A stretch of 64,000 bases of DNA from assembly GCF_003815875.1 (NCBI RefSeq), contig NZ_CP033924.1, positions 4,712,001 through 4,776,000 of the forward strand. The letters are read 5' to 3'. The stretch comes from Chryseobacterium lactis (GTDB lineage: Bacteria; Bacteroidota; Bacteroidia; Flavobacteriales; Weeksellaceae). Shown piece by piece: positions 1-64,000 of this stretch. Numbering within the stretch: position 1 is the first letter of the stretch; each line of letters begins with the position of its first letter. The position numbers and the translations under genes are program-made. The notes beneath the pieces are model-generated. The model was not told the DNA's origin. It worked only from the letters and a program-made list of their open reading frames with translations, and made no database searches.

Positions 1-12
1 ATTGTTTTTGTG

Positions 13-471
13 TTATTGTACGGCAATCAAAATATCTACTTCTGCATCTTGTGGATTTTGTGCCTTTTCTCCATATACTTCAAAATCTGCAGTAAATATT
101 CTCCCCATATCGGCTTGCCATATTTTCAGCCATTCATTAATTACCAACCCTTCTGCCAGGTTTCCTTTTGCGGTGAGCTTTACATAATTTCCTCCATCAA
201 AAGACTTTCCTATCATTCCTTCAGGAATATTTTCAAGACTATTTACCTTACATCCTAACAGTGTGGTATAAGGCTTTGTGTGATCCTTTTCATACTCTGT
301 ATAAATGGAATAAACGGTATTGTCAATTTTATGTGGGATATTCTCCAGCACATTTTCTTTCATGAATTTCTCCCATAGTCCCGGAATATCCTTTGCGGCC
401 TGTTCATTCTCATTGGTGGTTCTTACTGCAATTCCTATTACCTTAAACGGTTCTACTTTGACATTGTTCAT
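13..471 (-). CDS. GyrI-like / AraC effector-binding domain protein
   Basis: The 152-residue protein resembles stand-alone GyrI-like small-molecule-binding (SHS2 duplication) proteins, the effector module found at the C-terminus of AraC/MerR regulators such as BmrR and Rob. Sequence cues are the N-terminal VIGIAVRTTNEN strand and the late YGEKAQNPQDAEVDILIAV strand, a typical end for this fold with an acidic residue near the ligand pocket. There is no helix-turn-helix, so it cannot bind DNA by itself; family members either sequester or hydrolyse xenobiotics. The gene is monocistronic, with the stop 12 bp from the window edge and a promoter-like site plus palindrome at 494-520. Family call is from recalled similarity; ligand unknown. 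Confidence 0.7.
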   Translation of the reverse strand: MNNVKVEPFKVIGIAVRTTNENEQAAKDIPGLWEKFMKENVLENIPHKIDNTVYSIYTEYEKDHTKPYTTLLGCKVNSLENIPEGMIGKSFDGGNYVKLTAKGNLAEGLVINEWLKIWQADMGRIFTADFEVYGEKAQNPQDAEVDILIAVQ

Positions 472-493
472 TTCTTTATTTTTTGTTCCACGC

Positions 494-520
494 CAAAGAT
501 AGAGGGAAGTTGTGACAACT
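494..520 (-). promoter_or_regulatory. Promoter -7 box with adjacent palindrome upstream of the GyrI-like gene
   Basis: On the minus strand TATCTTTG (494-501) matches the flavobacterial -7 consensus TAnnTTTG and lies 23 bp before the start codon at 471. Directly upstream, 508-520 reads AGTTGTGACAACT, a perfect 6+6 palindrome around one base. A palindrome just upstream of the -7 box would suit a repressor or MerR-type activator. The -33 element is not clear. Confidence 0.4.
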
Positions 521-593
521 GTTTGTCAGGAGAGATTGTTAAGGTGAATGATAAATGATAATTGATAATTGACGATTGATAGATTATTTTATG

Positions 594-610
594 TTTTGGC
601 TAAAGCCTTT
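594..610. repeat. 17-bp dispersed repeat fragment (copy 1)
   Basis: The 17-mer TTTTGGCTAAAGCCTTT occurs here and again at 27893-27909, both in intergenic DNA and both followed by an AATTG within a few bases. Its core GGCTAAAGCC is an imperfect palindrome. I recall similar GGCTAAAGCC pieces as remnants of dispersed intergenic repeats in Chryseobacterium genomes; only the two local copies are seen directly. Confidence 0.5.
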
Positions 611-659
611 TTCAATTGAGGTTGATATTAAGAAGATGAAGCACAATATGCATAAAGCT

Positions 660-1289
660 TTATAAATATTTTTCAATGATTGGGATTGCGATTTCGGCCA
701 TCATTCCATAGCCTTTTTCATTCGGGTGAACGCCGTCCGCAGAAAGTAAAAACTCTTTATCTTTCAGAAATGCTGTGTGGAAATCAATATATACCAGAGC
801 GTATTCTGCTGCCAGATCTTTGAGAATCTTATTATAAACAACAACTTCTTCATTGGTTCTTAATTTTCCTGATCCCACCACTACTCCATCTATTTTTTGA
901 GAAACAGGAAGAATACTTACCAGATAAATATCATTGGAAAACGGCTTTACCTGCTGAATTGCAGCTTTTATATTATTTTTAAAAGTTTCAGGATTTACGA
1001 TATGAGCACCGTCTTTTATGGCAAGATCATTAGCTCCGTAGCCCAAAAAAACTAAATTCCCGTCCTGAGAATTTCTTGCACTGAGATCATGAGGCAGTCG
1101 CTTCAACAATCCTTCGGTACTTTCTCCTCCAATTCCTAAATTGAAAAGGATTAATTCATCCCCATTTCCTTCATGAAACTTTTGGAGTGCATATCTTTTC
1201 AGAATATCAACCCAACCTCCAAAAACGCCATCATATTCTCCATACGTTATACTGTCCCCAAAGAACAGTCCATACACTATTTTCTTCAT
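660..1289 (-). CDS. SGNH/GDSL-family hydrolase (esterase/lipase-like)
   Basis: The 209-residue protein has all the SGNH blocks: block I FFGDSITYG with nucleophile Ser13, the block II glycine region NLGIGGES, block III GYGAND with Asn87, and block V DGVHPN with Asp185 and His188 completing the triad. It should hydrolyse an ester or acetyl ester. No signal peptide or membrane segment is visible, so it is probably cytoplasmic. Length is normal for compact TesA/arylesterase-type SGNH enzymes. It stands alone, with its start codon at 1289 preceded by AT-rich DNA. Family assignment is secure; the substrate cannot be read from sequence. Confidence 0.85.
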   Translation of the reverse strand: MKKIVYGLFFGDSITYGEYDGVFGGWVDILKRYALQKFHEGNGDELILFNLGIGGESTEGLLKRLPHDLSARNSQDGNLVFLGYGANDLAIKDGAHIVNPETFKNNIKAAIQQVKPFSNDIYLVSILPVSQKIDGVVVGSGKLRTNEEVVVYNKILKDLAAEYALVYIDFHTAFLKDKEFLLSADGVHPNEKGYGMMAEIAIPIIEKYL

Positions 1290-1499
1290 TCAATTAATTC
1301 TTTTGTTTTTTTGATCTTAACTCTTCATAATCCAGAGATTAAAATATTTTTCAAAGTAAAATAAAATCTACCGAATCCAGCTAATCTGCGAAAGATTTTT
1401 TACCATAGAATTGTGTTGAAAGAATTTTGAACCCTTAAGAGTTTTTAAGCAATGAGTTAAATATTCATCTTTGATGAACCCTAATGGTTTAAATTCTGT
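1290..1499. other. Intergenic AT-rich region, no gene recognised
   Basis: Between the SGNH gene and the small ORF at 1500-1631 I see only AT-rich DNA. A short AATCTGCGAAAGATTTTT string near 1383 resembles pieces of dispersed repeats I recall from Chryseobacterium. No ORF with a credible protein, no clear hairpin terminator and no TAnnTTTG promoter was found. Confidence 0.4.
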
Positions 1500-1631
1500 T
1501 TATTTTTTACGCAAAGGATTTATTATCATTCCGTAGATTTCAGGAAGCAAAGGTGCAATCAACAAGTTGATTAGATAAAGCAGGCTGTAGAGTATTGAAA
1601 ATAGTGAATTATTACTGTTCGAAATTTTCAC
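1500..1631 (-). CDS. Possible small membrane protein (43 aa, GTG start)
   Basis: Reading the minus strand from GTG at 1631 gives a 43-residue ORF, starting 10 bp after the barstar-family stop codon. It contains one hydrophobic segment (LFSILYSLLYLINLLIAPLL, residues 10-29) followed by PEIYGMIINPLRKK and a stop. One transmembrane helix with a basic tail is the topology of many genuine small membrane proteins, and the position suggests translation as part of the purL-barstar transcript. It could instead be the remnant of a longer membrane protein. No family is recognised; a GTG start and short length keep confidence low. Confidence 0.35.
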   Translation of the reverse strand: MKISNSNNSLFSILYSLLYLINLLIAPLLPEIYGMIINPLRKK

Positions 1632-1641
1632 TCATTACTCA

Positions 1642-2022
1642 TCAATCCAACGTCAAAATAATATTCTTGTGTGATTCGATAATTTCTATCAGAATATCAA
1701 ACAATGTTTGTCCTTTCCCTTCGTTCAAATCATTCAGTTTTTGCTGAATCAGCTCTATGTTAAAAGGTTTCCCCTGTTTGATTTTATTTTCATAAAATTC
1801 CTGAGTTACCTTTAAACCGAGATCTTCTCTTGATTTTTCTGATTCTTTCCAAAGAATTTCAATTTCTTCATGATTTTCAAAAACTCCGAAACCTCCGTAC
1901 AAGATATCATCAAAGCCATCCAGCGTTCCCACTTTCCAGTCTGTATCTTTCATCAGAATTTCAGAAGCTTCTTCATAGAAACCTTCTAAAGATGAAAAAT
2001 GACCGCCATGAATGACGATCAT
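1642..2022 (-). CDS. Barstar-family protein (RNase-inhibitor fold)
   Basis: The protein of about 126 residues (starting at MIVIHGGHF) matches the barstar family. Cues are the N-terminal strand, a helix containing EGFYEEASEIL, the loop-helix WKVGTLDGFDDILYGGFG that corresponds to the acidic barnase-binding helix, and a C-terminal strand NIILTL. An in-frame GTG at 2055 would extend it by 11 residues into the end of purL; the ATG at 2022 is preferred because it begins exactly at the family's first strand and leaves 13 bp after the purL stop. Barstar proteins neutralise barnase-type RNases, but no RNase gene is nearby, so the partner is unknown. Confidence 0.75.
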   Translation of the reverse strand: MIVIHGGHFSSLEGFYEEASEILMKDTDWKVGTLDGFDDILYGGFGVFENHEEIEILWKESEKSREDLGLKVTQEFYENKIKQGKPFNIELIQQKLNDLNEGKGQTLFDILIEIIESHKNIILTLD

Positions 2023-2035
2023 TTTTCTATTATTT

Positions 2036-5000
2036 TTATTTGAAGTATTCAACACCGTTTTTGAATATATTGTGGTAATTCGCGGTTGGTATGTTCTTCA
2101 TAAGACCGTCTGTGAAACGTTCCGGGTGTCCCATTCTTCCGTAGATCTTTCCACATGGGCTGGTAACTCCTTCAATTCCGAATAATGAGTTATTGGGGTT
2201 GAAAGGCATTCCGTGGGCGATGTTTCCATCAAAGTCTATGTATTGGGTAGCGATCTGTCCGTTTTCATACAATTTCCTTATCTCTTCTTCTGAAGCTATG
2301 AAACGTCCTTCCCCATGAGAGATTGGAATCGTGAAAGTCTGATCTTTCATTCCTTTTAACCAAGGGCTTTCGTCATTCACCACTTTTACGGTTACCATTT
2401 GAGAAATGTGTCTTCTGATCGCGTTGTGAGCTAGGGTTGGAGAGTTTTCATCCAAATCTTTGATTCTGCCATACGGCAATAGTCCTGATTTAACCAAAGC
2501 CTGGAAACCATTACAGATACCGATGATCATTCCGTCTCTGTCTAATAACTCGTGAACGGCATTTCTCATCTTCTCGTTTTTCAACATGTTAACAATGAAT
2601 TTTGCAGAACCGTCCGGCTCATCACCTGCGGAGAAACCTCCTGAGAATGCTAAAATCTGAGATGTTCTGATTTCTTCCACCCAGGCATCTATGCTTTCTT
2701 CCAGCAACTGGTGATTGATATTGATTAAAGGTAAACTGCTTACCACAGCACCTTCTTTCTGGAATGCGTTCAATGTATCATACTCACAGTTGGTTCCCGG
2801 GAACACCGGAGCAAAAACTTTAGGTTGTGCAATTCCGTGTTTTTGAATGATGATATTTCGTGGGTTGATAGAGTTTGATTTCTCATCAATTTCAACCGTG
2901 ATCTTTTCTTTTTCTACTGTTGGGAAAAGGTTTTCGAATGTACCAGTAAAGCTGGATTCGAGATTTGAAATTTGAAATTTGAAATTGTTGATGGTTAAAA
3001 TCTCATCCGCAACCACATTTCCAATCAACTGAATTCCTGCTGAGCTTAATTCTTCTTTTGATTCGATGATTAAACTACCGATATTTTTAGCCAGCAATGT
3101 ATTTTCATCCACATTGATTTCTGCTCCTAATCTGTTTCCGAAACTCATTTTTGCCAATGCTACGGCAACACCACCCTCTTTCACTGTTTTTACAGAAACG
3201 ATTTTTCCTGCTTTAATATTTTCAAAAATAAATTCAAAAACTTCTTTTAAAGCTTTATAATCCGGAAGTCCGCTTTCTTGTGCAATATGGTTGAAGAAAT
3301 ATAGTTTGTTTCCTGCATTTTTCAATTCAGGAGAGATAATATTCTGTTTTTCTCCGTTGGCACAGGCAAAAGAAATCAGTGTTGGCGGTACGTTCAGATC
3401 CTGGTAGGTTCCACTCATTGAATCTTTACCTCCAATTGCCGCTAAACCAAGGTTGATTTGTGCATCATAAGCTCCTAGTAAAGAAGCCAGAGGTTTACCC
3501 CATTTTTCTGGAACCTGTCCTAATTTTTCAAAATATTCCTGGAAGCTTAATCTGATATTTTTATAATCTCCTCCCATAGCAACGATCTTCGCCACACTTT
3601 CTACAATGGCGTAAGAAGCTCCTAATAAAGAGTTTTGTTTTGAAATTTCAGCATCAAAGCCCCAGCTCGCCAAAGAAACGGTTTTAATATCTTTAGCTCC
3701 CAGGATAGGCAGCGTCTGAACACTTCCTTCCATTAGAGTCTGCTGATATTTACCTCCTAAAGGCATTGCTACCGTGGTTCCTCCTACTGAAGAATCGAAC
3801 ATTTCCAATAGTCCTTTTTGAGAGGCTACGTTTTTATCTTTTAAAGCGTTCAGGAAGTTTTCTTCCGTGAATGCTTTGGTTTCTTCTTTTACTTCTCCAA
3901 GATGGTTGATTTTTACCGTCTGGGATTTTGAACACCCGTTGGTATCAAGAAATGCTCTTGAAAGGTCTACAATTTTGTCTCCTTTCCAGAACATCTGCAT
4001 TCTTCCTGAATCTGTCACTTTTGCTACTTCAACGGCAACAATGTTTTCAGCTTCACAGAATTTGATGAACTGCTCTTTATCTTTCGGATCTACAACAACA
4101 GCCATTCTTTCCTGAGATTCGGAAATCGCCAGTTCTGTTCCGTTTAATCCTTCATATTTTAATGGTAATACATCAAGGTTTACTTCTAAAGAGTCTGCAA
4201 TTTCACCAATCGCTACAGAAACGCCTCCTGCTCCAAAGTCATTTGATTTTTTGATCAGCTTTGTTACTTCGGAATTCCTGAATAATCTCTGGATCTTACG
4301 CTCTTCTACGGCATTTCCTTTCTGAACTTCTGAGCTCATGGTATGGATAGAAGTTTCATCCTGCTCCTTTGAGCTACCACTTGCTCCACCAACACCATCA
4401 CGACCTGTTGCACCTCCTAAGATGATAATGGAATCACCTTTGGCAGGCTTTTCACGTCTTACCCAATCTACAGGAACGGCTCCGGTTACGAAACCAACCT
4501 CCATTCTTTTTGCCTTGTAGCCTTCATCATAGATCTCAGAAACCATGGTTGTAGCCAGACCAATCTGGTTACCATAAGATGAATATCCGTTGGCAGCCTG
4601 TTTAGTAATCGTTTTCTGAGGTAGTTTTCCCGGTAATGTTTTATCTACAGATTCTAAAACGTCTGCTGCACCGGTCAATCTCATTGCCTGGAAAACAAAA
4701 GATCTTCCTGATAAAGGGTCTCTGATTGCCCCTCCCAAACAAGTTGATGCCCCTCCGAAAGGTTCAATTTCCGTCGGGTGATTGTGCGTTTCATTTTTGA
4801 ATAATAAATACCAGGGTTCTTTTTTACCGTCGTATTCTGCTTCAATCTGAATGGTACAAGCATTGATTTCATCAGAGATGACAAGGTTATCAAGGTTTCC
4901 GGTTTTATGGAAATATTTACCGCATACTGTTCCCAGATCCATTAAAGAAATTGGTTTCAGCTCACGGCCTAAAAATTTTCTTTTTTCGATATAATCATTG

Positions 5001-5731
5001 AAAATGGTTTCCAATGTATGTTTGAACTGTCCTTCAAAACTGATATCTGACAATTCTGTTTCAAAAGTAGTGTGACGACAGTGGTCGCTCCAATACGTGT
5101 CTAAAACTTTTAATTCAGTTTCCGTAGGGTTTCTCTGTTCGGTTTTAAAGTATTCCTGAATGAATTTCAAATCATCCAGCCCTAATGCAAAACCGTGATT
5201 ATTATAAAAACGTTCAAGTTCAGCATCATTAAAGTTGATAAAGTTTTCGTGAACGATCACTTTTGAAGGCACTTCATCTGCCGGAATATCCAGTATAGAC
5301 AAGTTTTTTTCCTGAGATTCTACCTTATTGATCAAAAGTTCTTTGATGGTCACCAAATCGGTATCCGAAACTCCTTCAAACTCGATCAGCTTTCCACTTC
5401 TTACTTTTGATTTTTCATTTTCCGTCAATAAAGCGATACATTGTTGTGCAGAATCTGCTCTCTGATCGTATTGACCGGGCAGAAACTCCATTCCGAAATG
5501 GATGCTCTTTGCAGGGTTTTCTGAATGTAAAATATCAGTAACAGGGTCTACGAAAGTATTATTTACTACTTTTTCAAATTCTCCGTCATTCAAATTGAAA
5601 ATATCATACACATTGTAGACTTTTACGCTTTGAACTCCCGGTACAACCGCTTTTACTTCATCAAAAATTTTTGGACTTTCAACATCGAAAATTCCTCTTT
5701 TTTCTACGAAAATTCTTTTGTTTTGAGACAT
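2036..5731 (-). CDS. purL: Phosphoribosylformylglycinamidine synthase
   Basis: PurL makes FGAM from FGAR, glutamine and ATP in de novo purine synthesis. The 1231-residue chain is the large single-polypeptide form: an N-terminal PurS-like domain, a linker, two AIR-synthase-like halves (HNHPTEIEPFGGASTCLGGAIRD is a hallmark stretch near residue 310), and a C-terminal class I glutaminase. The glutaminase nucleophile is the Cys of GICNGFQ, and HGEGRF and HPERF carry the catalytic histidine region. Length is slightly under the about 1295 residues of the E. coli enzyme. A barstar-family gene follows 13 bp downstream. TAAATTTG on the minus strand at 5875-5882 could be its promoter -7 box with an about 140-nt leader. 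Complete and unremarkable. Confidence 0.97.
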   Translation of the reverse strand: MSQNKRIFVEKRGIFDVESPKIFDEVKAVVPGVQSVKVYNVYDIFNLNDGEFEKVVNNTFVDPVTDILHSENPAKSIHFGMEFLPGQYDQRADSAQQCIALLTENEKSKVRSGKLIEFEGVSDTDLVTIKELLINKVESQEKNLSILDIPADEVPSKVIVHENFINFNDAELERFYNNHGFALGLDDLKFIQEYFKTEQRNPTETELKVLDTYWSDHCRHTTFETELSDISFEGQFKHTLETIFNDYIEKRKFLGRELKPISLMDLGTVCGKYFHKTGNLDNLVISDEINACTIQIEAEYDGKKEPWYLLFKNETHNHPTEIEPFGGASTCLGGAIRDPLSGRSFVFQAMRLTGAADVLESVDKTLPGKLPQKTITKQAANGYSSYGNQIGLATTMVSEIYDEGYKAKRMEVGFVTGAVPVDWVRREKPAKGDSIIILGGATGRDGVGGASGSSKEQDETSIHTMSSEVQKGNAVEERKIQRLFRNSEVTKLIKKSNDFGAGGVSVAIGEIADSLEVNLDVLPLKYEGLNGTELAISESQERMAVVVDPKDKEQFIKFCEAENIVAVEVAKVTDSGRMQMFWKGDKIVDLSRAFLDTNGCSKSQTVKINHLGEVKEETKAFTEENFLNALKDKNVASQKGLLEMFDSSVGGTTVAMPLGGKYQQTLMEGSVQTLPILGAKDIKTVSLASWGFDAEISKQNSLLGASYAIVESVAKIVAMGGDYKNIRLSFQEYFEKLGQVPEKWGKPLASLLGAYDAQINLGLAAIGGKDSMSGTYQDLNVPPTLISFACANGEKQNIISPELKNAGNKLYFFNHIAQESGLPDYKALKEVFEFIFENIKAGKIVSVKTVKEGGVAVALAKMSFGNRLGAEINVDENTLLAKNIGSLIIESKEELSSAGIQLIGNVVADEILTINNFKFQISNLESSFTGTFENLFPTVEKEKITVEIDEKSNSINPRNIIIQKHGIAQPKVFAPVFPGTNCEYDTLNAFQKEGAVVSSLPLININHQLLEESIDAWVEEIRTSQILAFSGGFSAGDEPDGSAKFIVNMLKNEKMRNAVHELLDRDGMIIGICNGFQALVKSGLLPYGRIKDLDENSPTLAHNAIRRHISQMVTVKVVNDESPWLKGMKDQTFTIPISHGEGRFIASEEEIRKLYENGQIATQYIDFDGNIAHGMPFNPNNSLFGIEGVTSPCGKIYGRMGHPERFTDGLMKNIPTANYHNIFKNGVEYFK

Positions 5732-5874
5732 TAGATGTCAGATTTTATTTAATATTAGATTTATTTTCTTTTTACTTTTTCTGAGTTCAGAGCATTTATA
5801 CAAAATGTTGTTTGTTACCTCATCTGTACGAACAACTCTTTTTAGATATTCTTATCCGACTCCCATTTTGAGTA

Positions 5875-5882
5875 CAAATTTA
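5875..5882 (-). promoter_or_regulatory. Candidate -7 promoter element for purL
   Basis: TAAATTTG on the minus strand fits TAnnTTTG and lies about 143 bp upstream of the purL start. No convincing TTG -33 box is seen at the usual spacing, so this is a weak call. The implied leader shows no obvious riboswitch-like fold. Confidence 0.3.
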
Positions 5883-5915
5883 ATCTTTTTCCTTTCTTTA
5901 ACCTCGATCTTTTTC

Positions 5916-7340
5916 CTATAATGCTATTGTCAGATTATTATGGTCTGTTCCATCGGTATTAGTCGCTGTTTTGGGTGCTCTTGTCCACCCATCTTTATTG
6001 AATACAAATTTAAACGGATATGTTTTTCCTTTTTCAAATCTGGAGACAGGAATTTCCAGTTCAAAATGATCATTTCCTTTTTTTATCATCTGATATTCTT
6101 TATCTTCCGGATTCCAGTTATTGAAATCTCCGGCTACTGCGATTGTATTGATAAGGTCCGCATTCAAATTCTTCGGATGGATATAAGAAAAAATGACTTT
6201 ATTTCCCTTCACCGAATACCCATATACCTGCTTTTCTTCTGGTACCGAAATTAAATCATCAACTAAATCTGACGCTGTATTATACAACACGTCAAAGGTT
6301 TGTGGGCCGCTGATATTGACAATCAGACAAATACCGATATTTAACTCAGGATATATGGTAAACCATGTTTGTGTTCCATAAGAGCCACCATGTTTATATG
6401 CTGTTTTTCCTTTATCACTTATATAATACTGATCCCAGAAGTACCCGTTCCAACCTTTTTTACTGTTGTCAATATTTCGTTGTGATTCCTGTACTATTTT
6501 ATTTTTTGAATCAAGTTCTTCTTGTAGAAGCTTCACCATATCTTCCATGGTCGATTTGGTTTTGGCTCCTCCCGCTCCCCACAACTCACTTTTTGAAACC
6601 GGCATCAGACGATAATTACTGTGATAACCACTTGCCTGAACTTCATTTTTATCTAATTGTAATTTGGTATGATTCATTCCTGCTTTTGAAAAAATATTTT
6701 CTTTTAAAAGGGTTTCATAACTTTTTCCATATATATTTTCAAGCATCATCCCTGCAAGTTCCAGACTCAGGTTGCTGTATCTGTATTTTATTCCCGGTAG
6801 TGTATCTAGTTTAACAGTTGCCAGGTCCCTTTTAAAATCTTCTTTTGTATAATTTTCATTTAATTTGTTATACAGAAAGGGGGTTTCATCTGTCATATTT
6901 TTCCTTAATGCATCATCATTAGGAAGGTTTCTTGGCAATGCTGTCCGAAAAGAAATCATATTTTTCACTTTTACCGGAACTCCTTTGTATTCCAGATTTG
7001 GATATGATCCTTTCAGGTATTTACGAATGTCGTCATCCAGATTTACTTTTCCTTCCAGTACTGCCTGTGCCAGTAATTGCCCTGTCAGAAGTTTTGTAAC
7101 GGAGGCTATTTCAAAATAGGTATGATCATCTGCTTTATTTCCGTTTCCCTTATCTATTTCCCCAAAGTGTCTGGTGTAGACTTTACCGTTTTTCACAATA
7201 CCTATAGAAACCGAATAGGCTCCTGATTTTTGTGCTAATTTTCGGGCATTGGTATTTATTATCGAATAAACTGTCTGATCATTTTGTGCATGATTTTTCA
7301 CAAACATCAGAACAAATACAAGTAATAAGAGATTTTTCAT
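5916..7340 (-). CDS. Secreted serine hydrolase (beta-lactamase/PBP4* family) with C-terminal glycogen-binding-like domain
   Basis: A signal peptide (residues 1-18, ending NHAQ) precedes a class C beta-lactamase-like domain. The SxxK motif is SVTK (Ser80, Lys83), the second motif is YSN in KYRYSNLS near residue 188, and KHGG near residue 320 stands for the KTG/HxG triad. After residue about 385 comes a roughly 90-residue beta domain with VAGDFNNWNPED, typical of AMPK/CBM48-like glycogen-recognition modules, followed by KTYPFKFVFNKDGW. Such hydrolases act on D-amino-acid peptides or esters; true beta-lactamase activity is unlikely to be the main role. The gene is followed by purL and preceded 15 bp upstream by a WG-repeat protein gene, a probable two-gene operon. 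Confidence 0.85.
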   Translation of the reverse strand: MKNLLLLVFVLMFVKNHAQNDQTVYSIINTNARKLAQKSGAYSVSIGIVKNGKVYTRHFGEIDKGNGNKADDHTYFEIASVTKLLTGQLLAQAVLEGKVNLDDDIRKYLKGSYPNLEYKGVPVKVKNMISFRTALPRNLPNDDALRKNMTDETPFLYNKLNENYTKEDFKRDLATVKLDTLPGIKYRYSNLSLELAGMMLENIYGKSYETLLKENIFSKAGMNHTKLQLDKNEVQASGYHSNYRLMPVSKSELWGAGGAKTKSTMEDMVKLLQEELDSKNKIVQESQRNIDNSKKGWNGYFWDQYYISDKGKTAYKHGGSYGTQTWFTIYPELNIGICLIVNISGPQTFDVLYNTASDLVDDLISVPEEKQVYGYSVKGNKVIFSYIHPKNLNADLINTIAVAGDFNNWNPEDKEYQMIKKGNDHFELEIPVSRFEKGKTYPFKFVFNKDGWTRAPKTATNTDGTDHNNLTIAL

Positions 7341-7355
7341 GGGTATAGTGTGCTA

Positions 7356-8324
7356 TTAGTTGTTCAGTTTATTCGGATGATTAGGATGTTCTTTTTGAAA
7401 TTTTTCTGCTTGTTTCATTTCATCTTTTAACCATTTTTCAAAAGGCACTTTTTTCTCGTTATAATCACCTATTCCATAAAATGTTTTTCCATCTTCCGAT
7501 ACAAGGAATTTAAAACGATAAAACAGGTTCAATTCTTTCTTCCTGTAGTCGTAGGTATTTACCTGGTAGTAAGGAAAATTTTCTTTCGGTCTTTCTACAA
7601 TTTCAAAAAACAAATTCTTTTCGGCATCAGAAAGCTTATTATAAACATTGACATGGTGTATATCAGAAAGCTTTTTAGTCTGTTTATAAAAAAACTGAAG
7701 GATATTCTGTTCTTTTTCATTGTATTGAAACGGATTCGGATAATACTTACCGTTCACCTCTACATCTTTGTCTGAATATTTTGCCAGTGGCTCTACAGTT
7801 TGCCCCTGGGTATTCATAACACCCCATGTTCCTCCTACAATTGCCTTATGTTCGTCGTCTGTCTTTTCCCAATCGCAACCATCACAAAATGCTGCATATC
7901 CATAATTAAACGGTGAAACAAAATCATGTATCGGTTCAATACTAATTTTTCCATTTCTGTCTGCAAAACCGATTTTTCCATTTTTAACCAATCGTCTAAG
8001 TCCTTCAGAAAAATAATCCGGGCCATTGTCGTATAAAAACGGACGGTAAAGAAAATTTCCTTTTCGGTCATAAATATAACCCCAGGTATTTTTTTCAGGC
8101 TTTTCGCCATTTTTTTCACCATCAAATAAAATGGTTTCTCCTTCGACAGGATCTCCGTCTTTGAGGTAGGCAAAAATTCTAAACTGTGCAGGAACAATGA
8201 TTTTCCCTGCTTTATTTTTAACTCCTACCAGAGAATCTTTGGATTTAAAATATCTTAAAACTTCTTTTTGTTGGGAAAAAGAAATGATGGGTATTAATAC
8301 AATGGTTAAAAGCGATTTTTTCAT
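7356..8324 (-). CDS. Secreted WG-repeat-like protein
   Basis: The 322-residue protein begins with a signal peptide (MKKSLLTIVLIPIISFSQQ). Its first half contains degenerate WG/KWG repeats: VGVKNKAGKIIVPAQF, WGYIYDRKGNFLY, IGFADRNGKISIEPIHDF and WGVMNTQGQTVEPL. Each is a beta-hairpin unit of the WG_beta_rep type, usually found in extracytoplasmic proteins of unknown function. The C-terminal half, from about residue 190, has no recognised domain. The next gene, 15 bp downstream, encodes the serine hydrolase, so the two probably act in the same compartment. Function unknown. Confidence 0.7.
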   Translation of the reverse strand: MKKSLLTIVLIPIISFSQQKEVLRYFKSKDSLVGVKNKAGKIIVPAQFRIFAYLKDGDPVEGETILFDGEKNGEKPEKNTWGYIYDRKGNFLYRPFLYDNGPDYFSEGLRRLVKNGKIGFADRNGKISIEPIHDFVSPFNYGYAAFCDGCDWEKTDDEHKAIVGGTWGVMNTQGQTVEPLAKYSDKDVEVNGKYYPNPFQYNEKEQNILQFFYKQTKKLSDIHHVNVYNKLSDAEKNLFFEIVERPKENFPYYQVNTYDYRKKELNLFYRFKFLVSEDGKTFYGIGDYNEKKVPFEKWLKDEMKQAEKFQKEHPNHPNKLNN

Positions 8325-8346
8325 ATTAATTGGGTAGAAATAAAAA

Positions 8347-8368
8347 ATGCAGCCCGAAAGGACTGCAT
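8347..8368 (-). terminator. Rho-independent terminator of purB
   Basis: On the minus strand ATGCAG-CC-TTTC-GG-CTGCAT forms a GC-rich hairpin followed by TTTTTTA, 6 bp after the purB stop codon. Confidence 0.8.
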
Positions 8369-8373
8369 ATCAT

Positions 8374-9801
8374 TTATACTTTAAGATCAGCTTCTAATCC
8401 TATAAGATCTTTATTATCATCCAGAATCGGCTGAACTTCATTTTTAATGAACTCCTCCGTCTGAATCGGTGCAAACCCTATAAAGTTTTTAGGATCCAAA
8501 ACTTCTTTTAATTTTGATTTGTCTAATTTTAAAGAATCATCATTTAAAATCCTTTCGATCAGGTCATTTTCTTTACCTTCTACTTTCACCTTTTTGGAAG
8601 CTTCCATAGAATGTACTCTGATCACCTCGTGAATTTCCTGACGGTCACCACCGGCTTTTACTTCTTCCATGATAATGTATTCTGTTGCCATGAAAGGAAG
8701 TTCTTCTTCAATATGTTTGTTGATTCTGTTCGGATATACAACAATACCGTTCATAATATTGTTCCAGATCAACAGGATTGCATCTACTGCTAAGAATGCC
8801 TGAGGAATAGTCAATCTCTTGTTTGCAGAATCATCCAATGTTCTCTCAAACCATTGCGTAGAAGCTACCATTGCTGAACTTGTTGTCAGAGACATTACAT
8901 ATTTCGCCAATGCACCGATTCTTTCGCTTCTCATCGGGTTACGCTTGTATGCCATAGCAGATGAACCGATCTGGTTTTTCTCGAATGGTTCTTCAATTTC
9001 CTTAAGGTTCTGAAGTAAACGTAAGTCGTTGGTAAATTTATGAGCAGATTGAGCGATGTTTCCTAATAAGGCAACCACTTTAGCATCAATTTTTCTGTCG
9101 TATGTCTGTCCTGAAACTCCGAAAACTTTCTCAAAACCAAATCTTTTTGAAAGTTCTTTGTCCAGGTGTTTTACTTTGGAATAATCTCCGTTGAAAAGTT
9201 CAAGGAAACTTGCAGCAGTTCCTGTTGTTCCTTTTACTCCTCTGAAACGTAATGTTTCAAGGAAGAAATCAAGTTCTTCAATATCCAGCACCAGACTCTG
9301 TAGCCAAAGTGTAGCTCTTTTTCCAACAGTTGTCAGCTGAGCAGGCTGGAAATGGGTAAATCCTAAAGTCGGAAGGTCTTTATATTGAATAGCAAAGTCT
9401 GCTAATCCTTTCATAACGTTCACCAACTTTTTCTTTAAGATTAAAAGTCCGTCACGAATTTGAATCAAGTCTGTGTTATCTCCTACAAAAGCTGAAGTAG
9501 CTCCCAAGTGAATAATTCCTTTTGCTGAAGGGGCAACGTCTCCATAGGTATGAACGTGTGCCATTACATCATGACGGAATTTCTTTTCATACTCTGCTGC
9601 TTTATCATAATCGATATTTTCAGCATTCGCTTTCAATTCAGCGATCTGCTCTTCTGTAATTTCAAGACCAAGGTCCTTTTCAATTTCAGCTAAAGCGATC
9701 CAAAGCTTTCTCCAGGTACGAAATTTGTTATTGTGTGAGAAATTAAATAACATTTCTTCACTGGAATAGCGCTCTTCCAATGGATTTTTGTAGGAATTCA
9801 T
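8374..9801 (-). CDS. purB: Adenylosuccinate lyase
   Basis: PurB cleaves SAICAR to AICAR and adenylosuccinate to AMP, each releasing fumarate, in purine synthesis. The 475-residue protein belongs to the fumarase/aspartase superfamily. The signature loop GSSAMAYKRNPMRSE (around residue 295) carries the catalytic serine; TSAFVGDNTD and the histidine region GFTHFQPAQ are the other conserved blocks. Alanine replaces the more usual proline in the SSxMPxK signature, as in eukaryote-like PurB forms. It ends at a strong terminator (8347-8368). A copy of a palindromic repeat containing a consensus -7 box lies 110-160 bp upstream (9910-9960) and may supply its promoter. Confidence 0.96.
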   Translation of the reverse strand: MNSYKNPLEERYSSEEMLFNFSHNNKFRTWRKLWIALAEIEKDLGLEITEEQIAELKANAENIDYDKAAEYEKKFRHDVMAHVHTYGDVAPSAKGIIHLGATSAFVGDNTDLIQIRDGLLILKKKLVNVMKGLADFAIQYKDLPTLGFTHFQPAQLTTVGKRATLWLQSLVLDIEELDFFLETLRFRGVKGTTGTAASFLELFNGDYSKVKHLDKELSKRFGFEKVFGVSGQTYDRKIDAKVVALLGNIAQSAHKFTNDLRLLQNLKEIEEPFEKNQIGSSAMAYKRNPMRSERIGALAKYVMSLTTSSAMVASTQWFERTLDDSANKRLTIPQAFLAVDAILLIWNNIMNGIVVYPNRINKHIEEELPFMATEYIIMEEVKAGGDRQEIHEVIRVHSMEASKKVKVEGKENDLIERILNDDSLKLDKSKLKEVLDPKNFIGFAPIQTEEFIKNEVQPILDDNKDLIGLEADLKV

Positions 9802-9909
9802 TCGTTCTTTTACTTTTTAGATGTACAAAAATACGGTTTTTCGGTGAGAGATGAAAATGCTGTTTTTATGATTTTTCAACTAAATTTTGTTGATTTTACA
9901 TAGATTTTC

Positions 9910-9960
9910 ATTTATACTTTTGCCTTGAAGCAAAAGTATACAAAAATTCAAGACTGGAAT
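9910..9960. repeat. 51-bp palindromic repeat, copy 1
   Basis: 51 bp identical to 10511-10561 in the same orientation. Inside, TATACTTTTGC and GCAAAAGTATA are perfect 11-bp inverted arms around CTTGAA. Each arm carries TACTTTTG, a perfect match to the TAnnTTTG -7 promoter box, on opposite strands (9914-9921 plus, 9931-9938 minus). The minus-strand box points at purB, 130 bp away. Confidence 0.9.
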
Positions 9961-10156
9961 CATCCGCTAAAAGTTTAAATTGAATCCTAAAATCCCCAAA
10001 CTCGCATGGATCATGTGGTTCTGCTTCGATTCTAAATTCCAAGCCATGCTCAGACAATGGGAATTTTTTAACGGATTAAATTTAAATTTTCTTAACGCTC
10101 CTAATTCCCAGGTCGAGTATTGGCACCATGATATTCAATCTTATCCTTTTATAAGC
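9961..10156. other. Probable repeat-derived intergenic DNA
   Basis: This 196-bp stretch follows repeat copy 1 and precedes the stop of the small membrane protein gene. It contains a plus-strand 73-codon ORF that I do not believe. The wording CCTAAAATCCCCAAACTCG and the later TTAACGGATTAAATTTAAA look like dispersed Chryseobacterium intergenic repeats as I remember them. Nothing else is recognisable here. Confidence 0.35.
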
Positions 10157-10444
10157 TTAACATTGAATTGTTACCATCAGAAAAGCCAGAAAAGCTCCTA
10201 ATACAGCTATAACAGTTCCAAGCACATTCAACACCAAGATTATAAATTTACTTCTTAAATCATTGAAGAATGTTGCTATTGCAGGAATAATAAAAATATT
10301 CGAAATCATTAATAGTAGAGAAAAGTTCATTCCTCCTTCAAAAGGAGAGAATCCTTTTTTAATGATGTATATATTCACTGCTATTATAAAAACATTAAGA
10401 ATAATAGTACAGACAGCAAGTTTAAGATTTGTTATGTATCGCAC
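10157..10444 (-). CDS. Small hypothetical membrane protein (95 aa)
   Basis: The 95-residue protein is mostly hydrophobic with three predicted helices: about residues 9-28 (AVCTIILNVFIIAVNIYII), 42-60 (FSLLLMISNIFIIPAIATF) and 67-91 (ILVLNVLGTVIAVLGAFLAF). Short polar loops (KKGFSPFEGG, NDLRSK) separate them. It is bracketed by the two copies of the 51-bp repeat, and the minus-strand TACTTTTG of copy 2 (10532-10539) lies 88 bp upstream of its start, so the repeat may drive it. No family is recognised. It could be an immunity-type protein for the neighbouring peptide gene at 10627-10767, but that is only a positional guess. Confidence 0.55.
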   Translation of the reverse strand: MRYITNLKLAVCTIILNVFIIAVNIYIIKKGFSPFEGGMNFSLLLMISNIFIIPAIATFFNDLRSKFIILVLNVLGTVIAVLGAFLAFLMVTIQC

Positions 10445-10510
10445 GAAAATTGTCTAATTAAGGCCACAAAATAACAAATAAATGGAGTAAAATTATATAG
10501 ATGTTTGTTA

Positions 10511-10561
10511 ATTTATACTTTTGCCTTGAAGCAAAAGTATACAAAAATTCAAGACTGGAAT
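10511..10561. repeat. 51-bp palindromic repeat, copy 2
   Basis: Identical and direct relative to 9910-9960, 601 bp away. The same 11-bp inverted arms and paired TACTTTTG boxes are present. The two copies frame a 550-bp segment holding the small membrane protein gene. Confidence 0.9.
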
Positions 10562-10575
10562 AAATTATAAAAATA

Positions 10576-10599
10576 GGCTATCCCATTTCTGAGATAACC
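10576..10599 (-). terminator. Bidirectional rho-independent terminator
   Basis: GGTTATCTCA-GAAA-TGGGATAGCC on the minus strand forms a 10-bp stem with a GAAA loop and is followed by TATTTTTA; the plus strand also ends in a T run. It lies 27 bp after the stop of the GG-leader peptide gene. Confidence 0.75.
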
Positions 10600-10626
10600 T
10601 TTTTTACTTTATTTTTATGAATCGGA

Positions 10627-10767
10627 TTAATCAATAAGTCCACACTGTGATCCTATTGCGATACATTTTTTGACGAATGAGCACCAGAAATATCCTGGCA
10701 AACACATTGGGATACCTCCCTGAACGGTTTTCAATTCTCTTTTTGAAAGTTTTCTTAGGTTTTTCAT
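10627..10767 (-). CDS. GG-leader bacteriocin-like Cys-rich peptide (46 aa)
   Basis: Translating the minus strand from ATG at 10767 gives a 46-residue peptide. Its leader is MKNLRKLSKRELKTVQGG, the short 'KNLKKLsRxELKxIxGG' leader that I associate with bacteriocin-like peptides of Chryseobacterium and relatives. After the Gly-Gly (residues 17-18) comes a 28-residue core with four cysteines (positions 22, 29, 35, 42) and aromatic residues (GYFWCSF). A terminator follows at 10576-10599. It sits 178 bp beyond the stop of the C39-peptidase exporter, which could plausibly cut at its Gly-Gly. A longer ORF in another frame covers the same DNA and is not believed. Confidence 0.75.
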   Translation of the reverse strand: MKNLRKLSKRELKTVQGGIPMCLPGYFWCSFVKKCIAIGSQCGLID

Positions 10768-10945
10768 AATAACATTTTTTGATTTTTTTCCTACTCTCTA
10801 TGCTTTTCGGATTACGCTTTAATTTGGTAACACCAAGATACATAATTTTCATAAAAAAATACATAACCTACTAAAATTAAATTAATTACCTATTTAAAAC
10901 AAGAAATAAAACAGCTCCTATCTTCGTTCATCAGCTCTATCTATT

Positions 10946-13147
10946 TTAGCCTAGTTCCAATTGATTCTTTACAAGATGGTAGTAATTCGCCTTGTTATTC
11001 ACCAATTCCTGATGACTTCCCTGTTCTACTATTTCACCCTTTTTGAGAACAACGATGTTATCGGCATTTTTAACGGTAGAAAGTCGATGGGCAATAATAA
11101 TAACTGTTTTCCCTTTGAAAAACTCCTGCAAATTATCGTGAATCACTTTTTCATTGTCCGCATCCAATGCTGAAGTAGCTTCGTCAAACAAGATAAAATG
11201 AGGATCTTTATAAACAGCTCTTGAAATTAGAATCCTTTGTTTTTGTCCACCCGAAATACCGTTACCTGAAGCTCCTATCTTTGTATTCAAACCTAGAGGC
11301 AATTCATCTACAAACGATTGTATATTGGCAATATGCAAAGATCGTTTCATCTTAGATTCATCTATGATCTCATCACTGGTTCCAATATTTCTCTCAATTG
11401 TATCAGAAAATATATAGCCATCCTGCATTACCACCCCACAATTTTTTCTCAGTTCACGCGGTGAAATTTCTTTAAGGTTGGCATGATTAAGATAGATATC
11501 TCCTTCTACCGGATCATAGAATTTCAAAAGCATCTTCATTAATGTAGTCTTACCGCTTCCACTTGCTCCTACAATAGCTGTAATTTTTCCTTCCGGAATA
11601 AACATATTAATATTTTTGAGAACATATGGAGACTGAGGCCCTTCGTACTGAAAAGAAACATTTTTAAGATAGATTCCTCTTTCTATACCGTTTTTCTTGG
11701 CATATTTTTCATGAGTAAGATCAATTAATCCTTCTGATTCTTCTTCCGCATGCTCATGTACTTCATTTAAACGAACCAAGCTTAACTTCGCATCTTGTAA
11801 CGACCTGAAAAAATCTACCAACTGATTGATCGGTGAATTCATTTGCCCTATAATATAAGAAACACTCAGTAGGGCTCCCAAGGTCATATGTCCTTTTACA
11901 ACAAATGAGGCAGCCAGAAAGGTAACGATAATGTTTTTTAATTGGTTGATAAATTCGAATCCTGAAAGCTGCATCTGATCGATCTTTAGGAATCTCATAT
12001 TTATTTTAAAGAGTTTCTGCTGTATTTTTTCCCATTCTTTTCGTTTAAAATCTTCAAATTGATTAATTTTCATTTCTGATACTCCATTAATCATTTCGTA
12101 GATAATTTCCTGATTTTCTCCTCTCTTTTGGAATCGGTAGTAGTCCAGCATTTTCCTTTTTTTAAGCCATATTACCGACCATAATACAGATAAAGCAGTT
12201 AATACCAAGTACACCAACAGTATTTTATAATCATAATAAAATAACACCCCAAAAAAGACAGAAAATGTGATAATAGAGAAAAAAGTCAGCAAACTATTTG
12301 AAGTTAAAAACTGTTCTATCCTTTCATTATCTGCTATTCGTTGTGAAAAATCACCAATCATTTTACTATCAAAAAAATTGATCGGAAGTTTTAAAACTTT
12401 CTGTAAAAATTCTGAGATAATATTGATGCTAAGGTGAGTTCCTATATACAGCATCAGCCAGTTTCTGAAGATATTGATGATAATTGACCCCAGAAACACT
12501 CCCAACTGGGCGAGAAGTATGATAAAGATAAAATTAAGATTCTTTGCATTCACCCCTTTATCAATCAGAGCTTCGGTAAGAAATGGAAAAACCAGAGTCA
12601 GAGCACTTCCTACCAATAATAGCAAGAACATGGTAAAGAGTTGTTTTCTGTAAGGTTTTACATATTTAAGAAGATGCTTAGTCGTTAATTCATCTACAGC
12701 GGGAGGAGCAAGGTCATGAAATTTCTGTGTAGGATTGACGAAGAGTGCGATTCCCTCATGTTCGTCAGAGCGCCATAATTTTTCAAATTCACTTTCGGAT
12801 AAGCTGATTAATCCATAAGCAGGATCTGCCACTTTATAGGTTCTCTTTTTTGTCCAGATAGATTCTTTGACATCGTAAAGAACGACAAAATGCTTTTTTT
12901 TCCAATGCAAAATGCATGGCAAAGTACCATGATCATTGAGGGTATTTATATTTATTTTTGACGCAATGGTTTCTACGCCAAGCTCATCGGCAGCCTGTCT
13001 GATACTAAGCAAGGATACTCCTTCTTTAGAGATATGAGATAGCTTTCGCAAATATTGGATCGGATAATCTTTTCCCAGAATATTAAGAACCATTTTCAAA
13101 CATGCCGGTCCGCAATCCATCCTATCGTGTTGTGGTGTGAACTTCAT
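10946..13147 (-). CDS. C39 peptidase-containing ABC exporter (bacteriocin/lanthipeptide type)
   Basis: The 733-residue half-transporter would remove double-glycine leaders and export the mature peptide. Residues 1-140 are a C39 protease: MDCGPAC with catalytic Cys12, His86 in KKHFVVLY and Asp108 in VADPA. Residues about 160-440 hold six transmembrane helices. The ATPase follows, with Walker A GASGSGKTT, signature ISGGQKQR, Walker B FILFDEATSALD and H-loop IIIAHRLS. Its start overlaps the LanB stop by 4 bp (ATGA), so it is translationally coupled in the lan operon. Its obvious substrates are the five GG-leader precursors at 19543-20747. No HlyD adaptor or TolC gene is adjacent. Confidence 0.93.
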   Translation of the reverse strand: MKFTPQHDRMDCGPACLKMVLNILGKDYPIQYLRKLSHISKEGVSLLSIRQAADELGVETIASKININTLNDHGTLPCILHWKKKHFVVLYDVKESIWTKKRTYKVADPAYGLISLSESEFEKLWRSDEHEGIALFVNPTQKFHDLAPPAVDELTTKHLLKYVKPYRKQLFTMFLLLLVGSALTLVFPFLTEALIDKGVNAKNLNFIFIILLAQLGVFLGSIIINIFRNWLMLYIGTHLSINIISEFLQKVLKLPINFFDSKMIGDFSQRIADNERIEQFLTSNSLLTFFSIITFSVFFGVLFYYDYKILLVYLVLTALSVLWSVIWLKKRKMLDYYRFQKRGENQEIIYEMINGVSEMKINQFEDFKRKEWEKIQQKLFKINMRFLKIDQMQLSGFEFINQLKNIIVTFLAASFVVKGHMTLGALLSVSYIIGQMNSPINQLVDFFRSLQDAKLSLVRLNEVHEHAEEESEGLIDLTHEKYAKKNGIERGIYLKNVSFQYEGPQSPYVLKNINMFIPEGKITAIVGASGSGKTTLMKMLLKFYDPVEGDIYLNHANLKEISPRELRKNCGVVMQDGYIFSDTIERNIGTSDEIIDESKMKRSLHIANIQSFVDELPLGLNTKIGASGNGISGGQKQRILISRAVYKDPHFILFDEATSALDADNEKVIHDNLQEFFKGKTVIIIAHRLSTVKNADNIVVLKKGEIVEQGSHQELVNNKANYYHLVKNQLELG

Positions 13148-16100
13148 ACTTTATTAAATTTCATTTTCCCGATTCTTTCTTTATAAAACTTATGCAGAAT
13201 ATTGTATATCAAAAGTTCATGTGCTCTTGCATTGGCTTTGATATACCTGTTAACATGCATATGGATAATACTGTCAATGAACTCTCTCTTCCGGGGGCTC
13301 AGATGTTTACAGATTTTTTTTATTTTCAAAAATCTATTTTCTGTTATATCATGATAATCTGATCTTTCTATGATTGAAGACAGAAGATTCTGATGATCTC
13401 TGAATTTTCTGTCCATCTGTTTCTTTATATTTTTATCAACATTAAATTCATCATTAAACCTGGCCGCCAAACTCTCCAAAACAGATAGTTTTTCATCATC
13501 ACTAAATTCAAAGGCATCCAAATATTGATTAATTGTCTGACACGCAATCATCCACAATCCAACATCCTGTTTTTCTGAATGGGACTCTAAAATATCAGTT
13601 ACCAGCTCACTGTCATAGTAAAATATTTTTTCAGCATGATCTATCATATTGTATCCATATCTTTCCAGTTCACGATCATAGGTTGACAGCTCAACTTTCC
13701 ATATACTTCCATTTTCAATATAATTTCTAATGTTCAAATTGAAGGATGCTATAATGGATCCCACTTCCTCTGCCGATGTGATTTTCATTCTGAATCTTAT
13801 ATGAAAATCAGGGTCATTATATCTTATAAAAAACCATTCTTTTATCAATTTTCTGTTAATAAGATCTTGTGCTAACGGCTTCAAACAAGAGATCAGAATT
13901 TCATCGGCGATTTTAACACCGGTATATATTTTGTAGTACAACCACTCATCTCCGGGAATAAATTTTTCACGAGTGGCATCGTCTGTGATCCTGTGAAGCG
14001 AAGAATTTATCTTAAAATCTTCATTTTTTAATGATAAAATTATTTCATTCGCGTAGTTGTCTTTTTCTATATCATAAATACATTCTTTTACATATACATT
14101 TTTATGTTTTTTCAATTCTTCAAACAGAATTGAGGTAAGAAGATCATTGTTCTGATCTATAAGAAATGTGTTATCACCCTGTACAAGATAAAAATACCTT
14201 GGCACTTTATGATCATTCAGGTGTTCTAATAAAGAATCATAACTTCCGGAAATATCATCTATACTTATTTTCCAGGTGGCAGCTGATAAGATAAGGTCTT
14301 CTCCACAAGTGACTCTGGGGAAAAACTTGAATACGGCATTATTGGCTTTTCCAAAGTTCATGAACAGATACGATGAATGATCCTGATGTTGAAAATCGCA
14401 CAAAAATTCATAAATAGGCAATGCATTATAATTGTAATTGTGCGCTGTGGAATTGTAGATTTTAATTTCTTTATTATGTTTTTTACTAAAAAGAATAATC
14501 CTGTTGTTCCAGACTTTAATGTAAATGTCATCCAGACTTATTTGTTCCGTATTTTCCGAACCGGTGGTCAAAAAAGAAACTTCATAGCTGCGTTTCACAT
14601 TTCTGGCCAGAATGTTCCCTACTCTGTCGTCCTGAACATGTAACAATTCACAATGTAAAATATTGTCATCAGCATTTTCATATTGAACAATTTCTGAAGC
14701 CAGTTCTTCAACCTCCTTATCCAGGTTTGAGAATCTTCCAATAAGGTTGATCGCACTATTATTACCAATGCTTTCAATAATAATTTTATCTCCGGCCTTA
14801 TTATACATTGCTGAAAAGGAAGCCGGTAAGTTTTCTACTTTGGTTTCCGAAAATGCAGAAAGGTCAATATTTTCGAGATCAAGCGCTTTATCTTTATAAC
14901 GAGAAGCTTCTATAAGTTTTGTTCTCCAAAAATTGTGTAACTGATTTTGGTAGGTAAGATTATTGGTTGAGCTGGCAGCAAAATTCCACTCGATATCATC
15001 AATCAGATCAGAAAATGTACTGAAAACGTTATTATCCTGCTTATATCCGATTCCTGTTTCATTATCCAAAGCGGTCGTTAATGGAATTGCCTTATCCTCA
15101 TATCTTTTATAAAAGGTTTCTTTAAATTTTTCCAGATTTTGCTTACTTCCGGTATTTTCTGCATTTTGGGTCAAATGGGAAAATATATTGATTGCTTTTC
15201 TTATTTTTTTTAAATCTTCGTTTGAAGGCTTTACAGGAGAAGCTACTTTAAGATTTGAGTTGATGACTTGTTTTTTGTCGTACTGAGTCTGTATAATCTG
15301 ATCAATATTTTCGTAGACTGAATTATAAATCTTTGTTGTATCACTGAATACCTGCTCATCTAATTTTCGAAAACCAGCTAGCATAGCAGAAAGATTGTTA
15401 TATATTTCTTCAAATTTTGCATCATATTGCAATTCTGTATTGTGGTCTTCCAAGAAGTTAAAAATCTGAAGAAGAGGGTGAGTTTCGTTAATACAAACGT
15501 CCAGATTACTTACAATAACCTGGCTATCAATAAGACCTGAAATATACATCTGTATGTCTTCCTCAGTTACATCTTCTACATTTTCATCAATAAATGCTGC
15601 TATTTCTCTGACAGATCTTGGGGTAGCACAAAATGGAAAAAGAATATTCAAAACCTCATCTTCCTCCAAGGATGTAAGGACATGTTCTCTTTTACCATTT
15701 AATTTTATTTCGATGTATCTGTACCCATTCCCTGATTTATATAATGAATAATTGGGTGTATATTTTAGAATATTTTGTACTGATGGTAAACTGTTAAGCA
15801 GACGAACGATTTTGAATACTATAGAAAGATCCAATGTTGTGTATCTCTTATATTCCTGATCTGAACATTCTTCCTCAGCATTGATTTTCGCCAGAGAATA
15901 TGCAGAAAATAATCCAAACGGAGTTGATCTGGAAACAGATCTGATATAATATTTAAGCAGGGAAAGACCTATTTTTTTTTCTTCCTTTTCCGGCAATCTT
16001 TTAAAAAAAATAATCTTTTCCCATTCAGCATATAATTCAGATGAAGCGACATAAAGAGCATCTCTGAACTGCACATTATTCCATAAGTTTTTTATAAAAT

Positions 16101-16197
16101 CATATAGATTCGTATGGCTATCTGGGACATCATTATATTTTTCCAGTTGAAACAACGGAGTTCTTATAAATGCAGTATTGAAGAAGCTTATTTTCAT
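13144..16197 (-). CDS. Class I lanthipeptide dehydratase (LanB), full length
   Basis: The 1017-residue protein should dehydrate Ser and Thr in the precursor core through glutamyl-tRNA-dependent glutamylation and elimination. The N-terminal glutamylation domain shows the hallmark RSVSRSTPFGLFSAY (residues 86-100), equivalent to the RxTPFG block of NisB. The C-terminal elimination domain (SpaB_C type, from about residue 740) shows GDEWLYYKIYTG, EWFFIRYNDPDFHIRFRM and the YDRELERYG block. Both catalytic halves are in one chain, unlike the split LanBs of some clusters. It lies 5 bp after the flavin oxidoreductase and overlaps the exporter by 4 bp. The family call is firm; the product is unknown. 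Confidence 0.93.
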   Translation of the reverse strand: MKISFFNTAFIRTPLFQLEKYNDVPDSHTNLYDFIKNLWNNVQFRDALYVASSELYAEWEKIIFFKRLPEKEEKKIGLSLLKYYIRSVSRSTPFGLFSAYSLAKINAEEECSDQEYKRYTTLDLSIVFKIVRLLNSLPSVQNILKYTPNYSLYKSGNGYRYIEIKLNGKREHVLTSLEEDEVLNILFPFCATPRSVREIAAFIDENVEDVTEEDIQMYISGLIDSQVIVSNLDVCINETHPLLQIFNFLEDHNTELQYDAKFEEIYNNLSAMLAGFRKLDEQVFSDTTKIYNSVYENIDQIIQTQYDKKQVINSNLKVASPVKPSNEDLKKIRKAINIFSHLTQNAENTGSKQNLEKFKETFYKRYEDKAIPLTTALDNETGIGYKQDNNVFSTFSDLIDDIEWNFAASSTNNLTYQNQLHNFWRTKLIEASRYKDKALDLENIDLSAFSETKVENLPASFSAMYNKAGDKIIIESIGNNSAINLIGRFSNLDKEVEELASEIVQYENADDNILHCELLHVQDDRVGNILARNVKRSYEVSFLTTGSENTEQISLDDIYIKVWNNRIILFSKKHNKEIKIYNSTAHNYNYNALPIYEFLCDFQHQDHSSYLFMNFGKANNAVFKFFPRVTCGEDLILSAATWKISIDDISGSYDSLLEHLNDHKVPRYFYLVQGDNTFLIDQNNDLLTSILFEELKKHKNVYVKECIYDIEKDNYANEIILSLKNEDFKINSSLHRITDDATREKFIPGDEWLYYKIYTGVKIADEILISCLKPLAQDLINRKLIKEWFFIRYNDPDFHIRFRMKITSAEEVGSIIASFNLNIRNYIENGSIWKVELSTYDRELERYGYNMIDHAEKIFYYDSELVTDILESHSEKQDVGLWMIACQTINQYLDAFEFSDDEKLSVLESLAARFNDEFNVDKNIKKQMDRKFRDHQNLLSSIIERSDYHDITENRFLKIKKICKHLSPRKREFIDSIIHMHVNRYIKANARAHELLIYNILHKFYKERIGKMKFNKV

Positions 16198-16202
16198 AAT
16201 AT

Positions 16203-17156
16203 TTAAACGCTAAGAGAAAATTTCTCGCTTATTTTTTTTAAATTATTTATTTTTTCATCATTTGTTGGGGCAAGATCATAAATGATGAATTCGTGGATTC
16301 CAAAATCCTGCTGCCATTTTTGAAGTAATTCCTGCAAAGTATCAATCGTTGATGGGATGATAATAAATGGATCTACAGAATTCTTTTTAGCTTCCATTTC
16401 TAAATTTTCAACTTTTTCTTTAGCCACCGAAAGAGTATCTTCCAAAATGATTGCTAAAGAAATCGTTAATCCAGGTTTTCTTTCGTGAATTGAATAAAAC
16501 TCTTGACTTGATCTATTGATATGATCCTTATCAAACCCTAGATTATGAATATCCTGTCCAAAATTGTGAAATACAGATATGCAATGATTCATATTGATAT
16601 CTACGGTCTTATGAAAAGTATTAAAGCTTGTAGAAAGATGCCATAACTCGGGTTTCAATCCTTTATAAGGAGGGATTAAAACTGATTTTGATTGTAGATT
16701 TTCTTCTTCATTTTCCAGTAAATCAATTATTTCCCTGAAATTATCCTGAAACTTACTAAAGTTATTATTCCGATCTACATTGCATGCATTCTGAATATAA
16801 GTACTATCGGGAATTCCTTTTGAAAGCCCTAATGCGATACGATCATAAAACAGATTATTCAACAGCTTGTAAGTAGAAACCGTTGCATAAGGAGTATACA
16901 AATTGATCGATGTGCCGGCTGATGCAATTTTTATTCTTTCTGTAGATCCTGCAATTAAAGAAATAAGAATATCAGGATTGGTATACGGATGATTTTGAAT
17001 GTGGGTATAATGATGTTCTGCCAGCCAAAATCTTGAAAATCCGTAATTCTCTGCTTCAACTGCATAATCGATAATCTCGCTGATACTTGTTACAGAATCA
17101 GAAGTTTCCCGATACCCTAAATCAATAATGCCTAATTTAATTTGTAAATCTTCCAT
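16203..17156 (-). CDS. Luciferase-like (LLM class) flavin-dependent oxidoreductase
   Basis: The 317-residue protein is a bacterial-luciferase-like TIM barrel. Hallmarks are the N-terminal YAVEAENYGFSRFWLAEHH, the TSINLYTPYATVSTYKLLNNLFYDRIALGLSKG core and the later LSLAIILEDT-type strand. It should use reduced flavin. In lanthipeptide clusters LLM proteins are known as dehydroamino-acid reductases (making D-Ala or D-Abu from Dha or Dhb) or as oxidative tailoring enzymes; in a flavobacterium FMN is a likelier cofactor than F420. It sits 3 bp after lanC and 5 bp before lanB, so a tailoring role in this pathway is a strong inference. The exact reaction cannot be read from the sequence. Confidence 0.85.
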   Translation of the reverse strand: MEDLQIKLGIIDLGYRETSDSVTSISEIIDYAVEAENYGFSRFWLAEHHYTHIQNHPYTNPDILISLIAGSTERIKIASAGTSINLYTPYATVSTYKLLNNLFYDRIALGLSKGIPDSTYIQNACNVDRNNNFSKFQDNFREIIDLLENEEENLQSKSVLIPPYKGLKPELWHLSTSFNTFHKTVDINMNHCISVFHNFGQDIHNLGFDKDHINRSSQEFYSIHERKPGLTISLAIILEDTLSVAKEKVENLEMEAKKNSVDPFIIIPSTIDTLQELLQKWQQDFGIHEFIIYDLAPTNDEKINNLKKISEKFSLSV

Positions 17157-17159
17157 CTC

Positions 17160-18320
17160 TTATGTTAAAAATTCAAAATAATTACTATTCTCATAAGTTC
17201 CTTCGAGAACCACTAATGCTCCTGTTTTCCCATATAACAAGGACAAATCTCTTATAGCAAACTCCTGATCTTTAGCTTCCTCAAGAAACTCCAGCGTCTT
17301 GTTTTTCCATTCTTCACACTTTTCTTTATAAATGTCCAGAGGATCTAGCTGATGAAGTTTGTGATATAAAAATGCAAGACCTGAACTGCCATGACAAAAA
17401 TGCTCATCTTCTACCCCTGTCACAGTCGAAGGGCTTCTTTTAGTCGTTTCCAATCCTATTTTTTGAGAAAGACCTATATACTTATCATTGTCTAAAAGCT
17501 TTCCTGCTTTCAACAGATAGTAAGCGAAAGTAAGATCACTATTACACCATGCCAGCCTGTTGTTTTGATGTTTAATGAATTGATCATCCTTGATATGGAT
17601 AGAATGGTATTTATAAATATGTACATTTTCAGCGATGTAGTCCTCATTTAAATTATCGATAATATAGTCTAAAAGATTTTCTATACCTCTGCGAACTACA
17701 GGATTCTCTCCAAAGATCAGAGTATAATCGATATATGTTTTTATAATTCCTAGATACCCATGTTTTAATCCCAAATTATATCCTTGTGTGTATGGGTTAT
17801 CACATATAGTGTAGAATGAATTATTAAATTTTTGTAGTGATTGTATAATCCGGTCTGCTTTTTCCGGAGTAGCCTGCCAATGCAAAAAGTACTGAAGGTT
17901 TCCAAAAGGTCCGCCCAGATAATCAAAATAATTATTGGCTATCATCTCCAGACTATTTTCTAAAATGATCTCATCAATAGTGTTTAACTGATCTTCAAAG
18001 TCTTCTGCATCCAGAATATTCTCCGCGATCAATAATTTTAAGGTAAACGCAAGCCCCGTTAAACCGTCAATAAAAGTTGATTTTTTATATAAATTCTCTT
18101 TAGTTTCATGTTCCAGATTGGTAAAGATTACTTCCAGTAATTCAACAATTTTATCAAGATAAATCTCGTCTTTCGTATGTTTATAGCATACTAGAAAGTA
18201 ATTGGCAACATTTAGTTTTCCAAGAGATATATCGTCATTCAATGTTGAAAAATCGAAGTTTAAAAATTTTTCTTTGTAAATATCTGCAATATCTGTGTGC
18301 AATAAATTATCATATATCAT
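17160..18320 (-). CDS. Lanthipeptide cyclase (LanC), zinc ligands intact
   Basis: The 386-residue protein belongs to the LanC family of zinc enzymes that add Cys thiols to dehydrated residues to form (methyl)lanthionine rings. The three expected zinc ligands are present: Cys259 in RLAWCNSDL, and Cys309-His310 in EHFCHGSSGLAF. GLKHGYLG with His187 matches the conserved active-site GxxHGxxG block. WCNSDL departs from the usual WCYGDPG. Its start overlaps the stop of the upstream LanC-like gene by 11 bp, and the LLM gene follows after 3 bp. It is the probable working cyclase of the cluster. Confidence 0.9.
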   Translation of the reverse strand: MIYDNLLHTDIADIYKEKFLNFDFSTLNDDISLGKLNVANYFLVCYKHTKDEIYLDKIVELLEVIFTNLEHETKENLYKKSTFIDGLTGLAFTLKLLIAENILDAEDFEDQLNTIDEIILENSLEMIANNYFDYLGGPFGNLQYFLHWQATPEKADRIIQSLQKFNNSFYTICDNPYTQGYNLGLKHGYLGIIKTYIDYTLIFGENPVVRRGIENLLDYIIDNLNEDYIAENVHIYKYHSIHIKDDQFIKHQNNRLAWCNSDLTFAYYLLKAGKLLDNDKYIGLSQKIGLETTKRSPSTVTGVEDEHFCHGSSGLAFLYHKLHQLDPLDIYKEKCEEWKNKTLEFLEEAKDQEFAIRDLSLLYGKTGALVVLEGTYENSNYFEFLT

Positions 18321-19479
18321 ATCCGAGTAATCTTAAAAATGAAGGGGTAGATTTCTTGTTATTCAGCAGGTTTATACCTATACCGGCTAATCCCTGAGAA
18401 AGACTAAGTTGGGCAAAATCATATGTTCCGTTAAAGTAGGTATTATAGCCCGCCCATTGACTATTCTCATTTCCTAATTTGAGGATCTCATGATACCAAT
18501 GAACTTCAGCTTGCTTAAATACATCCATTCCATATATTTCATGAAAATGGGCAAAAAGTAAATTCAGGCCTGAAGCTCCATAGATAATATTGGCATCTTT
18601 GATAAATTCTTTGTGCGGATCCCTGTAAAGAGCTGCATTTTTTAATATTTCTAATCCTTCACTAATCAGAAAATCGTCTTCAAATTTCTTTCCTGTTTCT
18701 GTAATGATATAGCCAATCCCAATATCACCGTAAGTAAAATTATGATATCCCAACATGTCTTCAGTAAAGGCATTTTGAGGAAACATATTAATCTGACCAT
18801 ATTTTTTTTGAGATAAAATGAAATTGATGGCTGAGTAGATCATTTCCTTACATTTATCTTTATGAAGAGCAGTGATGGTATAAAGTTTCAATAAAAATGA
18901 TACAATTCCCGCACTACCATGATGAAGGTTGAGTTCAATATTTTTTTCACCTCTTAAATCAAACTCCCAGTAGATCATATCTTCATTCAATCTGATACTT
19001 TCTTGCTCAATCAAATTGAAAATTTCCAATAATATTTCAGTCTGGTCACTGTCTGTTGAACGTGATAAAAAATAGGTTCCCCCGGTCAATGCACCTGAAA
19101 TATTGTCAAGATTCTTATTGTTGATTTCTAATCTGGTAATTTCAAGAACGATCTGATCAAATTCCAGCATAAATTCATCCTCTTTCAATACATTATGATG
19201 GGTAAGAAATTGAAGATACAGTCCTAGCTGAATGATATCTGTTTTGGTTGTAAAACTGGTATAATCTCCATCTAATTTCTCTATACATTCTTCTACTATT
19301 TCCAAAGAAAGATTTAAAGAGTATTCATCCTTAGAATCCAAAAAGCAGTAATAATAAAATAATGACAACCCCAAAATCCCATTGGAAAGGCCAATGCCTT
19401 GTAATTTTTCCTTACTTTTTTCCAGACAGCTTTTAATGCTGCTTATTTTATCGTACAATTTATCTGAGCTTACATCCAT
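18310..19479 (-). CDS. LanC-like protein lacking zinc ligands (pseudo-cyclase)
   Basis: The 389-residue protein has the LanC alpha/alpha-toroid pattern of GxxG motifs: LSNGILGLSL, LHHGSAGIVSF, HNFTYGDIGIGY, IIYGASGLNLLF and LSQGLAGIGINLL. It keeps the active-site histidine block (His187), but all zinc-ligand positions are changed: WCYGDPG has become FTYGDIG (Cys to Thr249) and CHG has become IYG (Ile299, Tyr300). It should not bind catalytic zinc. It is intact, the same length as its neighbour, and is the first gene after the precursor array, so it is not decaying debris. Likely roles are a partner subunit for the true LanC, leader or substrate binding, or immunity; all are inference. Confidence 0.85.
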   Translation of the reverse strand: MDVSSDKLYDKISSIKSCLEKSKEKLQGIGLSNGILGLSLFYYYCFLDSKDEYSLNLSLEIVEECIEKLDGDYTSFTTKTDIIQLGLYLQFLTHHNVLKEDEFMLEFDQIVLEITRLEINNKNLDNISGALTGGTYFLSRSTDSDQTEILLEIFNLIEQESIRLNEDMIYWEFDLRGEKNIELNLHHGSAGIVSFLLKLYTITALHKDKCKEMIYSAINFILSQKKYGQINMFPQNAFTEDMLGYHNFTYGDIGIGYIITETGKKFEDDFLISEGLEILKNAALYRDPHKEFIKDANIIYGASGLNLLFAHFHEIYGMDVFKQAEVHWYHEILKLGNENSQWAGYNTYFNGTYDFAQLSLSQGLAGIGINLLNNKKSTPSFLRLLGYDI

Positions 19480-19495
19480 AGTATATTTATAAAAA

Positions 19496-19519
19496 AGAGA
19501 CTGCTCTTAGACAGTCTCT
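19496..19519 (-). terminator. Terminator/attenuator between precursor genes and lan biosynthetic genes
   Basis: AGAGACTG-TCTAAGAG-CAGTCTCT on the minus strand is an 8-bp perfect stem followed by TTTTTTATA. It lies between the stop of the last precursor gene (19543) and the start of the LanC-like gene (19479). Partial read-through here would yield many more precursor transcripts than enzyme transcripts, the usual need in lanthipeptide operons. Confidence 0.75.
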
Positions 19520-19542
19520 TCCAGGAAACTTAAAAAGTATTC

Positions 19543-19707
19543 TTAGTCTTGTAATTTTGTTGGCACCTTAGTGTTGTTATTACAAGATCCACCAACGCAT
19601 GAGAAAGCAGCTGCTCCTCCTTTGATGCTCTTAATTTGCTCGTCTTGTAATTTACTGATTGCTTCTTTGTTGATTTGAAGACCTTTGTTTAATTTTAACT
19701 TTTTCAT
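19543..19707 (-). CDS. Class I lanthipeptide precursor, copy 1 (divergent C-terminus)
   Basis: This 54-residue precursor starts with the Bacteroidota-type leader MKKLKLNKGLQINKEAISKL and ends the leader at KSIKGG (Gly30-Gly31). The core carries SCVGGSCNNNT like the other copies, but the tail reads KVPTKLQD and stops two residues earlier, instead of KEATKLQDPS. It is the last copy in transcription order, next to the attenuator hairpin. Two cysteines (37, 42) and four Ser/Thr are available in the core. The gene is shorter than usual ORF cut-offs. The lack of a Shine-Dalgarno site is normal for this phylum. Confidence 0.9.
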   Translation of the reverse strand: MKKLKLNKGLQINKEAISKLQDEQIKSIKGGAAAFSCVGGSCNNNTKVPTKLQD

Positions 19708-19747
19708 AATGGTTGATTTAATGATTTAAAATGGTTTTATTTAAACA

Positions 19748-19777
19748 AGAAAGAGATTGAGAAATCAATCCCTTTCT
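19748..19777 (-). terminator. Hairpin in precursor spacer 1-2 (type A)
   Basis: On the minus strand AGAAAGGGATTGA pairs with TCAATCTCTTTCT (13 bp, one G-U) around a 4-nt loop, just after the stop of copy 2. The following TTGTTTAAAT is a weak U tract, so it may be an RNA-processing or stability hairpin and not a full terminator. Equivalent hairpins occur at 20008-20037 (type B), 20268-20297 (type A) and 20528-20557 (type B). Confidence 0.6.
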
Positions 19778-19796
19778 AAATAATAGTTTTAATAGA

Positions 19797-19967
19797 CTAT
19801 GAAGGGTCTTGTAGCTTAGTAGCTTCTTTTGTATTGTTATTACAAGATCCACCTACACAAGAAAAAGCTGCTGCTCCCCCTTTGATGCTCTTAATTTGTT
19901 CGTCTTGTAATTTACTGATTGCTTCTTTGTTGATTTGAAGACCTTTGTTTAATTTTAACTTTTTCAT
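19797..19967 (-). CDS. Class I lanthipeptide precursor, copy 2
   Basis: A 56-residue precursor with leader residues 1-31 ending KSIKGG and a 25-residue core that begins AAAFSCVGGSCNNNT and ends LQDPS. Core cysteines are 37 and 42; Ser/Thr candidates for dehydration are Ser36, Ser41, Thr46, Thr50 and Ser56. The leader pattern (LNK...INKEAISKLQDEQIKSIKGG split by helix-forming residues) is the class I leader typical of Bacteroidota. It is followed by a 13-bp hairpin at 19748-19777. Identical in protein sequence to copies 3-5. Confidence 0.92.
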   Translation of the reverse strand: MKKLKLNKGLQINKEAISKLQDEQIKSIKGGAAAFSCVGGSCNNNTKEATKLQDPS

Positions 19968-20056
19968 AATGGTTGATTTAATGATTTAAAATGGTTTTAT
20001 TTAAATAAGAAAGAGATTGAGAAGTCAACCCCTTTCTAAATAATAGTTTTAATAGA

Positions 20057-20227
20057 CTATGAAGGGTCTTGTAGCTTAGTAGCTTCTTTTGTATTGTTAT
20101 TACAAGATCCACCTACACAAGAAAAAGCTGCTGCTCCCCCTTTGATGCTCTTAATTTGTTCGTCTTGTAATTTGCTGATTGCTTCTTTGTTGATTTGAAG
20201 ACCTTTGTTTAATTTTAACTTTTTCAT
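20057..20227 (-). CDS. Class I lanthipeptide precursor, copy 3
   Basis: Same 56-residue product as copy 2. It differs from copy 2 only by a silent Ser codon (AGC for AGT at residue 19) within the coding part. A type B spacer hairpin follows at 20008-20037, in which an A-U pair of the type A hairpin has become G-U, so the stem is kept. The C39 exporter should cleave after Gly31. Confidence 0.92.
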   Translation of the reverse strand: MKKLKLNKGLQINKEAISKLQDEQIKSIKGGAAAFSCVGGSCNNNTKEATKLQDPS

Positions 20228-20316
20228 AATGGTTGATTTAATGATTTAAAATGGTTTTATTTAAACAAGAAAGAGATTGAGAAATCAATCCCTTTCTAAA
20301 TAATAGTTTTAATAGA

Positions 20317-20487
20317 CTATGAAGGGTCTTGTAGCTTAGTAGCTTCTTTTGTATTGTTATTACAAGATCCACCTACACAAGAAAAAGCTGCTGCTCCCCC
20401 TTTGATGCTCTTAATTTGTTCGTCTTGTAATTTACTGATTGCTTCTTTGTTGATTTGAAGACCTTTGTTTAATTTTAACTTTTTCAT
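20317..20487 (-). CDS. Class I lanthipeptide precursor, copy 4
   Basis: Same product as copies 2, 3 and 5. At the DNA level it carries the AGT version of the Ser19 codon, like copy 2, and is followed by a type A spacer hairpin at 20268-20297. Copy 4 plus its downstream neighbour copy 3 alternate in the same pattern as copies 2 and 5, supporting a dimer duplication. Confidence 0.92.
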   Translation of the reverse strand: MKKLKLNKGLQINKEAISKLQDEQIKSIKGGAAAFSCVGGSCNNNTKEATKLQDPS

Positions 20488-20576
20488 AATGGTTGATTTA
20501 ATGATTTAAAATGGTTTTATTTAAATAAGAAAGAGATTGAGAAGTCAACCCCTTTCTAAATAATAGTTTTAATAGA

Positions 20577-20747
20577 CTATGAAGGGTCTTGTAGCTTAGT
20601 AGCTTCTTTTGTATTGTTATTACAAGATCCACCTACACAAGAAAAAGCTGCTGCTCCCCCTTTGATGCTCTTAATTTGTTCGTCTTGTAATTTGCTGATT
20701 GCTTCTTTGTTGATTTGAAGACCTTTGTTTAGTTTTAACTTTTTCAT
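20577..20747 (-). CDS. Class I lanthipeptide precursor, copy 5 (promoter-proximal)
   Basis: Same 56-residue product. It is the first precursor in transcription order, 140 bp after the TonB receptor stop. Its 5' flank differs from the other copies from the start codon outward (TCATGATAG versus TCATAATGG), marking the upstream edge of the repeat array. An in-frame ATG at 20795 would add 16 residues, but the other four copies cannot use such a start, and the leader consensus begins at MKKLKLNK, so 20747 is preferred. Confidence 0.92.
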   Translation of the reverse strand: MKKLKLNKGLQINKEAISKLQDEQIKSIKGGAAAFSCVGGSCNNNTKEATKLQDPS

Positions 20748-20813
20748 GATAGTTGATTTAATGTTTTGTAATTGTGAGTTATCTTTTATTGTCATAAAAC
20801 TCTTTACTGGACC

Positions 20814-20827
20814 TTATTTGCAAATAA
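20814..20827. promoter_or_regulatory. 14-bp perfect palindrome upstream of the precursor array
   Basis: TTATTTGCAAATAA is a perfect palindrome 67-80 bp upstream of the first precursor start and 60 bp after the TonB receptor stop. It contains TTATTTG, close to but not matching the TAnnTTTG box. It could be an operator or part of an internal promoter that boosts precursor expression; no regulator gene lies in the cluster. Confidence 0.3.
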
Positions 20828-20887
20828 TATATTGATACTTTTCTCTCTTATTGCGCACTAAGAAATAATCAGTAAGTCAATCAGTTT

Positions 20888-23293
20888 TTAGCTTGATGCT
20901 CTTGCTTTTTCATCTTCATTTCCAAAATCTTTTTGTTCTACAGATACCTTTTTGTTTCCAAATTTGTATGTTATCGATATTCTGAAATTCCGGGTATCGT
21001 AATAATTTTTGAATGATATTTTCACACCGTTTGAATAAGCGGAATAAGTAGTTCTCTGACCATCAAACAGATCATTGGCTACCAATCCGAGTCGCAAATT
21101 ATTATTGAGCAGACTGTAAGCAAAGCTAATGCTCATATTCGATCTTGAAGTCGATTTATAAATATCCTGAACGCCTGGTAAGCTGTATTCATAATTTAAG
21201 CCCGCCTGCAATGTTTTACTTTTGTTCAGGTTTAAAGTATTGTAAACAGAAAACCCGAGATTCCATCCTGCTAAACTAGGATTCGTGAAGTTCACTAAAG
21301 ATTTCGAATCCGAATAAAAAGCATCGGCTGAAGCTACCGTTTCTATCCAGCTGAAAGCTTTGAATGTGTAAGATTCATTAATACCAAAAGTGTTGGTTTC
21401 AAAATAATTTTCAGGTCGTACGATCTGAATATTGGTAACAGGATCAATAACCGGTAATTGTTGAAAACCATCACTTAATCTTGTATAATAAATTTTATTC
21501 GCCCAGTTTTTATAGGTATAATTGGCTTCTACATTATCAGTATATGAAGGCTGTAAAAAAGGATTTCCTTCTATATAGGTATATTGGTTTGTAACTGTTC
21601 TAAACGGATTAAGAAACTCAAATGAAGGCCGGTTGATTCTTTTACTGTAATTGGCGGAAAGACTGCTATTTTTGTTCACAGCATATAATACATAGGCCGT
21701 AGGGAAAAATTTGATATAGTCTCTGGTAAATGTCTCATTACTGTTACTCCCTTTAATATTGGTATTTTCAGCTCTTAATCCCAGCTGGAAAGTCCATTTA
21801 TCAATTGCCTTTTCTGCAGAAACATAGCCTGCCTGAGTATTTTCCTTATAATCAAAATTATTTACCTGTCTGTATCCGGGATCCGTTTCTCCAAGGTTCA
21901 AATTAAACAAACTCAGATCATTCGTGGTATTGGAAAACGATATTTTAGCTCCCATGCTTAATTTTAAGCCTTTCATTGGAATTTCCAGATCAGATTTCAC
22001 AGACGTATTGTTGAGATTCAGTTTTCCGTAATTAGAGCCATTTTGTTGGGTTGAAATATCTTCAACGTCGTTGTAAAAATTTCCCGAAGTAAACCTATAA
22101 TCTGATTTTTCTTTATAATTAAAATAATCAACGTCCAGACTCAGTTTTGTTCCTACACTATCTATTTTATACAACGCATGAAAATTAAGTGAGTTGGCAG
22201 GTGATTTTGAATTTGACTGAGCATTTGTAATAATATCGTACTGCTTATTAAGCATCGAATTATCAAATACTGAGATTACATTATTCCTGTTATTAATTTT
22301 CATATTGCTGACTTGCGTTAAAAAAATTGCCCCTAATGAAATTTTATTACTGATATCATAGTCTGCGCCAACCCTAAATCCCAATGACGGGTCGTAGGTT
22401 ACTTTTCTCGGCTGGTATCCAACCCATGTTTCGCTGGAAAAACCCATCACATTCTGATCAATATTTTTTTGTGCCCCCTCCGAATAACTAAAATTGCTGC
22501 TTACTGCAAGCTTATTCTTTTTGTATAAAAAGTTTCCCCCAACAGCACCCAATGCATAAGTCTTTTGGGTATAAGAACCTCTTATCGAAGCATTCCAGTT
22601 ATTATTTTTTCCTGTTTTATATTTAATATTAATAAGTCCGCTATTTCCCTGAGCATCGTACTTTGCAGGCGGAGTAGTGATTATTTCAATAGATTTGACA
22701 TCATCAGATGAAATCGATTTCAGATAGTTCACCAGATCATTTCCACTAAGCTGAACAATTCTGTCATCAAGCAGTACAGAAACTCCGCTTTTCCCTATAA
22801 TTGATATCTCATCATTCTTTACCTGAACTCCGGGGATTACCCTTAAGGTATCCAAAATATCACCTCCCTGCGCAGATACTGATTTTTCAACATTAAAAAC
22901 GAGTCGGTCTATTTTCCGATCTATTAATCTTTTTTCAGATTTTATTACAACACCCTCGATATTCTGAACAGCCTCGATTTTAAAATCTTTATGAAGATCA
23001 CTATTTATTAATGTTTTTTCACTTATAAGTTGCTCTCCGTTTTGTATGATTTGAATAGTATAATTCCCTTCTTTAGGAACTTTGATCTGAAACTGACCAT
23101 TAATATCCGTTATAGAAGAAAATTTTTCGTTAGCCTCAGACATAGCAATGACTTCTACATCTGAAAGTTTTTTGTGGCCTGCATTCAGTACATTTCCCGT
23201 AATGCTTTGTGCCTGGCTAACAGCTCCGAAACAAAAAAATATCACCAATAAAATTAGCCTTGGTACTCTACATCTCATCTTCTTTCGTTTCAC
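20888..23293 (-). CDS. TonB-dependent outer-membrane receptor (outer membrane beta-barrel type)
   Basis: The 801-residue protein has a signal peptide (to about residue 28, AVSQAQ), a carboxypeptidase-regulatory-like beta domain (SITGNVLNAGHKKLSDVEVIA, residues 30-110), a plug with LDTLRVIPGVQVKNDEISIIGKSG and the DDVKSIEIITTPPAKYDAQG strand near residue 205, then a long beta-barrel ending in aromatic strands (FRISITYKFGNK). The plug and barrel resemble the flavobacterial OMP_b-brl_3 group, not SusC. It leads the lanthipeptide operon under a good promoter (23369-23397). Possible jobs are uptake of a cue, re-import or immunity to the product, or help in release; none is proven. The C-terminus is an unusual charged tail (FGNEDEKARASS). 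Confidence 0.85.
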   Translation of the reverse strand: MKRKKMRCRVPRLILLVIFFCFGAVSQAQSITGNVLNAGHKKLSDVEVIAMSEANEKFSSITDINGQFQIKVPKEGNYTIQIIQNGEQLISEKTLINSDLHKDFKIEAVQNIEGVVIKSEKRLIDRKIDRLVFNVEKSVSAQGGDILDTLRVIPGVQVKNDEISIIGKSGVSVLLDDRIVQLSGNDLVNYLKSISSDDVKSIEIITTPPAKYDAQGNSGLINIKYKTGKNNNWNASIRGSYTQKTYALGAVGGNFLYKKNKLAVSSNFSYSEGAQKNIDQNVMGFSSETWVGYQPRKVTYDPSLGFRVGADYDISNKISLGAIFLTQVSNMKINNRNNVISVFDNSMLNKQYDIITNAQSNSKSPANSLNFHALYKIDSVGTKLSLDVDYFNYKEKSDYRFTSGNFYNDVEDISTQQNGSNYGKLNLNNTSVKSDLEIPMKGLKLSMGAKISFSNTTNDLSLFNLNLGETDPGYRQVNNFDYKENTQAGYVSAEKAIDKWTFQLGLRAENTNIKGSNSNETFTRDYIKFFPTAYVLYAVNKNSSLSANYSKRINRPSFEFLNPFRTVTNQYTYIEGNPFLQPSYTDNVEANYTYKNWANKIYYTRLSDGFQQLPVIDPVTNIQIVRPENYFETNTFGINESYTFKAFSWIETVASADAFYSDSKSLVNFTNPSLAGWNLGFSVYNTLNLNKSKTLQAGLNYEYSLPGVQDIYKSTSRSNMSISFAYSLLNNNLRLGLVANDLFDGQRTTYSAYSNGVKISFKNYYDTRNFRISITYKFGNKKVSVEQKDFGNEDEKARASS

Positions 23294-23368
23294 GATTATA
23301 CTAGTTTTTACTCATATACTTATGTATATTTTAATGTATTTCTCTATTTATTGAAAAACAATTAAATC

Positions 23369-23397
23369 CAAATATAGGGATATTTTTGACTCAGCAA
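23369..23397 (-). promoter_or_regulatory. Promoter of the TonB receptor / lanthipeptide operon
   Basis: On the minus strand TTG (23395-23397), an 18-bp spacer and TATATTTG (23369-23376) fit the flavobacterial -33/-7 pattern. Transcription would begin near 23363, giving a leader of about 70 nt before the receptor start at 23293. Confidence 0.55.
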
Positions 23398-23515
23398 TAT
23401 TTTTTTTATTTTTTTTTATTATGTTAAATGAAATTAAAATTTTACTCCAATATCAAAACATTATAGTTTTTAATTAACAATCATCACCATTGAAATGAAA
23501 AATACAAAACAAAAA

Positions 23516-23537
23516 AAGCCACTCTTCCGAGTGGCTT
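23516..23537 (-). terminator. Terminator of secreted paralogue A
   Basis: AAGCCACTC-GGAA-GAGTGGCTT on the minus strand is a 9-bp stem followed by TTTTTG, 22 bp after the stop at 23560. Confidence 0.85.
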
Positions 23538-23559
23538 TTAGTCGTTTGAAGACTTGATT

Positions 23560-23973
23560 TTATTGATAAATCACAACATCATCTTTTTTAATTTGGTAAC
23601 CCGTTTTCTTGTAAGGAACCAAAAGATAATTGTCCTTAATGTAGCTTCCGCTTTTCCAGATTTTATTTTTCCCTTCCCTTTCAAGAATAATACTCTTTGC
23701 ATTTCCATCAGGAATGAAAATTTCAGCTCGTTTCATATCTTTACTAAAAATGACTGCTGTCATCGTAGTATAGCTTTTATCCGAGTTCACCTCTTTTAAT
23801 TTGATTTTCTGTTCAAAAACTCTTACACAATCATTTTTGATTTGTGAGTAGGTATACCCTGCGGAACCCTTACAGCCATGAACATCTCTATCACCTCCTA
23901 AAACCGGAGCTTTTTGTTGAGCAAAAGCCAAAGAGCCCAGGAACATAGCGCTAAATAAAATTGTTTTTTTCAT
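23560..23973 (-). CDS. Small secreted protein, paralogue A (unknown function)
   Basis: The 137-residue protein starts at MKKTILFSAMFLGSLAFAQ, a clear signal peptide; an upstream in-frame extension to 24036 is ignored because it would bury that signal. The mature part begins with LGGDRDVHGCKGSAGYTYSQIKNDCVR, a motif with two cysteines also seen in the neighbour, then a beta-rich region ending GYQIKKDDVVIYQ. I remember GGDRDxHGCxxSAGYxW motifs in small exported bacterial proteins of unknown function. It has its own terminator, and its neighbour has another, so the two paralogues are separate transcripts. Confidence 0.75.
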   Translation of the reverse strand: MKKTILFSAMFLGSLAFAQQKAPVLGGDRDVHGCKGSAGYTYSQIKNDCVRVFEQKIKLKEVNSDKSYTTMTAVIFSKDMKRAEIFIPDGNAKSIILEREGKNKIWKSGSYIKDNYLLVPYKKTGYQIKKDDVVIYQ

Positions 23974-24107
23974 ATTTAAATTATTAATGTTTTCAGTTTG
24001 GTAAAAGTATTTCGACAATAAAGATATTAATTTCATTATTAGTTACAAAAAAACCATAATTAGGAGATTTTATTTGTCAAAATAATTTGCCGGCTTGCAC
24101 AAAAAAA

Positions 24108-24129
24108 AGACCATTCCAATGAATGGTCT
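24108..24129 (-). terminator. Terminator of secreted paralogue B
   Basis: AGACCATTC-ATTG-GAATGGTCT on the minus strand is a 9-bp stem followed by TTTTTTT, 20 bp after the stop at 24150. Confidence 0.85.
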
Positions 24130-24149
24130 GATTTTTTTAAAACCTGATT

Positions 24150-24539
24150 TTATTGATAAATCACGACATTATCCTTTTTAAGCTGATATCCGCTTTTTTT
24201 GAAAGGAACCAGTACGTAACCTTCATTTTTCCACGCTTTAGCTTTTCCCGCTCTGGTAAGAATTACACTTCCTCCTTCTGCATCTTTCACAAAAACTTCA
24301 GCTTTTTTCATGTCTTTGCTGAAAATAACAGCAGCCATATAGTCTCCGTTGGTAGAAACTTCTTTGAGCTTTATTTTTTGTTCAAAAGTTCTTACACAGT
24401 CTTTTTTGATCTGTGAATACGTATACCCTGCCGATCCAATACATCCGTGTGCATCTCTGTCACCACCTAATACCGGTGTTTTTTGTGCAAATACTAAAGT
24501 ACCAAGGAACATTGCGCTAAGTAAAATTGTTTTTTTCAT
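24150..24539 (-). CDS. Small secreted protein, paralogue B (unknown function)
   Basis: The 129-residue protein has the signal peptide MKKTILLSAMFLGTLVFAQ and the same layout as its downstream neighbour: LGGDRDAHGCIGSAGYTYSQIKKDCVR, EQKIKLKEV, AAVIFSKDMKKAEVF and a KKSGYQLKKDNVVIYQ end. Identity between the two is roughly two thirds by eye, so they are a tandem duplication. The two cysteines in the N-terminal motif may form a disulfide. Function unknown; export to the periplasm or surface is the only firm inference. Confidence 0.75.
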   Translation of the reverse strand: MKKTILLSAMFLGTLVFAQKTPVLGGDRDAHGCIGSAGYTYSQIKKDCVRTFEQKIKLKEVSTNGDYMAAVIFSKDMKKAEVFVKDAEGGSVILTRAGKAKAWKNEGYVLVPFKKSGYQLKKDNVVIYQ

Positions 24540-24635
24540 GTTGTTTTGTATTATTTATATTACTGCGTGGGTACTATAAAAAATCATGCCAAAAAAAACA
24601 TAAAACACATTTCTGTGAAAAACTTTTTCTCTCTA

Positions 24636-26963
24636 TTACCTTGTCCAATTGATTTTCGTGAGCTTCACTTCATCTGAACTTGTACCGATCATAATGTCAA
24701 ATTCACCTGATTCCCAGTCATATTTCAGATCTCCGTTGTAGAATTTCAGACTTTCCGGATTGATATCAAAGGTTACTTTTTTAGATTCTCCTTTTTTCAA
24801 AAATATTTTCTGGAAACCTTTTAATTCTTTTACAGGTCTCGTAATACTTCCTACTCTATCTCTTATATACAACTGAACAACCTCTGCCCCGTCATAGTTT
24901 CCACTATTCGTAATTGTTACAGATGCCTGAATCGTCTGATCTCCTTTTGGATTGGCATTAGAAACACTGATATCAGAATAATTGAACTTTGTATAACTCA
25001 ATCCGTATCCGAAAGCATACAACGGAGTAACACATTCATCCATATAATTGGAACGGAACCTTTCGTAGGTGCATTTTTCAACTTTATCCTGACTTAACGG
25101 ACGACCCGTATTTTTAGCATTATAATAAATTGGAACCTGCCCCAGACTTCTTGGGAAGGTCATCGGAAGTTTCCCTGATGGGTTTACTTTTCCGAAAAGA
25201 ACATCTGCAATTGCATTTCCAGCTTCAGATCCGGGGAACCATGCATTTAAAATGGCATCAGGAGTATCTTTCACGTTGGTTAAAGCCAATGGACGACCTG
25301 TGAAAAGCACCATTGCAATTGGCTTTCCTGTCTTTTTTAATTCATTTAATAAATCAACCTGCGACTGAGGAATTGTAATTTCGGTTCTTGATGAAGATTC
25401 ACCACTCATTTCCGCAGATTCTCCGATGGCAAGCACAATTACGTCCGCTTTATTGGCTACCTCAACGGCTTCTTTTAATAATTCCTCCTTTGAACGGTTA
25501 TCACGGTCTGTTTTTTTACCATGAGCCGCATAAATATCTTCTAATTTGGCATCATAATCAATATTCGCGCCTTTAGCAGAAAGGAATTTCACTTCCTTAC
25601 CGTAGTTAGCCTGAAGGCTTTGCATCATATTTACGGAAATAGCATGTTTAGTTGCTACACTCCATGTTCCCGCCATGTTCATTGAGTTATTGACCAACGG
25701 ACCGATTACAGCCACGGTTCCTGATTTTTTTAACGGTAATACCTGGTTTTCATTTTTCATCAAAACCATTGACTGAGCGGCAACATTTCTTGCGATGTTG
25801 CGGTTTTCCATATTATAAACCTCTTTGGCTGCCAATTTTGCATCACCATGTTTGTAGGGGTTATCAAATAAGCCCAGATCGTATTTTGCTTCGAGAATTC
25901 TTTTGGCTGCGGTATCGATTTCGGCTTGGGTAACTTTTCCTTCAGCTAAAGATTTTTTTAAAGTGGTTAAAAATCCTTCGCCTACCATATCCATATCTAC
26001 ACCGGCTTTTAGGGCTAAAGCAGAAACCTGCTGAAGATCTCCCATTCCATGGTCTACCATTTCATTGATTCCGGTATAATCTGTTACCACAAACCCTTTA
26101 AATTTCCATTGATTTCTTAAGACTTCCGTCTGAAGCCATCTGTTTCCTGTTGCAGGTACACCATCCACTTCATTAAAAGAAGCCATAACAGAAGCTACTC
26201 CGGCATCGACTGCTGCTTTGTAAGGTGGAAAATATTCATTGAACATTCTTACGTGGCTCATGTCAACCGTATTGTAATCTCTTCCCGACTCACCTGCTCC
26301 GTATAATGCAAAATGCTTGACACATGCCAGAATGTTTGTACCATTTGCAAGGTCTTTTCCCTGGTAACCGTATACCATATTTTTTGAAATTTCACTTCCC
26401 AAATACGGATCTTCACCGGAACCTTCGGAAACCCTTCCCCATCTTGGTTCGCGGGAAATATCCACCATTGGCGAAAACGTCCAGTTGATCCCATCAGAAG
26501 CGGCTTCTTTAGCGGCCACTCTTGCAGATTGCTGGACCAGATTCATATCCCATGAAGCGGCTAATCCTAATGGAATAGGGAAAGTAGTTTCATATCCGTG
26601 AATAACATCCATTCCGAAAATCATCGGGATCTTTAAGCGGCTTTTTTCAACCGCTACTTTCTGCACGGCTTTTATTTTATCTGCTCCTTTTATATTGAAC
26701 AATCCACCTACCAATCCCTGCTCTACTTTCTTTCCGATGTTTGAACTCTGAGCCTGTCCTGTCGTAAAATCTCCGGAAGTCGGCAAATTGAGCTGACCGA
26801 TCTTCTCGTCCAATGTCATTTTAGATAAAAGATTATCTACAAAAGCTTTCTTTTTTGCCTGATATTGAGCTGTCTGATAAGACTGTACGGGTTTATCTAC
26901 CATTTCCTGCGCCGAAAATACCGGTGAAAGGGCTAAGGCGGCAAGTACGATTAGTTTTTTCAT
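24636..26963 (-). CDS. bglX: Beta-glucosidase, GH3 family (BglX-like)
   Basis: The 775-residue enzyme has a signal peptide (residues 1-18, FSAQ), an N-terminal GH3 barrel, a C-terminal alpha/beta domain and a fibronectin-III-like end, as in periplasmic BglX. The nucleophile Asp is in GFVVTDYTG; substrate-binding blocks include FGMDVIHGYETTFPIPL, SPMVDISREPRWGR, GEDPYLG and CVKHFALYGAGESGRDYN. It should release glucose from beta-linked gluco-oligosaccharides in the periplasm. It ends the sugar locus and shares a 28-nt promoter element with susC. In Bacteroides thetaiotaomicron a GH3 enzyme next to a GH144 enzyme acts on beta-1,2-glucan oligosaccharides, so that substrate is plausible here. Confidence 0.93.
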   Translation of the reverse strand: MKKLIVLAALALSPVFSAQEMVDKPVQSYQTAQYQAKKKAFVDNLLSKMTLDEKIGQLNLPTSGDFTTGQAQSSNIGKKVEQGLVGGLFNIKGADKIKAVQKVAVEKSRLKIPMIFGMDVIHGYETTFPIPLGLAASWDMNLVQQSARVAAKEAASDGINWTFSPMVDISREPRWGRVSEGSGEDPYLGSEISKNMVYGYQGKDLANGTNILACVKHFALYGAGESGRDYNTVDMSHVRMFNEYFPPYKAAVDAGVASVMASFNEVDGVPATGNRWLQTEVLRNQWKFKGFVVTDYTGINEMVDHGMGDLQQVSALALKAGVDMDMVGEGFLTTLKKSLAEGKVTQAEIDTAAKRILEAKYDLGLFDNPYKHGDAKLAAKEVYNMENRNIARNVAAQSMVLMKNENQVLPLKKSGTVAVIGPLVNNSMNMAGTWSVATKHAISVNMMQSLQANYGKEVKFLSAKGANIDYDAKLEDIYAAHGKKTDRDNRSKEELLKEAVEVANKADVIVLAIGESAEMSGESSSRTEITIPQSQVDLLNELKKTGKPIAMVLFTGRPLALTNVKDTPDAILNAWFPGSEAGNAIADVLFGKVNPSGKLPMTFPRSLGQVPIYYNAKNTGRPLSQDKVEKCTYERFRSNYMDECVTPLYAFGYGLSYTKFNYSDISVSNANPKGDQTIQASVTITNSGNYDGAEVVQLYIRDRVGSITRPVKELKGFQKIFLKKGESKKVTFDINPESLKFYNGDLKYDWESGEFDIMIGTSSDEVKLTKINWTR

Positions 26964-27051
26964 AAATCTAACTTCTTATTGTTCTATTTGATTAACGCAA
27001 AAAGCGTCATTTTTTTTAACTGATTTATTTCAAATCTTCACTTTTTTATTG

Positions 27052-27079
27052 TCTCCAAAAAAGACAATAATCAAAAATA
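27052..27079 (-). promoter_or_regulatory. bglX promoter element shared with susC
   Basis: On the minus strand TATTTTTG (27072-27079) is a perfect TAnnTTTG box. The 28-nt block that begins with it matches the block upstream of susC (33922-33949) at 25 of 28 positions, including the TGTCTTTTTT run. The two blocks are about 90 and 65 bp upstream of their start codons. The conservation beyond the -7 box points to a shared regulator or leader element. Confidence 0.6.
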
Positions 27080-27184
27080 GGAAAATTATTCAATATTATT
27101 ACATCATTTCAAGGTTTTACATATCCTGAATAATGACTCATTACATAGGAGACATCCGTCATTTTCGACTCATGTCTTCCCATT

Positions 27185-27880
27185 TTATTTCTTTTTTGAA
27201 AGCATCCACTCATATAGCTTAGGATCTGAATAGGCAGAATCCCAGGAGTTATGATTATCGTTCGGGAAAATCACCAATTCTGCTGATGGGTTTACGGGAT
27301 GAAGCTTTTGATAAAATTTAAAAGCATTCTCCGGCAATACAACATCATCTATTCCTCCGTGGAATATTTTCATATTCAAATTTTTATATTGTTGAATGTT
27401 GGCGGTCATCACCTGATCCGTAGGTGCACAAACTGAAGCCACCGCAGCAAACATTTCAGGATGTTCCATTGCCAGTTTCAAAGTTCCCCAACCTCCCATA
27501 GAAAGTCCTGTAAGATAAATTCGGGAAGCATCAATCTTATATTTTTTCTGAATTTCCCTGATCAGATTATAAATGGTAACGGTATCCCACCACCTATCGG
27601 CCGGACATTGCGGAGCCAAAATGGCAACCGGTTCTTTGATTAGTTCTTTATAAGTAAAAGGACTGTGTGCTTTAACCATTTCAAGATTATTCCCTCTTTC
27701 TCCTGAACCGTGAAGAAAGACAATCAAAGGAACGTTCCCTTTTGCATTCTGGGGATAATCCAGGATATAAGATATCTTTTCTGACCTTTTAATTTCTTTG
27801 TTAAGTTCTGCTTTTATTTCCTGGGCATTAAGCGGTAAGGACAATGGCAGCAATAAAAGGGGAATATGTTTTAATTTCAT
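27185..27880 (-). CDS. Secreted alpha/beta-hydrolase (dienelactone-hydrolase/esterase type)
   Basis: The 231-residue protein has a signal peptide (LPLNAQ, about residue 20) and an alpha/beta-hydrolase fold. LIVFLHGSGERGNN is the oxyanion-hole strand, GLSMGGWG holds the nucleophile Ser, HGGIDDVVLPENA holds the acid Asp, and FPNDNHNSWD holds the catalytic His. Enzymes of this type in polysaccharide loci remove acyl groups from glycans. It lies between the glucoamylase-domain gene and bglX with about 220-bp gaps on each side, so it may have its own promoter. Substrate unknown. Confidence 0.85.
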   Translation of the reverse strand: MKLKHIPLLLLPLSLPLNAQEIKAELNKEIKRSEKISYILDYPQNAKGNVPLIVFLHGSGERGNNLEMVKAHSPFTYKELIKEPVAILAPQCPADRWWDTVTIYNLIREIQKKYKIDASRIYLTGLSMGGWGTLKLAMEHPEMFAAVASVCAPTDQVMTANIQQYKNLNMKIFHGGIDDVVLPENAFKFYQKLHPVNPSAELVIFPNDNHNSWDSAYSDPKLYEWMLSKKK

Positions 27881-27892
27881 TATGCTTTTAGA

Positions 27893-27909
27893 TTTTGGCT
27901 AAAGCCTTT
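27893..27909. repeat. 17-bp dispersed repeat fragment (copy 2)
   Basis: TTTTGGCTAAAGCCTTT, identical to 594-610, in the gap upstream of the esterase gene. Confidence 0.5.
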
Positions 27910-28010
27910 GGAATTGGTTTTTTGTTTATTTTAAATGGGCTATCCTTAGACTAAGCTCAGCACTTTACCATTTCTATTGAAAATACATCTTTCTGTATAT
28001 TGTCTTTTCT

Positions 28011-28088
28011 CTCGCAGGTTTTACAGATTAAGCAGATTATTATGTGTAAACAAAATCAGAGACCTGCTTTATCAGACACAGCAGCGAG
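28011..28088. repeat. Imperfect inverted repeat in intergenic DNA
   Basis: Arms 28011-28035 (CTCGCAGGTTTTACAGATTA...) and 28064-28088 are imperfectly complementary, with conserved ends CTCGC/GCGAG and AAGCAG/CTGCTT. I recall similar 'ctcgcag-attcagcag' fold-back elements scattered through Bacteroidota genomes. It lies just after the stop of the glucoamylase-domain gene and could also end transcription. Confidence 0.45.
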
Positions 28089-28099
28089 ATTTATTTGAT

Positions 28100-29491
28100 T
28101 TACTTTATCCCATATCTTGCAGATTGGAAACTCAGTTTTTTTAATCCTTGCTGAATCTCCGGAGCATTCATAAATAACCTCCAGAGAAATCCTGTTCGGT
28201 AGTTTTCAATCATGGGAGCAATAGTTCCCTGATCGATTGCCAGGTATCTTGGAGTAAACCAATTATTATAATGGATGGAGGTAGCATCGTAAGGTCCTGC
28301 AGTCCCAATGAATTGGGGCTTTTTTGTATACATAAATCTCAGAAAATCCATTGATTCTTTTGGAGTATACGGAAAGCTGCTTAAGGCGGCAGTCGGTGTT
28401 ATCACTCCGTTGTCATTGGTAGGCATGTGAGCGGTATATCCTGTGGTTCCGTCCTGATTTCGGGTATATCCGGCTGTCAGCCCCCAATAATTTTTACCAT
28501 AACCTTTCCATTGTTTTGGATTTTCGACACAATATTTATAATCGATAAGCGATTGGTTTTTATTGATATCAAAATAATTTTTCACCAACTTATCGGATAA
28601 TCCTGTAGGATCAAGCCCGATGTAGGAATATTGAGACCAGAAAAGAGGTCCACCGTATTCTTCTGCGTAGTTGTGTTTTACATAAAGCGGCAACCCGTAT
28701 TTTGTTTTGTCTGTAAGATAAGTCCCGTTTCTCGTCCATCCTTTATAATACGTTTCAGCATCGATGGAATAGGTTGGAGATGAAGCTGCTAAAATATAGG
28801 TAATCAGGCATTCATTATATCCTTCCAACGGAAAGTTCATTTCCCATTGATATTCCGGTGACCAGTGCCAGTATAGGACTTTTTCACCTCCTTTTGTGTA
28901 CCAGTTCCAATTTATTTCTCTCCAGAGCATGTCGCATTTTGCAGCTAAAAACTTTTCGTCTCTGTTTCCGTTTTTGAAATATTCACGAACCATCAGAATT
29001 CCTGAAGTAAGGAATGCAGTTTCTACAAGGTCCCCACCATTATCTTTTTTACCAAAAGGAACTGTTTTTCCAGTTTCACCATTAATCCAATGTGACCAGG
29101 CTCCTTTATAGCGATCAGCCTTTGCCAGGAAACTCATAATATGAGAAAGTCTTTTTACGGCTTCTTCTCTTGGAATAAACCCTCTCTCAACGCCAACCAA
29201 TATCGTTGCTAATCCAAACCCGGAACCACCGGTAGTAATTACATGTTTATCGTTATCCGGATAAATACCGTCTTCATGATAACGTTCTCTTCCCAGAAAG
29301 GAATTGGGTTCGGCATAGTCCCAGAAATATTTCAGGGCATCTTTTTGAACCTTATCCATGAGCTGTTCATCGGTAATGCTGTTGCTAATCGTTTTATCCG
29401 GGGTCATTTCCTGTTTGGAAATCTGAGTGTTTTTGCATGAATACGCAAAGAGTAAAGAGGTTACACCCATTGAAAGCAGAGTCCTTTTCAT
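28100..29491 (-). CDS. Glucoamylase-domain lipoprotein (PF10091; GH144-like)
   Basis: The 463-residue protein is a lipoprotein (lipobox LFAYSC, Cys19) followed by a single large (alpha/alpha)6-type domain of the 'Glycoamylase' PF10091 family. Recognisable blocks are ALKYFWDYAEPNSFLGRERY, TGGSGFGLATILVGVERGF, SHWINGETGKTVPFGKKDNGGDLVETAFL and a late FAYTP-like PTAALSSFPYTPKESMDFL. Characterised members in GH144 are beta-1,2-glucanases; others are unassigned. It would sit on the cell surface or periplasmic face and cut glucan for SusCD. The gene follows susD by 69 bp with a hairpin between them. Confidence 0.85.
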   Translation of the reverse strand: MKRTLLSMGVTSLLFAYSCKNTQISKQEMTPDKTISNSITDEQLMDKVQKDALKYFWDYAEPNSFLGRERYHEDGIYPDNDKHVITTGGSGFGLATILVGVERGFIPREEAVKRLSHIMSFLAKADRYKGAWSHWINGETGKTVPFGKKDNGGDLVETAFLTSGILMVREYFKNGNRDEKFLAAKCDMLWREINWNWYTKGGEKVLYWHWSPEYQWEMNFPLEGYNECLITYILAASSPTYSIDAETYYKGWTRNGTYLTDKTKYGLPLYVKHNYAEEYGGPLFWSQYSYIGLDPTGLSDKLVKNYFDINKNQSLIDYKYCVENPKQWKGYGKNYWGLTAGYTRNQDGTTGYTAHMPTNDNGVITPTAALSSFPYTPKESMDFLRFMYTKKPQFIGTAGPYDATSIHYNNWFTPRYLAIDQGTIAPMIENYRTGFLWRLFMNAPEIQQGLKKLSFQSARYGIK

Positions 29492-29519
29492 TGAAAATTG
29501 TTTACGGGTTTATAAAATT

Positions 29520-29543
29520 AGAGGAGAATTTTCACTCTCCTCT
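29520..29543 (-). terminator. Hairpin between susD and the glucoamylase-domain gene
   Basis: AGAGGAGA-GTGAAAAT-TCTCCTCT on the minus strand, followed by AATTTTAT, 17 bp after the susD stop. The U tract is weak, so read-through into the downstream gene is likely; it could set the SusCD-to-enzyme ratio. Confidence 0.6.
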
Positions 29544-29560
29544 CAATTTATGATTTTATA

Positions 29561-31012
29561 TTAATAACCAGGGTTTTGTTGAGACAATCCTCCGGCTTCC
29601 ATGATAAAGTCTTGAGGAAGTGGGAATAATTCATGGGTTCCAACCTTGAATACTTTTCCGCCATCTGCAGCCATGGCAGCTGCCGCCTGACCTGTTCTCA
29701 CCAAATCAAACCATCTGTCATGCTCAAATGCAAGTTCCAATCTTCTTTCTTTCCAGATTGCTGTTCTTACATCTGCTTGTGAGCTTGCCGTAGTACCTCC
29801 AATCCCAGCTCTTTGTCTTACCTGATTCAGGAAAGGAATAGCTGAAGAAGTCTGACCCAGTTCGTTCATTGCTTCAGCTTTGATTAATAAAACTTCCGCA
29901 TATCTCAGATAACGGATATTTACATCTGTTGAAGCCTGATCTCTGTAATTTGATGAATAGGCTTTATAGTTGTAGAATTTATTATCTGTATTTGGACCTA
30001 CATAATAACCATCGTACAAAGTCATATCTCTATGGATGATTGTAGCATCTCTTCTTGTATCACCAGCTGAATAGGCATCATATAATCCTTGCGTAGGAGT
30101 TGCAAATCCCCATCCCCATCCGGTAGTACCTCTTGCGCCTTGTACCTGACTGTATTGCTGAATAGCTCTTCCTCCGGTTCCCCCAGAACCATTGATTTCA
30201 AAGATAGATTCAGCATTATTTTCTCCGGAAACTTTATAAATATCCTGGAAATTAGCTGTAAGTGAATATCCTGTAACCAAATTAGATTCGTCTACTGCTA
30301 ACTGCCACTTTTTCTGATAAAGATAAACCTTAGCCAAAAGAGCATGTGCAGCACCTTTTGTTGCTCTTTCTCCTCCGGTTTTTGTTGGCAGAACTTCTGC
30401 AGCTTCTTTAAGATCTTTTTCGATGAAAGCGTAAATATCTTCTTTTGATCTTCTTGTAAGTGCCATGATTTTATCAGCTTCAACTCCTGTTACTGAAATA
30501 TGGTCTACTAAAGGAACTCCTCCAAAAGACCTTACAAGCGTAAAGTACATGAATGCTCTTAAAAATTTAGCTTCACCTTCCAGTCTTTTACGTAAATCCG
30601 GACTTGCTTTATCCAACAAAGGAAGATATTTCAATGCCTGGTTACATCTGTTGATCCCCTGATAATTGGAAGCAAATAATTCTTTAAATGATGGAGTTGC
30701 TGCTGTAAAATTCAGAGCATCCAGGATATCTTTATCTGAACCGGAATCACTTGCACTGGAACCTTTATCAGCATCATCCGAAACAATGGATGTTACGCCA
30801 ATCCAGGCAAATGTACTCATATTCCAATCTAAAAATTTAGCATAGATAGCTGTTACTAAACTATTGGCACCTTCATCGTTATTATATATTTCACCAAGTG
30901 CCGATTCTGGAATTGCTTCCGTAGGTGACACATCAATAAAGTCATTACTACAGCTTTGGTTTACAGCACCTAAAATCAGGAATGCAGCTGCTATGATATA
31001 TTTCTTATTCAT
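29561..31012 (-). CDS. SusD/RagB-family outer-membrane lipoprotein
   Basis: The 483-residue protein has a lipoprotein signal (VNQSC, Cys21) and the SusD fold: NRCNQALKYLPLLDKASPDLRKRLEGEAKFLRAFMYFTLVRSFGGVPL is the classic TPR region, and the C-terminal RYAEVLLIKAEAMNEL, FLNQVRQRAG and ERRLELAFEHDRWFDLVRTG blocks are family signatures. It forms the lid of the SusC channel on the cell surface and binds oligosaccharides. It is 4 bp downstream of susC, so the two are co-translated. Specificity is inferred from the neighbouring GH144-like and GH3 genes, not from the protein itself. Confidence 0.95.
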   Translation of the reverse strand: MNKKYIIAAAFLILGAVNQSCSNDFIDVSPTEAIPESALGEIYNNDEGANSLVTAIYAKFLDWNMSTFAWIGVTSIVSDDADKGSSASDSGSDKDILDALNFTAATPSFKELFASNYQGINRCNQALKYLPLLDKASPDLRKRLEGEAKFLRAFMYFTLVRSFGGVPLVDHISVTGVEADKIMALTRRSKEDIYAFIEKDLKEAAEVLPTKTGGERATKGAAHALLAKVYLYQKKWQLAVDESNLVTGYSLTANFQDIYKVSGENNAESIFEINGSGGTGGRAIQQYSQVQGARGTTGWGWGFATPTQGLYDAYSAGDTRRDATIIHRDMTLYDGYYVGPNTDNKFYNYKAYSSNYRDQASTDVNIRYLRYAEVLLIKAEAMNELGQTSSAIPFLNQVRQRAGIGGTTASSQADVRTAIWKERRLELAFEHDRWFDLVRTGQAAAAMAADGGKVFKVGTHELFPLPQDFIMEAGGLSQQNPGY

Positions 31013-31016
31013 TTTT

Positions 31017-33857
31017 TTAAAAGTTTAGATTAACACCAAATACAAAAGATCTTAAGGTAGGGTATGCATCCAATTCAATACCTGCTCTTTTATACGGATC
31101 TCCTTCCGTTGTAGTATCTGTAGGATTATAACCTGATAATTCCGAAGAGTATCCTGAATATTTCTGGAATACAAAAGGATTAATTGCACTTACATACAGT
31201 TTAATTGATTTCATGTAGTCGGTTACATTTTTAAATGTGTATCCTACTGAAATGTTATTAATTCTGAAGAAATCCCCGTCTTCAAGATAGAATGTCGACG
31301 CCACCGGAATATTTGCGGGGTTTACGGGGTTTGCAGCATTTGTGTTGTTGGGTGTCCAGAAATTATTGGCCACGGAAGCCTCTACATTTTCACCACCGTT
31401 TCTTTGAGCCTTCTTACCATTATATACTTTAAATCCGAAAGATCCGTATCCATTAAGTGCAAAATCCCAGTTTTTGTATGACATAGAAACGTTGACACCT
31501 AAAGTTGATTTCGGAATGTAAGAACCTAAAAAGCTTTTGTCTTTAGCATCTATAACTCCATCACCATTTAAATCTTTAAACTTCAATTCTCCTTTTTCAT
31601 TATAACCATCAGCCTCATATAAGTAGAAACTACCTAATGCATATCCTACTGCAGAAGCGTTGAAAAGTTTAGTATCTATTCCGTTGCCCAGGTTTCCTCC
31701 TACGATTTGGGAAACAGGTTTAGAGGTATCCATACTGGCAAGTGTATTCTTGTTATATGAATAATTAGCACCAATGGAATATGAAAAATCCTGTCCTACT
31801 TTATCTGCCCAATTTAAACTTACTTCAAAACCTTTGTTCACAACACTTCCCATGTGAGAATAGTTCAGCTCGGAAATTCCCGTTGACATGTACGGCACTA
31901 CACCTAAAATAAGGTTTTTGGTCTTTCTGTTGTAAACATCAAAAGTACCGGTTAATCTATTATTCAGGATTCCAAAATCAAGTCCTAAGGAAGATTCCTC
32001 TGTCACTTCCCAACCTAAGTCCGGATCATATCCTTTGTTTACAGTGACTCCATTACTTACAGAAGGGTTTCCATATCCATAATTGTAAGATGATCCAAGC
32101 GAAAGTGGTAAATAGTTCAGAGGTACAGTTTGATTACCAATCTTACCCCATCCTCCTCTTAACTTCAACATATCAAAGAATCCGTCCTGCATGAAGTTCT
32201 CCTGAGAAATAATCCAACCTGCACCGAATGATGGGAATGTTCCCCATCTTTGACCCGCTGCAAACTGAGAAGAACCATCCCTTCTGATTGTTCCGCTTAA
32301 CAGGTAACGATTCATAAATTTGTACTGAAATCTTCCGAAATATGAAATGGTTGTATTTCTGTTTCCTTGTATGGATTCAATAGCTTTTGTATCGCCCTCG
32401 CTGAACAAGTCTCCATAATAATCAACTCCGCTAAGGTTCCAGTAATCCGGTGAAACAGGAACATTTTTTCTATTGATAACTGTTGTCTCAAGACCACTTT
32501 TTACGGATGCTTCCGTACCTGCCACCAATTCAATATCATGATCTCCTACTTTCTTGGTGTAGGTAAGATAATTATTAATTAACCAATTATAGTAATTCTG
32601 ACTCTTATTGGTTAATCTTGTTTTTGGAGATGTTGCTGAGTATTGAGCCTCCGTTCTCATTGGATCACTATCCAGCCAGAGAGCTCTTGAATTTACGAAA
32701 TTATAATATTTATAGTTACCATATTCGCCGCTAAACTGAGAAGTAAACTTTAAATCTTTAATAATATCAATATCCAGCTTCAATCCGCCCTGCAATAAGA
32801 AGTTTTTAGCTCTTTGATTGTCATAGGCCATTTGCATTACAGGATTTGCCACATTATTAAACCTTCCTCCCTCATAACCCAGTTCACCGGTAGCTTTATT
32901 AATAATAGGCTGTCCATATTTTCCATTCGGGTAATATACCGGAACTACTGAAGCCTGCTTATAAGCGTTGGTAAATGCTCCGAATGATTTAGGGGTATCA
33001 TTTGTAAACGTAGCACTTAACGTTTGAGCTAATCTGATTCCCTTAGTAATTCTGAACTCGTTATTTGTTCTAACGGTAGTTCTGTTGTAGTTGGTTCCGT
33101 TCAGAATAGATTGCTCATCATAATTCCCTAAGCTTAAAAAGTATTTTGCAGCTTCTGAAGAACCGGAAATGGAAAGGTTGTGTTGATTATAAACCCCTGT
33201 CCTTGTTATTTCTTTGAACCAATCTGTGTTATAGGGTTGATTAGGACTTATAAAATCGCTTTTAGAACCTGCATTATTATAATTTACAAATTCCGAAGCA
33301 TTAGCCATTTTGATCGTCTTTAACGGAGTTCTGAATCCTACCAGACCATCATAGGAAACACTTAATTTTCCCTTTCCTGATTTTGTTGTAATGATGATAA
33401 CTCCGTTGGCAGCTCTGTTACCATAAATCGCTAAAGCAGCAGCGTCCTTTAGGATATCATACGTAAGAATATCGTTGGAATTGATATTATTAATGTTATC
33501 AGTAAACATTCCATCAACAACATAGAGTGGTGTTCTTCCTCCTAAAACAGTCCCAAGCCCCCTGATCATAACAGTTGGTGTTGAACCGGGCGCATCTGAT
33601 GCAGTTACCTGTACCCCCGCTGCTTTACCCTGAATAGCTTGTGAAGCGTTTAATACCTTAGTTCTGGTAACTTCCTCCGCACTGATAGAGCTTATCGAAG
33701 TAGTATTATCTACTTTCTTACGACTCCCGTACCCGATCATGACCACTTCGTCAATTTTCTGAACTTTGGCAGAGTCTGATGTAACCTGCGCATTCACGTT
33801 CATGCCGAAATATAACACGGCGATGAGACAAGAATACTTTAAATTACTTTGTTTCAT
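31017..33857 (-). CDS. SusC/RagA-family TonB-linked outer-membrane transporter
   Basis: The 946-residue protein has a signal peptide (to about residue 23, MNVNAQ), a TonB-box-like stretch IDEVVMIGYGSRKK, a plug with the SusC signature LNASQAIQGKAAGVQVTASDAPGS, LYVVDGMFTDNINNINSNDI and ASAIYGNRAANGVIIITTKSGKG-like ALAIYGNRAANGVIIIT, and a long barrel ending in RSFVFGVNLNF. It lacks the N-terminal carboxypeptidase-like regulatory domain common in SusC proteins, which explains its slightly short length. With SusD it imports glycan fragments using TonB energy. The promoter element at 33922-33949 matches the one before bglX. Confidence 0.95.
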   Translation of the reverse strand: MKQSNLKYSCLIAVLYFGMNVNAQVTSDSAKVQKIDEVVMIGYGSRKKVDNTTSISSISAEEVTRTKVLNASQAIQGKAAGVQVTASDAPGSTPTVMIRGLGTVLGGRTPLYVVDGMFTDNINNINSNDILTYDILKDAAALAIYGNRAANGVIIITTKSGKGKLSVSYDGLVGFRTPLKTIKMANASEFVNYNNAGSKSDFISPNQPYNTDWFKEITRTGVYNQHNLSISGSSEAAKYFLSLGNYDEQSILNGTNYNRTTVRTNNEFRITKGIRLAQTLSATFTNDTPKSFGAFTNAYKQASVVPVYYPNGKYGQPIINKATGELGYEGGRFNNVANPVMQMAYDNQRAKNFLLQGGLKLDIDIIKDLKFTSQFSGEYGNYKYYNFVNSRALWLDSDPMRTEAQYSATSPKTRLTNKSQNYYNWLINNYLTYTKKVGDHDIELVAGTEASVKSGLETTVINRKNVPVSPDYWNLSGVDYYGDLFSEGDTKAIESIQGNRNTTISYFGRFQYKFMNRYLLSGTIRRDGSSQFAAGQRWGTFPSFGAGWIISQENFMQDGFFDMLKLRGGWGKIGNQTVPLNYLPLSLGSSYNYGYGNPSVSNGVTVNKGYDPDLGWEVTEESSLGLDFGILNNRLTGTFDVYNRKTKNLILGVVPYMSTGISELNYSHMGSVVNKGFEVSLNWADKVGQDFSYSIGANYSYNKNTLASMDTSKPVSQIVGGNLGNGIDTKLFNASAVGYALGSFYLYEADGYNEKGELKFKDLNGDGVIDAKDKSFLGSYIPKSTLGVNVSMSYKNWDFALNGYGSFGFKVYNGKKAQRNGGENVEASVANNFWTPNNTNAANPVNPANIPVASTFYLEDGDFFRINNISVGYTFKNVTDYMKSIKLYVSAINPFVFQKYSGYSSELSGYNPTDTTTEGDPYKRAGIELDAYPTLRSFVFGVNLNF

Positions 33858-33921
33858 ATAGTTTCAATTTTATTCGTACAATCAAATTCAGTTTAATGGC
33901 TCTGTTTGAGGCAAATTAATT

Positions 33922-33949
33922 TCTCAAAAAAAGACATTAGTCAAAAATA
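33922..33949 (-). promoter_or_regulatory. susC promoter element shared with bglX
   Basis: TATTTTTG (33942-33949, minus strand) is a perfect TAnnTTTG box about 85 bp upstream of the susC start. The 28-nt block matches the one upstream of bglX at 25 of 28 positions. The rest of the gap up to 34140 is AT-rich with no gene. Confidence 0.6.
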
Positions 33950-34142
33950 TAAAAAATATCGAACGGTGTTAAAATATCTTAAAAATTTAAAAACAATAAC
34001 ATTTTATTATTTAAAAAATGAAAATCAATCACGTTTTATGATTTTATATTAAAAATATTCACCAATTTACCATCATATTACTAACGGGAAAACGATGTTT
34101 TTAACAAAAAAAATCACCAAATACCCTTCTTGAATTTAATAT

Positions 34143-34173
34143 TTTGTTAAATAAAGAATAGTATCTACCTTTG
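34143..34173 (+). promoter_or_regulatory. Consensus promoter of the DUF4197 gene
   Basis: TTTG (34143-34146), a 19-bp spacer and TACCTTTG (34166-34173) match the flavobacterial TTTG-N19-TAnnTTTG consensus exactly. The expected start of transcription is near 34180, giving a 27-nt leader to the ATG at 34207. Confidence 0.7.
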
Positions 34174-34206
34174 GTGCAGTTTTTGAAAAAAGCAATAAAA
34201 AGATCA

Positions 34207-34878
34207 ATGAAAAAATATATCATTGCAGCCGCTCTTATTATCGGAACCGGTGCAGTTATCACAACTACTGTGCAGTCTTGTACAACGCTGGCTACTTCTG
34301 ATATGGGGCTTTCTATTATTAAAAGAATCCTACTCAACGGAATTGATAAAGGAGTGGGCATTTATACAAGTAAAGAAGCATTTCTTCAGAACAATATGGT
34401 AGACAAAGCCCTGCCAAAGGAACTCAGAGATATTAATTCTATGCTGGAAAAAGTGGCTCCTTCCCTGGTTGCCAAGGAAAGAGATTTCATTGCTCAGGCA
34501 GCAGCGTATACAGTGAACACCTCAAAGCCTATACTTCAGGGTGCGGTCAACAGCCTGAACGCACAAGATGTTTCAAGAATCATTCAGGGTACAACTGCTA
34601 CACAAATTCTGAAAGAAAAAACTTCCCAACAACTTATTTCTGCCATTGCACCAAAAGTAGATGAGAAGCTCAATGAATATGGAATCGTTAAAACCATTAA
34701 TACAGCTTTATCAGGAAGCAATTTTCTGGGAAGTCTTTTAGGAGGAAATAATAATACGGTAAATGCAGGTGGATTAAGCCAACTGGCTTCTGAACAACTG
34801 GTTAACGGACTGTTCAATATTATCGAAGATTACGAGCATCAGAACTCCAAATCCCTGTTGGGGCCATTTGGAAAATAG
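34207..34878 (+). CDS. DUF4197 family lipoprotein
   Basis: From ATG 34207 the protein has 223 residues: a signal sequence MKKYIIAAALIIGTGAVITT with a possible lipobox VQSC, then the DUF4197 domain. Family features include IKRILLNGIDKGVGIYTSKEAFLQN, MVDKALPKELRDINSMLEKVAP and a late VNGLFNIIEDYEHQNSK. An upstream TTG in the same frame at 34171 lies inside the promoter and is rejected. Members are exported proteins of unknown function, helical, probably periplasmic. It opens the short plus-strand pair with the DUF493 gene. Confidence 0.8.
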   Translation: MKKYIIAAALIIGTGAVITTTVQSCTTLATSDMGLSIIKRILLNGIDKGVGIYTSKEAFLQNNMVDKALPKELRDINSMLEKVAPSLVAKERDFIAQAAAYTVNTSKPILQGAVNSLNAQDVSRIIQGTTATQILKEKTSQQLISAIAPKVDEKLNEYGIVKTINTALSGSNFLGSLLGGNNNTVNAGGLSQLASEQLVNGLFNIIEDYEHQNSKSLLGPFGK

Positions 34879-34918
34879 GAAAATTTTCGCTATATTTATA
34901 TTATATTAACAATTGCAG

Positions 34919-35224
34919 ATGGATATATTACAAGGAAATCAACACGCAAGTCCTGAAGATTTTTATAAGTCTTTAAAGGAAAAACTGGAAGGTCATCATG
35001 ATTTTCCAGAGGATTATTTATTTAAATTTATTATTCCTACAGACCAATCAAAACTTACTGAAATTTACAAAGTTTTTGATAACATCAAATTTACATTAGG
35101 AAACCGCGAAAGCAAAAATGGAAAATACACTGCCTGCAACATCAATGCATTTGTTTTGGATGCGGATCAGGTTGTGCATATTTATAAAGAAGTAGCAAAA
35201 ATAGAAGGCGTTATTCTATTGTAA
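34919..35224 (+). CDS. DUF493 (YbeD-like) family protein
   Basis: A 101-residue ferredoxin-like-fold protein; the in-frame TTG at 34913 is ignored in favour of ATG 34919. Family blocks are FPEDYLFKFIIP, the central KYTACNINAFVLDADQVVHIYKEVAKIEGV. E. coli YbeD has the same ACT-like fold and is thought to be regulatory. Gene follows DUF4197 by 40 bp and ends at a terminator (35231-35257). Cytoplasmic, function unknown. Confidence 0.8.
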   Translation: MDILQGNQHASPEDFYKSLKEKLEGHHDFPEDYLFKFIIPTDQSKLTEIYKVFDNIKFTLGNRESKNGKYTACNINAFVLDADQVVHIYKEVAKIEGVILL

Positions 35225-35230
35225 AAAATA

Positions 35231-35257
35231 AAAGGCTGTCAGGATTTGGCAGTCTTT
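35231..35257 (+). terminator. Terminator of the DUF4197-DUF493 pair
   Basis: AAAGGCTGTC-AGGATTT-GGCAGTCTTT (with G-U pairs) followed by ATTTTTTG, 6 bp after the stop. Confidence 0.8.
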
Positions 35258-35326
35258 ATTTTTTGATCCGGAATGAAACTACCATAATTCAAACTATTTA
35301 TAACATATACCGTTTAAAATAAAAAA

Positions 35327-35359
35327 AAACGACCGCTCCACAAGTTGAAACGGTCGTTT
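35327..35359 (-). terminator. Terminator of the ArsC-like gene
   Basis: AAACGACCG and CGGTCGTTT form a 9-bp stem on the minus strand followed by a long T run; it faces the terminator of the convergent DUF493 gene. Confidence 0.85.
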
Positions 35360-35375
35360 TCTGTTTGTTATTTAT

Positions 35376-35726
35376 TTATTTTTCAATAAAGAACTTTACA
35401 TTTTCAATAGGTCTTCCCAGCATCGCTACTGAGCCTTTTACAATGATAGGCCTCTGTATCAGCGATGGATTTTCAGATAAAATCTTTATCCATTCTTCTT
35501 CGGAATAGTTTTTATCCGCATAATTTTCTGTATACAGTTTATCGGTCTTGCGAATGATATGGAAAACACTTTGATTAAGCTTCTTCAACACTGTTTTAAT
35601 TTCCAGAATACTTAACGGATCGTCAACGATGTTGATGATCTCAAAAGATACTCCGTTTTCATCAAGATACTCTAATACAGCATTTGACTTTGAACAGTTT
35701 CCGTTATGTAAAACTTTAACTAGCAT
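35376..35726 (-). CDS. ArsC/Spx-family protein (arsenate reductase-like)
   Basis: The 116-residue thioredoxin-fold protein has the ArsC-type active site HNGNCSKSNAVLEYL, with Cys11 followed by Ser at +2, and the conserved Arg in SLIQRPIIVKGSVAMLGRP (ArsC Arg94 equivalent). Glutaredoxin-dependent arsenate reductases use these residues; many proteins with this layout are annotated ArsC without proof. No arsR, arsB or acr3 gene is nearby, so its role in arsenic resistance is uncertain. Own terminator downstream. Confidence 0.8.
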   Translation of the reverse strand: MLVKVLHNGNCSKSNAVLEYLDENGVSFEIINIVDDPLSILEIKTVLKKLNQSVFHIIRKTDKLYTENYADKNYSEEEWIKILSENPSLIQRPIIVKGSVAMLGRPIENVKFFIEK

Positions 35727-35814
35727 TTTTAATTATTTAAAAAAAATTAAACTTGTCTATCCAAATTTAATCAAAAACTTATAGATTTTGTCTTAATCAT
35801 TTGATAAAAGTTTG

Positions 35815-36429
35815 TTAAAACAAACCGTGCAGTTCAGCTTCGATCTTTTCCAGAATTAAACCAAAATCTTCCGGTTTCTCTACAAAATCCAGGTCATCCA
35901 CTTCAATAATCAATAGTTTTCCTTCTGTATAGTTCGAAATCCATTTCTCATATTTCTGGTTCAGTTTTGAAAGGTATTCAATACTGATTGATGCTTCATA
36001 CTCACGTCCTCTTTTGTAGATTTTCTTAACAAGATTAGGAACATCCGATTTCAGATAAATCAATAGATCGGGTGCTGATACAAAAGTTTTCATCAGGTCA
36101 AAAACTGACGAATAATTGTTGAAATCCCTGTCCGAAAGAAGATTCATATCATTAAGGTTTTCAGCAAAAATATGGGCATCTTCATAAATAGTACGATCCT
36201 GAATAATATTTTTACCACTTTCTCTGATCTCTTTTACCTGACGGAATCTACTTCCCAGGAAATATACCTGCAGGGCAAAACTCCACTTGCTCATGTCTGA
36301 ATAAAAGTCCTCCAGATAAGGATTGTGATCTACGTCTTCAAATTGTGCATCCCATCCGTAATGCTTGGAAAGCATCGTCGTTAAAGTTGTTTTTCCTGCT
36401 CCAATGTTTCCTGTAACCGCAATATGCAT
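35815..36429 (-). CDS. Deoxynucleoside kinase
   Basis: The 204-residue protein phosphorylates deoxynucleosides in salvage. P-loop GNIGAGKTT (residues 7-15), the substrate-base region FEDVDHNPYLEDFY, the WSFALQVYFLGSRFRQ helix, the DRT motif IIQDRTIYEDAHIFA and the lid arginines in KKIYKRGREYEASI identify the dCK/dGK-like family. Length fits the compact bacterial type. It follows the beta-propeller-like protein gene's position by 24 bp (that gene is upstream), suggesting co-transcription. Confidence 0.92.
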   Translation of the reverse strand: MHIAVTGNIGAGKTTLTTMLSKHYGWDAQFEDVDHNPYLEDFYSDMSKWSFALQVYFLGSRFRQVKEIRESGKNIIQDRTIYEDAHIFAENLNDMNLLSDRDFNNYSSVFDLMKTFVSAPDLLIYLKSDVPNLVKKIYKRGREYEASISIEYLSKLNQKYEKWISNYTEGKLLIIEVDDLDFVEKPEDFGLILEKIEAELHGLF

Positions 36430-36453
36430 ATTCTTTTTCCTTGTATTTACTGA

Positions 36454-37419
36454 TTAATTGATGAGTTTTTCTACCGCTTCAGTCTGAACTTCAGAAGCAT
36501 CTTCAATCAACTTTCCCAATGTATTGTCTGAAGGTTGTTTTTTAACTTCTGTCTCATTCGGCTTTCCATCGGCATTTTCCACCGGTTTTTCTGTGGATTG
36601 TGGAGGAACTTCCGGTTGAGATTCGGGCTCATCTGACTGTTTGCGTTTCTTTACTTTTTCAAGGCTGTAAAGATAGAGTTTGTTCCCGTTGATTTCAAAA
36701 TAAGAAAGAATGTTTTTATCCACAATTTGCGCATCCTTATCTTCAAAAACAATGGCCATCCCTTTTTCAGGAACATATTTCAAAATAGAATTATTGGCAA
36801 TAACCAGAATCGTATCATTTTCCCTTCGGAATCGTTTTCCGTTATCCAAAGGGGCTTCAAAGATTTTTTCGAATTTTAGAGTATACACCCTGATGTGTTT
36901 TCTAGTCAGAATATAGACTTTATTTTCATATACCAATATATCCATCAGATCTTCAAAACTAATATCAAAAGGATATGAATTGATAGTCGTGTCATTTCTG
37001 AAATTATACTGTATCAATCTTTTTGTACTGTCATCCAGGAGCCATAACTGCTGTAAATCCTCTGCATATGCCATTCTGATAAACCCAAACTTCTGTTTGA
37101 AATCAATTTTCTGGATTTCGTTCATATTTTGGTCAATGAATTTCATTTCCTGAGCATTTTCAGAAAATAAAGGAATATTCAACGGGTTTTGTACATTTTG
37201 TACTTTATAGGGAACAGTAAGCATCATTCTCCCGATTTGCTTTCCCAAGGAATCATATTTGGTAAAGCTGAAATCTTTGTTTTTGTAGATGTACAAATTA
37301 CCATAGTCATCAGCAAGCATATCTTTGGCTTCCTTGAGTTTCAAAGTGTCTAAAGGAAGTACCTTCTGCGCAGCGGATGAGCAGAAAATGAAAACGCACA
37401 GTAAATATAGTACTCTCAA
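36454..37419 (-). CDS. Hypothetical secreted protein, propeller-like, TTG start
   Basis: The 321-residue protein starts at TTG (37417-37419); the frame closes with a stop just upstream and no ATG precedes the signal peptide (residues 1-17, IFCSSAAQ), so TTG is required. Residues 20-255 are beta-rich, with repeats like MLADDYGNLYIYKNKDFSFTKYD and NKVYILTRKHIRVYTLKFEK, suggesting a six-bladed-propeller-like fold. From about residue 257 the tail is low-complexity, rich in Lys, Glu, Pro and Ser, and ends with a helix. It lies 24 bp upstream of the deoxynucleoside kinase gene. No family is recognised. Confidence 0.65.
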   Translation of the reverse strand: MRVLYLLCVFIFCSSAAQKVLPLDTLKLKEAKDMLADDYGNLYIYKNKDFSFTKYDSLGKQIGRMMLTVPYKVQNVQNPLNIPLFSENAQEMKFIDQNMNEIQKIDFKQKFGFIRMAYAEDLQQLWLLDDSTKRLIQYNFRNDTTINSYPFDISFEDLMDILVYENKVYILTRKHIRVYTLKFEKIFEAPLDNGKRFRRENDTILVIANNSILKYVPEKGMAIVFEDKDAQIVDKNILSYFEINGNKLYLYSLEKVKKRKQSDEPESQPEVPPQSTEKPVENADGKPNETEVKKQPSDNTLGKLIEDASEVQTEAVEKLIN

Positions 37420-37534
37420 ATTTTATTTTATTAAAGGAAATTTCTATGAACAGAACCTTAGCAATTTACATACTTTAAACTAAAGTTTTTAATCATTCTT
37501 CAAAAGTACTAAAATTTAGTCCTTACATAAAAAA

Positions 37535-37554
37535 AGCGCCCCAAAAGGAACGCT
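37535..37554 (-). terminator. Terminator after cyclase-like paralogue 2
   Basis: AGCGTTCC-TTTT-GGGGCGCT (with two G-U pairs) followed by a run of T on the minus strand, 22 bp after the stop at 37577. Confidence 0.8.
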
Positions 37555-37576
37555 GTTTTTTCAAATTCAGGCGCAA

Positions 37577-38617
37577 TTATTTGATCTGCACTTCATAAAT
37601 CTTTGACCAGTTTTTACCCGTCACCAGCATATTATCTCCTTTGAAAGCAATTCCGTTTAACACATCATCACTTCCCTTGTTATTTTCTTTTACAATATCT
37701 TTAAAGTCAAATACTCCCACAGCTTCGCCTGTAACGGGATTGATCTTTAAGACAATCGGCTTCTGCCAGACGTTGGCATAGATAAAGCCACTGTGGTATT
37801 CCACTTCATTTAATTGGTCATAGGTTTGTGTATTTCCTGCCACAGCAACCGTTTTCACCACTTTTGAAGGATCATTTACATCCAAAAAATAGAGATTCTT
37901 AGAACCGTCTGTGGCGACAAGATTTTTCCCATCATAGGTTAATCCCCAACCTTCTCCGATAGCATTTGCCAGAGGGAATTTTGAAATCTCATTCAGTGTC
38001 TTTTTATCATAAATAAAACCAATTTTATTACGATAGGTCAACTGGTAGATTTTATCTCCCACGATGGCACATCCTTCAGAAAAAATATCTGCAGGTTGTT
38101 TTTTGATGATTTCAGGGGTTGATGAGCCTAAAGTATATTTTATAAGCTGAGAAGTATTCAGCAATCCATCACTTTCATAAATTGTATTGCCTTCGATCAG
38201 AAATCCTTCAACAAAGTTCTTAGGGTCATGAGGATAATCTGCAACAATGTTGTACGGAATATTCTGCTCAGAATTTTTGGTAAAAACATTAATTGTCGCA
38301 TCCTGATTCAGAACTTCTCTGCCTTTGGTTTTAATGGTAAATACCACTTTATTATCTCCCAGCGTGAAAAACTTAGGATCAATCGTTAAGCTGGAAGTTT
38401 CTTTATCATCAAGAGTAATGGTAATGGATTCTGCATTATCTGTGACTTCTTTTGGAAGCTCAAGCTGATCGCCGAAATGATACCCTTTTTTCTCTTTTGA
38501 ATTATTATAGTCCGCCAATGAATCAAGCATTTTTTCATTATTATGACAAGACACCAGCAAAAGAGCTGCTGCAAAACTTAGTATTTTGATATTTTGTGTT
38601 ATAAAATTCCTACCCAT
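37577..38617 (-). CDS. Glutaminyl-peptide cyclotransferase-like lipoprotein, paralogue 2
   Basis: The 346-residue lipoprotein (lipobox LLLVSC, Cys24) has an N-terminal beta domain (residues 40-125) and a C-terminal five-bladed propeller of the Glu_cyclase_2 (plant-type glutaminyl cyclase) family. Family blocks are YPHDPKNFVEGFLIEGNTIYESDG, GEGWGLTYDGKNLVATDGS, LNEVEYHSGFIYANVWQKP and VLNGIAFKGDNMLVTGKNW. These enzymes make pyroglutamate at N-terminal Gln of exported proteins. It is the downstream copy of a tandem duplication. Its 80-bp upstream gap is made of the duplicated terminator, so its promoter must be very short or it depends on read-through. Confidence 0.85.
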   Translation of the reverse strand: MGRNFITQNIKILSFAAALLLVSCHNNEKMLDSLADYNNSKEKKGYHFGDQLELPKEVTDNAESITITLDDKETSSLTIDPKFFTLGDNKVVFTIKTKGREVLNQDATINVFTKNSEQNIPYNIVADYPHDPKNFVEGFLIEGNTIYESDGLLNTSQLIKYTLGSSTPEIIKKQPADIFSEGCAIVGDKIYQLTYRNKIGFIYDKKTLNEISKFPLANAIGEGWGLTYDGKNLVATDGSKNLYFLDVNDPSKVVKTVAVAGNTQTYDQLNEVEYHSGFIYANVWQKPIVLKINPVTGEAVGVFDFKDIVKENNKGSDDVLNGIAFKGDNMLVTGKNWSKIYEVQIK

Positions 38618-38655
38618 TCTTCAAAAGTACTAAAATTTAGTTTTTACATAAAAAA

Positions 38656-38675
38656 AGCGCCCCAAAAGGAACGCT
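38656..38675 (-). terminator. Terminator between the cyclase-like paralogues
   Basis: Same AGCGTTCC-TTTT-GGGGCGCT hairpin and T run as at 37535-37554, 22 bp after the stop at 38698 and 39 bp before the next start. Confidence 0.8.
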
Positions 38676-38697
38676 GTTTTTTCAAAATCAGTTACAA

Positions 38698-39720
38698 TTA
38701 TTTGATCTGCACTTCATAAATCTTTGACCAGTTTTTACCCGTCACCAGCATATTATCTCCTTTGAAAGCAATTCCGTTTAACACATCATCACTTCCTTTG
38801 GTATTCTGCTTGGCAATATCAGTAAAATCAAATGTTCCCACCACTTCACCGTTCGCAGGATTAATCTTAAGAATAACCGGCTTTTGCCATACGTTGGCAT
38901 AGATGAAACCATTGTGATATTCCAATTCATTTAATTGGTCATATGCCTGAGAACTTCCTGCTACTGCAATATACTTGATTAATTTTGAAGGGTCATTTAC
39001 ATCAAGGAAATATAACAATTTACTTCCATCTGATGCGATCAGACTTTTCCCGTCATAGGTTAATCCCCAACCTTCTCCCAATACATTCGGATAAGCAAAT
39101 TCAGAAAGAAGTTTCAGAGAACTTTTATCATAGATGTATCCTTTTTTGCTTTGCCACGTCAACTGGTATACTTTGTCGCCAACGATAGTACTTCCTTCTG
39201 AAAAATCTTCAGGAGCCTGTTTGGTAGAGGCAAGCGGAGTGGTTGTTCCCAATGTATATTTCAATATCTGAGAAGATCCGTTCTGACCATCACTTTCATA
39301 AATCGTATTGCCTTCTATCTGAAATCCCTGTACAAAGTTTTTAGGATCGTGGGGATATTCTGCAACAATCTGATAAGCGATATTTTTTTCAGGATTTTTT
39401 GCAAATACATTGATCGTTGCATCCTGATTCAGTACTTCGCCTCCTTTTGTTTTGATATTAAAAGTAACCGCATTATCTCCCAATGTAAAAAATTTGGGAT
39501 CGATGGTTAAATCTGTAGTTTCTTTATCTCCAAAACTGATGGTTACACTTTCTGCATTTTCCGTTACCTCTTTGGGAAGCTGAAGTTTATCTCCGAAGTG
39601 ATATCCTTTTGATTCCATTGAATTATTATAAGTATTCAGTGTATTAAGAATCTCTTTATCCTTATTACATGATGCCAATAGTAAAATTGCTGCGAACCCC
39701 GCTATGATATTTTTTTTCAT
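38698..39720 (-). CDS. Glutaminyl-peptide cyclotransferase-like lipoprotein, paralogue 1
   Basis: The 340-residue lipoprotein (LLLASC, Cys18) has the same domains as its neighbour: an N-terminal beta domain that includes SVTISFGDKETTDLTIDPKFF, then the propeller with YPHDPKNFVQGFQIEGNTIYESDG, GEGWGLTYDGKSLIASDGS, LNELEYHNGFIYANVWQKP and VLNGIAFKGDNMLVTGKNW. FVQGF here is closer to the family consensus FTQGL than FVEGF in the other copy, so this is perhaps the more conserved member. The signal peptides differ completely, suggesting that only the mature part is under shared constraint. Confidence 0.85.
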   Translation of the reverse strand: MKKNIIAGFAAILLLASCNKDKEILNTLNTYNNSMESKGYHFGDKLQLPKEVTENAESVTISFGDKETTDLTIDPKFFTLGDNAVTFNIKTKGGEVLNQDATINVFAKNPEKNIAYQIVAEYPHDPKNFVQGFQIEGNTIYESDGQNGSSQILKYTLGTTTPLASTKQAPEDFSEGSTIVGDKVYQLTWQSKKGYIYDKSSLKLLSEFAYPNVLGEGWGLTYDGKSLIASDGSKLLYFLDVNDPSKLIKYIAVAGSSQAYDQLNELEYHNGFIYANVWQKPVILKINPANGEVVGTFDFTDIAKQNTKGSDDVLNGIAFKGDNMLVTGKNWSKIYEVQIK

Positions 39721-39755
39721 TTACTTTCTAAATATTTCCCCAAAAATAGCAAATT

Positions 39756-40136
39756 TTATTCCGTATTACCAATATTATCCACAGGTTCACCAAATTGTAA
39801 GATATATCCGTTGTTATCATAGATGGCAAATTCTCTCATTTCCCATTCAAAAGTTTCAATTTCATAACAGATTCTGGCTTTTGATTTAAGATCTCCCCAC
39901 AATTCATCCACTTGATTTACATTAAAATAAAATGACCCGGAAAAACCAATTTTACTCAAGTCCTCTTCTTCATTGGGTTGAGAAATCATAATATAAACTT
40001 CATCCTTACGGATCGAAGCCCATTGCCAGTCATCGTTTCTGCTTATCAGTTCAAAACCGAGAATATGCATATAAAACCCTAACGTTTCATCCATATTTTT
40101 TGTCCAGAGCATTGGGCGAAGTCCTGCAAATTTCAT
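39756..40136 (-). CDS. VOC-family (glyoxalase/bleomycin-resistance-like) protein
   Basis: The 126-residue protein has the paired beta-alpha-beta-beta-beta VOC modules: LRPMLWTKNMDETLGFYMHILGFELISRN and the second half ending REFAIYDNNGYILQFGEPV. Metal-site residues are partly present (Glu near the end of the second module is replaced by Gln in LQFGE, followed by Glu). Substrate unknown. Start overlaps the stop of the upstream GNAT gene by 4 bp, so it ends a three-gene operon with GNAT and SRPBCC genes. Confidence 0.8.
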   Translation of the reverse strand: MKFAGLRPMLWTKNMDETLGFYMHILGFELISRNDDWQWASIRKDEVYIMISQPNEEEDLSKIGFSGSFYFNVNQVDELWGDLKSKARICYEIETFEWEMREFAIYDNNGYILQFGEPVDNIGNTE

Positions 40137-40636
40137 GATTCCTGTAATTGAAAAGTATTTTTATGGATTTTCATATTAAGAGAAACCCATGTTTCTTTGT
40201 CAATCTTTGCCTCACTTTTTACATGGGGATCAAAAGTGAAACCTACCTTTTTATAACATTCAATGGCACCGGTATTCCAATCGTATACGTTGAGTTCTGC
40301 CGTTTCTTTATCAAAATGAGTAAACCCGTATTTCAGAAGCTCCTGCATCACCTTCTTTCCGTAGCCTTTTCCTCTGTTATTTTCATCCCAGATCAGAATT
40401 CTTCCGAGCAGAAATGTTTGTTCTTTTAAAAAAATCTGAGCATGTCCAATGGTATTTGTCTGATCAACAATTTTAAACAAAGTTCTGTTTTCATCAGCCA
40501 GGTCAGCGTTCAGTTGATCCTCTGTCAAAGGAAAATGATACTTAGGTCCTGCAAATTGGAGAAGCATTTTTTCATCGAGAATCCTTGTGATTAATTCCGG
40601 AGCATCATCTATGGTAAAAAGCTGTAATTCTATCAT
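40133..40636 (-). CDS. GNAT-family N-acetyltransferase
   Basis: From ATG 40636 (MIELQLFTIDD) the protein has 167 residues; the longer frame to 40687 would run into the SRPBCC gene and is rejected. Acetyl-CoA-binding motif A is LIWDENNRGKGYGKKVMQELLKYGF (an R/QxxGxG/A type with RGKGYG), followed by AELNVYDWNTGAIECYKKVGF, the RimJ/RimL-like ending. It acetylates an amine of unknown identity. It begins 2 bp after the SRPBCC stop and overlaps the VOC start by 4 bp. Confidence 0.85.
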   Translation of the reverse strand: MIELQLFTIDDAPELITRILDEKMLLQFAGPKYHFPLTEDQLNADLADENRTLFKIVDQTNTIGHAQIFLKEQTFLLGRILIWDENNRGKGYGKKVMQELLKYGFTHFDKETAELNVYDWNTGAIECYKKVGFTFDPHVKSEAKIDKETWVSLNMKIHKNTFQLQES

Positions 40637-40638
40637 TT

Positions 40639-41064
40639 TTATTTTTCTAAATACTCTTTTAAACTTTCGCCCAAAATTGAATTCCAACCTCCTGTAAAAC
40701 TCTCTCTTGAAAAGCCATCACCCAAATCGTTGAAGTTTTCAATATCTTCATGAGTAATTTTCACTAGAGTGGCGCCGTTATCAGAAAGCAATTCCCAAGT
40801 TACTATTGTTTTTGCCTCTGAAAAATCAGGATAGGACCAGCTATATTTTAATATCTGATTAGGTACAATTTCAACAATTTTGCATTGATGATGAAATTTA
40901 TTCTCTCCTCCCGGTTCATAGAAATTGAATTCTTTACCAACCTCGGGTTCAAAATCCCCGATATCAAAATACCAGGATTTCATTTCATTTTTATCCGTTA
41001 ATGCTCTCCAGACTTTTTCAACCGGTGCATTTATTTTATACTGTACGATGATTGGTAGGCTCAT
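40639..41064 (-). CDS. SRPBCC (AHSA1-like) domain protein
   Basis: The 141-residue protein is a START-like hydrophobic-ligand-binding fold: INAPVEKVWRALTDKNEMKSWYF at the N-terminus, ILKYSWSYPDFSEAKTIVTWELLSDNGATLVKITHE in the middle, and a C-terminal helix with GGWNSILGESLKEYLEK. AHSA1-like bacterial proteins of this type have unknown ligands and are often next to small stress genes. It is first of a coupled three-gene operon (SRPBCC, GNAT, VOC). Confidence 0.88.
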   Translation of the reverse strand: MSLPIIVQYKINAPVEKVWRALTDKNEMKSWYFDIGDFEPEVGKEFNFYEPGGENKFHHQCKIVEIVPNQILKYSWSYPDFSEAKTIVTWELLSDNGATLVKITHEDIENFNDLGDGFSRESFTGGWNSILGESLKEYLEK

Positions 41065-41111
41065 TGTCTTAATTTTTACAGATTGATGATATTACAAAGT
41101 CTTTATACTTT

Positions 41112-41198
41112 AGTCACAAAAGCCATAAATAACTTTTATTTTCAAACACTTAAGCATCATTTAGAAAGTTCCAAATAGCGCTATATACTTTTGTGACT
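41112..41198. repeat. 11-bp inverted repeat in intergenic DNA
   Basis: AGTCACAAAAG (41112-41122) and CTTTTGTGACT (41188-41198) are perfect complements 65 bp apart, upstream of the SRPBCC gene and just after the antiporter gene. The right arm overlaps TACTTTTG (41186-41193), a plus-strand -7-like box with no plus-strand gene after it. Confidence 0.5.
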
Positions 41199-41231
41199 CT
41201 TCTGGTTTATTAATTTGTTTAAATAAGTTGA

Positions 41232-42848
41232 CTATCCGTGTGAGAATCCTGTAATTTTTGCTTCATCAAAATCCAGCTGCATTTCAATCGTTCTCATCAC
41301 ATGATCATCAAATATTTTCTCTCTTTTCATCCTGTGTAGCTCGTTCCGTTGTGCCTGGATAACCTGTCGCAGCACATCTTTGTTTTCGTTAATGGCTGTC
41401 ACATAATCACCGTTGGTAGATGCCATACATTGAACTTTATCAGCCATAAGCATCATTTCATTCTCCAGTTTATGTTTTTGATGACGTACCAGACTATTTC
41501 TTTCTGCGAGTTCTGAAAAATCGTTATCGAGCTTATGCAAAGCCGTTTCTTTTAATTTACGCATCAGAATTACTTCCTGTTTCTCCTCCGGAAGCTCACT
41601 CCCCGTATCATTTATTTTTAACCATTTCAGAATCGGACTCAGCAATAATCCCTGACCAACAAGGGTAATCAATATGATAACAAAAGTTACGAATAAAATA
41701 ATATTTCGATGTGGAAATGCCTCTCCATTTGGCAAAAATGCAGGAATTGATAACGCTGCGGCCAATGAAACCACTCCCCTCATCGCAGCAAAACTGATGA
41801 TAAAAGGTTCCCGCCAATCCGGCTTAGGAACTTTCAATCTCAATTCTTTTGAACACAGTCTTGGAAAGTACATTAATGCATAACTATACAATATTCTTGT
41901 TCCGATAATGGCACCGCCAATTATGACACTATAGAAAATCCCTTCGGAAATTGTATAATCTTCCATGGCCTCAACCACTACAGGTAATTCAAGACCAATT
42001 AAAATAAAGATGATGGTATTCATCAAAAAGATCAGCACACTCCACACGTTCCCGGATTGAATTCGTGAGGTATGGCTCAGATAGCAATGCGAATTGTATG
42101 ACATCAACAACCCTCCGGCAACCACAGCCAGCACTCCTGAAAAGTGAAAATGTTCGGCACCTACATACATGATGTACGGCACAATAAGGGTAATTACCGT
42201 ATCAATATTAGAATTGGACGGTATGATTTTCAGCAATGCTCCAAAAAGGAAACCTACAGCAACTCCTACAGCAACTCCTCCAACAGCCATCGTAAAGAAA
42301 TCCTGAATAGCATCTCTCCAGATAAACTGGCCAGAAATAACGGCTGCCAAAGCAAATTTAAATACAATCAAACTGGATGCATCGTTGATCAGACTTTCTC
42401 CTTCAAGGATACTGGTGATTTTTTTAGGGATTTTCATGTGTTTCAGCACCGAAGTAGCCGCTACCGCATCAGGCGGAGAATTTACCCCACCCAACAGGAA
42501 TCCCATAGCCACTGTAAGCCCCGGAATAATAGAGGACGAAAGGTAAGCAACAACAATTGAGGTCAGAAATACCAATCCGAAAGCCATGGAAAAAATTTGC
42601 TTTCTCCATTTATGAAAGTCCTGCCATGATGTAAACCAGGCAGCTTCAAACAAAATAGGCGGCAGGAAAATAAGAAAAACAAGATCCGGTTCTATTTCGA
42701 TCGTCGGTATTCCCGGAACAAAGCTTATCAAAAGTCCTGCAATCACAAGAAAAATGGGATAGGCAACTCTTAATTTCTGCCCGATCATCACCAATATCAT
42801 CACAGACAGCAGTACTGCAATGGATATTATAACATAACTGTGAATCAT
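41232..42848 (-). CDS. Na+/H+ antiporter (CPA1 family)
   Basis: The 538-residue protein has about 12 membrane helices over residues 1-415 and a charged cytoplasmic tail of about 115 residues. Ion-site blocks are FLLGGVNSPPDAVAATSVLK (transport Asp) and SILEGESLINDASSLIVFKFAL, both diagnostic of CPA1/NhaP-type exchangers; AAMRGVVSLAAALSIP is the conserved late-helix arginine block. It exchanges Na+ (or K+) for protons to control pH and salt. It is monocistronic, with a fold-back sequence upstream at 42891-42939. Confidence 0.93.
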   Translation of the reverse strand: MIHSYVIISIAVLLSVMILVMIGQKLRVAYPIFLVIAGLLISFVPGIPTIEIEPDLVFLIFLPPILFEAAWFTSWQDFHKWRKQIFSMAFGLVFLTSIVVAYLSSSIIPGLTVAMGFLLGGVNSPPDAVAATSVLKHMKIPKKITSILEGESLINDASSLIVFKFALAAVISGQFIWRDAIQDFFTMAVGGVAVGVAVGFLFGALLKIIPSNSNIDTVITLIVPYIMYVGAEHFHFSGVLAVVAGGLLMSYNSHCYLSHTSRIQSGNVWSVLIFLMNTIIFILIGLELPVVVEAMEDYTISEGIFYSVIIGGAIIGTRILYSYALMYFPRLCSKELRLKVPKPDWREPFIISFAAMRGVVSLAAALSIPAFLPNGEAFPHRNIILFVTFVIILITLVGQGLLLSPILKWLKINDTGSELPEEKQEVILMRKLKETALHKLDNDFSELAERNSLVRHQKHKLENEMMLMADKVQCMASTNGDYVTAINENKDVLRQVIQAQRNELHRMKREKIFDDHVMRTIEMQLDFDEAKITGFSHG

Positions 42849-42890
42849 TTTGATTTAGTTTTTTTAAGTGTTATTTTTTTGAATAAAATT

Positions 42891-42939
42891 CCCACAGATT
42901 GGTCCTTTGGTACATCGCTGCAACGTTGGAATCTATGGG
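42891..42939. repeat. Short imperfect inverted repeat
   Basis: CCCACAGATT (42891-42900) and AATCTATGGG (42930-42939) match as inverted arms at 9 of 10 positions, between the antiporter start and the bestrophin stop. Probably a remnant of a dispersed intergenic repeat. Confidence 0.35.
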
Positions 42940-42967
42940 ATTTATTGATGTTTAATTTTATATTATG

Positions 42968-43972
42968 TTAAAGTACAATATTATTCTTCGGACTAATGGC
43001 CGGCGGAAGGTCAGATTCATCCAGCATATCTCTCATATCAATTTCAATAGTGCGGCTGATCTGTGTAATCGGAACATCATTCGGACTTCCTTCAAAAGGG
43101 TTTACAGAAGCTTCTCCTACACTGTCCAGGGTATGAAAACACCAGGTTACCAGCAATGAAAAGGGAATATTAAACCATAATGTCCAACCTTCAAGGTTCG
43201 TTCCCTCACCTAGCTTATCAAGCTCTTTCAACAATCCGAAAGGAACAAAAAGAATAAATAACAACAAAAGATAAGTCGTAATTGAAGAAAAGTTTCTCGG
43301 ATACGGAAAGTTTTTAATTCTCTCTGCTTTTCCCTGATCATCTGTAAACTTTATCAATTGCTGATTGATCTGCGTCCATTGAAAATCATTGATTTGCCCT
43401 TTCTTATAGACTTCAGACAATTCTTTACTCTGGCTTGCCATAAGCTGTGTAGCCCTGTTTTTCTTGCTCAGAATATACTGAAGTTCCTCTTCAGAAAGAT
43501 AGTTTTTCAATTCCTCATCAAGCTTTGTCAGTCTTTCGGGAATATCATATTTCCGTGAATATTCATCGAATTGTGCTGTCCCCATATTTTCCCAGGCTCT
43601 TGGCTCTCTAAGCTGAAAGCGAAGTGCCGTTAACCAGGCATAATGACGGAGGAACATCTCTTTTACTTTTCCGGAATCTGTTGCGTTGAGTGCATCCCTT
43701 AGAATGTATCCAAAACTCCGGCTGTCGTTAATAATGGAGCCATAAATCTGTCTAGCTTCCCAAAGTCTGCTATAACTTGCATTATTTTTAAATCCGACAA
43801 TAAAAGCAACGGCAGTTCCCAAAATCGCAATCGGCTGCCACGGAATGGAAAGAAACTTCCATCCTAAAAAATACAATACCGTAGGAATGGCCGAAAATAT
43901 TGTTAAAACGTAAATACTGCGCCTCGTCCATGTCATGAACTCACGCGCCCCAAATCTTTTTCCTGAATGCAT
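42968..43972 (-). CDS. Bestrophin-family channel protein
   Basis: The 334-residue protein matches bacterial bestrophins (formerly UPF0187): RRSIYVLTIFSAIPTVLYFLG and PWQPIAILGTAVAFIVGFKNNASYSRLWEARQIYGSIINDSR form the first helices and neck region, and LLLFILFVPFGLLKEL plus WTLWFNIPFSLLVTWCFHTLDSVGEASVNPFEGSPNDVPI carry the late helices and the acidic gate motif. Homologues form pentameric ion channels (sodium-selective in the Klebsiella structure). The gene precedes the DUF2490 gene's region by 82 bp in the same direction of transcription (DUF2490 is upstream). Confidence 0.92.
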   Translation of the reverse strand: MHSGKRFGAREFMTWTRRSIYVLTIFSAIPTVLYFLGWKFLSIPWQPIAILGTAVAFIVGFKNNASYSRLWEARQIYGSIINDSRSFGYILRDALNATDSGKVKEMFLRHYAWLTALRFQLREPRAWENMGTAQFDEYSRKYDIPERLTKLDEELKNYLSEEELQYILSKKNRATQLMASQSKELSEVYKKGQINDFQWTQINQQLIKFTDDQGKAERIKNFPYPRNFSSITTYLLLLFILFVPFGLLKELDKLGEGTNLEGWTLWFNIPFSLLVTWCFHTLDSVGEASVNPFEGSPNDVPITQISRTIEIDMRDMLDESDLPPAISPKNNIVL

Positions 43973-44054
43973 ATGTTGTGTTTATTTTTTATTTTTTTCT
44001 TTACAAAATAACGATCTTCAATTTCATCGGAACATTCAGCAGAAACGGTTATTT

Positions 44055-44741
44055 TTAATTTTTGGTAAAAGGAATATTGTTATAAAAACCAATCTGAATC
44101 TGTCCTCTGTTTTTATTTTCCTGAAGTTGATTCATATACCCCGCTTCAATCCTCATATTTTTATTAATAACATATCCTAAGGCTCCATACACTCTGTTTC
44201 TATCGAAAACCGGACTGTTGAAATGCAGGAAAATCTCATTATATACTGAAGCATACAAGGTTTTCGGTAACATTTCTTTTTGGGTAATCGGAATTGTTAC
44301 ACCCAGCATATAACGGAATCTCATTCTAAAATCATCCTCCAGAAAACGTTCTTCTAAACGATAGCGATGCTGAAGGTTAAAACGTCCGAACTTCTGCTTG
44401 GTAATAAACTGCTGGAAAATTCGGTGTTCAATATTCTCCTTCTTTTCTCCATTCACATAAGGTTGGCTCAAAATAAAACCATAGCCCAGCAACACATTGT
44501 TGTTGTTCTCTGTAAGATCATAGCCAATCCCCGTACGGATTAAAAGCTGCTCCAGATCTCCGATTCCATCAAAGTTCCGGTATTGAATTTCATTATGCCA
44601 GTTTAATTTTTTACTGATTTTATTGTTTCCAAAATACATATACCAGGCCCCCAGATCACTCTTTTGTGCCCATGCCGATATCGATCCTAAACTTAGTGCC
44701 GTAAGTGCCAATTTTGTAAAAACCTTTCTCATGTTCATCAA
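44055..44741 (-). CDS. DUF2490 family outer-membrane protein
   Basis: The 228-residue protein has a signal peptide (to about residue 25, ISAWAQ) and repeated amphipathic beta strands typical of a small outer-membrane barrel: DLGAWYMYFGNNKISKKLNWHNEIQYRNF, QLLIRTGIGYDL, NLQHRYRLEERFL and a late YGALGYVINKNMRIEAGYMNQ, IQIGFYNNI. DUF2490 members are predicted barrels of unknown function. It lies upstream of the bestrophin gene and may share its transcript. Confidence 0.82.
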   Translation of the reverse strand: MMNMRKVFTKLALTALSLGSISAWAQKSDLGAWYMYFGNNKISKKLNWHNEIQYRNFDGIGDLEQLLIRTGIGYDLTENNNNVLLGYGFILSQPYVNGEKKENIEHRIFQQFITKQKFGRFNLQHRYRLEERFLEDDFRMRFRYMLGVTIPITQKEMLPKTLYASVYNEIFLHFNSPVFDRNRVYGALGYVINKNMRIEAGYMNQLQENKNRGQIQIGFYNNIPFTKN

Positions 44742-44865
44742 TTACTATTATCTATCGTTTTTAACAAAATTAATAATTTAAATCAATAATCACAAACAAT
44801 ATTTTTACCCTGAACAAAAGAAATCATCAAAGTAAATAATTCTAAATCCAGCGTTTTTATTCATT

Positions 44866-45258
44866 TTAACCAGGAATCTGCTCTACCAAAACTTCATTTC
44901 CATCCTGATCCAAATACGTACAGGTCATGATATTTAAATCCATTTTCCAGCCTTTTATTCCGTTTTCTGCACAGTCATTGCAAAATGTCATATAATCTGT
45001 GCCTCCCTGCTGGTGAAGTTTTAATCTTGCTTTAAACTGATCAAGATTTAATTCATTGGAAATAGTCAGAACATCATATTTACTTTCCGTCTGCTCTGAA
45101 TTGTGGTCCACATCAAAATATTCCGTGCTGCCATCAGAAACACCGACTGTATATTGATACACCCCTAAATTTTTTACAGCTTGAATATATTGAGGAAAGT
45201 CTGCCCCGCTTTTTACTTTTTTGTGTTCAGCTTGAATGTCTTTGATTGTAAATTTCAT
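44866..45258 (-). CDS. DUF1398 family protein
   Basis: The 130-residue protein matches DUF1398: KFTIKDIQAEHKKVKSGADFPQYIQAVKNLGV, the DGSTEYFD strand and the C-terminal GGTDYMTFCNDCAENGIKGWKMDLNIMTCTYLDQ with CxxC. Proteins of this family are small, cytoplasmic and of unknown function. TAAATTTG at 45295-45302 on the minus strand is a -7-like box 37 bp upstream. Confidence 0.85.
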   Translation of the reverse strand: MKFTIKDIQAEHKKVKSGADFPQYIQAVKNLGVYQYTVGVSDGSTEYFDVDHNSEQTESKYDVLTISNELNLDQFKARLKLHQQGGTDYMTFCNDCAENGIKGWKMDLNIMTCTYLDQDGNEVLVEQIPG

Positions 45259-45336
45259 CGTTTTGTATTTAAAAAATTAATAATAATAAATATTCAAATT
45301 TAATTTTTTTTGGAATGTAAATCATATCAAAAAAAA

Positions 45337-45357
45337 ACCGACAGAGTAACTGCCGGT
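45337..45357 (-). terminator. Terminator of the PhnB-like VOC gene
   Basis: ACCGGCAG-TTACT-CTGTCGGT (one G-U) followed by TTTTTTTT on the minus strand, 33 bp after the stop at 45391. Confidence 0.85.
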
Positions 45358-45390
45358 GTATTGTACATTATAATTCCAGATAAACTGGTA

Positions 45391-45840
45391 TTAAGGATGT
45401 TGTTGCATTTTTGCCGGATCATCATAGTTAACCATCCAGTTGATTCCGAATTTATCCGTAAACATTCCGAAATATGCACCCCAGAAGGTATCTGCCATAG
45501 GCATTGTTACTTGCCCACCGGCCGAAAGTCCATTGAAAACTTTACCAGCTTCTTCTTTAGATTCTGCATTGACAGAAATTGCAAAATTATTTCCTGCTTT
45601 GAAATTCGAAGCCCATTCTCCACCCGTATCACTTCCCATCAACATGGTTTCCTTAGAAATCGGAAGCGTTACATGCATGATTTTATCTTTATCTTCTTCA
45701 GGAGTTTCCTTACCTTCCATTGGAGGCATTTCTCCGAAAGTTCCGATATAAGGGTATTCCCCTCCGAAAACTGATTTATAGAAATCGAACGCTTCTCTGC
45801 AGTTTCCATTAAATGTTAAATAAACGTTTACTGATGCCAT
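45391..45840 (-). CDS. PhnB-like VOC-family protein
   Basis: The 149-residue protein resembles the PhnB/YjdN group: VYLTFNGNCREAFDFYKSVFGGEYPYIGTFGEMPP at the start, HVTLPISKETMLMGSD in the middle and WGAYFGMFTDKFGINWMVNY at the end. These are non-enzymatic-looking VOC dimers often annotated as 3-demethylubiquinone-9 3-methyltransferase by error. Function unknown. Next to another VOC gene, separated by 53 bp. Confidence 0.88.
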   Translation of the reverse strand: MASVNVYLTFNGNCREAFDFYKSVFGGEYPYIGTFGEMPPMEGKETPEEDKDKIMHVTLPISKETMLMGSDTGGEWASNFKAGNNFAISVNAESKEEAGKVFNGLSAGGQVTMPMADTFWGAYFGMFTDKFGINWMVNYDDPAKMQQHP

Positions 45841-45893
45841 GATTGTTTTTTATTAGTTAAGTTTTAATTAGTTTTTGCTTTCCTGGGGCTTTA

Positions 45894-46265
45894 TTAACGA
45901 TGCTGATCAATTAAAATCATATTTCCATCCGGATCTTTAAGATAGATATGATCAGGCCCGGAAGTCGTTTCATCAGCTTCCCGGTCAATCTCCACCCCAT
46001 TTTCTTTTAAATGCTTTTGAATATCCCTTACGTCCTTAAAAGACTCAAGGTTCTGTGCATTTTCATCCCATCCGGGATTGAAAGTAAGCATATTTCCGTC
46101 AAACATGGCTTGAAACAGACCGATCAAAGTGCTGCCATTTTTCATAATCAGATAGTTGTGTTCCATACTTCCGCCCATCGCAGAGAAACCTAGCTTTTCA
46201 TAAAAATCCTTGGATTTTTGAAGATCTTTCACACTTAAGCTTAATGAGAATACTCCTAGTTTCAT
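45894..46265 (-). CDS. VOC-family protein
   Basis: The 123-residue protein has a clear glyoxalase-like layout: VFSLSLSVKDLQKSKDFYEKLGFSAMGG, then DHIYLKDPDGNMILIDQH at the end. Metal-binding positions are not all present, so binding of a ligand or antibiotic is as likely as catalysis. Lies between the PhnB-like gene and the secreted 156-residue protein gene with 48-53-bp gaps, so co-transcription with either is possible. Confidence 0.85.
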   Translation of the reverse strand: MKLGVFSLSLSVKDLQKSKDFYEKLGFSAMGGSMEHNYLIMKNGSTLIGLFQAMFDGNMLTFNPGWDENAQNLESFKDVRDIQKHLKENGVEIDREADETTSGPDHIYLKDPDGNMILIDQHR

Positions 46266-46313
46266 ATATATGTATTAAGATTGAGAGCTAAGGCTGAGCC
46301 TTTTAAAATATTA

Positions 46314-46784
46314 TTAGTGATTTTTCAAACGGGTTTTAAAATCCAAAGTCCCGTCATAGCTTTTCCAGTCTCCTATCAGTTCGATATATTGTCCTTCTAC
46401 TTTTTCAGTTTGTCTGTTCCACTTGAAATTATACACAAACTTTCCTTTAAAAAGTCCTGAATGCTTGCCTTTATTTTCTTCTGCCAGCTCATATTCCCCA
46501 AAGATGGTCCCTTGCTTCTTGGCATCTTTATACTTTGATATGGTTATTTTACCTTCAAATTTTGCATAATTGTTATCCACAAGAGAATAGCCTGAAATAA
46601 AATATTCCTGGTCGTTTTTTTTATTCTGCTCTGAAGTATTAATTTTAAGCTTTAATTCCTGGCCTTTACTGCCTATCGTTCCGATATAAGGATTGCTGTT
46701 ATTCAGCCACACCGTTGAGATATCCGGCATTTGCCCCAAAACAAAGTTGGCCGCGAAGAGGAAGAGTAATAAAAGTTTTTTCAT
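46314..46784 (-). CDS. Hypothetical secreted protein (156 aa)
   Basis: From ATG 46784 the protein begins MKKLLLLFLFAANFVLGQ, a clean signal peptide; the longer frame to 46805 puts seven residues before it and overlaps the gap. The mature part is polar and beta-rich: WLNNSNPYIGTIGSKGQELKLKI, EYFISGYSLVDNNYAKFEG and GDWKSYDGTLDFKTRL. No family is recognised. It starts 10 bp after the DUF1569 stop, so the two are probably co-transcribed. Confidence 0.7.
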   Translation of the reverse strand: MKKLLLLFLFAANFVLGQMPDISTVWLNNSNPYIGTIGSKGQELKLKINTSEQNKKNDQEYFISGYSLVDNNYAKFEGKITISKYKDAKKQGTIFGEYELAEENKGKHSGLFKGKFVYNFKWNRQTEKVEGQYIELIGDWKSYDGTLDFKTRLKNH

Positions 46785-46794
46785 AGTGTTGTTT

Positions 46795-47250
46795 TTAAAC
46801 GCCAAATTGTGACAAGTGGTGGTTCAGATGTTTGGCAAACATATTATTCCACTCCTGTGCTTTTAATTTTCCGAAAGAAAAAGATTCTTTACCATCAAAA
46901 GCATCCGCTCCCAATTGTTGAGTCTTTTGAATAAAACCAATCAATCTTGTTTTTTCCTCGTCAAAATTCTTTCTTCCCGTCACTAAAAATTGTGGTGCCG
47001 TTGGAGAATCTCTTGGATATGCTTTCTCACCAACAACTTTAGGCTTTACAAAATTTTTCAGGATAAATTTGGCGATAGCTCCCGGTTTTTTATGTTTTTC
47101 CGGCTCATAAATCATTTCATACGTTACACAACAGTGAGCCAGCATTTGATCTACTGTCATTTTACCCCATAATCCGTGGGTATCTTCCACTAATTTATTA
47201 ATCCTGTCGATATAGTTCTGTGCATCTTTTGTGTCAAATACGTTTTCCAT
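46795..47250 (-). CDS. DUF1569 / DinB-like protein
   Basis: The 151-residue protein is a four-helix DinB-like bundle of the DUF1569 group. LWGKMTVDQMLAHCCVTYEMIYEP carries the first metal-type histidine, and MFAKHLNHHLSQFG carries the C-terminal HxxHH-like cluster. DinB proteins bind metal and may be thiol-dependent transferases; this one has no known substrate. A -7-like TATATTTG is at 47273-47280. Confidence 0.85.
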   Translation of the reverse strand: MENVFDTKDAQNYIDRINKLVEDTHGLWGKMTVDQMLAHCCVTYEMIYEPEKHKKPGAIAKFILKNFVKPKVVGEKAYPRDSPTAPQFLVTGRKNFDEEKTRLIGFIQKTQQLGADAFDGKESFSFGKLKAQEWNNMFAKHLNHHLSQFGV

Positions 47251-47272
47251 ACTTTCTCTATTTTACTACAGA

Positions 47273-47280
47273 CAAATATA
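47273..47280 (-). promoter_or_regulatory. -7 promoter box upstream of the DUF1569 gene
   Basis: TATATTTG on the minus strand fits TAnnTTTG and lies 23 bp before the start codon at 47250. No TTG is found at the -33 position. Confidence 0.4.
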
Positions 47281-47465
47281 TCAGTTTTTTTGTTTGATTT
47301 TTATGGTGGAGAGATTTTTTGTTGTAAGGTGCGGGATTCGAGTTTCGGGGTACGAGTTGGAGAGTCTTAGAGTATTAAGGTTTTAAGGTATGAAAATTTG
47401 GAGCTTTTATTATACATTTTATTTATCCCACAACAATCCTACTCTGATAGCCATCGTACATGCGA

Positions 47466-47521
47466 CCATTCCCCTCCTCTGGAGGGGTGGCAAAAATTCA
47501 AAGAATTTTTGACGGGGTGGT
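47466..47521. repeat. REP-like intergenic palindromic repeat
   Basis: Two nested palindromes lie side by side: CCCCTCCTCTGGAGGGG (47471-47487) and CAAAAATTCAAAGAATTTTTG (47491-47511), followed by ACGGGGTGGT that pairs back with ACCATTCCCC at 47465. I recall this CCCCTCC...GGAGGGGTGGCAAAAATTC unit as a common dispersed repeat in Flavobacterium and Chryseobacterium. The gap 47251-47556 also has a short G-rich low-complexity stretch (47330-47395) and no gene. Confidence 0.65.
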
Positions 47522-47556
47522 AATACACACCAACTCCACATTTAACATCAAGCAAA

Positions 47557-48765
47557 TTATTCCCCTTCCTCTTTTGAGCCTTCTTCTACCGGAACTTCCT
47601 GTGGAGTTACTTTTTTAAATATAAACCAAAGCTTGATTTTCAAAGCAATCCATCCTATAATGGCGTAGATGATTAAAAGAATCGTTAAATGTTCCAGATA
47701 AGGAAAAGTAAGTTCTACCGAACCTTTCTGAATCAATAAAATTTTAAAGGCCTGTAAGAAAGGAGTCAAAGGAATGATATTAGCAATAAACTGGACAAAA
47801 GCAGGCATCGCACTTAAGGGCCATGTAAATCCACTAATAATAAAGGCCGGTGAAGCAATTACCATAAGAATCTGAGTCGCTTTCAAAGCATCCGGAATTA
47901 ATATACTGATAAATACTCCCAGAAAAGAAACTGATCCTACAAAGACCGCGGTCAGTAAAATAAAGTTAAATATTCCTTCCGGCATCGGAACCCTGAAAAT
48001 CATATGCATGAGGTAGTAGATGCTTACAATAAGGATTGAAAATACCCAAATCGGAATGACTTTAATAAGCATCGTTGGAAATGCCCATTTTTTCATTTTA
48101 GCATATTCTCTTACAAAAGTGCCTCCCTGGAATTCTGCGGCAAAACTTACAGCCATTGCCAATAAAATCACCTGTTGTAAAACCACCGCCAACATAGCCG
48201 GCCACATAAAAATAAGATAATTACTGGTGGTATTAAAGAGGGTAATATAATTGGTTTTGAAAGGTTCATATTGTGTCACAGCCTTTGCTGCCGGCATTCC
48301 TGCTTTCTGAAGAGCCTTGATCGATGCTCCCGCAGAGAAAGTTCCGATAGTCAGCTGAAGTGCTTTAGAGGCGAAATTAGCAGTCAGGACATTTCCTGTA
48401 TTCACATACACATTCAGTTCGGGATATTTTTTCTGCAGCATATCCCCTTCAAATCGGGACGGAATAATAACGACCGCCGCCGCCTCATTCCTGATCACCT
48501 CATCTTTAATGCTCTGGGGCTCCTGCAAGTATTTGATCACCCTGATACTCTTATTGTCACCAAGCATTTCCGTCAACTGGTTTGATAACGGAGTATTATC
48601 TCTATCCACCACCAGTACCGGTGTGTTCTCAACTTTTCCGCTTTTGTAGACAAACCCCAGCAAGGTAGCATAAAAGACCGGTGCCAAAAAGAACACCGTC
48701 CTTAAGGTTGAATTGCCGATAAAAAGTTTGAACTCACGTTGTAAAAGACGGAAAAATTCTTTCAT
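47557..48765 (-). CDS. ABC-2 type efflux permease (YhhJ/YbhS-like)
   Basis: The 402-residue protein has one N-terminal helix (TVFFLAPVFYATLLGFVY), a large periplasmic domain (about residues 45-175 with VLVVDRDNTPLSNQLTEML) and five more helices to residue about 385, the ABC-2 permease layout of drug and polymer exporters. It is the last gene of a TolC-HlyD-permease operon, 10 bp after the HlyD gene. The ATPase that must power it is not in the operon or elsewhere in the window. Substrate unknown. Confidence 0.9.
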   Translation of the reverse strand: MKEFFRLLQREFKLFIGNSTLRTVFFLAPVFYATLLGFVYKSGKVENTPVLVVDRDNTPLSNQLTEMLGDNKSIRVIKYLQEPQSIKDEVIRNEAAAVVIIPSRFEGDMLQKKYPELNVYVNTGNVLTANFASKALQLTIGTFSAGASIKALQKAGMPAAKAVTQYEPFKTNYITLFNTTSNYLIFMWPAMLAVVLQQVILLAMAVSFAAEFQGGTFVREYAKMKKWAFPTMLIKVIPIWVFSILIVSIYYLMHMIFRVPMPEGIFNFILLTAVFVGSVSFLGVFISILIPDALKATQILMVIASPAFIISGFTWPLSAMPAFVQFIANIIPLTPFLQAFKILLIQKGSVELTFPYLEHLTILLIIYAIIGWIALKIKLWFIFKKVTPQEVPVEEGSKEEGE

Positions 48766-48775
48766 CTGTATATTT

Positions 48776-49735
48776 TTATTTCAGGATAACATTCGCATTG
48801 ACTAAAATACTTTTAGCCTTATTCTTATCTTTTGGTTTTACCTTGATCTCGTAGATCGCATCTTGCAGCTGATAGTCCGGATAAGCCGTCGTAATATCAG
48901 CATATCTTGTCAGCTGTTTGATATAAACAACATTCCCTTCAAGATTTTCTTTATTGTAAACCACCTGCATCGTTACATCCTGGCCTTTTTTATATTTTGA
49001 AATAGCACTTTCAGGAACGGTAAATCTGAAGTAGGTACTTTCAGGAATATATCCGTTGAATAGGGCAAATCCTGCTGTTGCCAATTCCCCCGCATTAAGA
49101 CTAATGGTTTCTATTTCCATATCATTGGTGGCAATGACATATCTTTCAGAATAGGCTACATTTGCTTCCTGCAAAGCACCTTTGGCCTGTGAAGCTTGTC
49201 CTGCTGCCATTTCTACTTTTTCGAAACGGGTTCCTCTTTTTACATCATCCAATTCAGCTACCACTGCATCATATTGTGCTTTTGCTCCCTGAAGTTTTGC
49301 ATATACTTCATCATGTGCCTGCGGAGACATCAGGCTGTCGCGGAACATATTGTTTGCTCTTCGGTAAGATTTCTGGGCAAAGTCATATTGTTCTTTTAAC
49401 CCTTTATATTTGGCATTAAGTTGTCTCAGCTGATCTGCCGTAGCTCCGTTTTTAGCCATTTGTTCCTGTGCTGTGGCCGCACTTACTGCGCCTTGTGCCT
49501 GAGCTATTTTCGCAGAAACTTCCGGTACATCAAGTTGTGCAAGGGTATCTCCTTTCTTCACCGTCTGACCTTCAGAAACGTATATTCTTAAAATTCTTCC
49601 GGTTACCTTCGGAGCGAAAGAAATAACATCTTTTTTCGTTTTTCCTTCCGATTCCTTCACCTTTTCATTCTTTTGGCCGCAGCTCCCCAATAAAAGCAGA
49701 GCAGCAAAGAGTATAGATATATTTTTATGCATCAT
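48776..49735 (-). CDS. HlyD/membrane-fusion lipoprotein (periplasmic adaptor)
   Basis: The 319-residue lipoprotein (LLLLGSC, Cys19) has an N-terminal lipoyl-like half (APKVTGRILRIYVSEGQTVKKGDTLAQLDVPEV), an Ala- and Gln-rich coiled-coil hairpin (about residues 75-190) and a C-terminal beta-barrel region with TAYPDYQLQDAIYEIKV. It would link the ABC-2 permease to the TolC protein across the periplasm. It lies 8 bp downstream of the tolC-like gene and 10 bp upstream of the permease. Confidence 0.92.
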   Translation of the reverse strand: MMHKNISILFAALLLLGSCGQKNEKVKESEGKTKKDVISFAPKVTGRILRIYVSEGQTVKKGDTLAQLDVPEVSAKIAQAQGAVSAATAQEQMAKNGATADQLRQLNAKYKGLKEQYDFAQKSYRRANNMFRDSLMSPQAHDEVYAKLQGAKAQYDAVVAELDDVKRGTRFEKVEMAAGQASQAKGALQEANVAYSERYVIATNDMEIETISLNAGELATAGFALFNGYIPESTYFRFTVPESAISKYKKGQDVTMQVVYNKENLEGNVVYIKQLTRYADITTAYPDYQLQDAIYEIKVKPKDKNKAKSILVNANVILK

Positions 49736-49743
49736 TTTAATTT

Positions 49744-51162
49744 TTAAGGGATTAAATAAAATTTGGTAATATCCAGCTCCTGGGTAGCCCTCATCAGTTC
49801 TATTCCCGCTCTTCTCTGGTTGAAAATTGTATTCTGATATTCAAGCTCGGCAACTTCAAGGTCATTTTCAGCATCGATAAGCTGAGAAGATTTGCTCATT
49901 CCGTATCGGAATTCTTTTTCAGCCTGCACCAGTGCGTTTTTTGCGAGCTCTTTTTCTTTTGCTTTCAATGTAATCTGCGCTGTGGCAATATCGTAATTGG
50001 TTTGATTATTGGCCAGGTTCAACGTTAATTTTTTCAAAGCATCTTCTTTCTGGTTTTGCAGAACTTCTTTTCCAACGCGGGCGGTTTCTTCAGCGTGTTT
50101 CCCTTCTTTTCCGTCAAAAATTTCCCATTTAAATCCAACTCCTGCAGTAATCAATGGAAAAACATTAATGTTATTGGGACTCCAGTCGAGTTTTCTTCCT
50201 TCATACCCTAATAATGGAACTGCCGGAACTACATTTTCAGAGCTTTTGATCCGGTTTCCGTACAATCCGATATAATACGCAGAAGCCATCAGCTGTACTT
50301 TTGGAATCATCCATGTCCTTTCTGCTTTAATTTTATAATCTGAGGCAGTGATTCCATGTTCTAAGGCTCTGATTTCTGCTCTTTGCTCAATCCCGTTTTC
50401 TGCGGCAAGCAAATCTACCGGAGACAATGTAGGATCAATCATTCTAAGACGTTCTTTATTAATACCTGTCAGAACATAAAGCTGGGTTAAAAGCAGTTCT
50501 TTTTTTCCCTCATATTCTACCATTTTGGCATTTAAGGTCGCTTGTGCCAGTTCTATTTTTTTATGATCATAAGGAGTAATCAAGCCATATCCTAAAGCTT
50601 TATCAGCTGTTTTCTTGTTGATATCCAGTCTTTTATTACTTTCATCCAGCACTTTTTTTGACTGATGGATCAGCGCCAATTGATCATAGGCCTTAGAAAT
50701 ACTGGCGACAACATCATCTTTGGTTTTCTCCAGCAGAATATCTTCCGACTTTTTCTTTTCTTCAACCGCTTTCTTCAGGTATTTCACTTTTCCGCCGGAG
50801 TACAAAAGCATTTTGGCATCTGCCTTGGCAACGCCTGAAAATCCGGAGACATTAAAATTATTGTTGAAAGTTCCTTCGGGAATATTAATGAAAGGGGCTA
50901 AATTAATTTCCGGAGACGTCAGTCTTGCTGTTCCATTCAGATAGCCAACTTTACCACTTACTTCCAGCGTAGGAAGAAAGATATCTTTTAATTTATGCTC
51001 GTCAAGATCGGTAAGTTTATTCTGGGTAATCTGCATTTTCAGGTTCGAGTCCCGAACCATTGCACTATCTAAAAGTTCTTTAAAATCCGGCGCAGACTGT
51101 GCCCAGCCCAAAGCAGGAAAAGCAAAAAAACTAAACGTAAAAATCAATAAATTGTTTTTCAT
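49744..51162 (-). CDS. TolC-family outer-membrane efflux protein
   Basis: The 472-residue protein has a signal peptide (LGWAQ, about residue 22) and two repeated TolC halves with long heptad helices: LKDIFLPTLEVSGKVGYL, GGKVKYLKKAVEEKKKSEDILLEKTKDDVVASISKAYDQLALI in the first, and AQITLKAKEKELAKNALVQAEKEFRYGMSKSSQLIDAENDLEVAELEYQNTIFNQ in the second. FRYGMSKSSQLIDAE is the classic family turn. It leads the efflux operon; its 5' gap is the 414-bp region holding the small-RNA candidate. Confidence 0.93.
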   Translation of the reverse strand: MKNNLLIFTFSFFAFPALGWAQSAPDFKELLDSAMVRDSNLKMQITQNKLTDLDEHKLKDIFLPTLEVSGKVGYLNGTARLTSPEINLAPFINIPEGTFNNNFNVSGFSGVAKADAKMLLYSGGKVKYLKKAVEEKKKSEDILLEKTKDDVVASISKAYDQLALIHQSKKVLDESNKRLDINKKTADKALGYGLITPYDHKKIELAQATLNAKMVEYEGKKELLLTQLYVLTGINKERLRMIDPTLSPVDLLAAENGIEQRAEIRALEHGITASDYKIKAERTWMIPKVQLMASAYYIGLYGNRIKSSENVVPAVPLLGYEGRKLDWSPNNINVFPLITAGVGFKWEIFDGKEGKHAEETARVGKEVLQNQKEDALKKLTLNLANNQTNYDIATAQITLKAKEKELAKNALVQAEKEFRYGMSKSSQLIDAENDLEVAELEYQNTIFNQRRAGIELMRATQELDITKFYLIP

Positions 51163-51356
51163 GGTTTATGTTTATAACAAATATAATGCAAAAAATGTTA
51201 CGATCCTCAAAGATAATTCTACAAACCAGTGAATTTAAAATATGTTTAAAATGTGTTTAAGCATAAACCACTTCAAAATAAAGTTTTAGTCAAACTGTTT
51301 AAGTCTTAATTAAATCTTAAAAAATTTTAAAAAATTTTAAAAAAAAATAATAAGTC

Positions 51357-51364
51357 TACTTTTG
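51357..51364 (+). promoter_or_regulatory. Consensus -7 promoter box facing an intergenic region
   Basis: TACTTTTG matches TAnnTTTG; the 50 bp upstream are almost pure A/T. It points into 51365-51556, where no protein-coding gene is credible. Confidence 0.5.
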
Positions 51365-51370
51365 CACTGT

Positions 51371-51556
51371 CTTTTTAACCTAAATTTTTATTGTATTGAT
51401 GAATGTTTTACTGAAAATTTTACTAAAAGATGAGTTTAATATTTTATAGGAACTCATAGTAACAGATGGACAGGTAAAACCTGGCTGGGTTGAAATTTCA
51501 AAGAAACTATAAACTGATAAAAAACGAAAACTCCTCACATCACTGCGAGGAGTTTT
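51371..51556 (+). ncRNA. Candidate small RNA
   Basis: Following the TACTTTTG box the plus strand holds ATGAGTT/AACTCAT (51430-51436 with 51451-51457, 7-bp stem), CAGGT-AAA-ACCTG (51471-51483), TGAAATTTCA (51491-51500) and the terminator hairpin at 51527-51556 with a short T run. A 17-codon ORF at 51399-51449 is too short to trust. The arrangement of promoter, stacked hairpins and terminator suggests a transcript of about 185 nt. No Rfam family is recognised by eye. Confidence 0.4.
51527..51556 (-). terminator. Bidirectional terminator of ecotin (and the candidate small RNA)
   Basis: AAAACTCCTC...GAGGAGTTTT forms a 10-bp stem with a loop of about 10 nt, 21 bp after the ecotin stop. T runs flank it on both strands. 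Confidence 0.8.
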
Positions 51557-51576
51557 CTATGTTATAATAAGCTGAT

Positions 51577-52065
51577 TTATTTCTGAACTGCTTTTTTCAT
51601 CGCAGCGTCGGGACGTAAAACTCTGTAACGAACTTCAATATCTTTCGGCACATAGAATACTAATGGTAATTTACTGTTGTATCCTACTAATTCCGGTTTA
51701 AGGGTTACAAATTTCTTGGTTAACTTTTGCCCCGGGCAAGCCATTAACGTACCTCCTGTCTCCCCTTTAGACTCTACTTCGTAATAGTTGTATCCCCATC
51801 CCTGAAGATCCTGATTTTTCATCTCACCGATCAAAAAGTAGTTGTTACAGTCTAACATTTTTTCGGCTCCGACAAAAACCTCGACTTTTAAATCTTTTTC
51901 GTTTTTTGCAACCGGAAGCTGAATATATACCTGCTTATATCCATCTTTAGCTTTTGGGAACATTTCAATCTGTAGTTTTTCAAACTTTTCTGCTTTCTTT
52001 TGCGCGAAAGCACTTACTCCAGCCATCAATACCAATCCTGTAATTAAAGTTTTTGAAAATTTCAT
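51577..52065 (-). CDS. eco: Ecotin (periplasmic serine-protease inhibitor)
   Basis: The 162-residue protein has a signal peptide (MKFSKTLITGLVLMAGVSAFAQ) and aligns along its length with E. coli ecotin. The reactive loop GGTLMACPGQ matches STMMACPDG, with the P1 Met conserved; the two cysteines (in MLDCNN and LMACP) form the loop-fixing disulfide. GWGYNYYEVESKGE and YNSKLPLVFYVPKDIEVRYRV are other conserved blocks. Ecotin dimers block trypsin-, chymotrypsin- and elastase-like proteases. It is 43 bp downstream of the alpha-2-macroglobulin-like gene, and both are protease inhibitors by family, so joint defence against host or rival proteases is likely. Confidence 0.95.
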   Translation of the reverse strand: MKFSKTLITGLVLMAGVSAFAQKKAEKFEKLQIEMFPKAKDGYKQVYIQLPVAKNEKDLKVEVFVGAEKMLDCNNYFLIGEMKNQDLQGWGYNYYEVESKGETGGTLMACPGQKLTKKFVTLKPELVGYNSKLPLVFYVPKDIEVRYRVLRPDAAMKKAVQK

Positions 52066-52108
52066 TTTATTTGGTTTTACAATTTAATTACTTCCCTATA
52101 GCCAAAAA

Positions 52109-55100
52109 TCATTCCAAAATCTGAACACCGGTTCCTTTTGTATGGGCATTCATCTGCGGAGCATAATAATTCTGCATCGTGGTAATTCCATTAGAGAACT
52201 TACCGGATGCGTTGGCAACCACATCATATTCAAATACATATTTACCTTTCGGCATATACTGAATATAAAAATTGGTAGAAGCATCTTTCGTCGACTGGTA
52301 ATAGCCTAAATTATTTTTCCACTGGTATCCGGATAGTGCATCAATCGGCTCAAATCCTGCAGCACGCATATCTTTAATATGAATAAATTCCATAGCTCTG
52401 TCCGTATTCAGAATCATTCTTACGGTTACTTTATCTCCTACTTTAAGTGGAGTTTCAGTTGAAATTTTCTGAAGTTCTTCCCCATTTACTGTTTTTACTT
52501 TTTTATAAAGTTCTTTGGTTACGGAGATATAATTTTCAGAAGATTTGATTTTATCCAGATCTTCATAATATTGCCAGAATAATCCTCCCTGAACAATACC
52601 CGGACCAGGCTTGGTTACAGTAACAGTTCCCAGGTTTTTATCTACGGCGTCTGTTTTTACGGTAGACTTCACATATCCTGTTGCCTGAGTCTGAGGAGTC
52701 AGTTCTTTTCCGCCCCAAACAATGGTTGCCTTATCGCTTTCTGCTCCTGTCCATGTTTTCCCTGAATTCAGAATGGTAAAGATTACTTCTGAAGTTCCTC
52801 TTGAGCTTCCCCATGAGTTTACTTCTTTCTGTGTTACCAGCCATATTTTCATATCTTCAATAAAGTTCTGATCATTGGATTTAAGCTTATTGAAAGCTTC
52901 CAGCGCTCCTGCGTGATTTACTACTTTTGATCCGAACCATCCCCAGTCGTTCAAATTCTGTTTCCAGTAAACTCCTTGCGTTTTGGTATCTGTAGAGGTT
53001 TCTTTGAGGTAAGTCATCAATTTATCGGAAACATCTTTTAATCCGTAATCATTCATTAATAAAGCCGCACGATGAAGTCCAAAGAATGTAAAATCTGTAA
53101 TTTTTGCTGTCTTTGCCTTTTCTTTTACTGAAGATTTCAAGCCAGCTCCTTTTCCTTTCAAAGGATATTGTTTTTCCCAATAGTTTCGGGTATCAAGGTA
53201 ATCCAGTACCCAGTTGCTCCAGATATTTTTGTCTTTTACATTCCAGTATTTATCAATCTCATTATCCACATATTGAATCAGTTTTGCTACCAGTTCTTTT
53301 TGTTCTGAGCTTTGATAATCTTTTACGTTATCTTTTAACCAATCGTTGATTTTCCCTAGATTTTTAAGGATATACAATGATGTTCCGTAAGAACTTGGAT
53401 AGCCTGCATACCATGAGAATCCACCGTCAGGGTTTTGTAATTTTCTGAACTCATCCCAATCCTGAGTAATCGAATTTCTCATGGTGTTGGTATCAAACAA
53501 CAATGCCAGTTTTTGCATTTGTTCGGTTTCATTCTTGCTTTCCAGCACCCAAGGTGTTTCTTCCAGCAAGAGTTGTTTTAATTCCTGATTTTTTTCAAGG
53601 TTTGAATTTAATAATCCTTTGCTCTGATATTCTTCAAAAACAGTTTTCATTTTTGGATTTGCTTTAAATATCTCAGAAGCAATCACATCTGCAAACCATT
53701 TGTTGAAGATCACATCTGCCGAGCTATTTTGATCATTTTTCAAACTTGGAAGAGCAAACATCACTTCCCAGATCGGATTGGTCGTCAGCTCCAACGTATT
53801 GGAAACATTAGAAGCCGTTGTAGAGGTATTGTTTTTAAGGTTATCCAACACAAATGTTTTGGTCTCCCCTTCTTTCACAAAAACCGGAACGGCATCGGTA
53901 ACCAGCATTCTGTTTGGCAATACGGCTACAGCCTGTTGTTCTCCATCGGAATAAGCGCCTGCTTTGGCAACGACTTTTAAAATGATTGAAGAAACATTAT
54001 TCGGAACTTTTAATTTCCATGTTAAGGCTCCGTTTCCGTTTTCAATTAAATTAAAGTTTTGAGTTGATCCGGTAACTCCAAATTTTGAAGAAATATCTTC
54101 ATTGGTAAATGCGTCAAGAATCTTAAGCTCGGCGGAACCATTCAGTTTTTTATCGGTAAGGTTTGATAGTTTTGACTGCAGGTTCAGTTCGTCACCTTCT
54201 CTTAAGAATCTAGGATAATTTGGCGTTACAGAGAATTCTTTTTGAGTAACCACCTGCTTTTCTAAGGTCGCTGCTCTGGCATCTTTTGTATGAGCCAGGA
54301 ACATCAGTTTCCATTTTGTCAATGCTTCAGGTGATGTGAACTCGAAGTTTACATTTCCTTCGGCATCAGTTTTCAGATCGGGATAGAAAAATGCGGTTTC
54401 ATTCAGGTTTTGACGTACCGGAACTTTTTCAAGCTCTTCTTTTTGTCCTGCCTGATCCATTACCCCATCAGCATCAGCTACAGTTGCTTCTGAAGCCACA
54501 GCTTCTTCTGCAACGGCTGCTTTCCTCATCATCACATTGTTTTTTGCGCGTGCTGTTGGCGCTGGCGGTACGGAGTAAGCAGATATCTTATTACCTACTT
54601 CTATTCCTCCGCCATTTCCAGCTAAACCTCTTACAGTAGCATAATACAACGCACCATCAAACCAATTGAAATTCGGTACATCAACATAATTTCCGTTGAT
54701 ATATTTTAATCTTTTCTGATAGCTTTTTTGCACCAGATAATTTTTCAATGTATAAGAACTGATCATATTGATCGGTACATATAGTTTATTCCAACTATAA
54801 GTATTGGCAGCAAACTGGTCGAGAGACATATCGTACATGTTGGCCAACACTTCAGCATTGATCTTTTCTTTCTCATTACCCGTTACTTTTACCGTCCATT
54901 TTTCTTTTGAATTAGGCTCCAGTTTATCTCTGAATGTTACAGTTTCAATTTTTAAAGGTTGTTCCGTATCCTTTATCTTCAAGGTAACGGATTCGGTACT
55001 TACATCATTAAATGCTACAATCTGAAACTGGATATTCAGTTGTGATACTTTTTTGTCCTTCGGAATATCCGCTGTATATTCTAATAATCCTTTTTTCAAC

Positions 55101-58015
55101 TGATAAGATTCCGTGATGGTCTTTCCTAAGCCATCCTGAACGAAAACATTCACCAAAGCATCAGGAATTGCCGAGTATACATACATTTTAGTTTTCTCTC
55201 CTCTTGACACCTCATCTTTTGGGGCAATCACTGTCAGGAATGTTTTCTGAGTCGGTTTCAAAGAATTTTTGTCCCAGACACTGAAATATTGTGAAGACTT
55301 GATGGTATCTTTTCCTTCGATATTAAACAAATCCAGCTGATAATCGCCTGCTTCAAGTTTACCTAAGTCTAAGTTTGTAGAAAGCTGGGCATTATCGGAA
55401 GAAGGCTGCTGTTGCTTTTCTACCACTACTTTTTCAGTTTTCCAGTTTTTGATCTCATCATTTTTGTCAAACAAATCATGCGGGAACTTGCTGATGAATT
55501 CATCTTTTGAGTACTGGGGAAGATTCTGAACTTCCGTTTTAAAGTTATCTCTGAAAATTCTGTTAGGAGCTGTCAGTTTTAATAACTTCACCTGATAGGA
55601 CTTCTTAAGGTTTTGTTCGTTATAATTCTTTGTTTCAACTTTTATCTTAACATTTTCATCGCTGAAAGTATTTTTAATATCATCAGCCTTGATGTAGTGG
55701 GATACTGAAGCTACTTTAAGTTGTGTATTTCCGGATTGTGTTTCTCCGTTGATATCTGTTACGGAAGCATTGATTTCATAGTTGTCAATCTGTATTCCAT
55801 CTAATTTTTCATCTTTTTTAAGATCAAGACGAATTACAAATTCTCCCTTTTCATTGGTTTTAGCTTCTCCCAGGATTGAATTCTCATTATCATTTCCTTG
55901 TGGATACCACCAGAAATACCTCCATCTGATATTATGTTTTTTAATTTCATAATTCACTGTGGTATTGCTCAGGGCAACCCCTGAAAACATCATTGCTTTT
56001 CCTTTTAATTCGATGGTCTGCCCATATTTATATTCATCTTTTACCGGATCAAAAGTTACCTCAAACTTAGGTCTTTTATATTCCTCAACTCTGATATCTT
56101 TATATCCGCTGTTTCCATCGGTTCTTATGTAGAAAATACCGTTCAATTGTCCTTTTGGAAGGACAAAACTACCGTGATAAGATCCAAATTCGTTGGTGGT
56201 AAAATTTTGCGAGTTTACTTCCTGACTGTTGGCATCCAGTAACGTTATTTTTTGTTTTAACCCCGAAAGTACCGATTCTACTTCTTTATCTATTTTCGTA
56301 TTGATGACTTTAAAATATACAGTCTGCCCAGGGCGGTAGATTGCTCTGTCTGTAAATATCTGTGCTGCGGTACGGGATTCTTTGTTGGGATTATACTCTT
56401 CTGCTGCTCCTCTGGCTCCGTACACCTGCATGATCTGAAAATCGTTGGTTTTAGGCTGTTGAATCAGAAAAGTTCTGTAGTATTCGTTATTTGCCGAGGA
56501 AGGGAATGTAAAACTTCCTTTTTCATTGGTTTTCCCATCTAGCTTATTTAAGGTTTTGTTGGATACAAACTCATAAAATGCAAGGCTTTCATTGGCTACA
56601 GGTTTTCCGTTTTCACTATTGACTAATTTCAATTCGTTTGAAAGTGCATTTCTGTCCGTCTTAGACTGATAAACGATTCTGTTTCCTGAAACCAGGAAGT
56701 GGAAATTCTGTCTCGAGTCATTGTCTTTCAGATCTGCTCCGTCTACAAGATATTCCGCAATATAAATTCCTGACGGAAGCGGCTTAATCTCCAATGATGT
56801 TTTGTGAAGCTGATAATCCTTCTGGTCAGCAAGCTGATAGGTCTCTTTTCTTACTAAGTTCTTTTTAACTTTCCCATAGGTATTGCCATATGAATTCTGA
56901 ATATATTGCATCAGTGAAGTAAAATCATCTTTTACCTCATAAATATTTAAAGAAAAACTGGTTACATTTTTATATTCAGCGACAAAATGAATCGGCAGAT
57001 TGTTCTGTGTCTGCTGTTCATATTTAATGTTCAGTAATGGATTGGTAATCTGTTCCTCTTTGTTTTTAATATTTTCGAGGAAAGAAGATTTTGGATATTG
57101 ACTTTTTGCCTGTGCAGCTACAGCAATAGCTTCTTTGTCTTTCTTTTTAGCAATCAGCTCATTCATGATATCTTCCATGATAAGCACTTTATAGTCTCCT
57201 TCCGGGCCAGATTTCAGAAGATTCTGCAATTGCTCCAGTTTGTCTTTGCATTGATTAAAATTACAGTTATTAACCAATTTCTCCTTCATAAAGTACAACT
57301 TCGGATTTCCGGTATTCTGTGCAACTAGTTCATCAAAAGTGGCATTGATTACAGTACGGTTTTCCGTAAGCTCATTTTTGGTAAATAAATTATTTTCAGA
57401 AAGAAAACCTATTTTCTTCAAGGCATACCAATCAAATAAGGAAGGGAAATAGCTAAGATCCTTAGTGTCTGAAAACAGATCTTTGTATTTGGACAGAGAG
57501 GCTTTCTTCATCTCTGATTTTTGCTGATCAAGTTCCTGATAACTTTTGGTTAAGTAGTTTTTAAAGTCAAGCTTACTCCATGTTTCAATCTGGGAAATAT
57601 CCTGTGAATTGATATTGGTTCTCCCGTTTACTTTCCATGAATTCTGATTGTAATAATCAAGGAAAAAGCCATTCAACAAAACATCATAGACCAATTTCTC
57701 TTCGCCTTTCAGTTTGGCTTTTGCCCCCTGAAGTTTACTGAAAAATTTTGAAGCAGCATCATTCTGATCATCATCTGCAGTTTGGTTGACAACACTGAAT
57801 TCCGCCTTTAGAGAGCGGATCAGCTGAAGGGCGTTATTTTCTTTCATTGCTTGGTTTTGTATATCTAAAATAATCGGAAGATTAGATTTGTAAGCTCCTT
57901 TTTTGCTGTTTTCAGTAATCTTTTTCCATTGGTCATCGTAATATTTTTGCCCGAAAACCGTTGAAAAGCTTAGCATTAAAAGCAAAAGCATAAAAATCTT
58001 GGAAAATCTTTTCAT
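52109..58015 (-). CDS. Alpha-2-macroglobulin-like protein without thioester
   Basis: The 1968-residue protein has a signal peptide (residues 1-22, STVFGQ), a helical N-terminal region (about 25-320), a string of macroglobulin beta domains (MG2-type block YRPGQTVYFKVINTK near residue 560, EYKRPKFEVTFDPVKDEYKYGQTIELKGKAMMFSGVAL after it), an AMG-type RFLREGDELNLQSKLSNL block, the alpha/alpha helical thioester-domain region with GGFSWYAGYPSSYGTSLYILKNL, and a C-terminal receptor-like MG domain. The PxxCxEQ thioester is missing: where it should be the chain reads LPSLKNDQNSSADVIFNKWFAD, and the only cysteines seen are Cys251 and Cys256. It starts 18 bp from the divergent UbiA-like gene. Confidence 0.92.
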   Translation of the reverse strand: MKRFSKIFMLLLLMLSFSTVFGQKYYDDQWKKITENSKKGAYKSNLPIILDIQNQAMKENNALQLIRSLKAEFSVVNQTADDDQNDAASKFFSKLQGAKAKLKGEEKLVYDVLLNGFFLDYYNQNSWKVNGRTNINSQDISQIETWSKLDFKNYLTKSYQELDQQKSEMKKASLSKYKDLFSDTKDLSYFPSLFDWYALKKIGFLSENNLFTKNELTENRTVINATFDELVAQNTGNPKLYFMKEKLVNNCNFNQCKDKLEQLQNLLKSGPEGDYKVLIMEDIMNELIAKKKDKEAIAVAAQAKSQYPKSSFLENIKNKEEQITNPLLNIKYEQQTQNNLPIHFVAEYKNVTSFSLNIYEVKDDFTSLMQYIQNSYGNTYGKVKKNLVRKETYQLADQKDYQLHKTSLEIKPLPSGIYIAEYLVDGADLKDNDSRQNFHFLVSGNRIVYQSKTDRNALSNELKLVNSENGKPVANESLAFYEFVSNKTLNKLDGKTNEKGSFTFPSSANNEYYRTFLIQQPKTNDFQIMQVYGARGAAEEYNPNKESRTAAQIFTDRAIYRPGQTVYFKVINTKIDKEVESVLSGLKQKITLLDANSQEVNSQNFTTNEFGSYHGSFVLPKGQLNGIFYIRTDGNSGYKDIRVEEYKRPKFEVTFDPVKDEYKYGQTIELKGKAMMFSGVALSNTTVNYEIKKHNIRWRYFWWYPQGNDNENSILGEAKTNEKGEFVIRLDLKKDEKLDGIQIDNYEINASVTDINGETQSGNTQLKVASVSHYIKADDIKNTFSDENVKIKVETKNYNEQNLKKSYQVKLLKLTAPNRIFRDNFKTEVQNLPQYSKDEFISKFPHDLFDKNDEIKNWKTEKVVVEKQQQPSSDNAQLSTNLDLGKLEAGDYQLDLFNIEGKDTIKSSQYFSVWDKNSLKPTQKTFLTVIAPKDEVSRGEKTKMYVYSAIPDALVNVFVQDGLGKTITESYQLKKGLLEYTADIPKDKKVSQLNIQFQIVAFNDVSTESVTLKIKDTEQPLKIETVTFRDKLEPNSKEKWTVKVTGNEKEKINAEVLANMYDMSLDQFAANTYSWNKLYVPINMISSYTLKNYLVQKSYQKRLKYINGNYVDVPNFNWFDGALYYATVRGLAGNGGGIEVGNKISAYSVPPAPTARAKNNVMMRKAAVAEEAVASEATVADADGVMDQAGQKEELEKVPVRQNLNETAFFYPDLKTDAEGNVNFEFTSPEALTKWKLMFLAHTKDARAATLEKQVVTQKEFSVTPNYPRFLREGDELNLQSKLSNLTDKKLNGSAELKILDAFTNEDISSKFGVTGSTQNFNLIENGNGALTWKLKVPNNVSSIILKVVAKAGAYSDGEQQAVAVLPNRMLVTDAVPVFVKEGETKTFVLDNLKNNTSTTASNVSNTLELTTNPIWEVMFALPSLKNDQNSSADVIFNKWFADVIASEIFKANPKMKTVFEEYQSKGLLNSNLEKNQELKQLLLEETPWVLESKNETEQMQKLALLFDTNTMRNSITQDWDEFRKLQNPDGGFSWYAGYPSSYGTSLYILKNLGKINDWLKDNVKDYQSSEQKELVAKLIQYVDNEIDKYWNVKDKNIWSNWVLDYLDTRNYWEKQYPLKGKGAGLKSSVKEKAKTAKITDFTFFGLHRAALLMNDYGLKDVSDKLMTYLKETSTDTKTQGVYWKQNLNDWGWFGSKVVNHAGALEAFNKLKSNDQNFIEDMKIWLVTQKEVNSWGSSRGTSEVIFTILNSGKTWTGAESDKATIVWGGKELTPQTQATGYVKSTVKTDAVDKNLGTVTVTKPGPGIVQGGLFWQYYEDLDKIKSSENYISVTKELYKKVKTVNGEELQKISTETPLKVGDKVTVRMILNTDRAMEFIHIKDMRAAGFEPIDALSGYQWKNNLGYYQSTKDASTNFYIQYMPKGKYVFEYDVVANASGKFSNGITTMQNYYAPQMNAHTKGTGVQILE

Positions 58016-58029
58016 ATATATTAATTTTG
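57999..58029 (+). promoter_or_regulatory. Promoter of the UbiA-like/recF genes, possibly leaderless
   Basis: TTG (57999-58001), a 20-bp spacer and TAATTTTG (58022-58029) fit the consensus. The ATG is at 58034, so transcription would begin at or next to the start codon. The -33 box lies inside the start of the divergent macroglobulin gene. Confidence 0.5.
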
Positions 58030-58033
58030 ATAA

Positions 58034-58789
58034 ATGAACATCTTAAAAATACTGAAAAAATTCTTTATAGACAGTCAGATTTATGTCTCCTTAATGGGAA
58101 CTCTTTTTGCAGTATTTTTTATGAAGGAGCAAAACACATTCCGTTTCCCTACTATGCTGCTTATTTTCATCACTTATTTCAGTGGTTATCTTTATACTAA
58201 GTATCAATACACCCAACATTTTTTTAAAATTTTAGTCTTAAATGCAGTAGCCGGAATCATATGTGCTTTTCTGATTATTCACAATCATAATGAGATCAGA
58301 CTTCTGAAATGGTTTGTCATTGTAGTCCTGGGATTATTGTATAATAGTTTTTTTCTGGATGTTTACATTCGGAAAATTCCCCTTCTGAAAGTCTTTTATG
58401 TGGGGCTCGTTTGGGCATTGGTCAATTGCTGGCTTACTTTACCGGAATTTAATCTGCCTATTTTCCTGATCAGCTTTTTCTTTATTACAGCCCTTGTACT
58501 TCCTTTTGATATCAGGGATATGAACAGTGATACGGTAAAGACTTTTCCAATGATGATAGGAGTTCAGAATACGAAATATATTGCCTATGCCCTGGTTTTT
58601 ATAAGCAGTATTATTGCCGTTTTTTATCTTAAACCTCTGTATGCGGCTTCTTTTTTTCTTTCCAGTATTATTACTTATATTTTCATTTATTTCGCTGAAA
58701 ATAAAAGAGATGACACCTATTTTTCATTTGGAGTGGAAACTTGTTCCGCACTTCCTTTTTTATTTTTAGTAATAATGGAGTATTTTTGA
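58034..58789 (+). CDS. UbiA-like prenyltransferase-family membrane protein
   Basis: The 251-residue protein has about eight membrane helices. LVLPFDIRDMNSDTVKTFPMMIG resembles the second Asp-rich loop (DxxxD) of UbiA-family prenyltransferases, and the closing helices fit the fold. The first Asp-rich motif, usually NDxxD in helix 2, is not seen: the region reads YLYTKYQYTQHF. It may therefore be a divergent member without prenyl transfer activity. It precedes recF by 3 bp and diverges from the macroglobulin gene with only 18 bp between starts. Confidence 0.6.
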   Translation: MNILKILKKFFIDSQIYVSLMGTLFAVFFMKEQNTFRFPTMLLIFITYFSGYLYTKYQYTQHFFKILVLNAVAGIICAFLIIHNHNEIRLLKWFVIVVLGLLYNSFFLDVYIRKIPLLKVFYVGLVWALVNCWLTLPEFNLPIFLISFFFITALVLPFDIRDMNSDTVKTFPMMIGVQNTKYIAYALVFISSIIAVFYLKPLYAASFFLSSIITYIFIYFAENKRDDTYFSFGVETCSALPFLFLVIMEYF

Positions 58790-58792
58790 CGA

Positions 58793-59872
58793 ATGATTAT
58801 CAAGAAGCTTTCTCTTTACAATTTCAAAAACCATTCAGAAAAAAAGTTTGAATTTTCCCCACAGATCAACTGCTTTGTAGGTAATAACGGGGTAGGAAAA
58901 ACCAATATTCTGGATGCTCTTCATTATTTATCGGTAGGAAAAAGTTTTTTGGGAAATACAGATCTGAATAATATCAAAATAGAGGAGGATTTTTTCACTC
59001 TTGATGCTGAAATTCAGAATGAAGACAGCGAAGATATCATCAGAATTACCCAACCGAAAGAAGCAAAAAAAGTCATTAAGAAAAATGATAAAAGCTACGA
59101 CAGACTTGCCGATCATATCGGTTATCTACCGAGCGTGATGATTTCGCCGTATGATTCAAATCTTATTTCGGATTCCGGGGAAAGCAGAAGAAAGTTTCTG
59201 GATGCCATGATTTCGCAGACCGATTCTGAGTATCTTTATGACCTTATACAATATCAGAAAACAATACAGCAGAGAAATGCTTTATTAAAATATTTTGCCA
59301 AAAACAGAACCTGGGATAAAGATTCTCTTGAAATTTATGATGATCCGATCACCCGATTCGGGACAAAGATATTCAACAAAAGAAAGGAATTCGTAGAACA
59401 GTTAAATCCTATCGTTAAGAACTTTTATCAGATTATTTCAGGAGGTAACGAAACCGTATCGGTTATTTACGAATCTCATTTACTGGAAAATTCTTTCGGG
59501 GAACTTTTAAAAGAAAGCATCGAAAGAGATCGCATGCTTACCTACACTTCGAAAGGCATTCACAAAGATGATCTTCTTTTCGAGATGGATCATGTTTTAA
59601 TTAAAAAAATAGGATCTCAGGGACAGCAGAAGTCGTTTCTGATTTCATTAAAATTAGCTCAGATGAACCTTGTAAAAGAGCTCACCAACAAAACACCAAT
59701 TCTTTTACTTGATGATATTTTTGATAAACTTGACGATACCAGAGTTTCACAGTTGATTGAACTCGTAAATAAAGAAAATTTCGGACAGATTTTTATTACG
59801 GATACTCATAGAGAACGTACGGAAAGTGTGGTAAAGAAAATTAATGAGGAAAGTATTATTTTTGAGATATAA
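58793..59872 (+). CDS. recF: DNA replication and repair protein RecF
   Basis: The 359-residue SMC-like ATPase has Walker A GNNGVGKTN (about residue 29), signature GSQGQQKSFLISLKLAQ and Walker B PILLLDDIFDKLDDTR with the D-loop. The N-terminal LSLYNFKNHSEKKFEFSP and the Q-loop region complete the family. RecF loads RecA at gaps with RecO and RecR. It is co-transcribed with the upstream UbiA-like gene. Its genomic neighbours are not dnaA/dnaN, the order known in many other bacteria. Confidence 0.96.
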   Translation: MIIKKLSLYNFKNHSEKKFEFSPQINCFVGNNGVGKTNILDALHYLSVGKSFLGNTDLNNIKIEEDFFTLDAEIQNEDSEDIIRITQPKEAKKVIKKNDKSYDRLADHIGYLPSVMISPYDSNLISDSGESRRKFLDAMISQTDSEYLYDLIQYQKTIQQRNALLKYFAKNRTWDKDSLEIYDDPITRFGTKIFNKRKEFVEQLNPIVKNFYQIISGGNETVSVIYESHLLENSFGELLKESIERDRMLTYTSKGIHKDDLLFEMDHVLIKKIGSQGQQKSFLISLKLAQMNLVKELTNKTPILLLDDIFDKLDDTRVSQLIELVNKENFGQIFITDTHRERTESVVKKINEESIIFEI

Positions 59873-60083
59873 ATGGGATATGAGTTTCTGAATCAAGAAT
59901 TAAAGCTATGATTTAAAGACAATTACATCCTATTTCATAAAATAAAAAAGGTATTAATAACAAAAAAAGGTAAAATCAATTTATCTAAAAAATGGGTACA
60001 AGAAAATTGGAATATAAATAAATAATTTACATTTTTGCACTCCTTTCAAATCACTTAAAACCTCGAACCCACACAACACAATT

Positions 60084-60377
60084 ATGAAGAAGAAAAAACG
60101 TGAATATCAATCCTCTGAACTGGTAAAGTCTTTTGCCAGAATCCACGGTTTTGAGGGAAAACTAGTTGCATTTGAAATTAAAGATTTTCTTGAAGATTAT
60201 CTTGACGAGAGCCTTTTCAAAGAGATCAGAAGTGTAAATATAGAAAACGGGTGCGTTATTATCAGAATTGATTCACCATTACTAAAACATGATTTTAAAA
60301 TGCGTAAAAGCTTTTATTTAAAAAAGTTTCAGGACAAATTCGGTGAGGATAAGTTTGATGATCTGCAAATATTTTAA
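60084..60377 (+). CDS. DUF721 (DciA-like) protein
   Basis: The 97-residue protein matches DUF721: YQSSELVKSFARIHGFEGKLVAFEIKDFLEDYLDESLF, then the strand GCVIIRIDSPLLKHDFKMRKSFYLKKFQDKFG. DciA is the loader or partner of replicative helicase in many bacteria lacking DnaC, and its domain is of this family. It follows recF with a 211-bp AT-rich gap in which TTTACATTTTTGC at about 60030 is a near-match to a -7 box. Replication-related role inferred from family and recF next to it. Confidence 0.85.
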   Translation: MKKKKREYQSSELVKSFARIHGFEGKLVAFEIKDFLEDYLDESLFKEIRSVNIENGCVIIRIDSPLLKHDFKMRKSFYLKKFQDKFGEDKFDDLQIF

Positions 60378-60443
60378 AAAAAAACGCAAGATAATTCAAG
60401 GATAATTGATATATTTAGAATCTAAAACTAAAATCAAATTACC

Positions 60444-60602
60444 ATGAAAAAAGTACTTGCTTTAAAAAAGCTAACAAAAAAAGAGTTAAAACAAATCAGC
60501 GGCGGAGATCGGCCAGTATGTTGTAAAAGAGATTGCGCAACAGATGAATGTATTGAATGGGGATCATTTCCAACATTGTGCCCTATTACTGATTGTAGAT
60601 AA
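60444..60602 (+). CDS. GG-leader Cys-rich peptide (52 aa)
   Basis: Reading from ATG 60444 gives 52 residues. The leader MKKVLALKKLTKKELKQISGG ends in Gly-Gly (residues 20-21). The 31-residue core has six cysteines (26, 27, 31, 36, 46, 51), including a CC pair, and ends TDCR. The arrangement resembles the other orphan peptide at 10627-10767 only in its leader. The gene has a -7-like TATATTTA about 35 bp upstream and a terminator at 60643-60671. No modification enzyme or exporter is adjacent; the C39 exporter 47 kb away could act on it. It was too short for usual gene cut-offs. Confidence 0.75.
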   Translation: MKKVLALKKLTKKELKQISGGDRPVCCKRDCATDECIEWGSFPTLCPITDCR

Positions 60603-60642
60603 TAATAAACTGTTGCAGTAATGCGACATTTGGGATAACAAA

Positions 60643-60671
60643 AAACAGACTGGCTTTGAGGCAGTCTGTTT
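60643..60671 (+). terminator. Bidirectional terminator after the GG-leader peptide
   Basis: AAACAGACTG-GCTTTGAGG-CAGTCTGTTT (10-bp perfect stem) with T runs on both strands; it also closes the convergent membrane-protein gene at 60695. Confidence 0.85.
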
Positions 60672-60694
60672 TTTATTTATATTATTAGATCTAA

Positions 60695-62725
60695 TTAATG
60701 CTCTTCCGATTTATTAGAAATCGTACTACTCATCAGGTCATCGGCTTGTTTATCTAAACCTGAACGTAATGGTAAGAAGAACTTCAACGGATGTTTTATG
60801 AAGTATCTGAAAATCTCTTTATAAATTTCGCTTACCTGTCCAAAGTTCATTTTTCTTGACCTGAATGCAAGGAACATCGATAAACTAAAACTCACCAGAA
60901 AGTTGAAAAATCCTATTAAAAATACTGTAAAAAATGACATCCAAAAGGTATAGGAATCAACCGAAAAGTCTTTTCCGTACAATCCTAAGGCAAAGTTTCC
61001 GGCTGCAAAGGTAATGTGTCTGATGTCCAGATCAAGTCCGAAGAATAGACCTACAGGTGCCGTAGCACCTAGGAAAACCCCAAACCAGAAGTTGGAAACG
61101 ATTCCCGGCCAGTTTTTAGCATAATATTTTGATAATCCTTTGGCAAACTTTTTCCCAAAGAAATTTCTGATTGAAAGGTTTTTTGCAATTCTTTCCGGAA
61201 TCTGATAGAACACGGAATTATTCCCGATATTTCCCGAAATAATCCCTGAAATAAACAGATAGAAACCAGCAATACTGGCATGCAAAATAGCTTTGGATTT
61301 AAAAGGATCAAGGTCTTTTAATAATTTATCAGAACGATCAACCGCCAGGTTTTGTGAGAAAAATACATCCAGTCCATAGATAATGGCAAGTGCGATCGGA
61401 AAGGCAAGCAAAACATTTCCCACAAAGGCAATAAACTGACTTCTGAACAGTTTTGAAACAAGATGGGCAAATTCAGTATTATGTCTTTTACTGTTTCCTT
61501 CCTCGGATAAAACTTTAGTCATTGTAGCAGCGGTCATCGCCGGCTGTTTTGTGGCTAATGTGAATCCCATCAGATAAATCATCACGAATCCCATCGCATA
61601 ATTCATTGAGTACAAAAATGCATGTGAGAAATCACTTCCCGGAATATATCCGTACAACATTTTCAATACGCAAAGCGCTCCTACAATAATCCCACCACCA
61701 CTTGCCTTATAGAACATGGTCATATATTCTTTTCGGGTTGATGTGATATAATGTGCTCCGGCTTCTGCGGTATGATTGGTAATAAGGTGAGAAATCAACC
61801 TTGTACTATCATTAATCAGGTCTGCAATATTGTTCTTATGAGACTTGTAATTTAATATATTAAAGACCAGTTGCTTGGATTTAATCAGAACATCTTCATC
61901 AGTATCAATCACCAGCAGCTGTATGATTTCGTAGATTCTTTCTGTCTGCTGACGAATCTTCAGCAGTGATTGATTAATCTTCCCTGAAATCCCATATTTA
62001 GCGGAATTTTTAAAAGCGATATTAACAAACTCCTGACATTGTTCTGCATAAATCTTGATCTGCTTATATCTGCTGTCTTTGGAATGCAGCTGCATTTCAG
62101 GATCCTTTACCAGGTCTTCTGCCAAAGTTTCAAGCTCATTTTGAAGGGCGAGGAACGGGTTATCAAGATTCCTGTATTGAGGTGCCATTCTTACCACTTC
62201 TACTTCCATGGCCATTCCTGTTACCCTCCAGGAAAGGATATTCATCGAGAAAATAAGCTCCTTTTTTACATTTGGTTTGATAATAAAATCTGAAGCTCCC
62301 ATAAGGTTCAGAAATTCATCAATTTCATTTTCAGGAAGGTTGTGAAGGTATTGTAAATCCTTTTTTGGTCTTAAACACACGTTGTCGATCATGTACCATA
62401 TGGTCTTTTCATTTTCAACGGGTGGCAGCACCTTGTTTAATATTCTCTTTTTAAGTTCCGGAAAGAAGGCATTTTCAGAAAGAATATTAGCCTCTGTCAA
62501 AGACAAATTGAAAGGCCTTCCTTTAAAAATATTGTGGATGTAATGTTTAAAATTATCGGCAAAATTAGGATTGCTTCTGAGAAAATTGAGCACATCTGTA
62601 AAATCAGCTTTTTTTACACTCTCCAAAAACTCTGCAAATGGTTCTAAAGAAAGCGTTTCGTTCTTAAAAGAAAAATATTTTTTAAGAACTGACTCAAAAT
62701 TTGTGCTGGAACTAAAGAATTTCAT
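60695..62725 (-). CDS. Gcr-type 'site-specific recombinase' membrane protein (PF10136)
   Basis: The 676-residue protein matches the family annotated as site-specific recombinase (SpecificRecomb). It has a soluble helical N-terminal half (residues 1-335, NEKTIWYMIDNVCLRPKKDLQYLHNL) and at least six membrane helices after about residue 345 (IVGALCVLKMLYGYIPGSDFSHAFLYSMNYAMGFVMIYLMGFTLATKQPAMTAATM, then FVGNVLLAFPIALAIIYGLDVFF and others). No tyrosine- or serine-recombinase active site is visible, so the name is doubtful; a membrane function is likelier. Own transcript between a shared terminator and mtgA. Confidence 0.75.
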   Translation of the reverse strand: MKFFSSSTNFESVLKKYFSFKNETLSLEPFAEFLESVKKADFTDVLNFLRSNPNFADNFKHYIHNIFKGRPFNLSLTEANILSENAFFPELKKRILNKVLPPVENEKTIWYMIDNVCLRPKKDLQYLHNLPENEIDEFLNLMGASDFIIKPNVKKELIFSMNILSWRVTGMAMEVEVVRMAPQYRNLDNPFLALQNELETLAEDLVKDPEMQLHSKDSRYKQIKIYAEQCQEFVNIAFKNSAKYGISGKINQSLLKIRQQTERIYEIIQLLVIDTDEDVLIKSKQLVFNILNYKSHKNNIADLINDSTRLISHLITNHTAEAGAHYITSTRKEYMTMFYKASGGGIIVGALCVLKMLYGYIPGSDFSHAFLYSMNYAMGFVMIYLMGFTLATKQPAMTAATMTKVLSEEGNSKRHNTEFAHLVSKLFRSQFIAFVGNVLLAFPIALAIIYGLDVFFSQNLAVDRSDKLLKDLDPFKSKAILHASIAGFYLFISGIISGNIGNNSVFYQIPERIAKNLSIRNFFGKKFAKGLSKYYAKNWPGIVSNFWFGVFLGATAPVGLFFGLDLDIRHITFAAGNFALGLYGKDFSVDSYTFWMSFFTVFLIGFFNFLVSFSLSMFLAFRSRKMNFGQVSEIYKEIFRYFIKHPLKFFLPLRSGLDKQADDLMSSTISNKSEEH

Positions 62726-62738
62726 TAGTACAAAGATA

Positions 62739-63383
62739 CTATTTCAAACTCACATTCCTCATCTGTCTCATGATCCAATTGTGTTTCTTTCTTAAATAAG
62801 GTGAAGGATTTTTTGGATCATACTTCTTTGGATTCGGTAATACTGCGGCAATCCAGGCAGCATCTGAAGCACTTAAGTCTTTAGATGATTTTCCAAAATA
62901 ATATTGAGCGGCCGCTTCCACTCCAAAAACACCCTTCCCCATTTCAATAGAATTCAGGTATCTTTCAAGAATAATGTCTTTGCTCCATACCTTTTCGATA
63001 ATAAAAGTGTAGACGGCTTCCAGTCCTTTTCTGACCCAGCTTCTGCCCTGCCATAGGAAAACATTTTTTGCCGTCTGTTGGGAAATGGTACTTCCGCCTC
63101 TTATTTTTTTCCCTTGTTCATTATGCTTCATCGCTTTTTCGATTGCGGTGTAATCAAATCCGTTATGGTCAAAAAACTTCTGATCTTCTGATGCAATAAC
63201 TGCTTTCTTCACATTATTTCCCATTTCATCGTAGGAAATATAGTCTCTGTGCAGCTTTCCGTATTCGAAAAGTCCTCCTATCTGAGTGATCGTGATTGGC
63301 GGATTAAAAAATCGACCCCAGATGATAAACACAACATTCATTACTAGAATGATAAAGATAAGCTGTTTAATTTTTTTCCACAT
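62739..63383 (-). CDS. mtgA: Monofunctional peptidoglycan glycosyltransferase
   Basis: The 214-residue protein has one N-terminal membrane helix (QLIFIILVMNVVFIIWGRFF) and a GT51 domain: AVIASEDQKFFDHNGFDY with the catalytic Glu, KIRGGSTISQQTAKNVFLWQGRSW, RKGLEAVYTFIIEKVWSKDIILERYLNSIEMGKGVFGVEAAAQYYFGKS, and the second conserved Glu in NSIEMG. It polymerises lipid II glycan chains on the outer face of the inner membrane. It lies 13 bp upstream of the recombinase-like gene, with the stop of the next-upstream gene 41 bp away. Confidence 0.95.
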   Translation of the reverse strand: MWKKIKQLIFIILVMNVVFIIWGRFFNPPITITQIGGLFEYGKLHRDYISYDEMGNNVKKAVIASEDQKFFDHNGFDYTAIEKAMKHNEQGKKIRGGSTISQQTAKNVFLWQGRSWVRKGLEAVYTFIIEKVWSKDIILERYLNSIEMGKGVFGVEAAAQYYFGKSSKDLSASDAAWIAAVLPNPKKYDPKNPSPYLRKKHNWIMRQMRNVSLK

Positions 63384-63424
63384 AACTTTATAAAAGGAAA
63401 GGCAAAAATAAGCAATAGTCCGGC

Positions 63425-64000
63425 TTACTGCAACTCTTTCATATAAGTCAACTGATAATTTGGTAAAAGTTCCGGATGAAAGATTTTAATATAGTCTTTC
63501 AGGATAAGATCAGCTCTTACAGCACCGCTTTCAAAGAAATCATTGGCTTTTTGTCTTTCCTTACCACTGATCGTATAGATTTTCCCCTTATTGAATACGT
63601 CAAGTTTACCATAAAACCCGTTCATTTTCAGCATTTCACTTTTAGAAGCATGGTTTCCGGCGTTCACCCAGTACTGAACTCCTCCTGATTTTGCATATAC
63701 CTCTTCAAAGCCCATAGTTAAAGCTTTTTCATCTTTATTATCTTTTAAAATATAAGAAGCATTGGCATCTGCAATATAATGGGCTACGGAAGTATTTCCA
63801 CCCGGAAGATACCAAATGTCGCCATACATTTCATTAGCCAGAACAACAGGCTTTTCTTTTGCTGTTAAAGCCAATTGTTTTAATTCATTATAGTTTTTCT
63901 CAATTTCCTGAAATTTAGTATCTGCTTCTTTTTCTTTTGCTAACAATTCTCCAAATAGCTTTATATAGGCAGTTTTGTCCAATGGTTGCTGTTCCATATA
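63425..64000 (-). CDS. ABC transporter substrate-binding protein (TroA/BtuF-like), 5' end cut by window
   Basis: The visible 191 codons run off the window edge; the first in-window Met is probably internal since such proteins are about 350-380 residues. The segment shows the C-terminal lobe of the helical-backbone binding-protein fold for iron-siderophores or cobalamin: EKEADTKFQEIEKNYNELKQLA (backbone helix), PVVLANEMYGDIWYLPGGNTSVAHYIADANASYIL, AKSGGVQYWVNAGNHASKSEM, KGKIYTISGKERQKANDFFESGAVRADLILKDYIKIFHPEL. Metal or heme type ligand not readable here. Upstream partners lie outside the window. Confidence 0.75.
   Translation of the reverse strand, partial: YMEQQPLDKTAYIKLFGELLAKEKEADTKFQEIEKNYNELKQLALTAKEKPVVLANEMYGDIWYLPGGNTSVAHYIADANASYILKDNKDEKALTMGFEEVYAKSGGVQYWVNAGNHASKSEMLKMNGFYGKLDVFNKGKIYTISGKERQKANDFFESGAVRADLILKDYIKIFHPELLPNYQLTYMKELQ

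Follow-up and report, generated by a model that had tools for sequence, protein, structure and literature searches.

According to the parts of PMC7268733 that treat the phylum, class I lanthipeptide clusters are numerous in Bacteroidetes, and as of 2020 the pinensins, a family whose LanCs relate to LanM domains, were the only ones isolated from it. The Bacteroidetes class I lanthipeptides with LxLxKx5L-GG leaders (Walker et al. 2020, PMC7268733) resemble the locus studied here in the type of leader and its GG site and in having a C39 peptidase, a LanB, and a LanC, but the passages on these clusters describe neither its core motif, S-C-x3-[S/T]-C, nor its set of LanCx, LanC, and luciferase-like monooxygenase (LLM), where LanCx is our name for a LanC-like protein without zinc ligands. 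Also similar is ChmABC of Chryseobacterium sp. OV715, a class I LanA, LanB, and LanC from the same genus that was expressed in E. coli; it differs in that three genes were used, seven dehydrations take place, and three dehydroamino acids react with Cys, as given in the relevant parts of PMC9993889. Our core contains no more than five Ser/Thr, together with two Cys, and so cannot be that of ChmA, the only class I product of Chryseobacterium that our searches met in print. In the LanC enzymes studied, zinc activates the thiol, and roles are also given for His212 and Tyr285 (PMC9934072, in its passages on mechanism). Outside class III, zinc is regarded as central to lanthionine cyclization, whereas class III has a metal-free cyclase for which zinc is dispensable (PMC10604976, in its passages on the cyclase). 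That cyclase domain, in ThurKC, is metal independent and resembles LanCx in having a LanC fold without the zinc triad; however, it is fused to a lyase and a kinase and has Ser, Phe, and Asp in place of the ligands and a further Asp where His212 would be, whereas LanCx is a stand-alone class I protein that keeps His212. Finally, an LLM in a lanthipeptide cluster is represented by LanJC of birimositide, but this is a Streptomyces two-component lanthipeptide with precursors of class II families, and LanJC is a proposed reductase (PMC7268733, in the part on birimositide).

The window analyzed here, a stretch of 64,000 nucleotides of Chryseobacterium lactis (contig NZ_CP033924.1, positions 4,712,001 to 4,776,000), contains what is, judged by its sequence, an intact operon for a class I lanthipeptide, one member of a family conserved in Flavobacteriales. 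An earlier note had placed a complete operon of this class at 10946..23397, and the protein families, the catalytic blocks, and the conservation across loci agree with it. The gene order is TonB receptor-LanA(5)-LanCx-LanC-LLM-LanB-C39/ABC, in one direction on the minus strand as that note had stated. Every frame is open, which rules out a pseudogene reading; the frameshift loss of LanB or LanC that had been named as counterevidence was not seen, both reading frames in the window being intact. The described spacing, "overlaps or gaps of 3-5 bp," applies to three junctions (LanC-LLM, gap of 3 bp; LLM-LanB, gap of 5 bp; LanB-ABC, overlap of 4 bp) but not to LanCx and LanC, which overlap by 11 bp. 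Pfam matches above cutoff were obtained for Lant_dehydr_N and C, LANC_like (both LanCs), Bac_luciferase, Peptidase_C39, ABC_membrane, ABC_tran, and OMP_b-brl_3. The full-length LanB (13144..16197, minus strand) has the glutamylation and elimination domains of class I above cutoff (PF04738, 331 bits; PF14028, 212 bits) and aligns with NisB over residues 27-1013, including the blocks RSTPFGLFS, RYxDPxxHIR, YDxExERYG, and IIHxHxNR. The exporter (10946..13147, minus strand) joins a C39 peptidase to a permease and an ATPase (PF03412, PF00664, PF00005). All core catalytic motifs that had been listed were located, namely, STPFGLFS at 91 and FIRYNDPDFHIRF at 790 in LanB, Cys259/Cys309/His310 in LanC, and Cys12/His86/Asp108 in the C39 domain.

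Five precursor genes lie on the minus strand between the receptor and the enzymes. Precursors 1 to 4 (20577..20747, 20317..20487, 20057..20227, and 19797..19967) encode one identical 56-aa peptide with the 25-residue core AAAFSCVGGSCNNNTKEATKLQDPS; for precursor 1, the open reading frame list starts at 20795, and the repeat unit and leader family move the start to 20747. Precursor 5 (19543..19707) encodes 54 aa with a variant 23-residue core, AAAFSCVGGSCNNNTKVPTKLQD. The array is formed by a tandem 260-bp unit with 97% matches, and precursor 4 scored 43.6 bits with the precursor family NF038153 (cutoff, 22), showing a class I leader followed by a Ser/Thr/Cys core. The motif S-C-x3-[S/T]-C was present in 26 of the 27 loci compared, the exception being one of spacing (S-C-x6-S-C in Myroides L118), and, among 169 homologous precursors, 111 of those listed (n = 120) had it, a figure biased by a profile built from motif-bearing precursors. 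Its chance per core was 0.0008-0.016 in shuffles of nine cores. It was seen in none of the seven control clusters for which the scan identified precursors (4 of the 11 control loci scanned yielded none), and the scan also caught unrelated peptides, two in L045 and one in L122. LanCx clusters do not have the motif to themselves, since C-x3-[S/T]-C occurs in four of five clusters with another LLM type but without LanCx, and L131, a control cluster without LLM that was read by eye, has C-x3-S-C.

The loci compared (n = 27, including the window) come from Chryseobacterium, Tenacibaculum, Aquimarina, Myroides, Flavobacterium, and one further member of the Flavobacteriaceae; 13 of the 19 loci of one search were Chryseobacterium contigs taken as repeats of ones already compared and were left out. 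The order TonB-LanA(n)-LanCx-LanC-LLM-LanB-ABC is kept in 20 of the 27, which rules out chance or artifact; three are cut at a contig edge and four differ. Among the 20, L047 and L050 have split genes, and L051 has a second LanB behind. L047, L050, and L118 have a split LanB, and L050 has a split receptor and exporter as well. In 173 genomes of the genus, strong matches to LanCx (n = 19, at least 435 bits, the next 222) and to the LLM (n = 19, at least 442 bits, the next 236) fell in the same 19 loci of 18 genomes; LanB-like genes are widespread in the genus, with matches in 133 of the 173 genomes at E ≤ 0.001. These many-genome searches score the best first-pass candidates only, and the order-level search sampled 395 genomes from the larger order. 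The plasmid collection gave a single distant match, in Spirosoma (28.5%). The operon type recurs across flavobacteria and seems not to have been described before: in the passages of the papers that our searches returned, a LanCx-LanC-LLM-LanB-C39 set was not described. This result, together with the difference from ChmA, bears out the earlier note's view that the combination matched no cluster it could name.

What the sequence itself shows is the set of genes and how far it is conserved, the motif of the core, and the residues that each LanC has kept or lost. These features suggest a pathway of LanB dehydration, two LanC cyclases, an FMN-dependent LLM, C39 export, and a TonB step, an explanation that as a whole we consider evenly balanced between right and wrong. 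LanB would, with high confidence, dehydrate both motif Ser/Thr by using glutamyl-tRNA. Both LanCs would then cyclize the motif, LanCx without metal and through its kept His and Tyr, for and against which the case stands about level. The C39 exporter would very likely cleave behind the leader Gly-Gly and deliver the core to the periplasm.

The LLM (16203..17156, minus strand; PF00296, 68.9 bits) scored 104 bits with TIGR03558, under the model cutoff of 167, and 30 bits or less with F420 families. Its profile gave ten PDB matches at 1e-5, named luciferase, alkanal monooxygenase, luciferase-like monooxygenase, or PuwE. The best of these, 4us5, which we take to be MsnO8 (the entry title is luciferase-like monooxygenase), is the closest solved relative by sequence; MsnO8 acts in polyketide biosynthesis. 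GarO of actagardine is also an LLM, said to make a lanthionine sulfoxide. On this point a review gives the sulfoxide alone. In our reading, which falls just short of an even chance, the LLM would be an FMNH2-dependent oxygenase adding oxygen, for instance, onto a thioether sulfur. A somewhat doubtful alternative is a LanJC-like reductase that converts leftover dehydroalanine to D-Ala, so that the mature core would gain 2 Da without oxidation. The calculated mass of the 25-residue core is 2512.13 Da unmodified, 2494.12 Da with one dehydration, and 2476.11 Da with two (up to five could occur); two dehydrations would give 2492.11 Da with an added oxygen and 2478.13 Da with two added hydrogens. 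The mark of LanJC, an LLM fold inside a lanthipeptide cluster, is present, as both proteins belong to PF00296, and the birimositide mass data fit Ser-to-D-Ala conversion with LanJC proposed as the enzyme (PMC7268733, in the part on birimositide). However, by family profiles and the PDB list the nearest families are of luciferase and MsnO8 types, and a search of the organism's own genome for the F420 gene CofD, positive in 10 of 14 control genomes, gave no match, which makes dependence of the LLM on F420 unlikely.

LanCx (18310..19479, minus strand; PF05147, 66 bits) is a protein of 389 aa with LANC_like as its sole domain, lacking the lyase and kinase carried on the class III LanKC chain; NCBIfam LanKC and LanL models matched weakly (29.5 and 25.3 bits, far under cutoff). 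Aligned to 8byk and, as a profile, to NisC, it has T, I, and Y in place of the zinc ligands C, C, and H but keeps His187 and Tyr250. The triad is missing in 27 of 27 LanCx proteins, the first Cys alone being kept in three, so the zinc-free LanC partner of the earlier note is upheld. The equivalents of the acid His212 and the enolate Tyr285 are each kept in 27 of 27, and that of Asp141 is kept in 22 of 27. The partner LanC (17160..18320, minus strand; PF05147, 81 bits), whose family profile aligns with NisC, has the three ligands and Asn260 at the Tyr285 place. Across the family, 22 of 25 partner LanCs retain the triad, those of G120, G348, and G231 lacking it too, and all 25 have lost the Tyr285 equivalent (Asn or Ser instead); one lineage (13 of 25) has also lost Asp141 and His212, and 12 of 25 keep both. 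In a tree of 63 of 83 rows (those left out include 10 Chryseobacterium loci from the 42% group, and the G120 rows drew a long-branch warning), the zinc-free state requires two changes, also when six active-site columns are removed. A branch of this unrooted tree, with support of 100/99, sets apart the group that includes LanCx, 30 of the 63 rows. In 13 more LanCs, encoded at other LanB loci, the second and third zinc ligands are missing; for four of them the surroundings were read (L130-L133), and there no LanC besides the zinc-free one was seen although the cores contain Cys, which favors activity.

LanCx may nevertheless be noncatalytic, a dead LanC kept as a scaffold that holds the leader or core for LanC, LanB, or the LLM while LanC alone makes the rings. 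Zinc is the thiol activator in the LanCs studied (PMC9934072, in its passages on mechanism), and the missing triad of every LanCx faces one kept in most partners. We find this unlikely: against it stand the invariant His and Tyr, the zinc-free LanCs that are the only ones seen in L130-L133, and the persistence of LanCx where LanC is not seen (L118), replaced by another LanC (L117), or otherwise not seen, replaced, or itself zinc free (L051, L126, and L127), and the class III cyclase works without zinc (PMC10604976, in its passages on the cyclase). The catalytic reading in its fullest form, with LanCx as one of the stand-alone metal-independent class I cyclases, a zinc LanC of decaying acid half, two opposed nested rings, subsequent oxidation by an FMN oxygenase, and a wholly zinc-free pathway in G120, G348, and G231, is tentative and, taken with all its parts, would be unlikely to hold.

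The simplest two-ring product would be nested, Ser5-Cys11 and Cys6-Ser10, a topology that we put forward as possible. The window core has no Ser/Thr before the first motif Ser, and hence the first Cys can reach only the vicinal Dha or a residue on its C-terminal side. Of the 111 motif-bearing precursors, 43 have no Ser/Thr upstream of the motif in the core and so offer the first Cys no upstream partner except the vicinal one, as would suit an outcome in which the two motif Cys are left as free thiols or join in a disulfide, while Ser becomes dehydroalanine or forms a lanthionine with one Cys only. This outcome is unlikely given the conservation of two LanC homologues and of a second Ser/Thr four residues past the first Cys.

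A LanC active site sits within one barrel, and sharing it between two proteins would be structurally hard. A split site of LanCx and LanC, with zinc and thiolate from LanC and the acid and enolate-stabilizing residues from LanCx, is very improbable: the losses are complementary (Tyr285 from 25 of 25 LanCs, with Asp141 and His212 from 13, against His and Tyr kept in 27 of 27 LanCx) and the two window genes overlap, but 12 of 25 LanCs retain Asp141 and His212, L118 has LanCx with no LanC seen, zinc-free LanCs stand alone in L130-L133, and Asn is found at the Tyr285 place in LanM cyclases such as CinM and DurM (PMC9934072, in its passages on these enzymes).

Because this class I group lacks the triad and recurs beside a partner whose losses are the reverse, with an LLM consistently linked to it, the role of zinc becomes directly testable through a comparison of LanCx and LanC on one short two-Cys substrate. 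If the proposal is true, a class I pathway would run wholly without zinc in G120, G348, and G231. The product would more probably than otherwise be a bacteriocin or a signal among related bacteria.

The TonB-dependent receptor-like outer-membrane protein (20888..23293, minus strand; 801 aa, GTG start; PF14905, 297 bits) is the neighbor of the precursors at 23 of the 27 loci; three stop at a contig edge, and L126 has none within the stretch read. At the outer membrane it might carry the product or sense it, serving self-uptake, self-protection, or passage, with the prospects of this role evenly poised. Around other receptor matches (14 loci), Pfam identified a radical-SAM protein with a receptor and a C39-ABC-like exporter in three (L152, L153, and L161) and an NRPS beside the receptor relative in one (L163). 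Four more (L154, L155, L156, and L158) have the look of radical-SAM operons, judged by eye only, and L165, in the organism's own genome, has neither a radical-SAM protein nor an NRPS. The receptor is thus ruled out as a specific lanthipeptide mark, and because its relatives head unrelated peptide operons, it need not serve this product specifically. Upstream of the receptor gene lies TTG-N-TAtaTTTG (23369..23397, minus strand), a pattern that we take to be promoter-like. It is the sole match on the minus strand in 9700-24700, and as shuffles give 1.6, its position and not its count is the argument; a sigma-70 scan gave 64 versus 67.8 expected. Between the precursors and the enzymes is a hairpin with a T tail (19493..19522, minus strand), a possible attenuator, which was rejected as a family mark because it is present in 3 of the 17 loci checked. 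In the window its stem has 12 pairs, and the 66-nt stretch around it has a minimum free energy of -16.1 kcal/mol.

The operon lies at positions 10946-23293 of the window on the minus strand and encodes, in transcription order, a TonB-dependent receptor-like protein, five tandem precursors, two LanC-like proteins, a luciferase-like monooxygenase (LLM), a full-length LanB, and a C39-ABC exporter. The five precursor genes form an array with a 260-bp unit; four of the peptides are identical, the fifth differs solely behind the core motif (S-C-x3-[S/T]-C), and the leader matches NCBIfam NF038153. The chassis is ordinary (class I, GG leader, C39). The cyclase pair that it carries is unusual and conserved, the LLM is constantly linked to it, and the core motif is tight. 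The window's contig is single and 5.6 Mb long. The genome has two more LanB loci (L052 and L053), with LanB full-length in one and split in the other, where no LanCx (our name for the LanC-like protein without the zinc triad), LLM, or receptor of this type was labelled with phmmer over a wider range. Around the operon, a small GG-leader peptide (10627-10767, minus strand; NF047798 "bacteriocin-like," 37 bits over 23.5) is encoded 178 bp downstream of the exporter and has a core unlike those of the LanA peptides, and two small paralogous proteins, 69% identical and with no family over the cut-off, are encoded upstream of the receptor (23560-24539, minus strand). Farther away, 52109-58015 (minus strand) encodes an alpha-2-macroglobulin-like protein of 1968 aa.

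Searches of other genomes showed that the operon is a member of a family, not a singleton. LanB-like genes are common in the genus, as 133 of 173 genus genomes gave a LanB match. In the same genomes, the LanCx profile found 19 loci scoring at least 435 bits (next, 222) and the LLM profile 19 scoring at least 442 bits (next, 236); these are the same 19 loci, in 18 genomes, and the operon closest to the window's stands at 56% in LanB. Outside the genus, only G348 (308 bits) and G231 (286 bits) came near this LanCx level among 395 genomes drawn from the order, and a GTDB scan supplied further loci from Tenacibaculum (3), Aquimarina, Myroides, and one other Flavobacteriaceae member. Of the 27 loci read, window included, 20 (the window and 19 of the 26 others) keep the full gene order, counting two with split genes (L047 and L050) and one with an additional LanB (L051). 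A contig edge falls before the receptor in three loci, and L117, L118, L126, and L127 show a different arrangement. The contig that carries the G120 locus measures 25.6 kb, a length shared by a record with a plasmid label. In the tree, the window LanCx is placed beside G079, with Tenacibaculum joining next and the other Chryseobacterium loci apart (support only 88/89), which hints at transfer. No description of this gene set was found in searches of open-access literature. A Tenacibaculum class I lanthipeptide cluster reported in PMC10734526 could be a relative.

The motif was present in precursors of 26 of the 27 loci (25 of 26 with precursors found by script, plus G231 separately); the Myroides core has S-C-x6-S-C instead. 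By chance it arose in 0.0008 to 0.016 of shuffles (nine cores, 20,000 shuffles each). It was found in none of seven control clusters with machine-found precursors. The script found no precursor in four of 11 control loci, among them L131, which by eye has C-x3-S-C with the first Ser missing. Among the 120 listed of 169 homologous precursors, 111 had the motif, four had C-x3-[S/T]-C, and five had neither; this is not independent evidence because the profile was built from motif-bearing members. In 43 of these 111, and likewise in the window, no Ser/Thr precedes the motif within the core, leaving the first Cys without an ordinary upstream partner. The G231 locus has four precursors (L144:6717-7737) with two motif-like [S/T]-C-x3-[S/T]-C stretches per core.

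Both LanCx and LanC profiles matched NisC. At the NisC positions, the full zinc triad is absent from LanCx in 27 of 27 loci, with the first Cys retained in three, as would be expected if LanCx were a dead scaffold, the main rival reading. The equivalents of His212 and Tyr285, however, are retained in all 27, and that of Asp141 in 22. The partner LanC, found in 25 loci, keeps the triad in 22, and its Tyr285 equivalent is replaced in every case (Asn in 24, Ser in one); one lineage of 13 has Thr and Tyr at Asp141 and His212. The collected loci encode further LanC-like proteins. Both the triad and His212 are present in 18 of them (with Tyr in 17), and another 13 (L072-L083 and L088) show only the first zinc Cys, alongside His and Tyr. 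In the surroundings of four of these 13 (L130-L133), this was the sole LanC observed. Mapped on the tree (63 rows, unrooted), the zinc-free label requires two changes, also with six active-site columns omitted: one group of 30 rows (support 100/99) contains LanCx and the 13 first-Cys-only LanCs, and another of three rows (G120, G348, and G231; support 100/99) falls within the partner LanCs. According to PMC9934072, zinc serves thiolate activation, His212 enolate protonation, and Tyr285 enolate stabilization, and the LanCL1 variant His277Asn raised kcat but also Km; metal-free activity is reported for a class III cyclase (PMC10604976). Because of the residue and tree pattern, these assigned roles, and the class III precedent, we favor LanCx being an active cyclase that would work without metal. 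LanC-like proteins without zinc motifs are also described from Bacteroidales clusters without LanB, where they are suspected non-lanthipeptide enzymes (PMC10352776), and a Chryseobacterium carnipullorum YcaO cluster has a LanM-like enzyme likewise without the conserved zinc site (PMC10676384). As described there, neither has the present gene set.

The top families for the LLM are luciferase types (TIGR03558, 104 bits, below its cut-off of 167), and the best structures are 4us5 and luciferases. F420 families gave at most 30 bits, and a search for CofD in the window's genome found none. We lean toward the LLM oxygenating the product. Close behind is action as a reductase like LanJC, the LLM proposed to act in birimositide formation (PMC7268733). 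A second LLM type was found at 14 loci (203-236 bits with the LLM profile in the 173 genus genomes); it adjoins LanC and a full-length LanB in five of five loci read (L138-L142), four with C-x3-[S/T]-C cores.

Finally, 23 of the 27 loci have the receptor ahead of their precursors. At 1e-100, with five candidates per genome scored, relatives of it occur in 120 of 173 genus genomes. Some of these stand in operons that combine radical-SAM proteins with C39-ABC-like exporters (L152, L153, and L161, Pfam-checked), and one is beside an NRPS (L163). A leading receptor is therefore a feature of peptide operons more generally in these bacteria, and we infer that the receptor handles the peptide at the outer membrane. 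By eye, L154, L155, L156, and L158 also have receptor relatives in radical-SAM-type operons. Near the receptor at L035:178-2473 and L107:4205-6555 (Pfam-checked) are a ThiF protein, a LuxR-type regulator (GerE), and a FeeM-like acyltransferase whose 25-26 bits fall just short of its cut-off (27), and the same set was seen by eye at L144:1781-4191 and L131:1853-3358. In the search of 173 genus genomes, 35 had a relative of the FeeM-like protein and the window's genome had none. The FeeM-like protein could be a signal synthase paired with the regulator.
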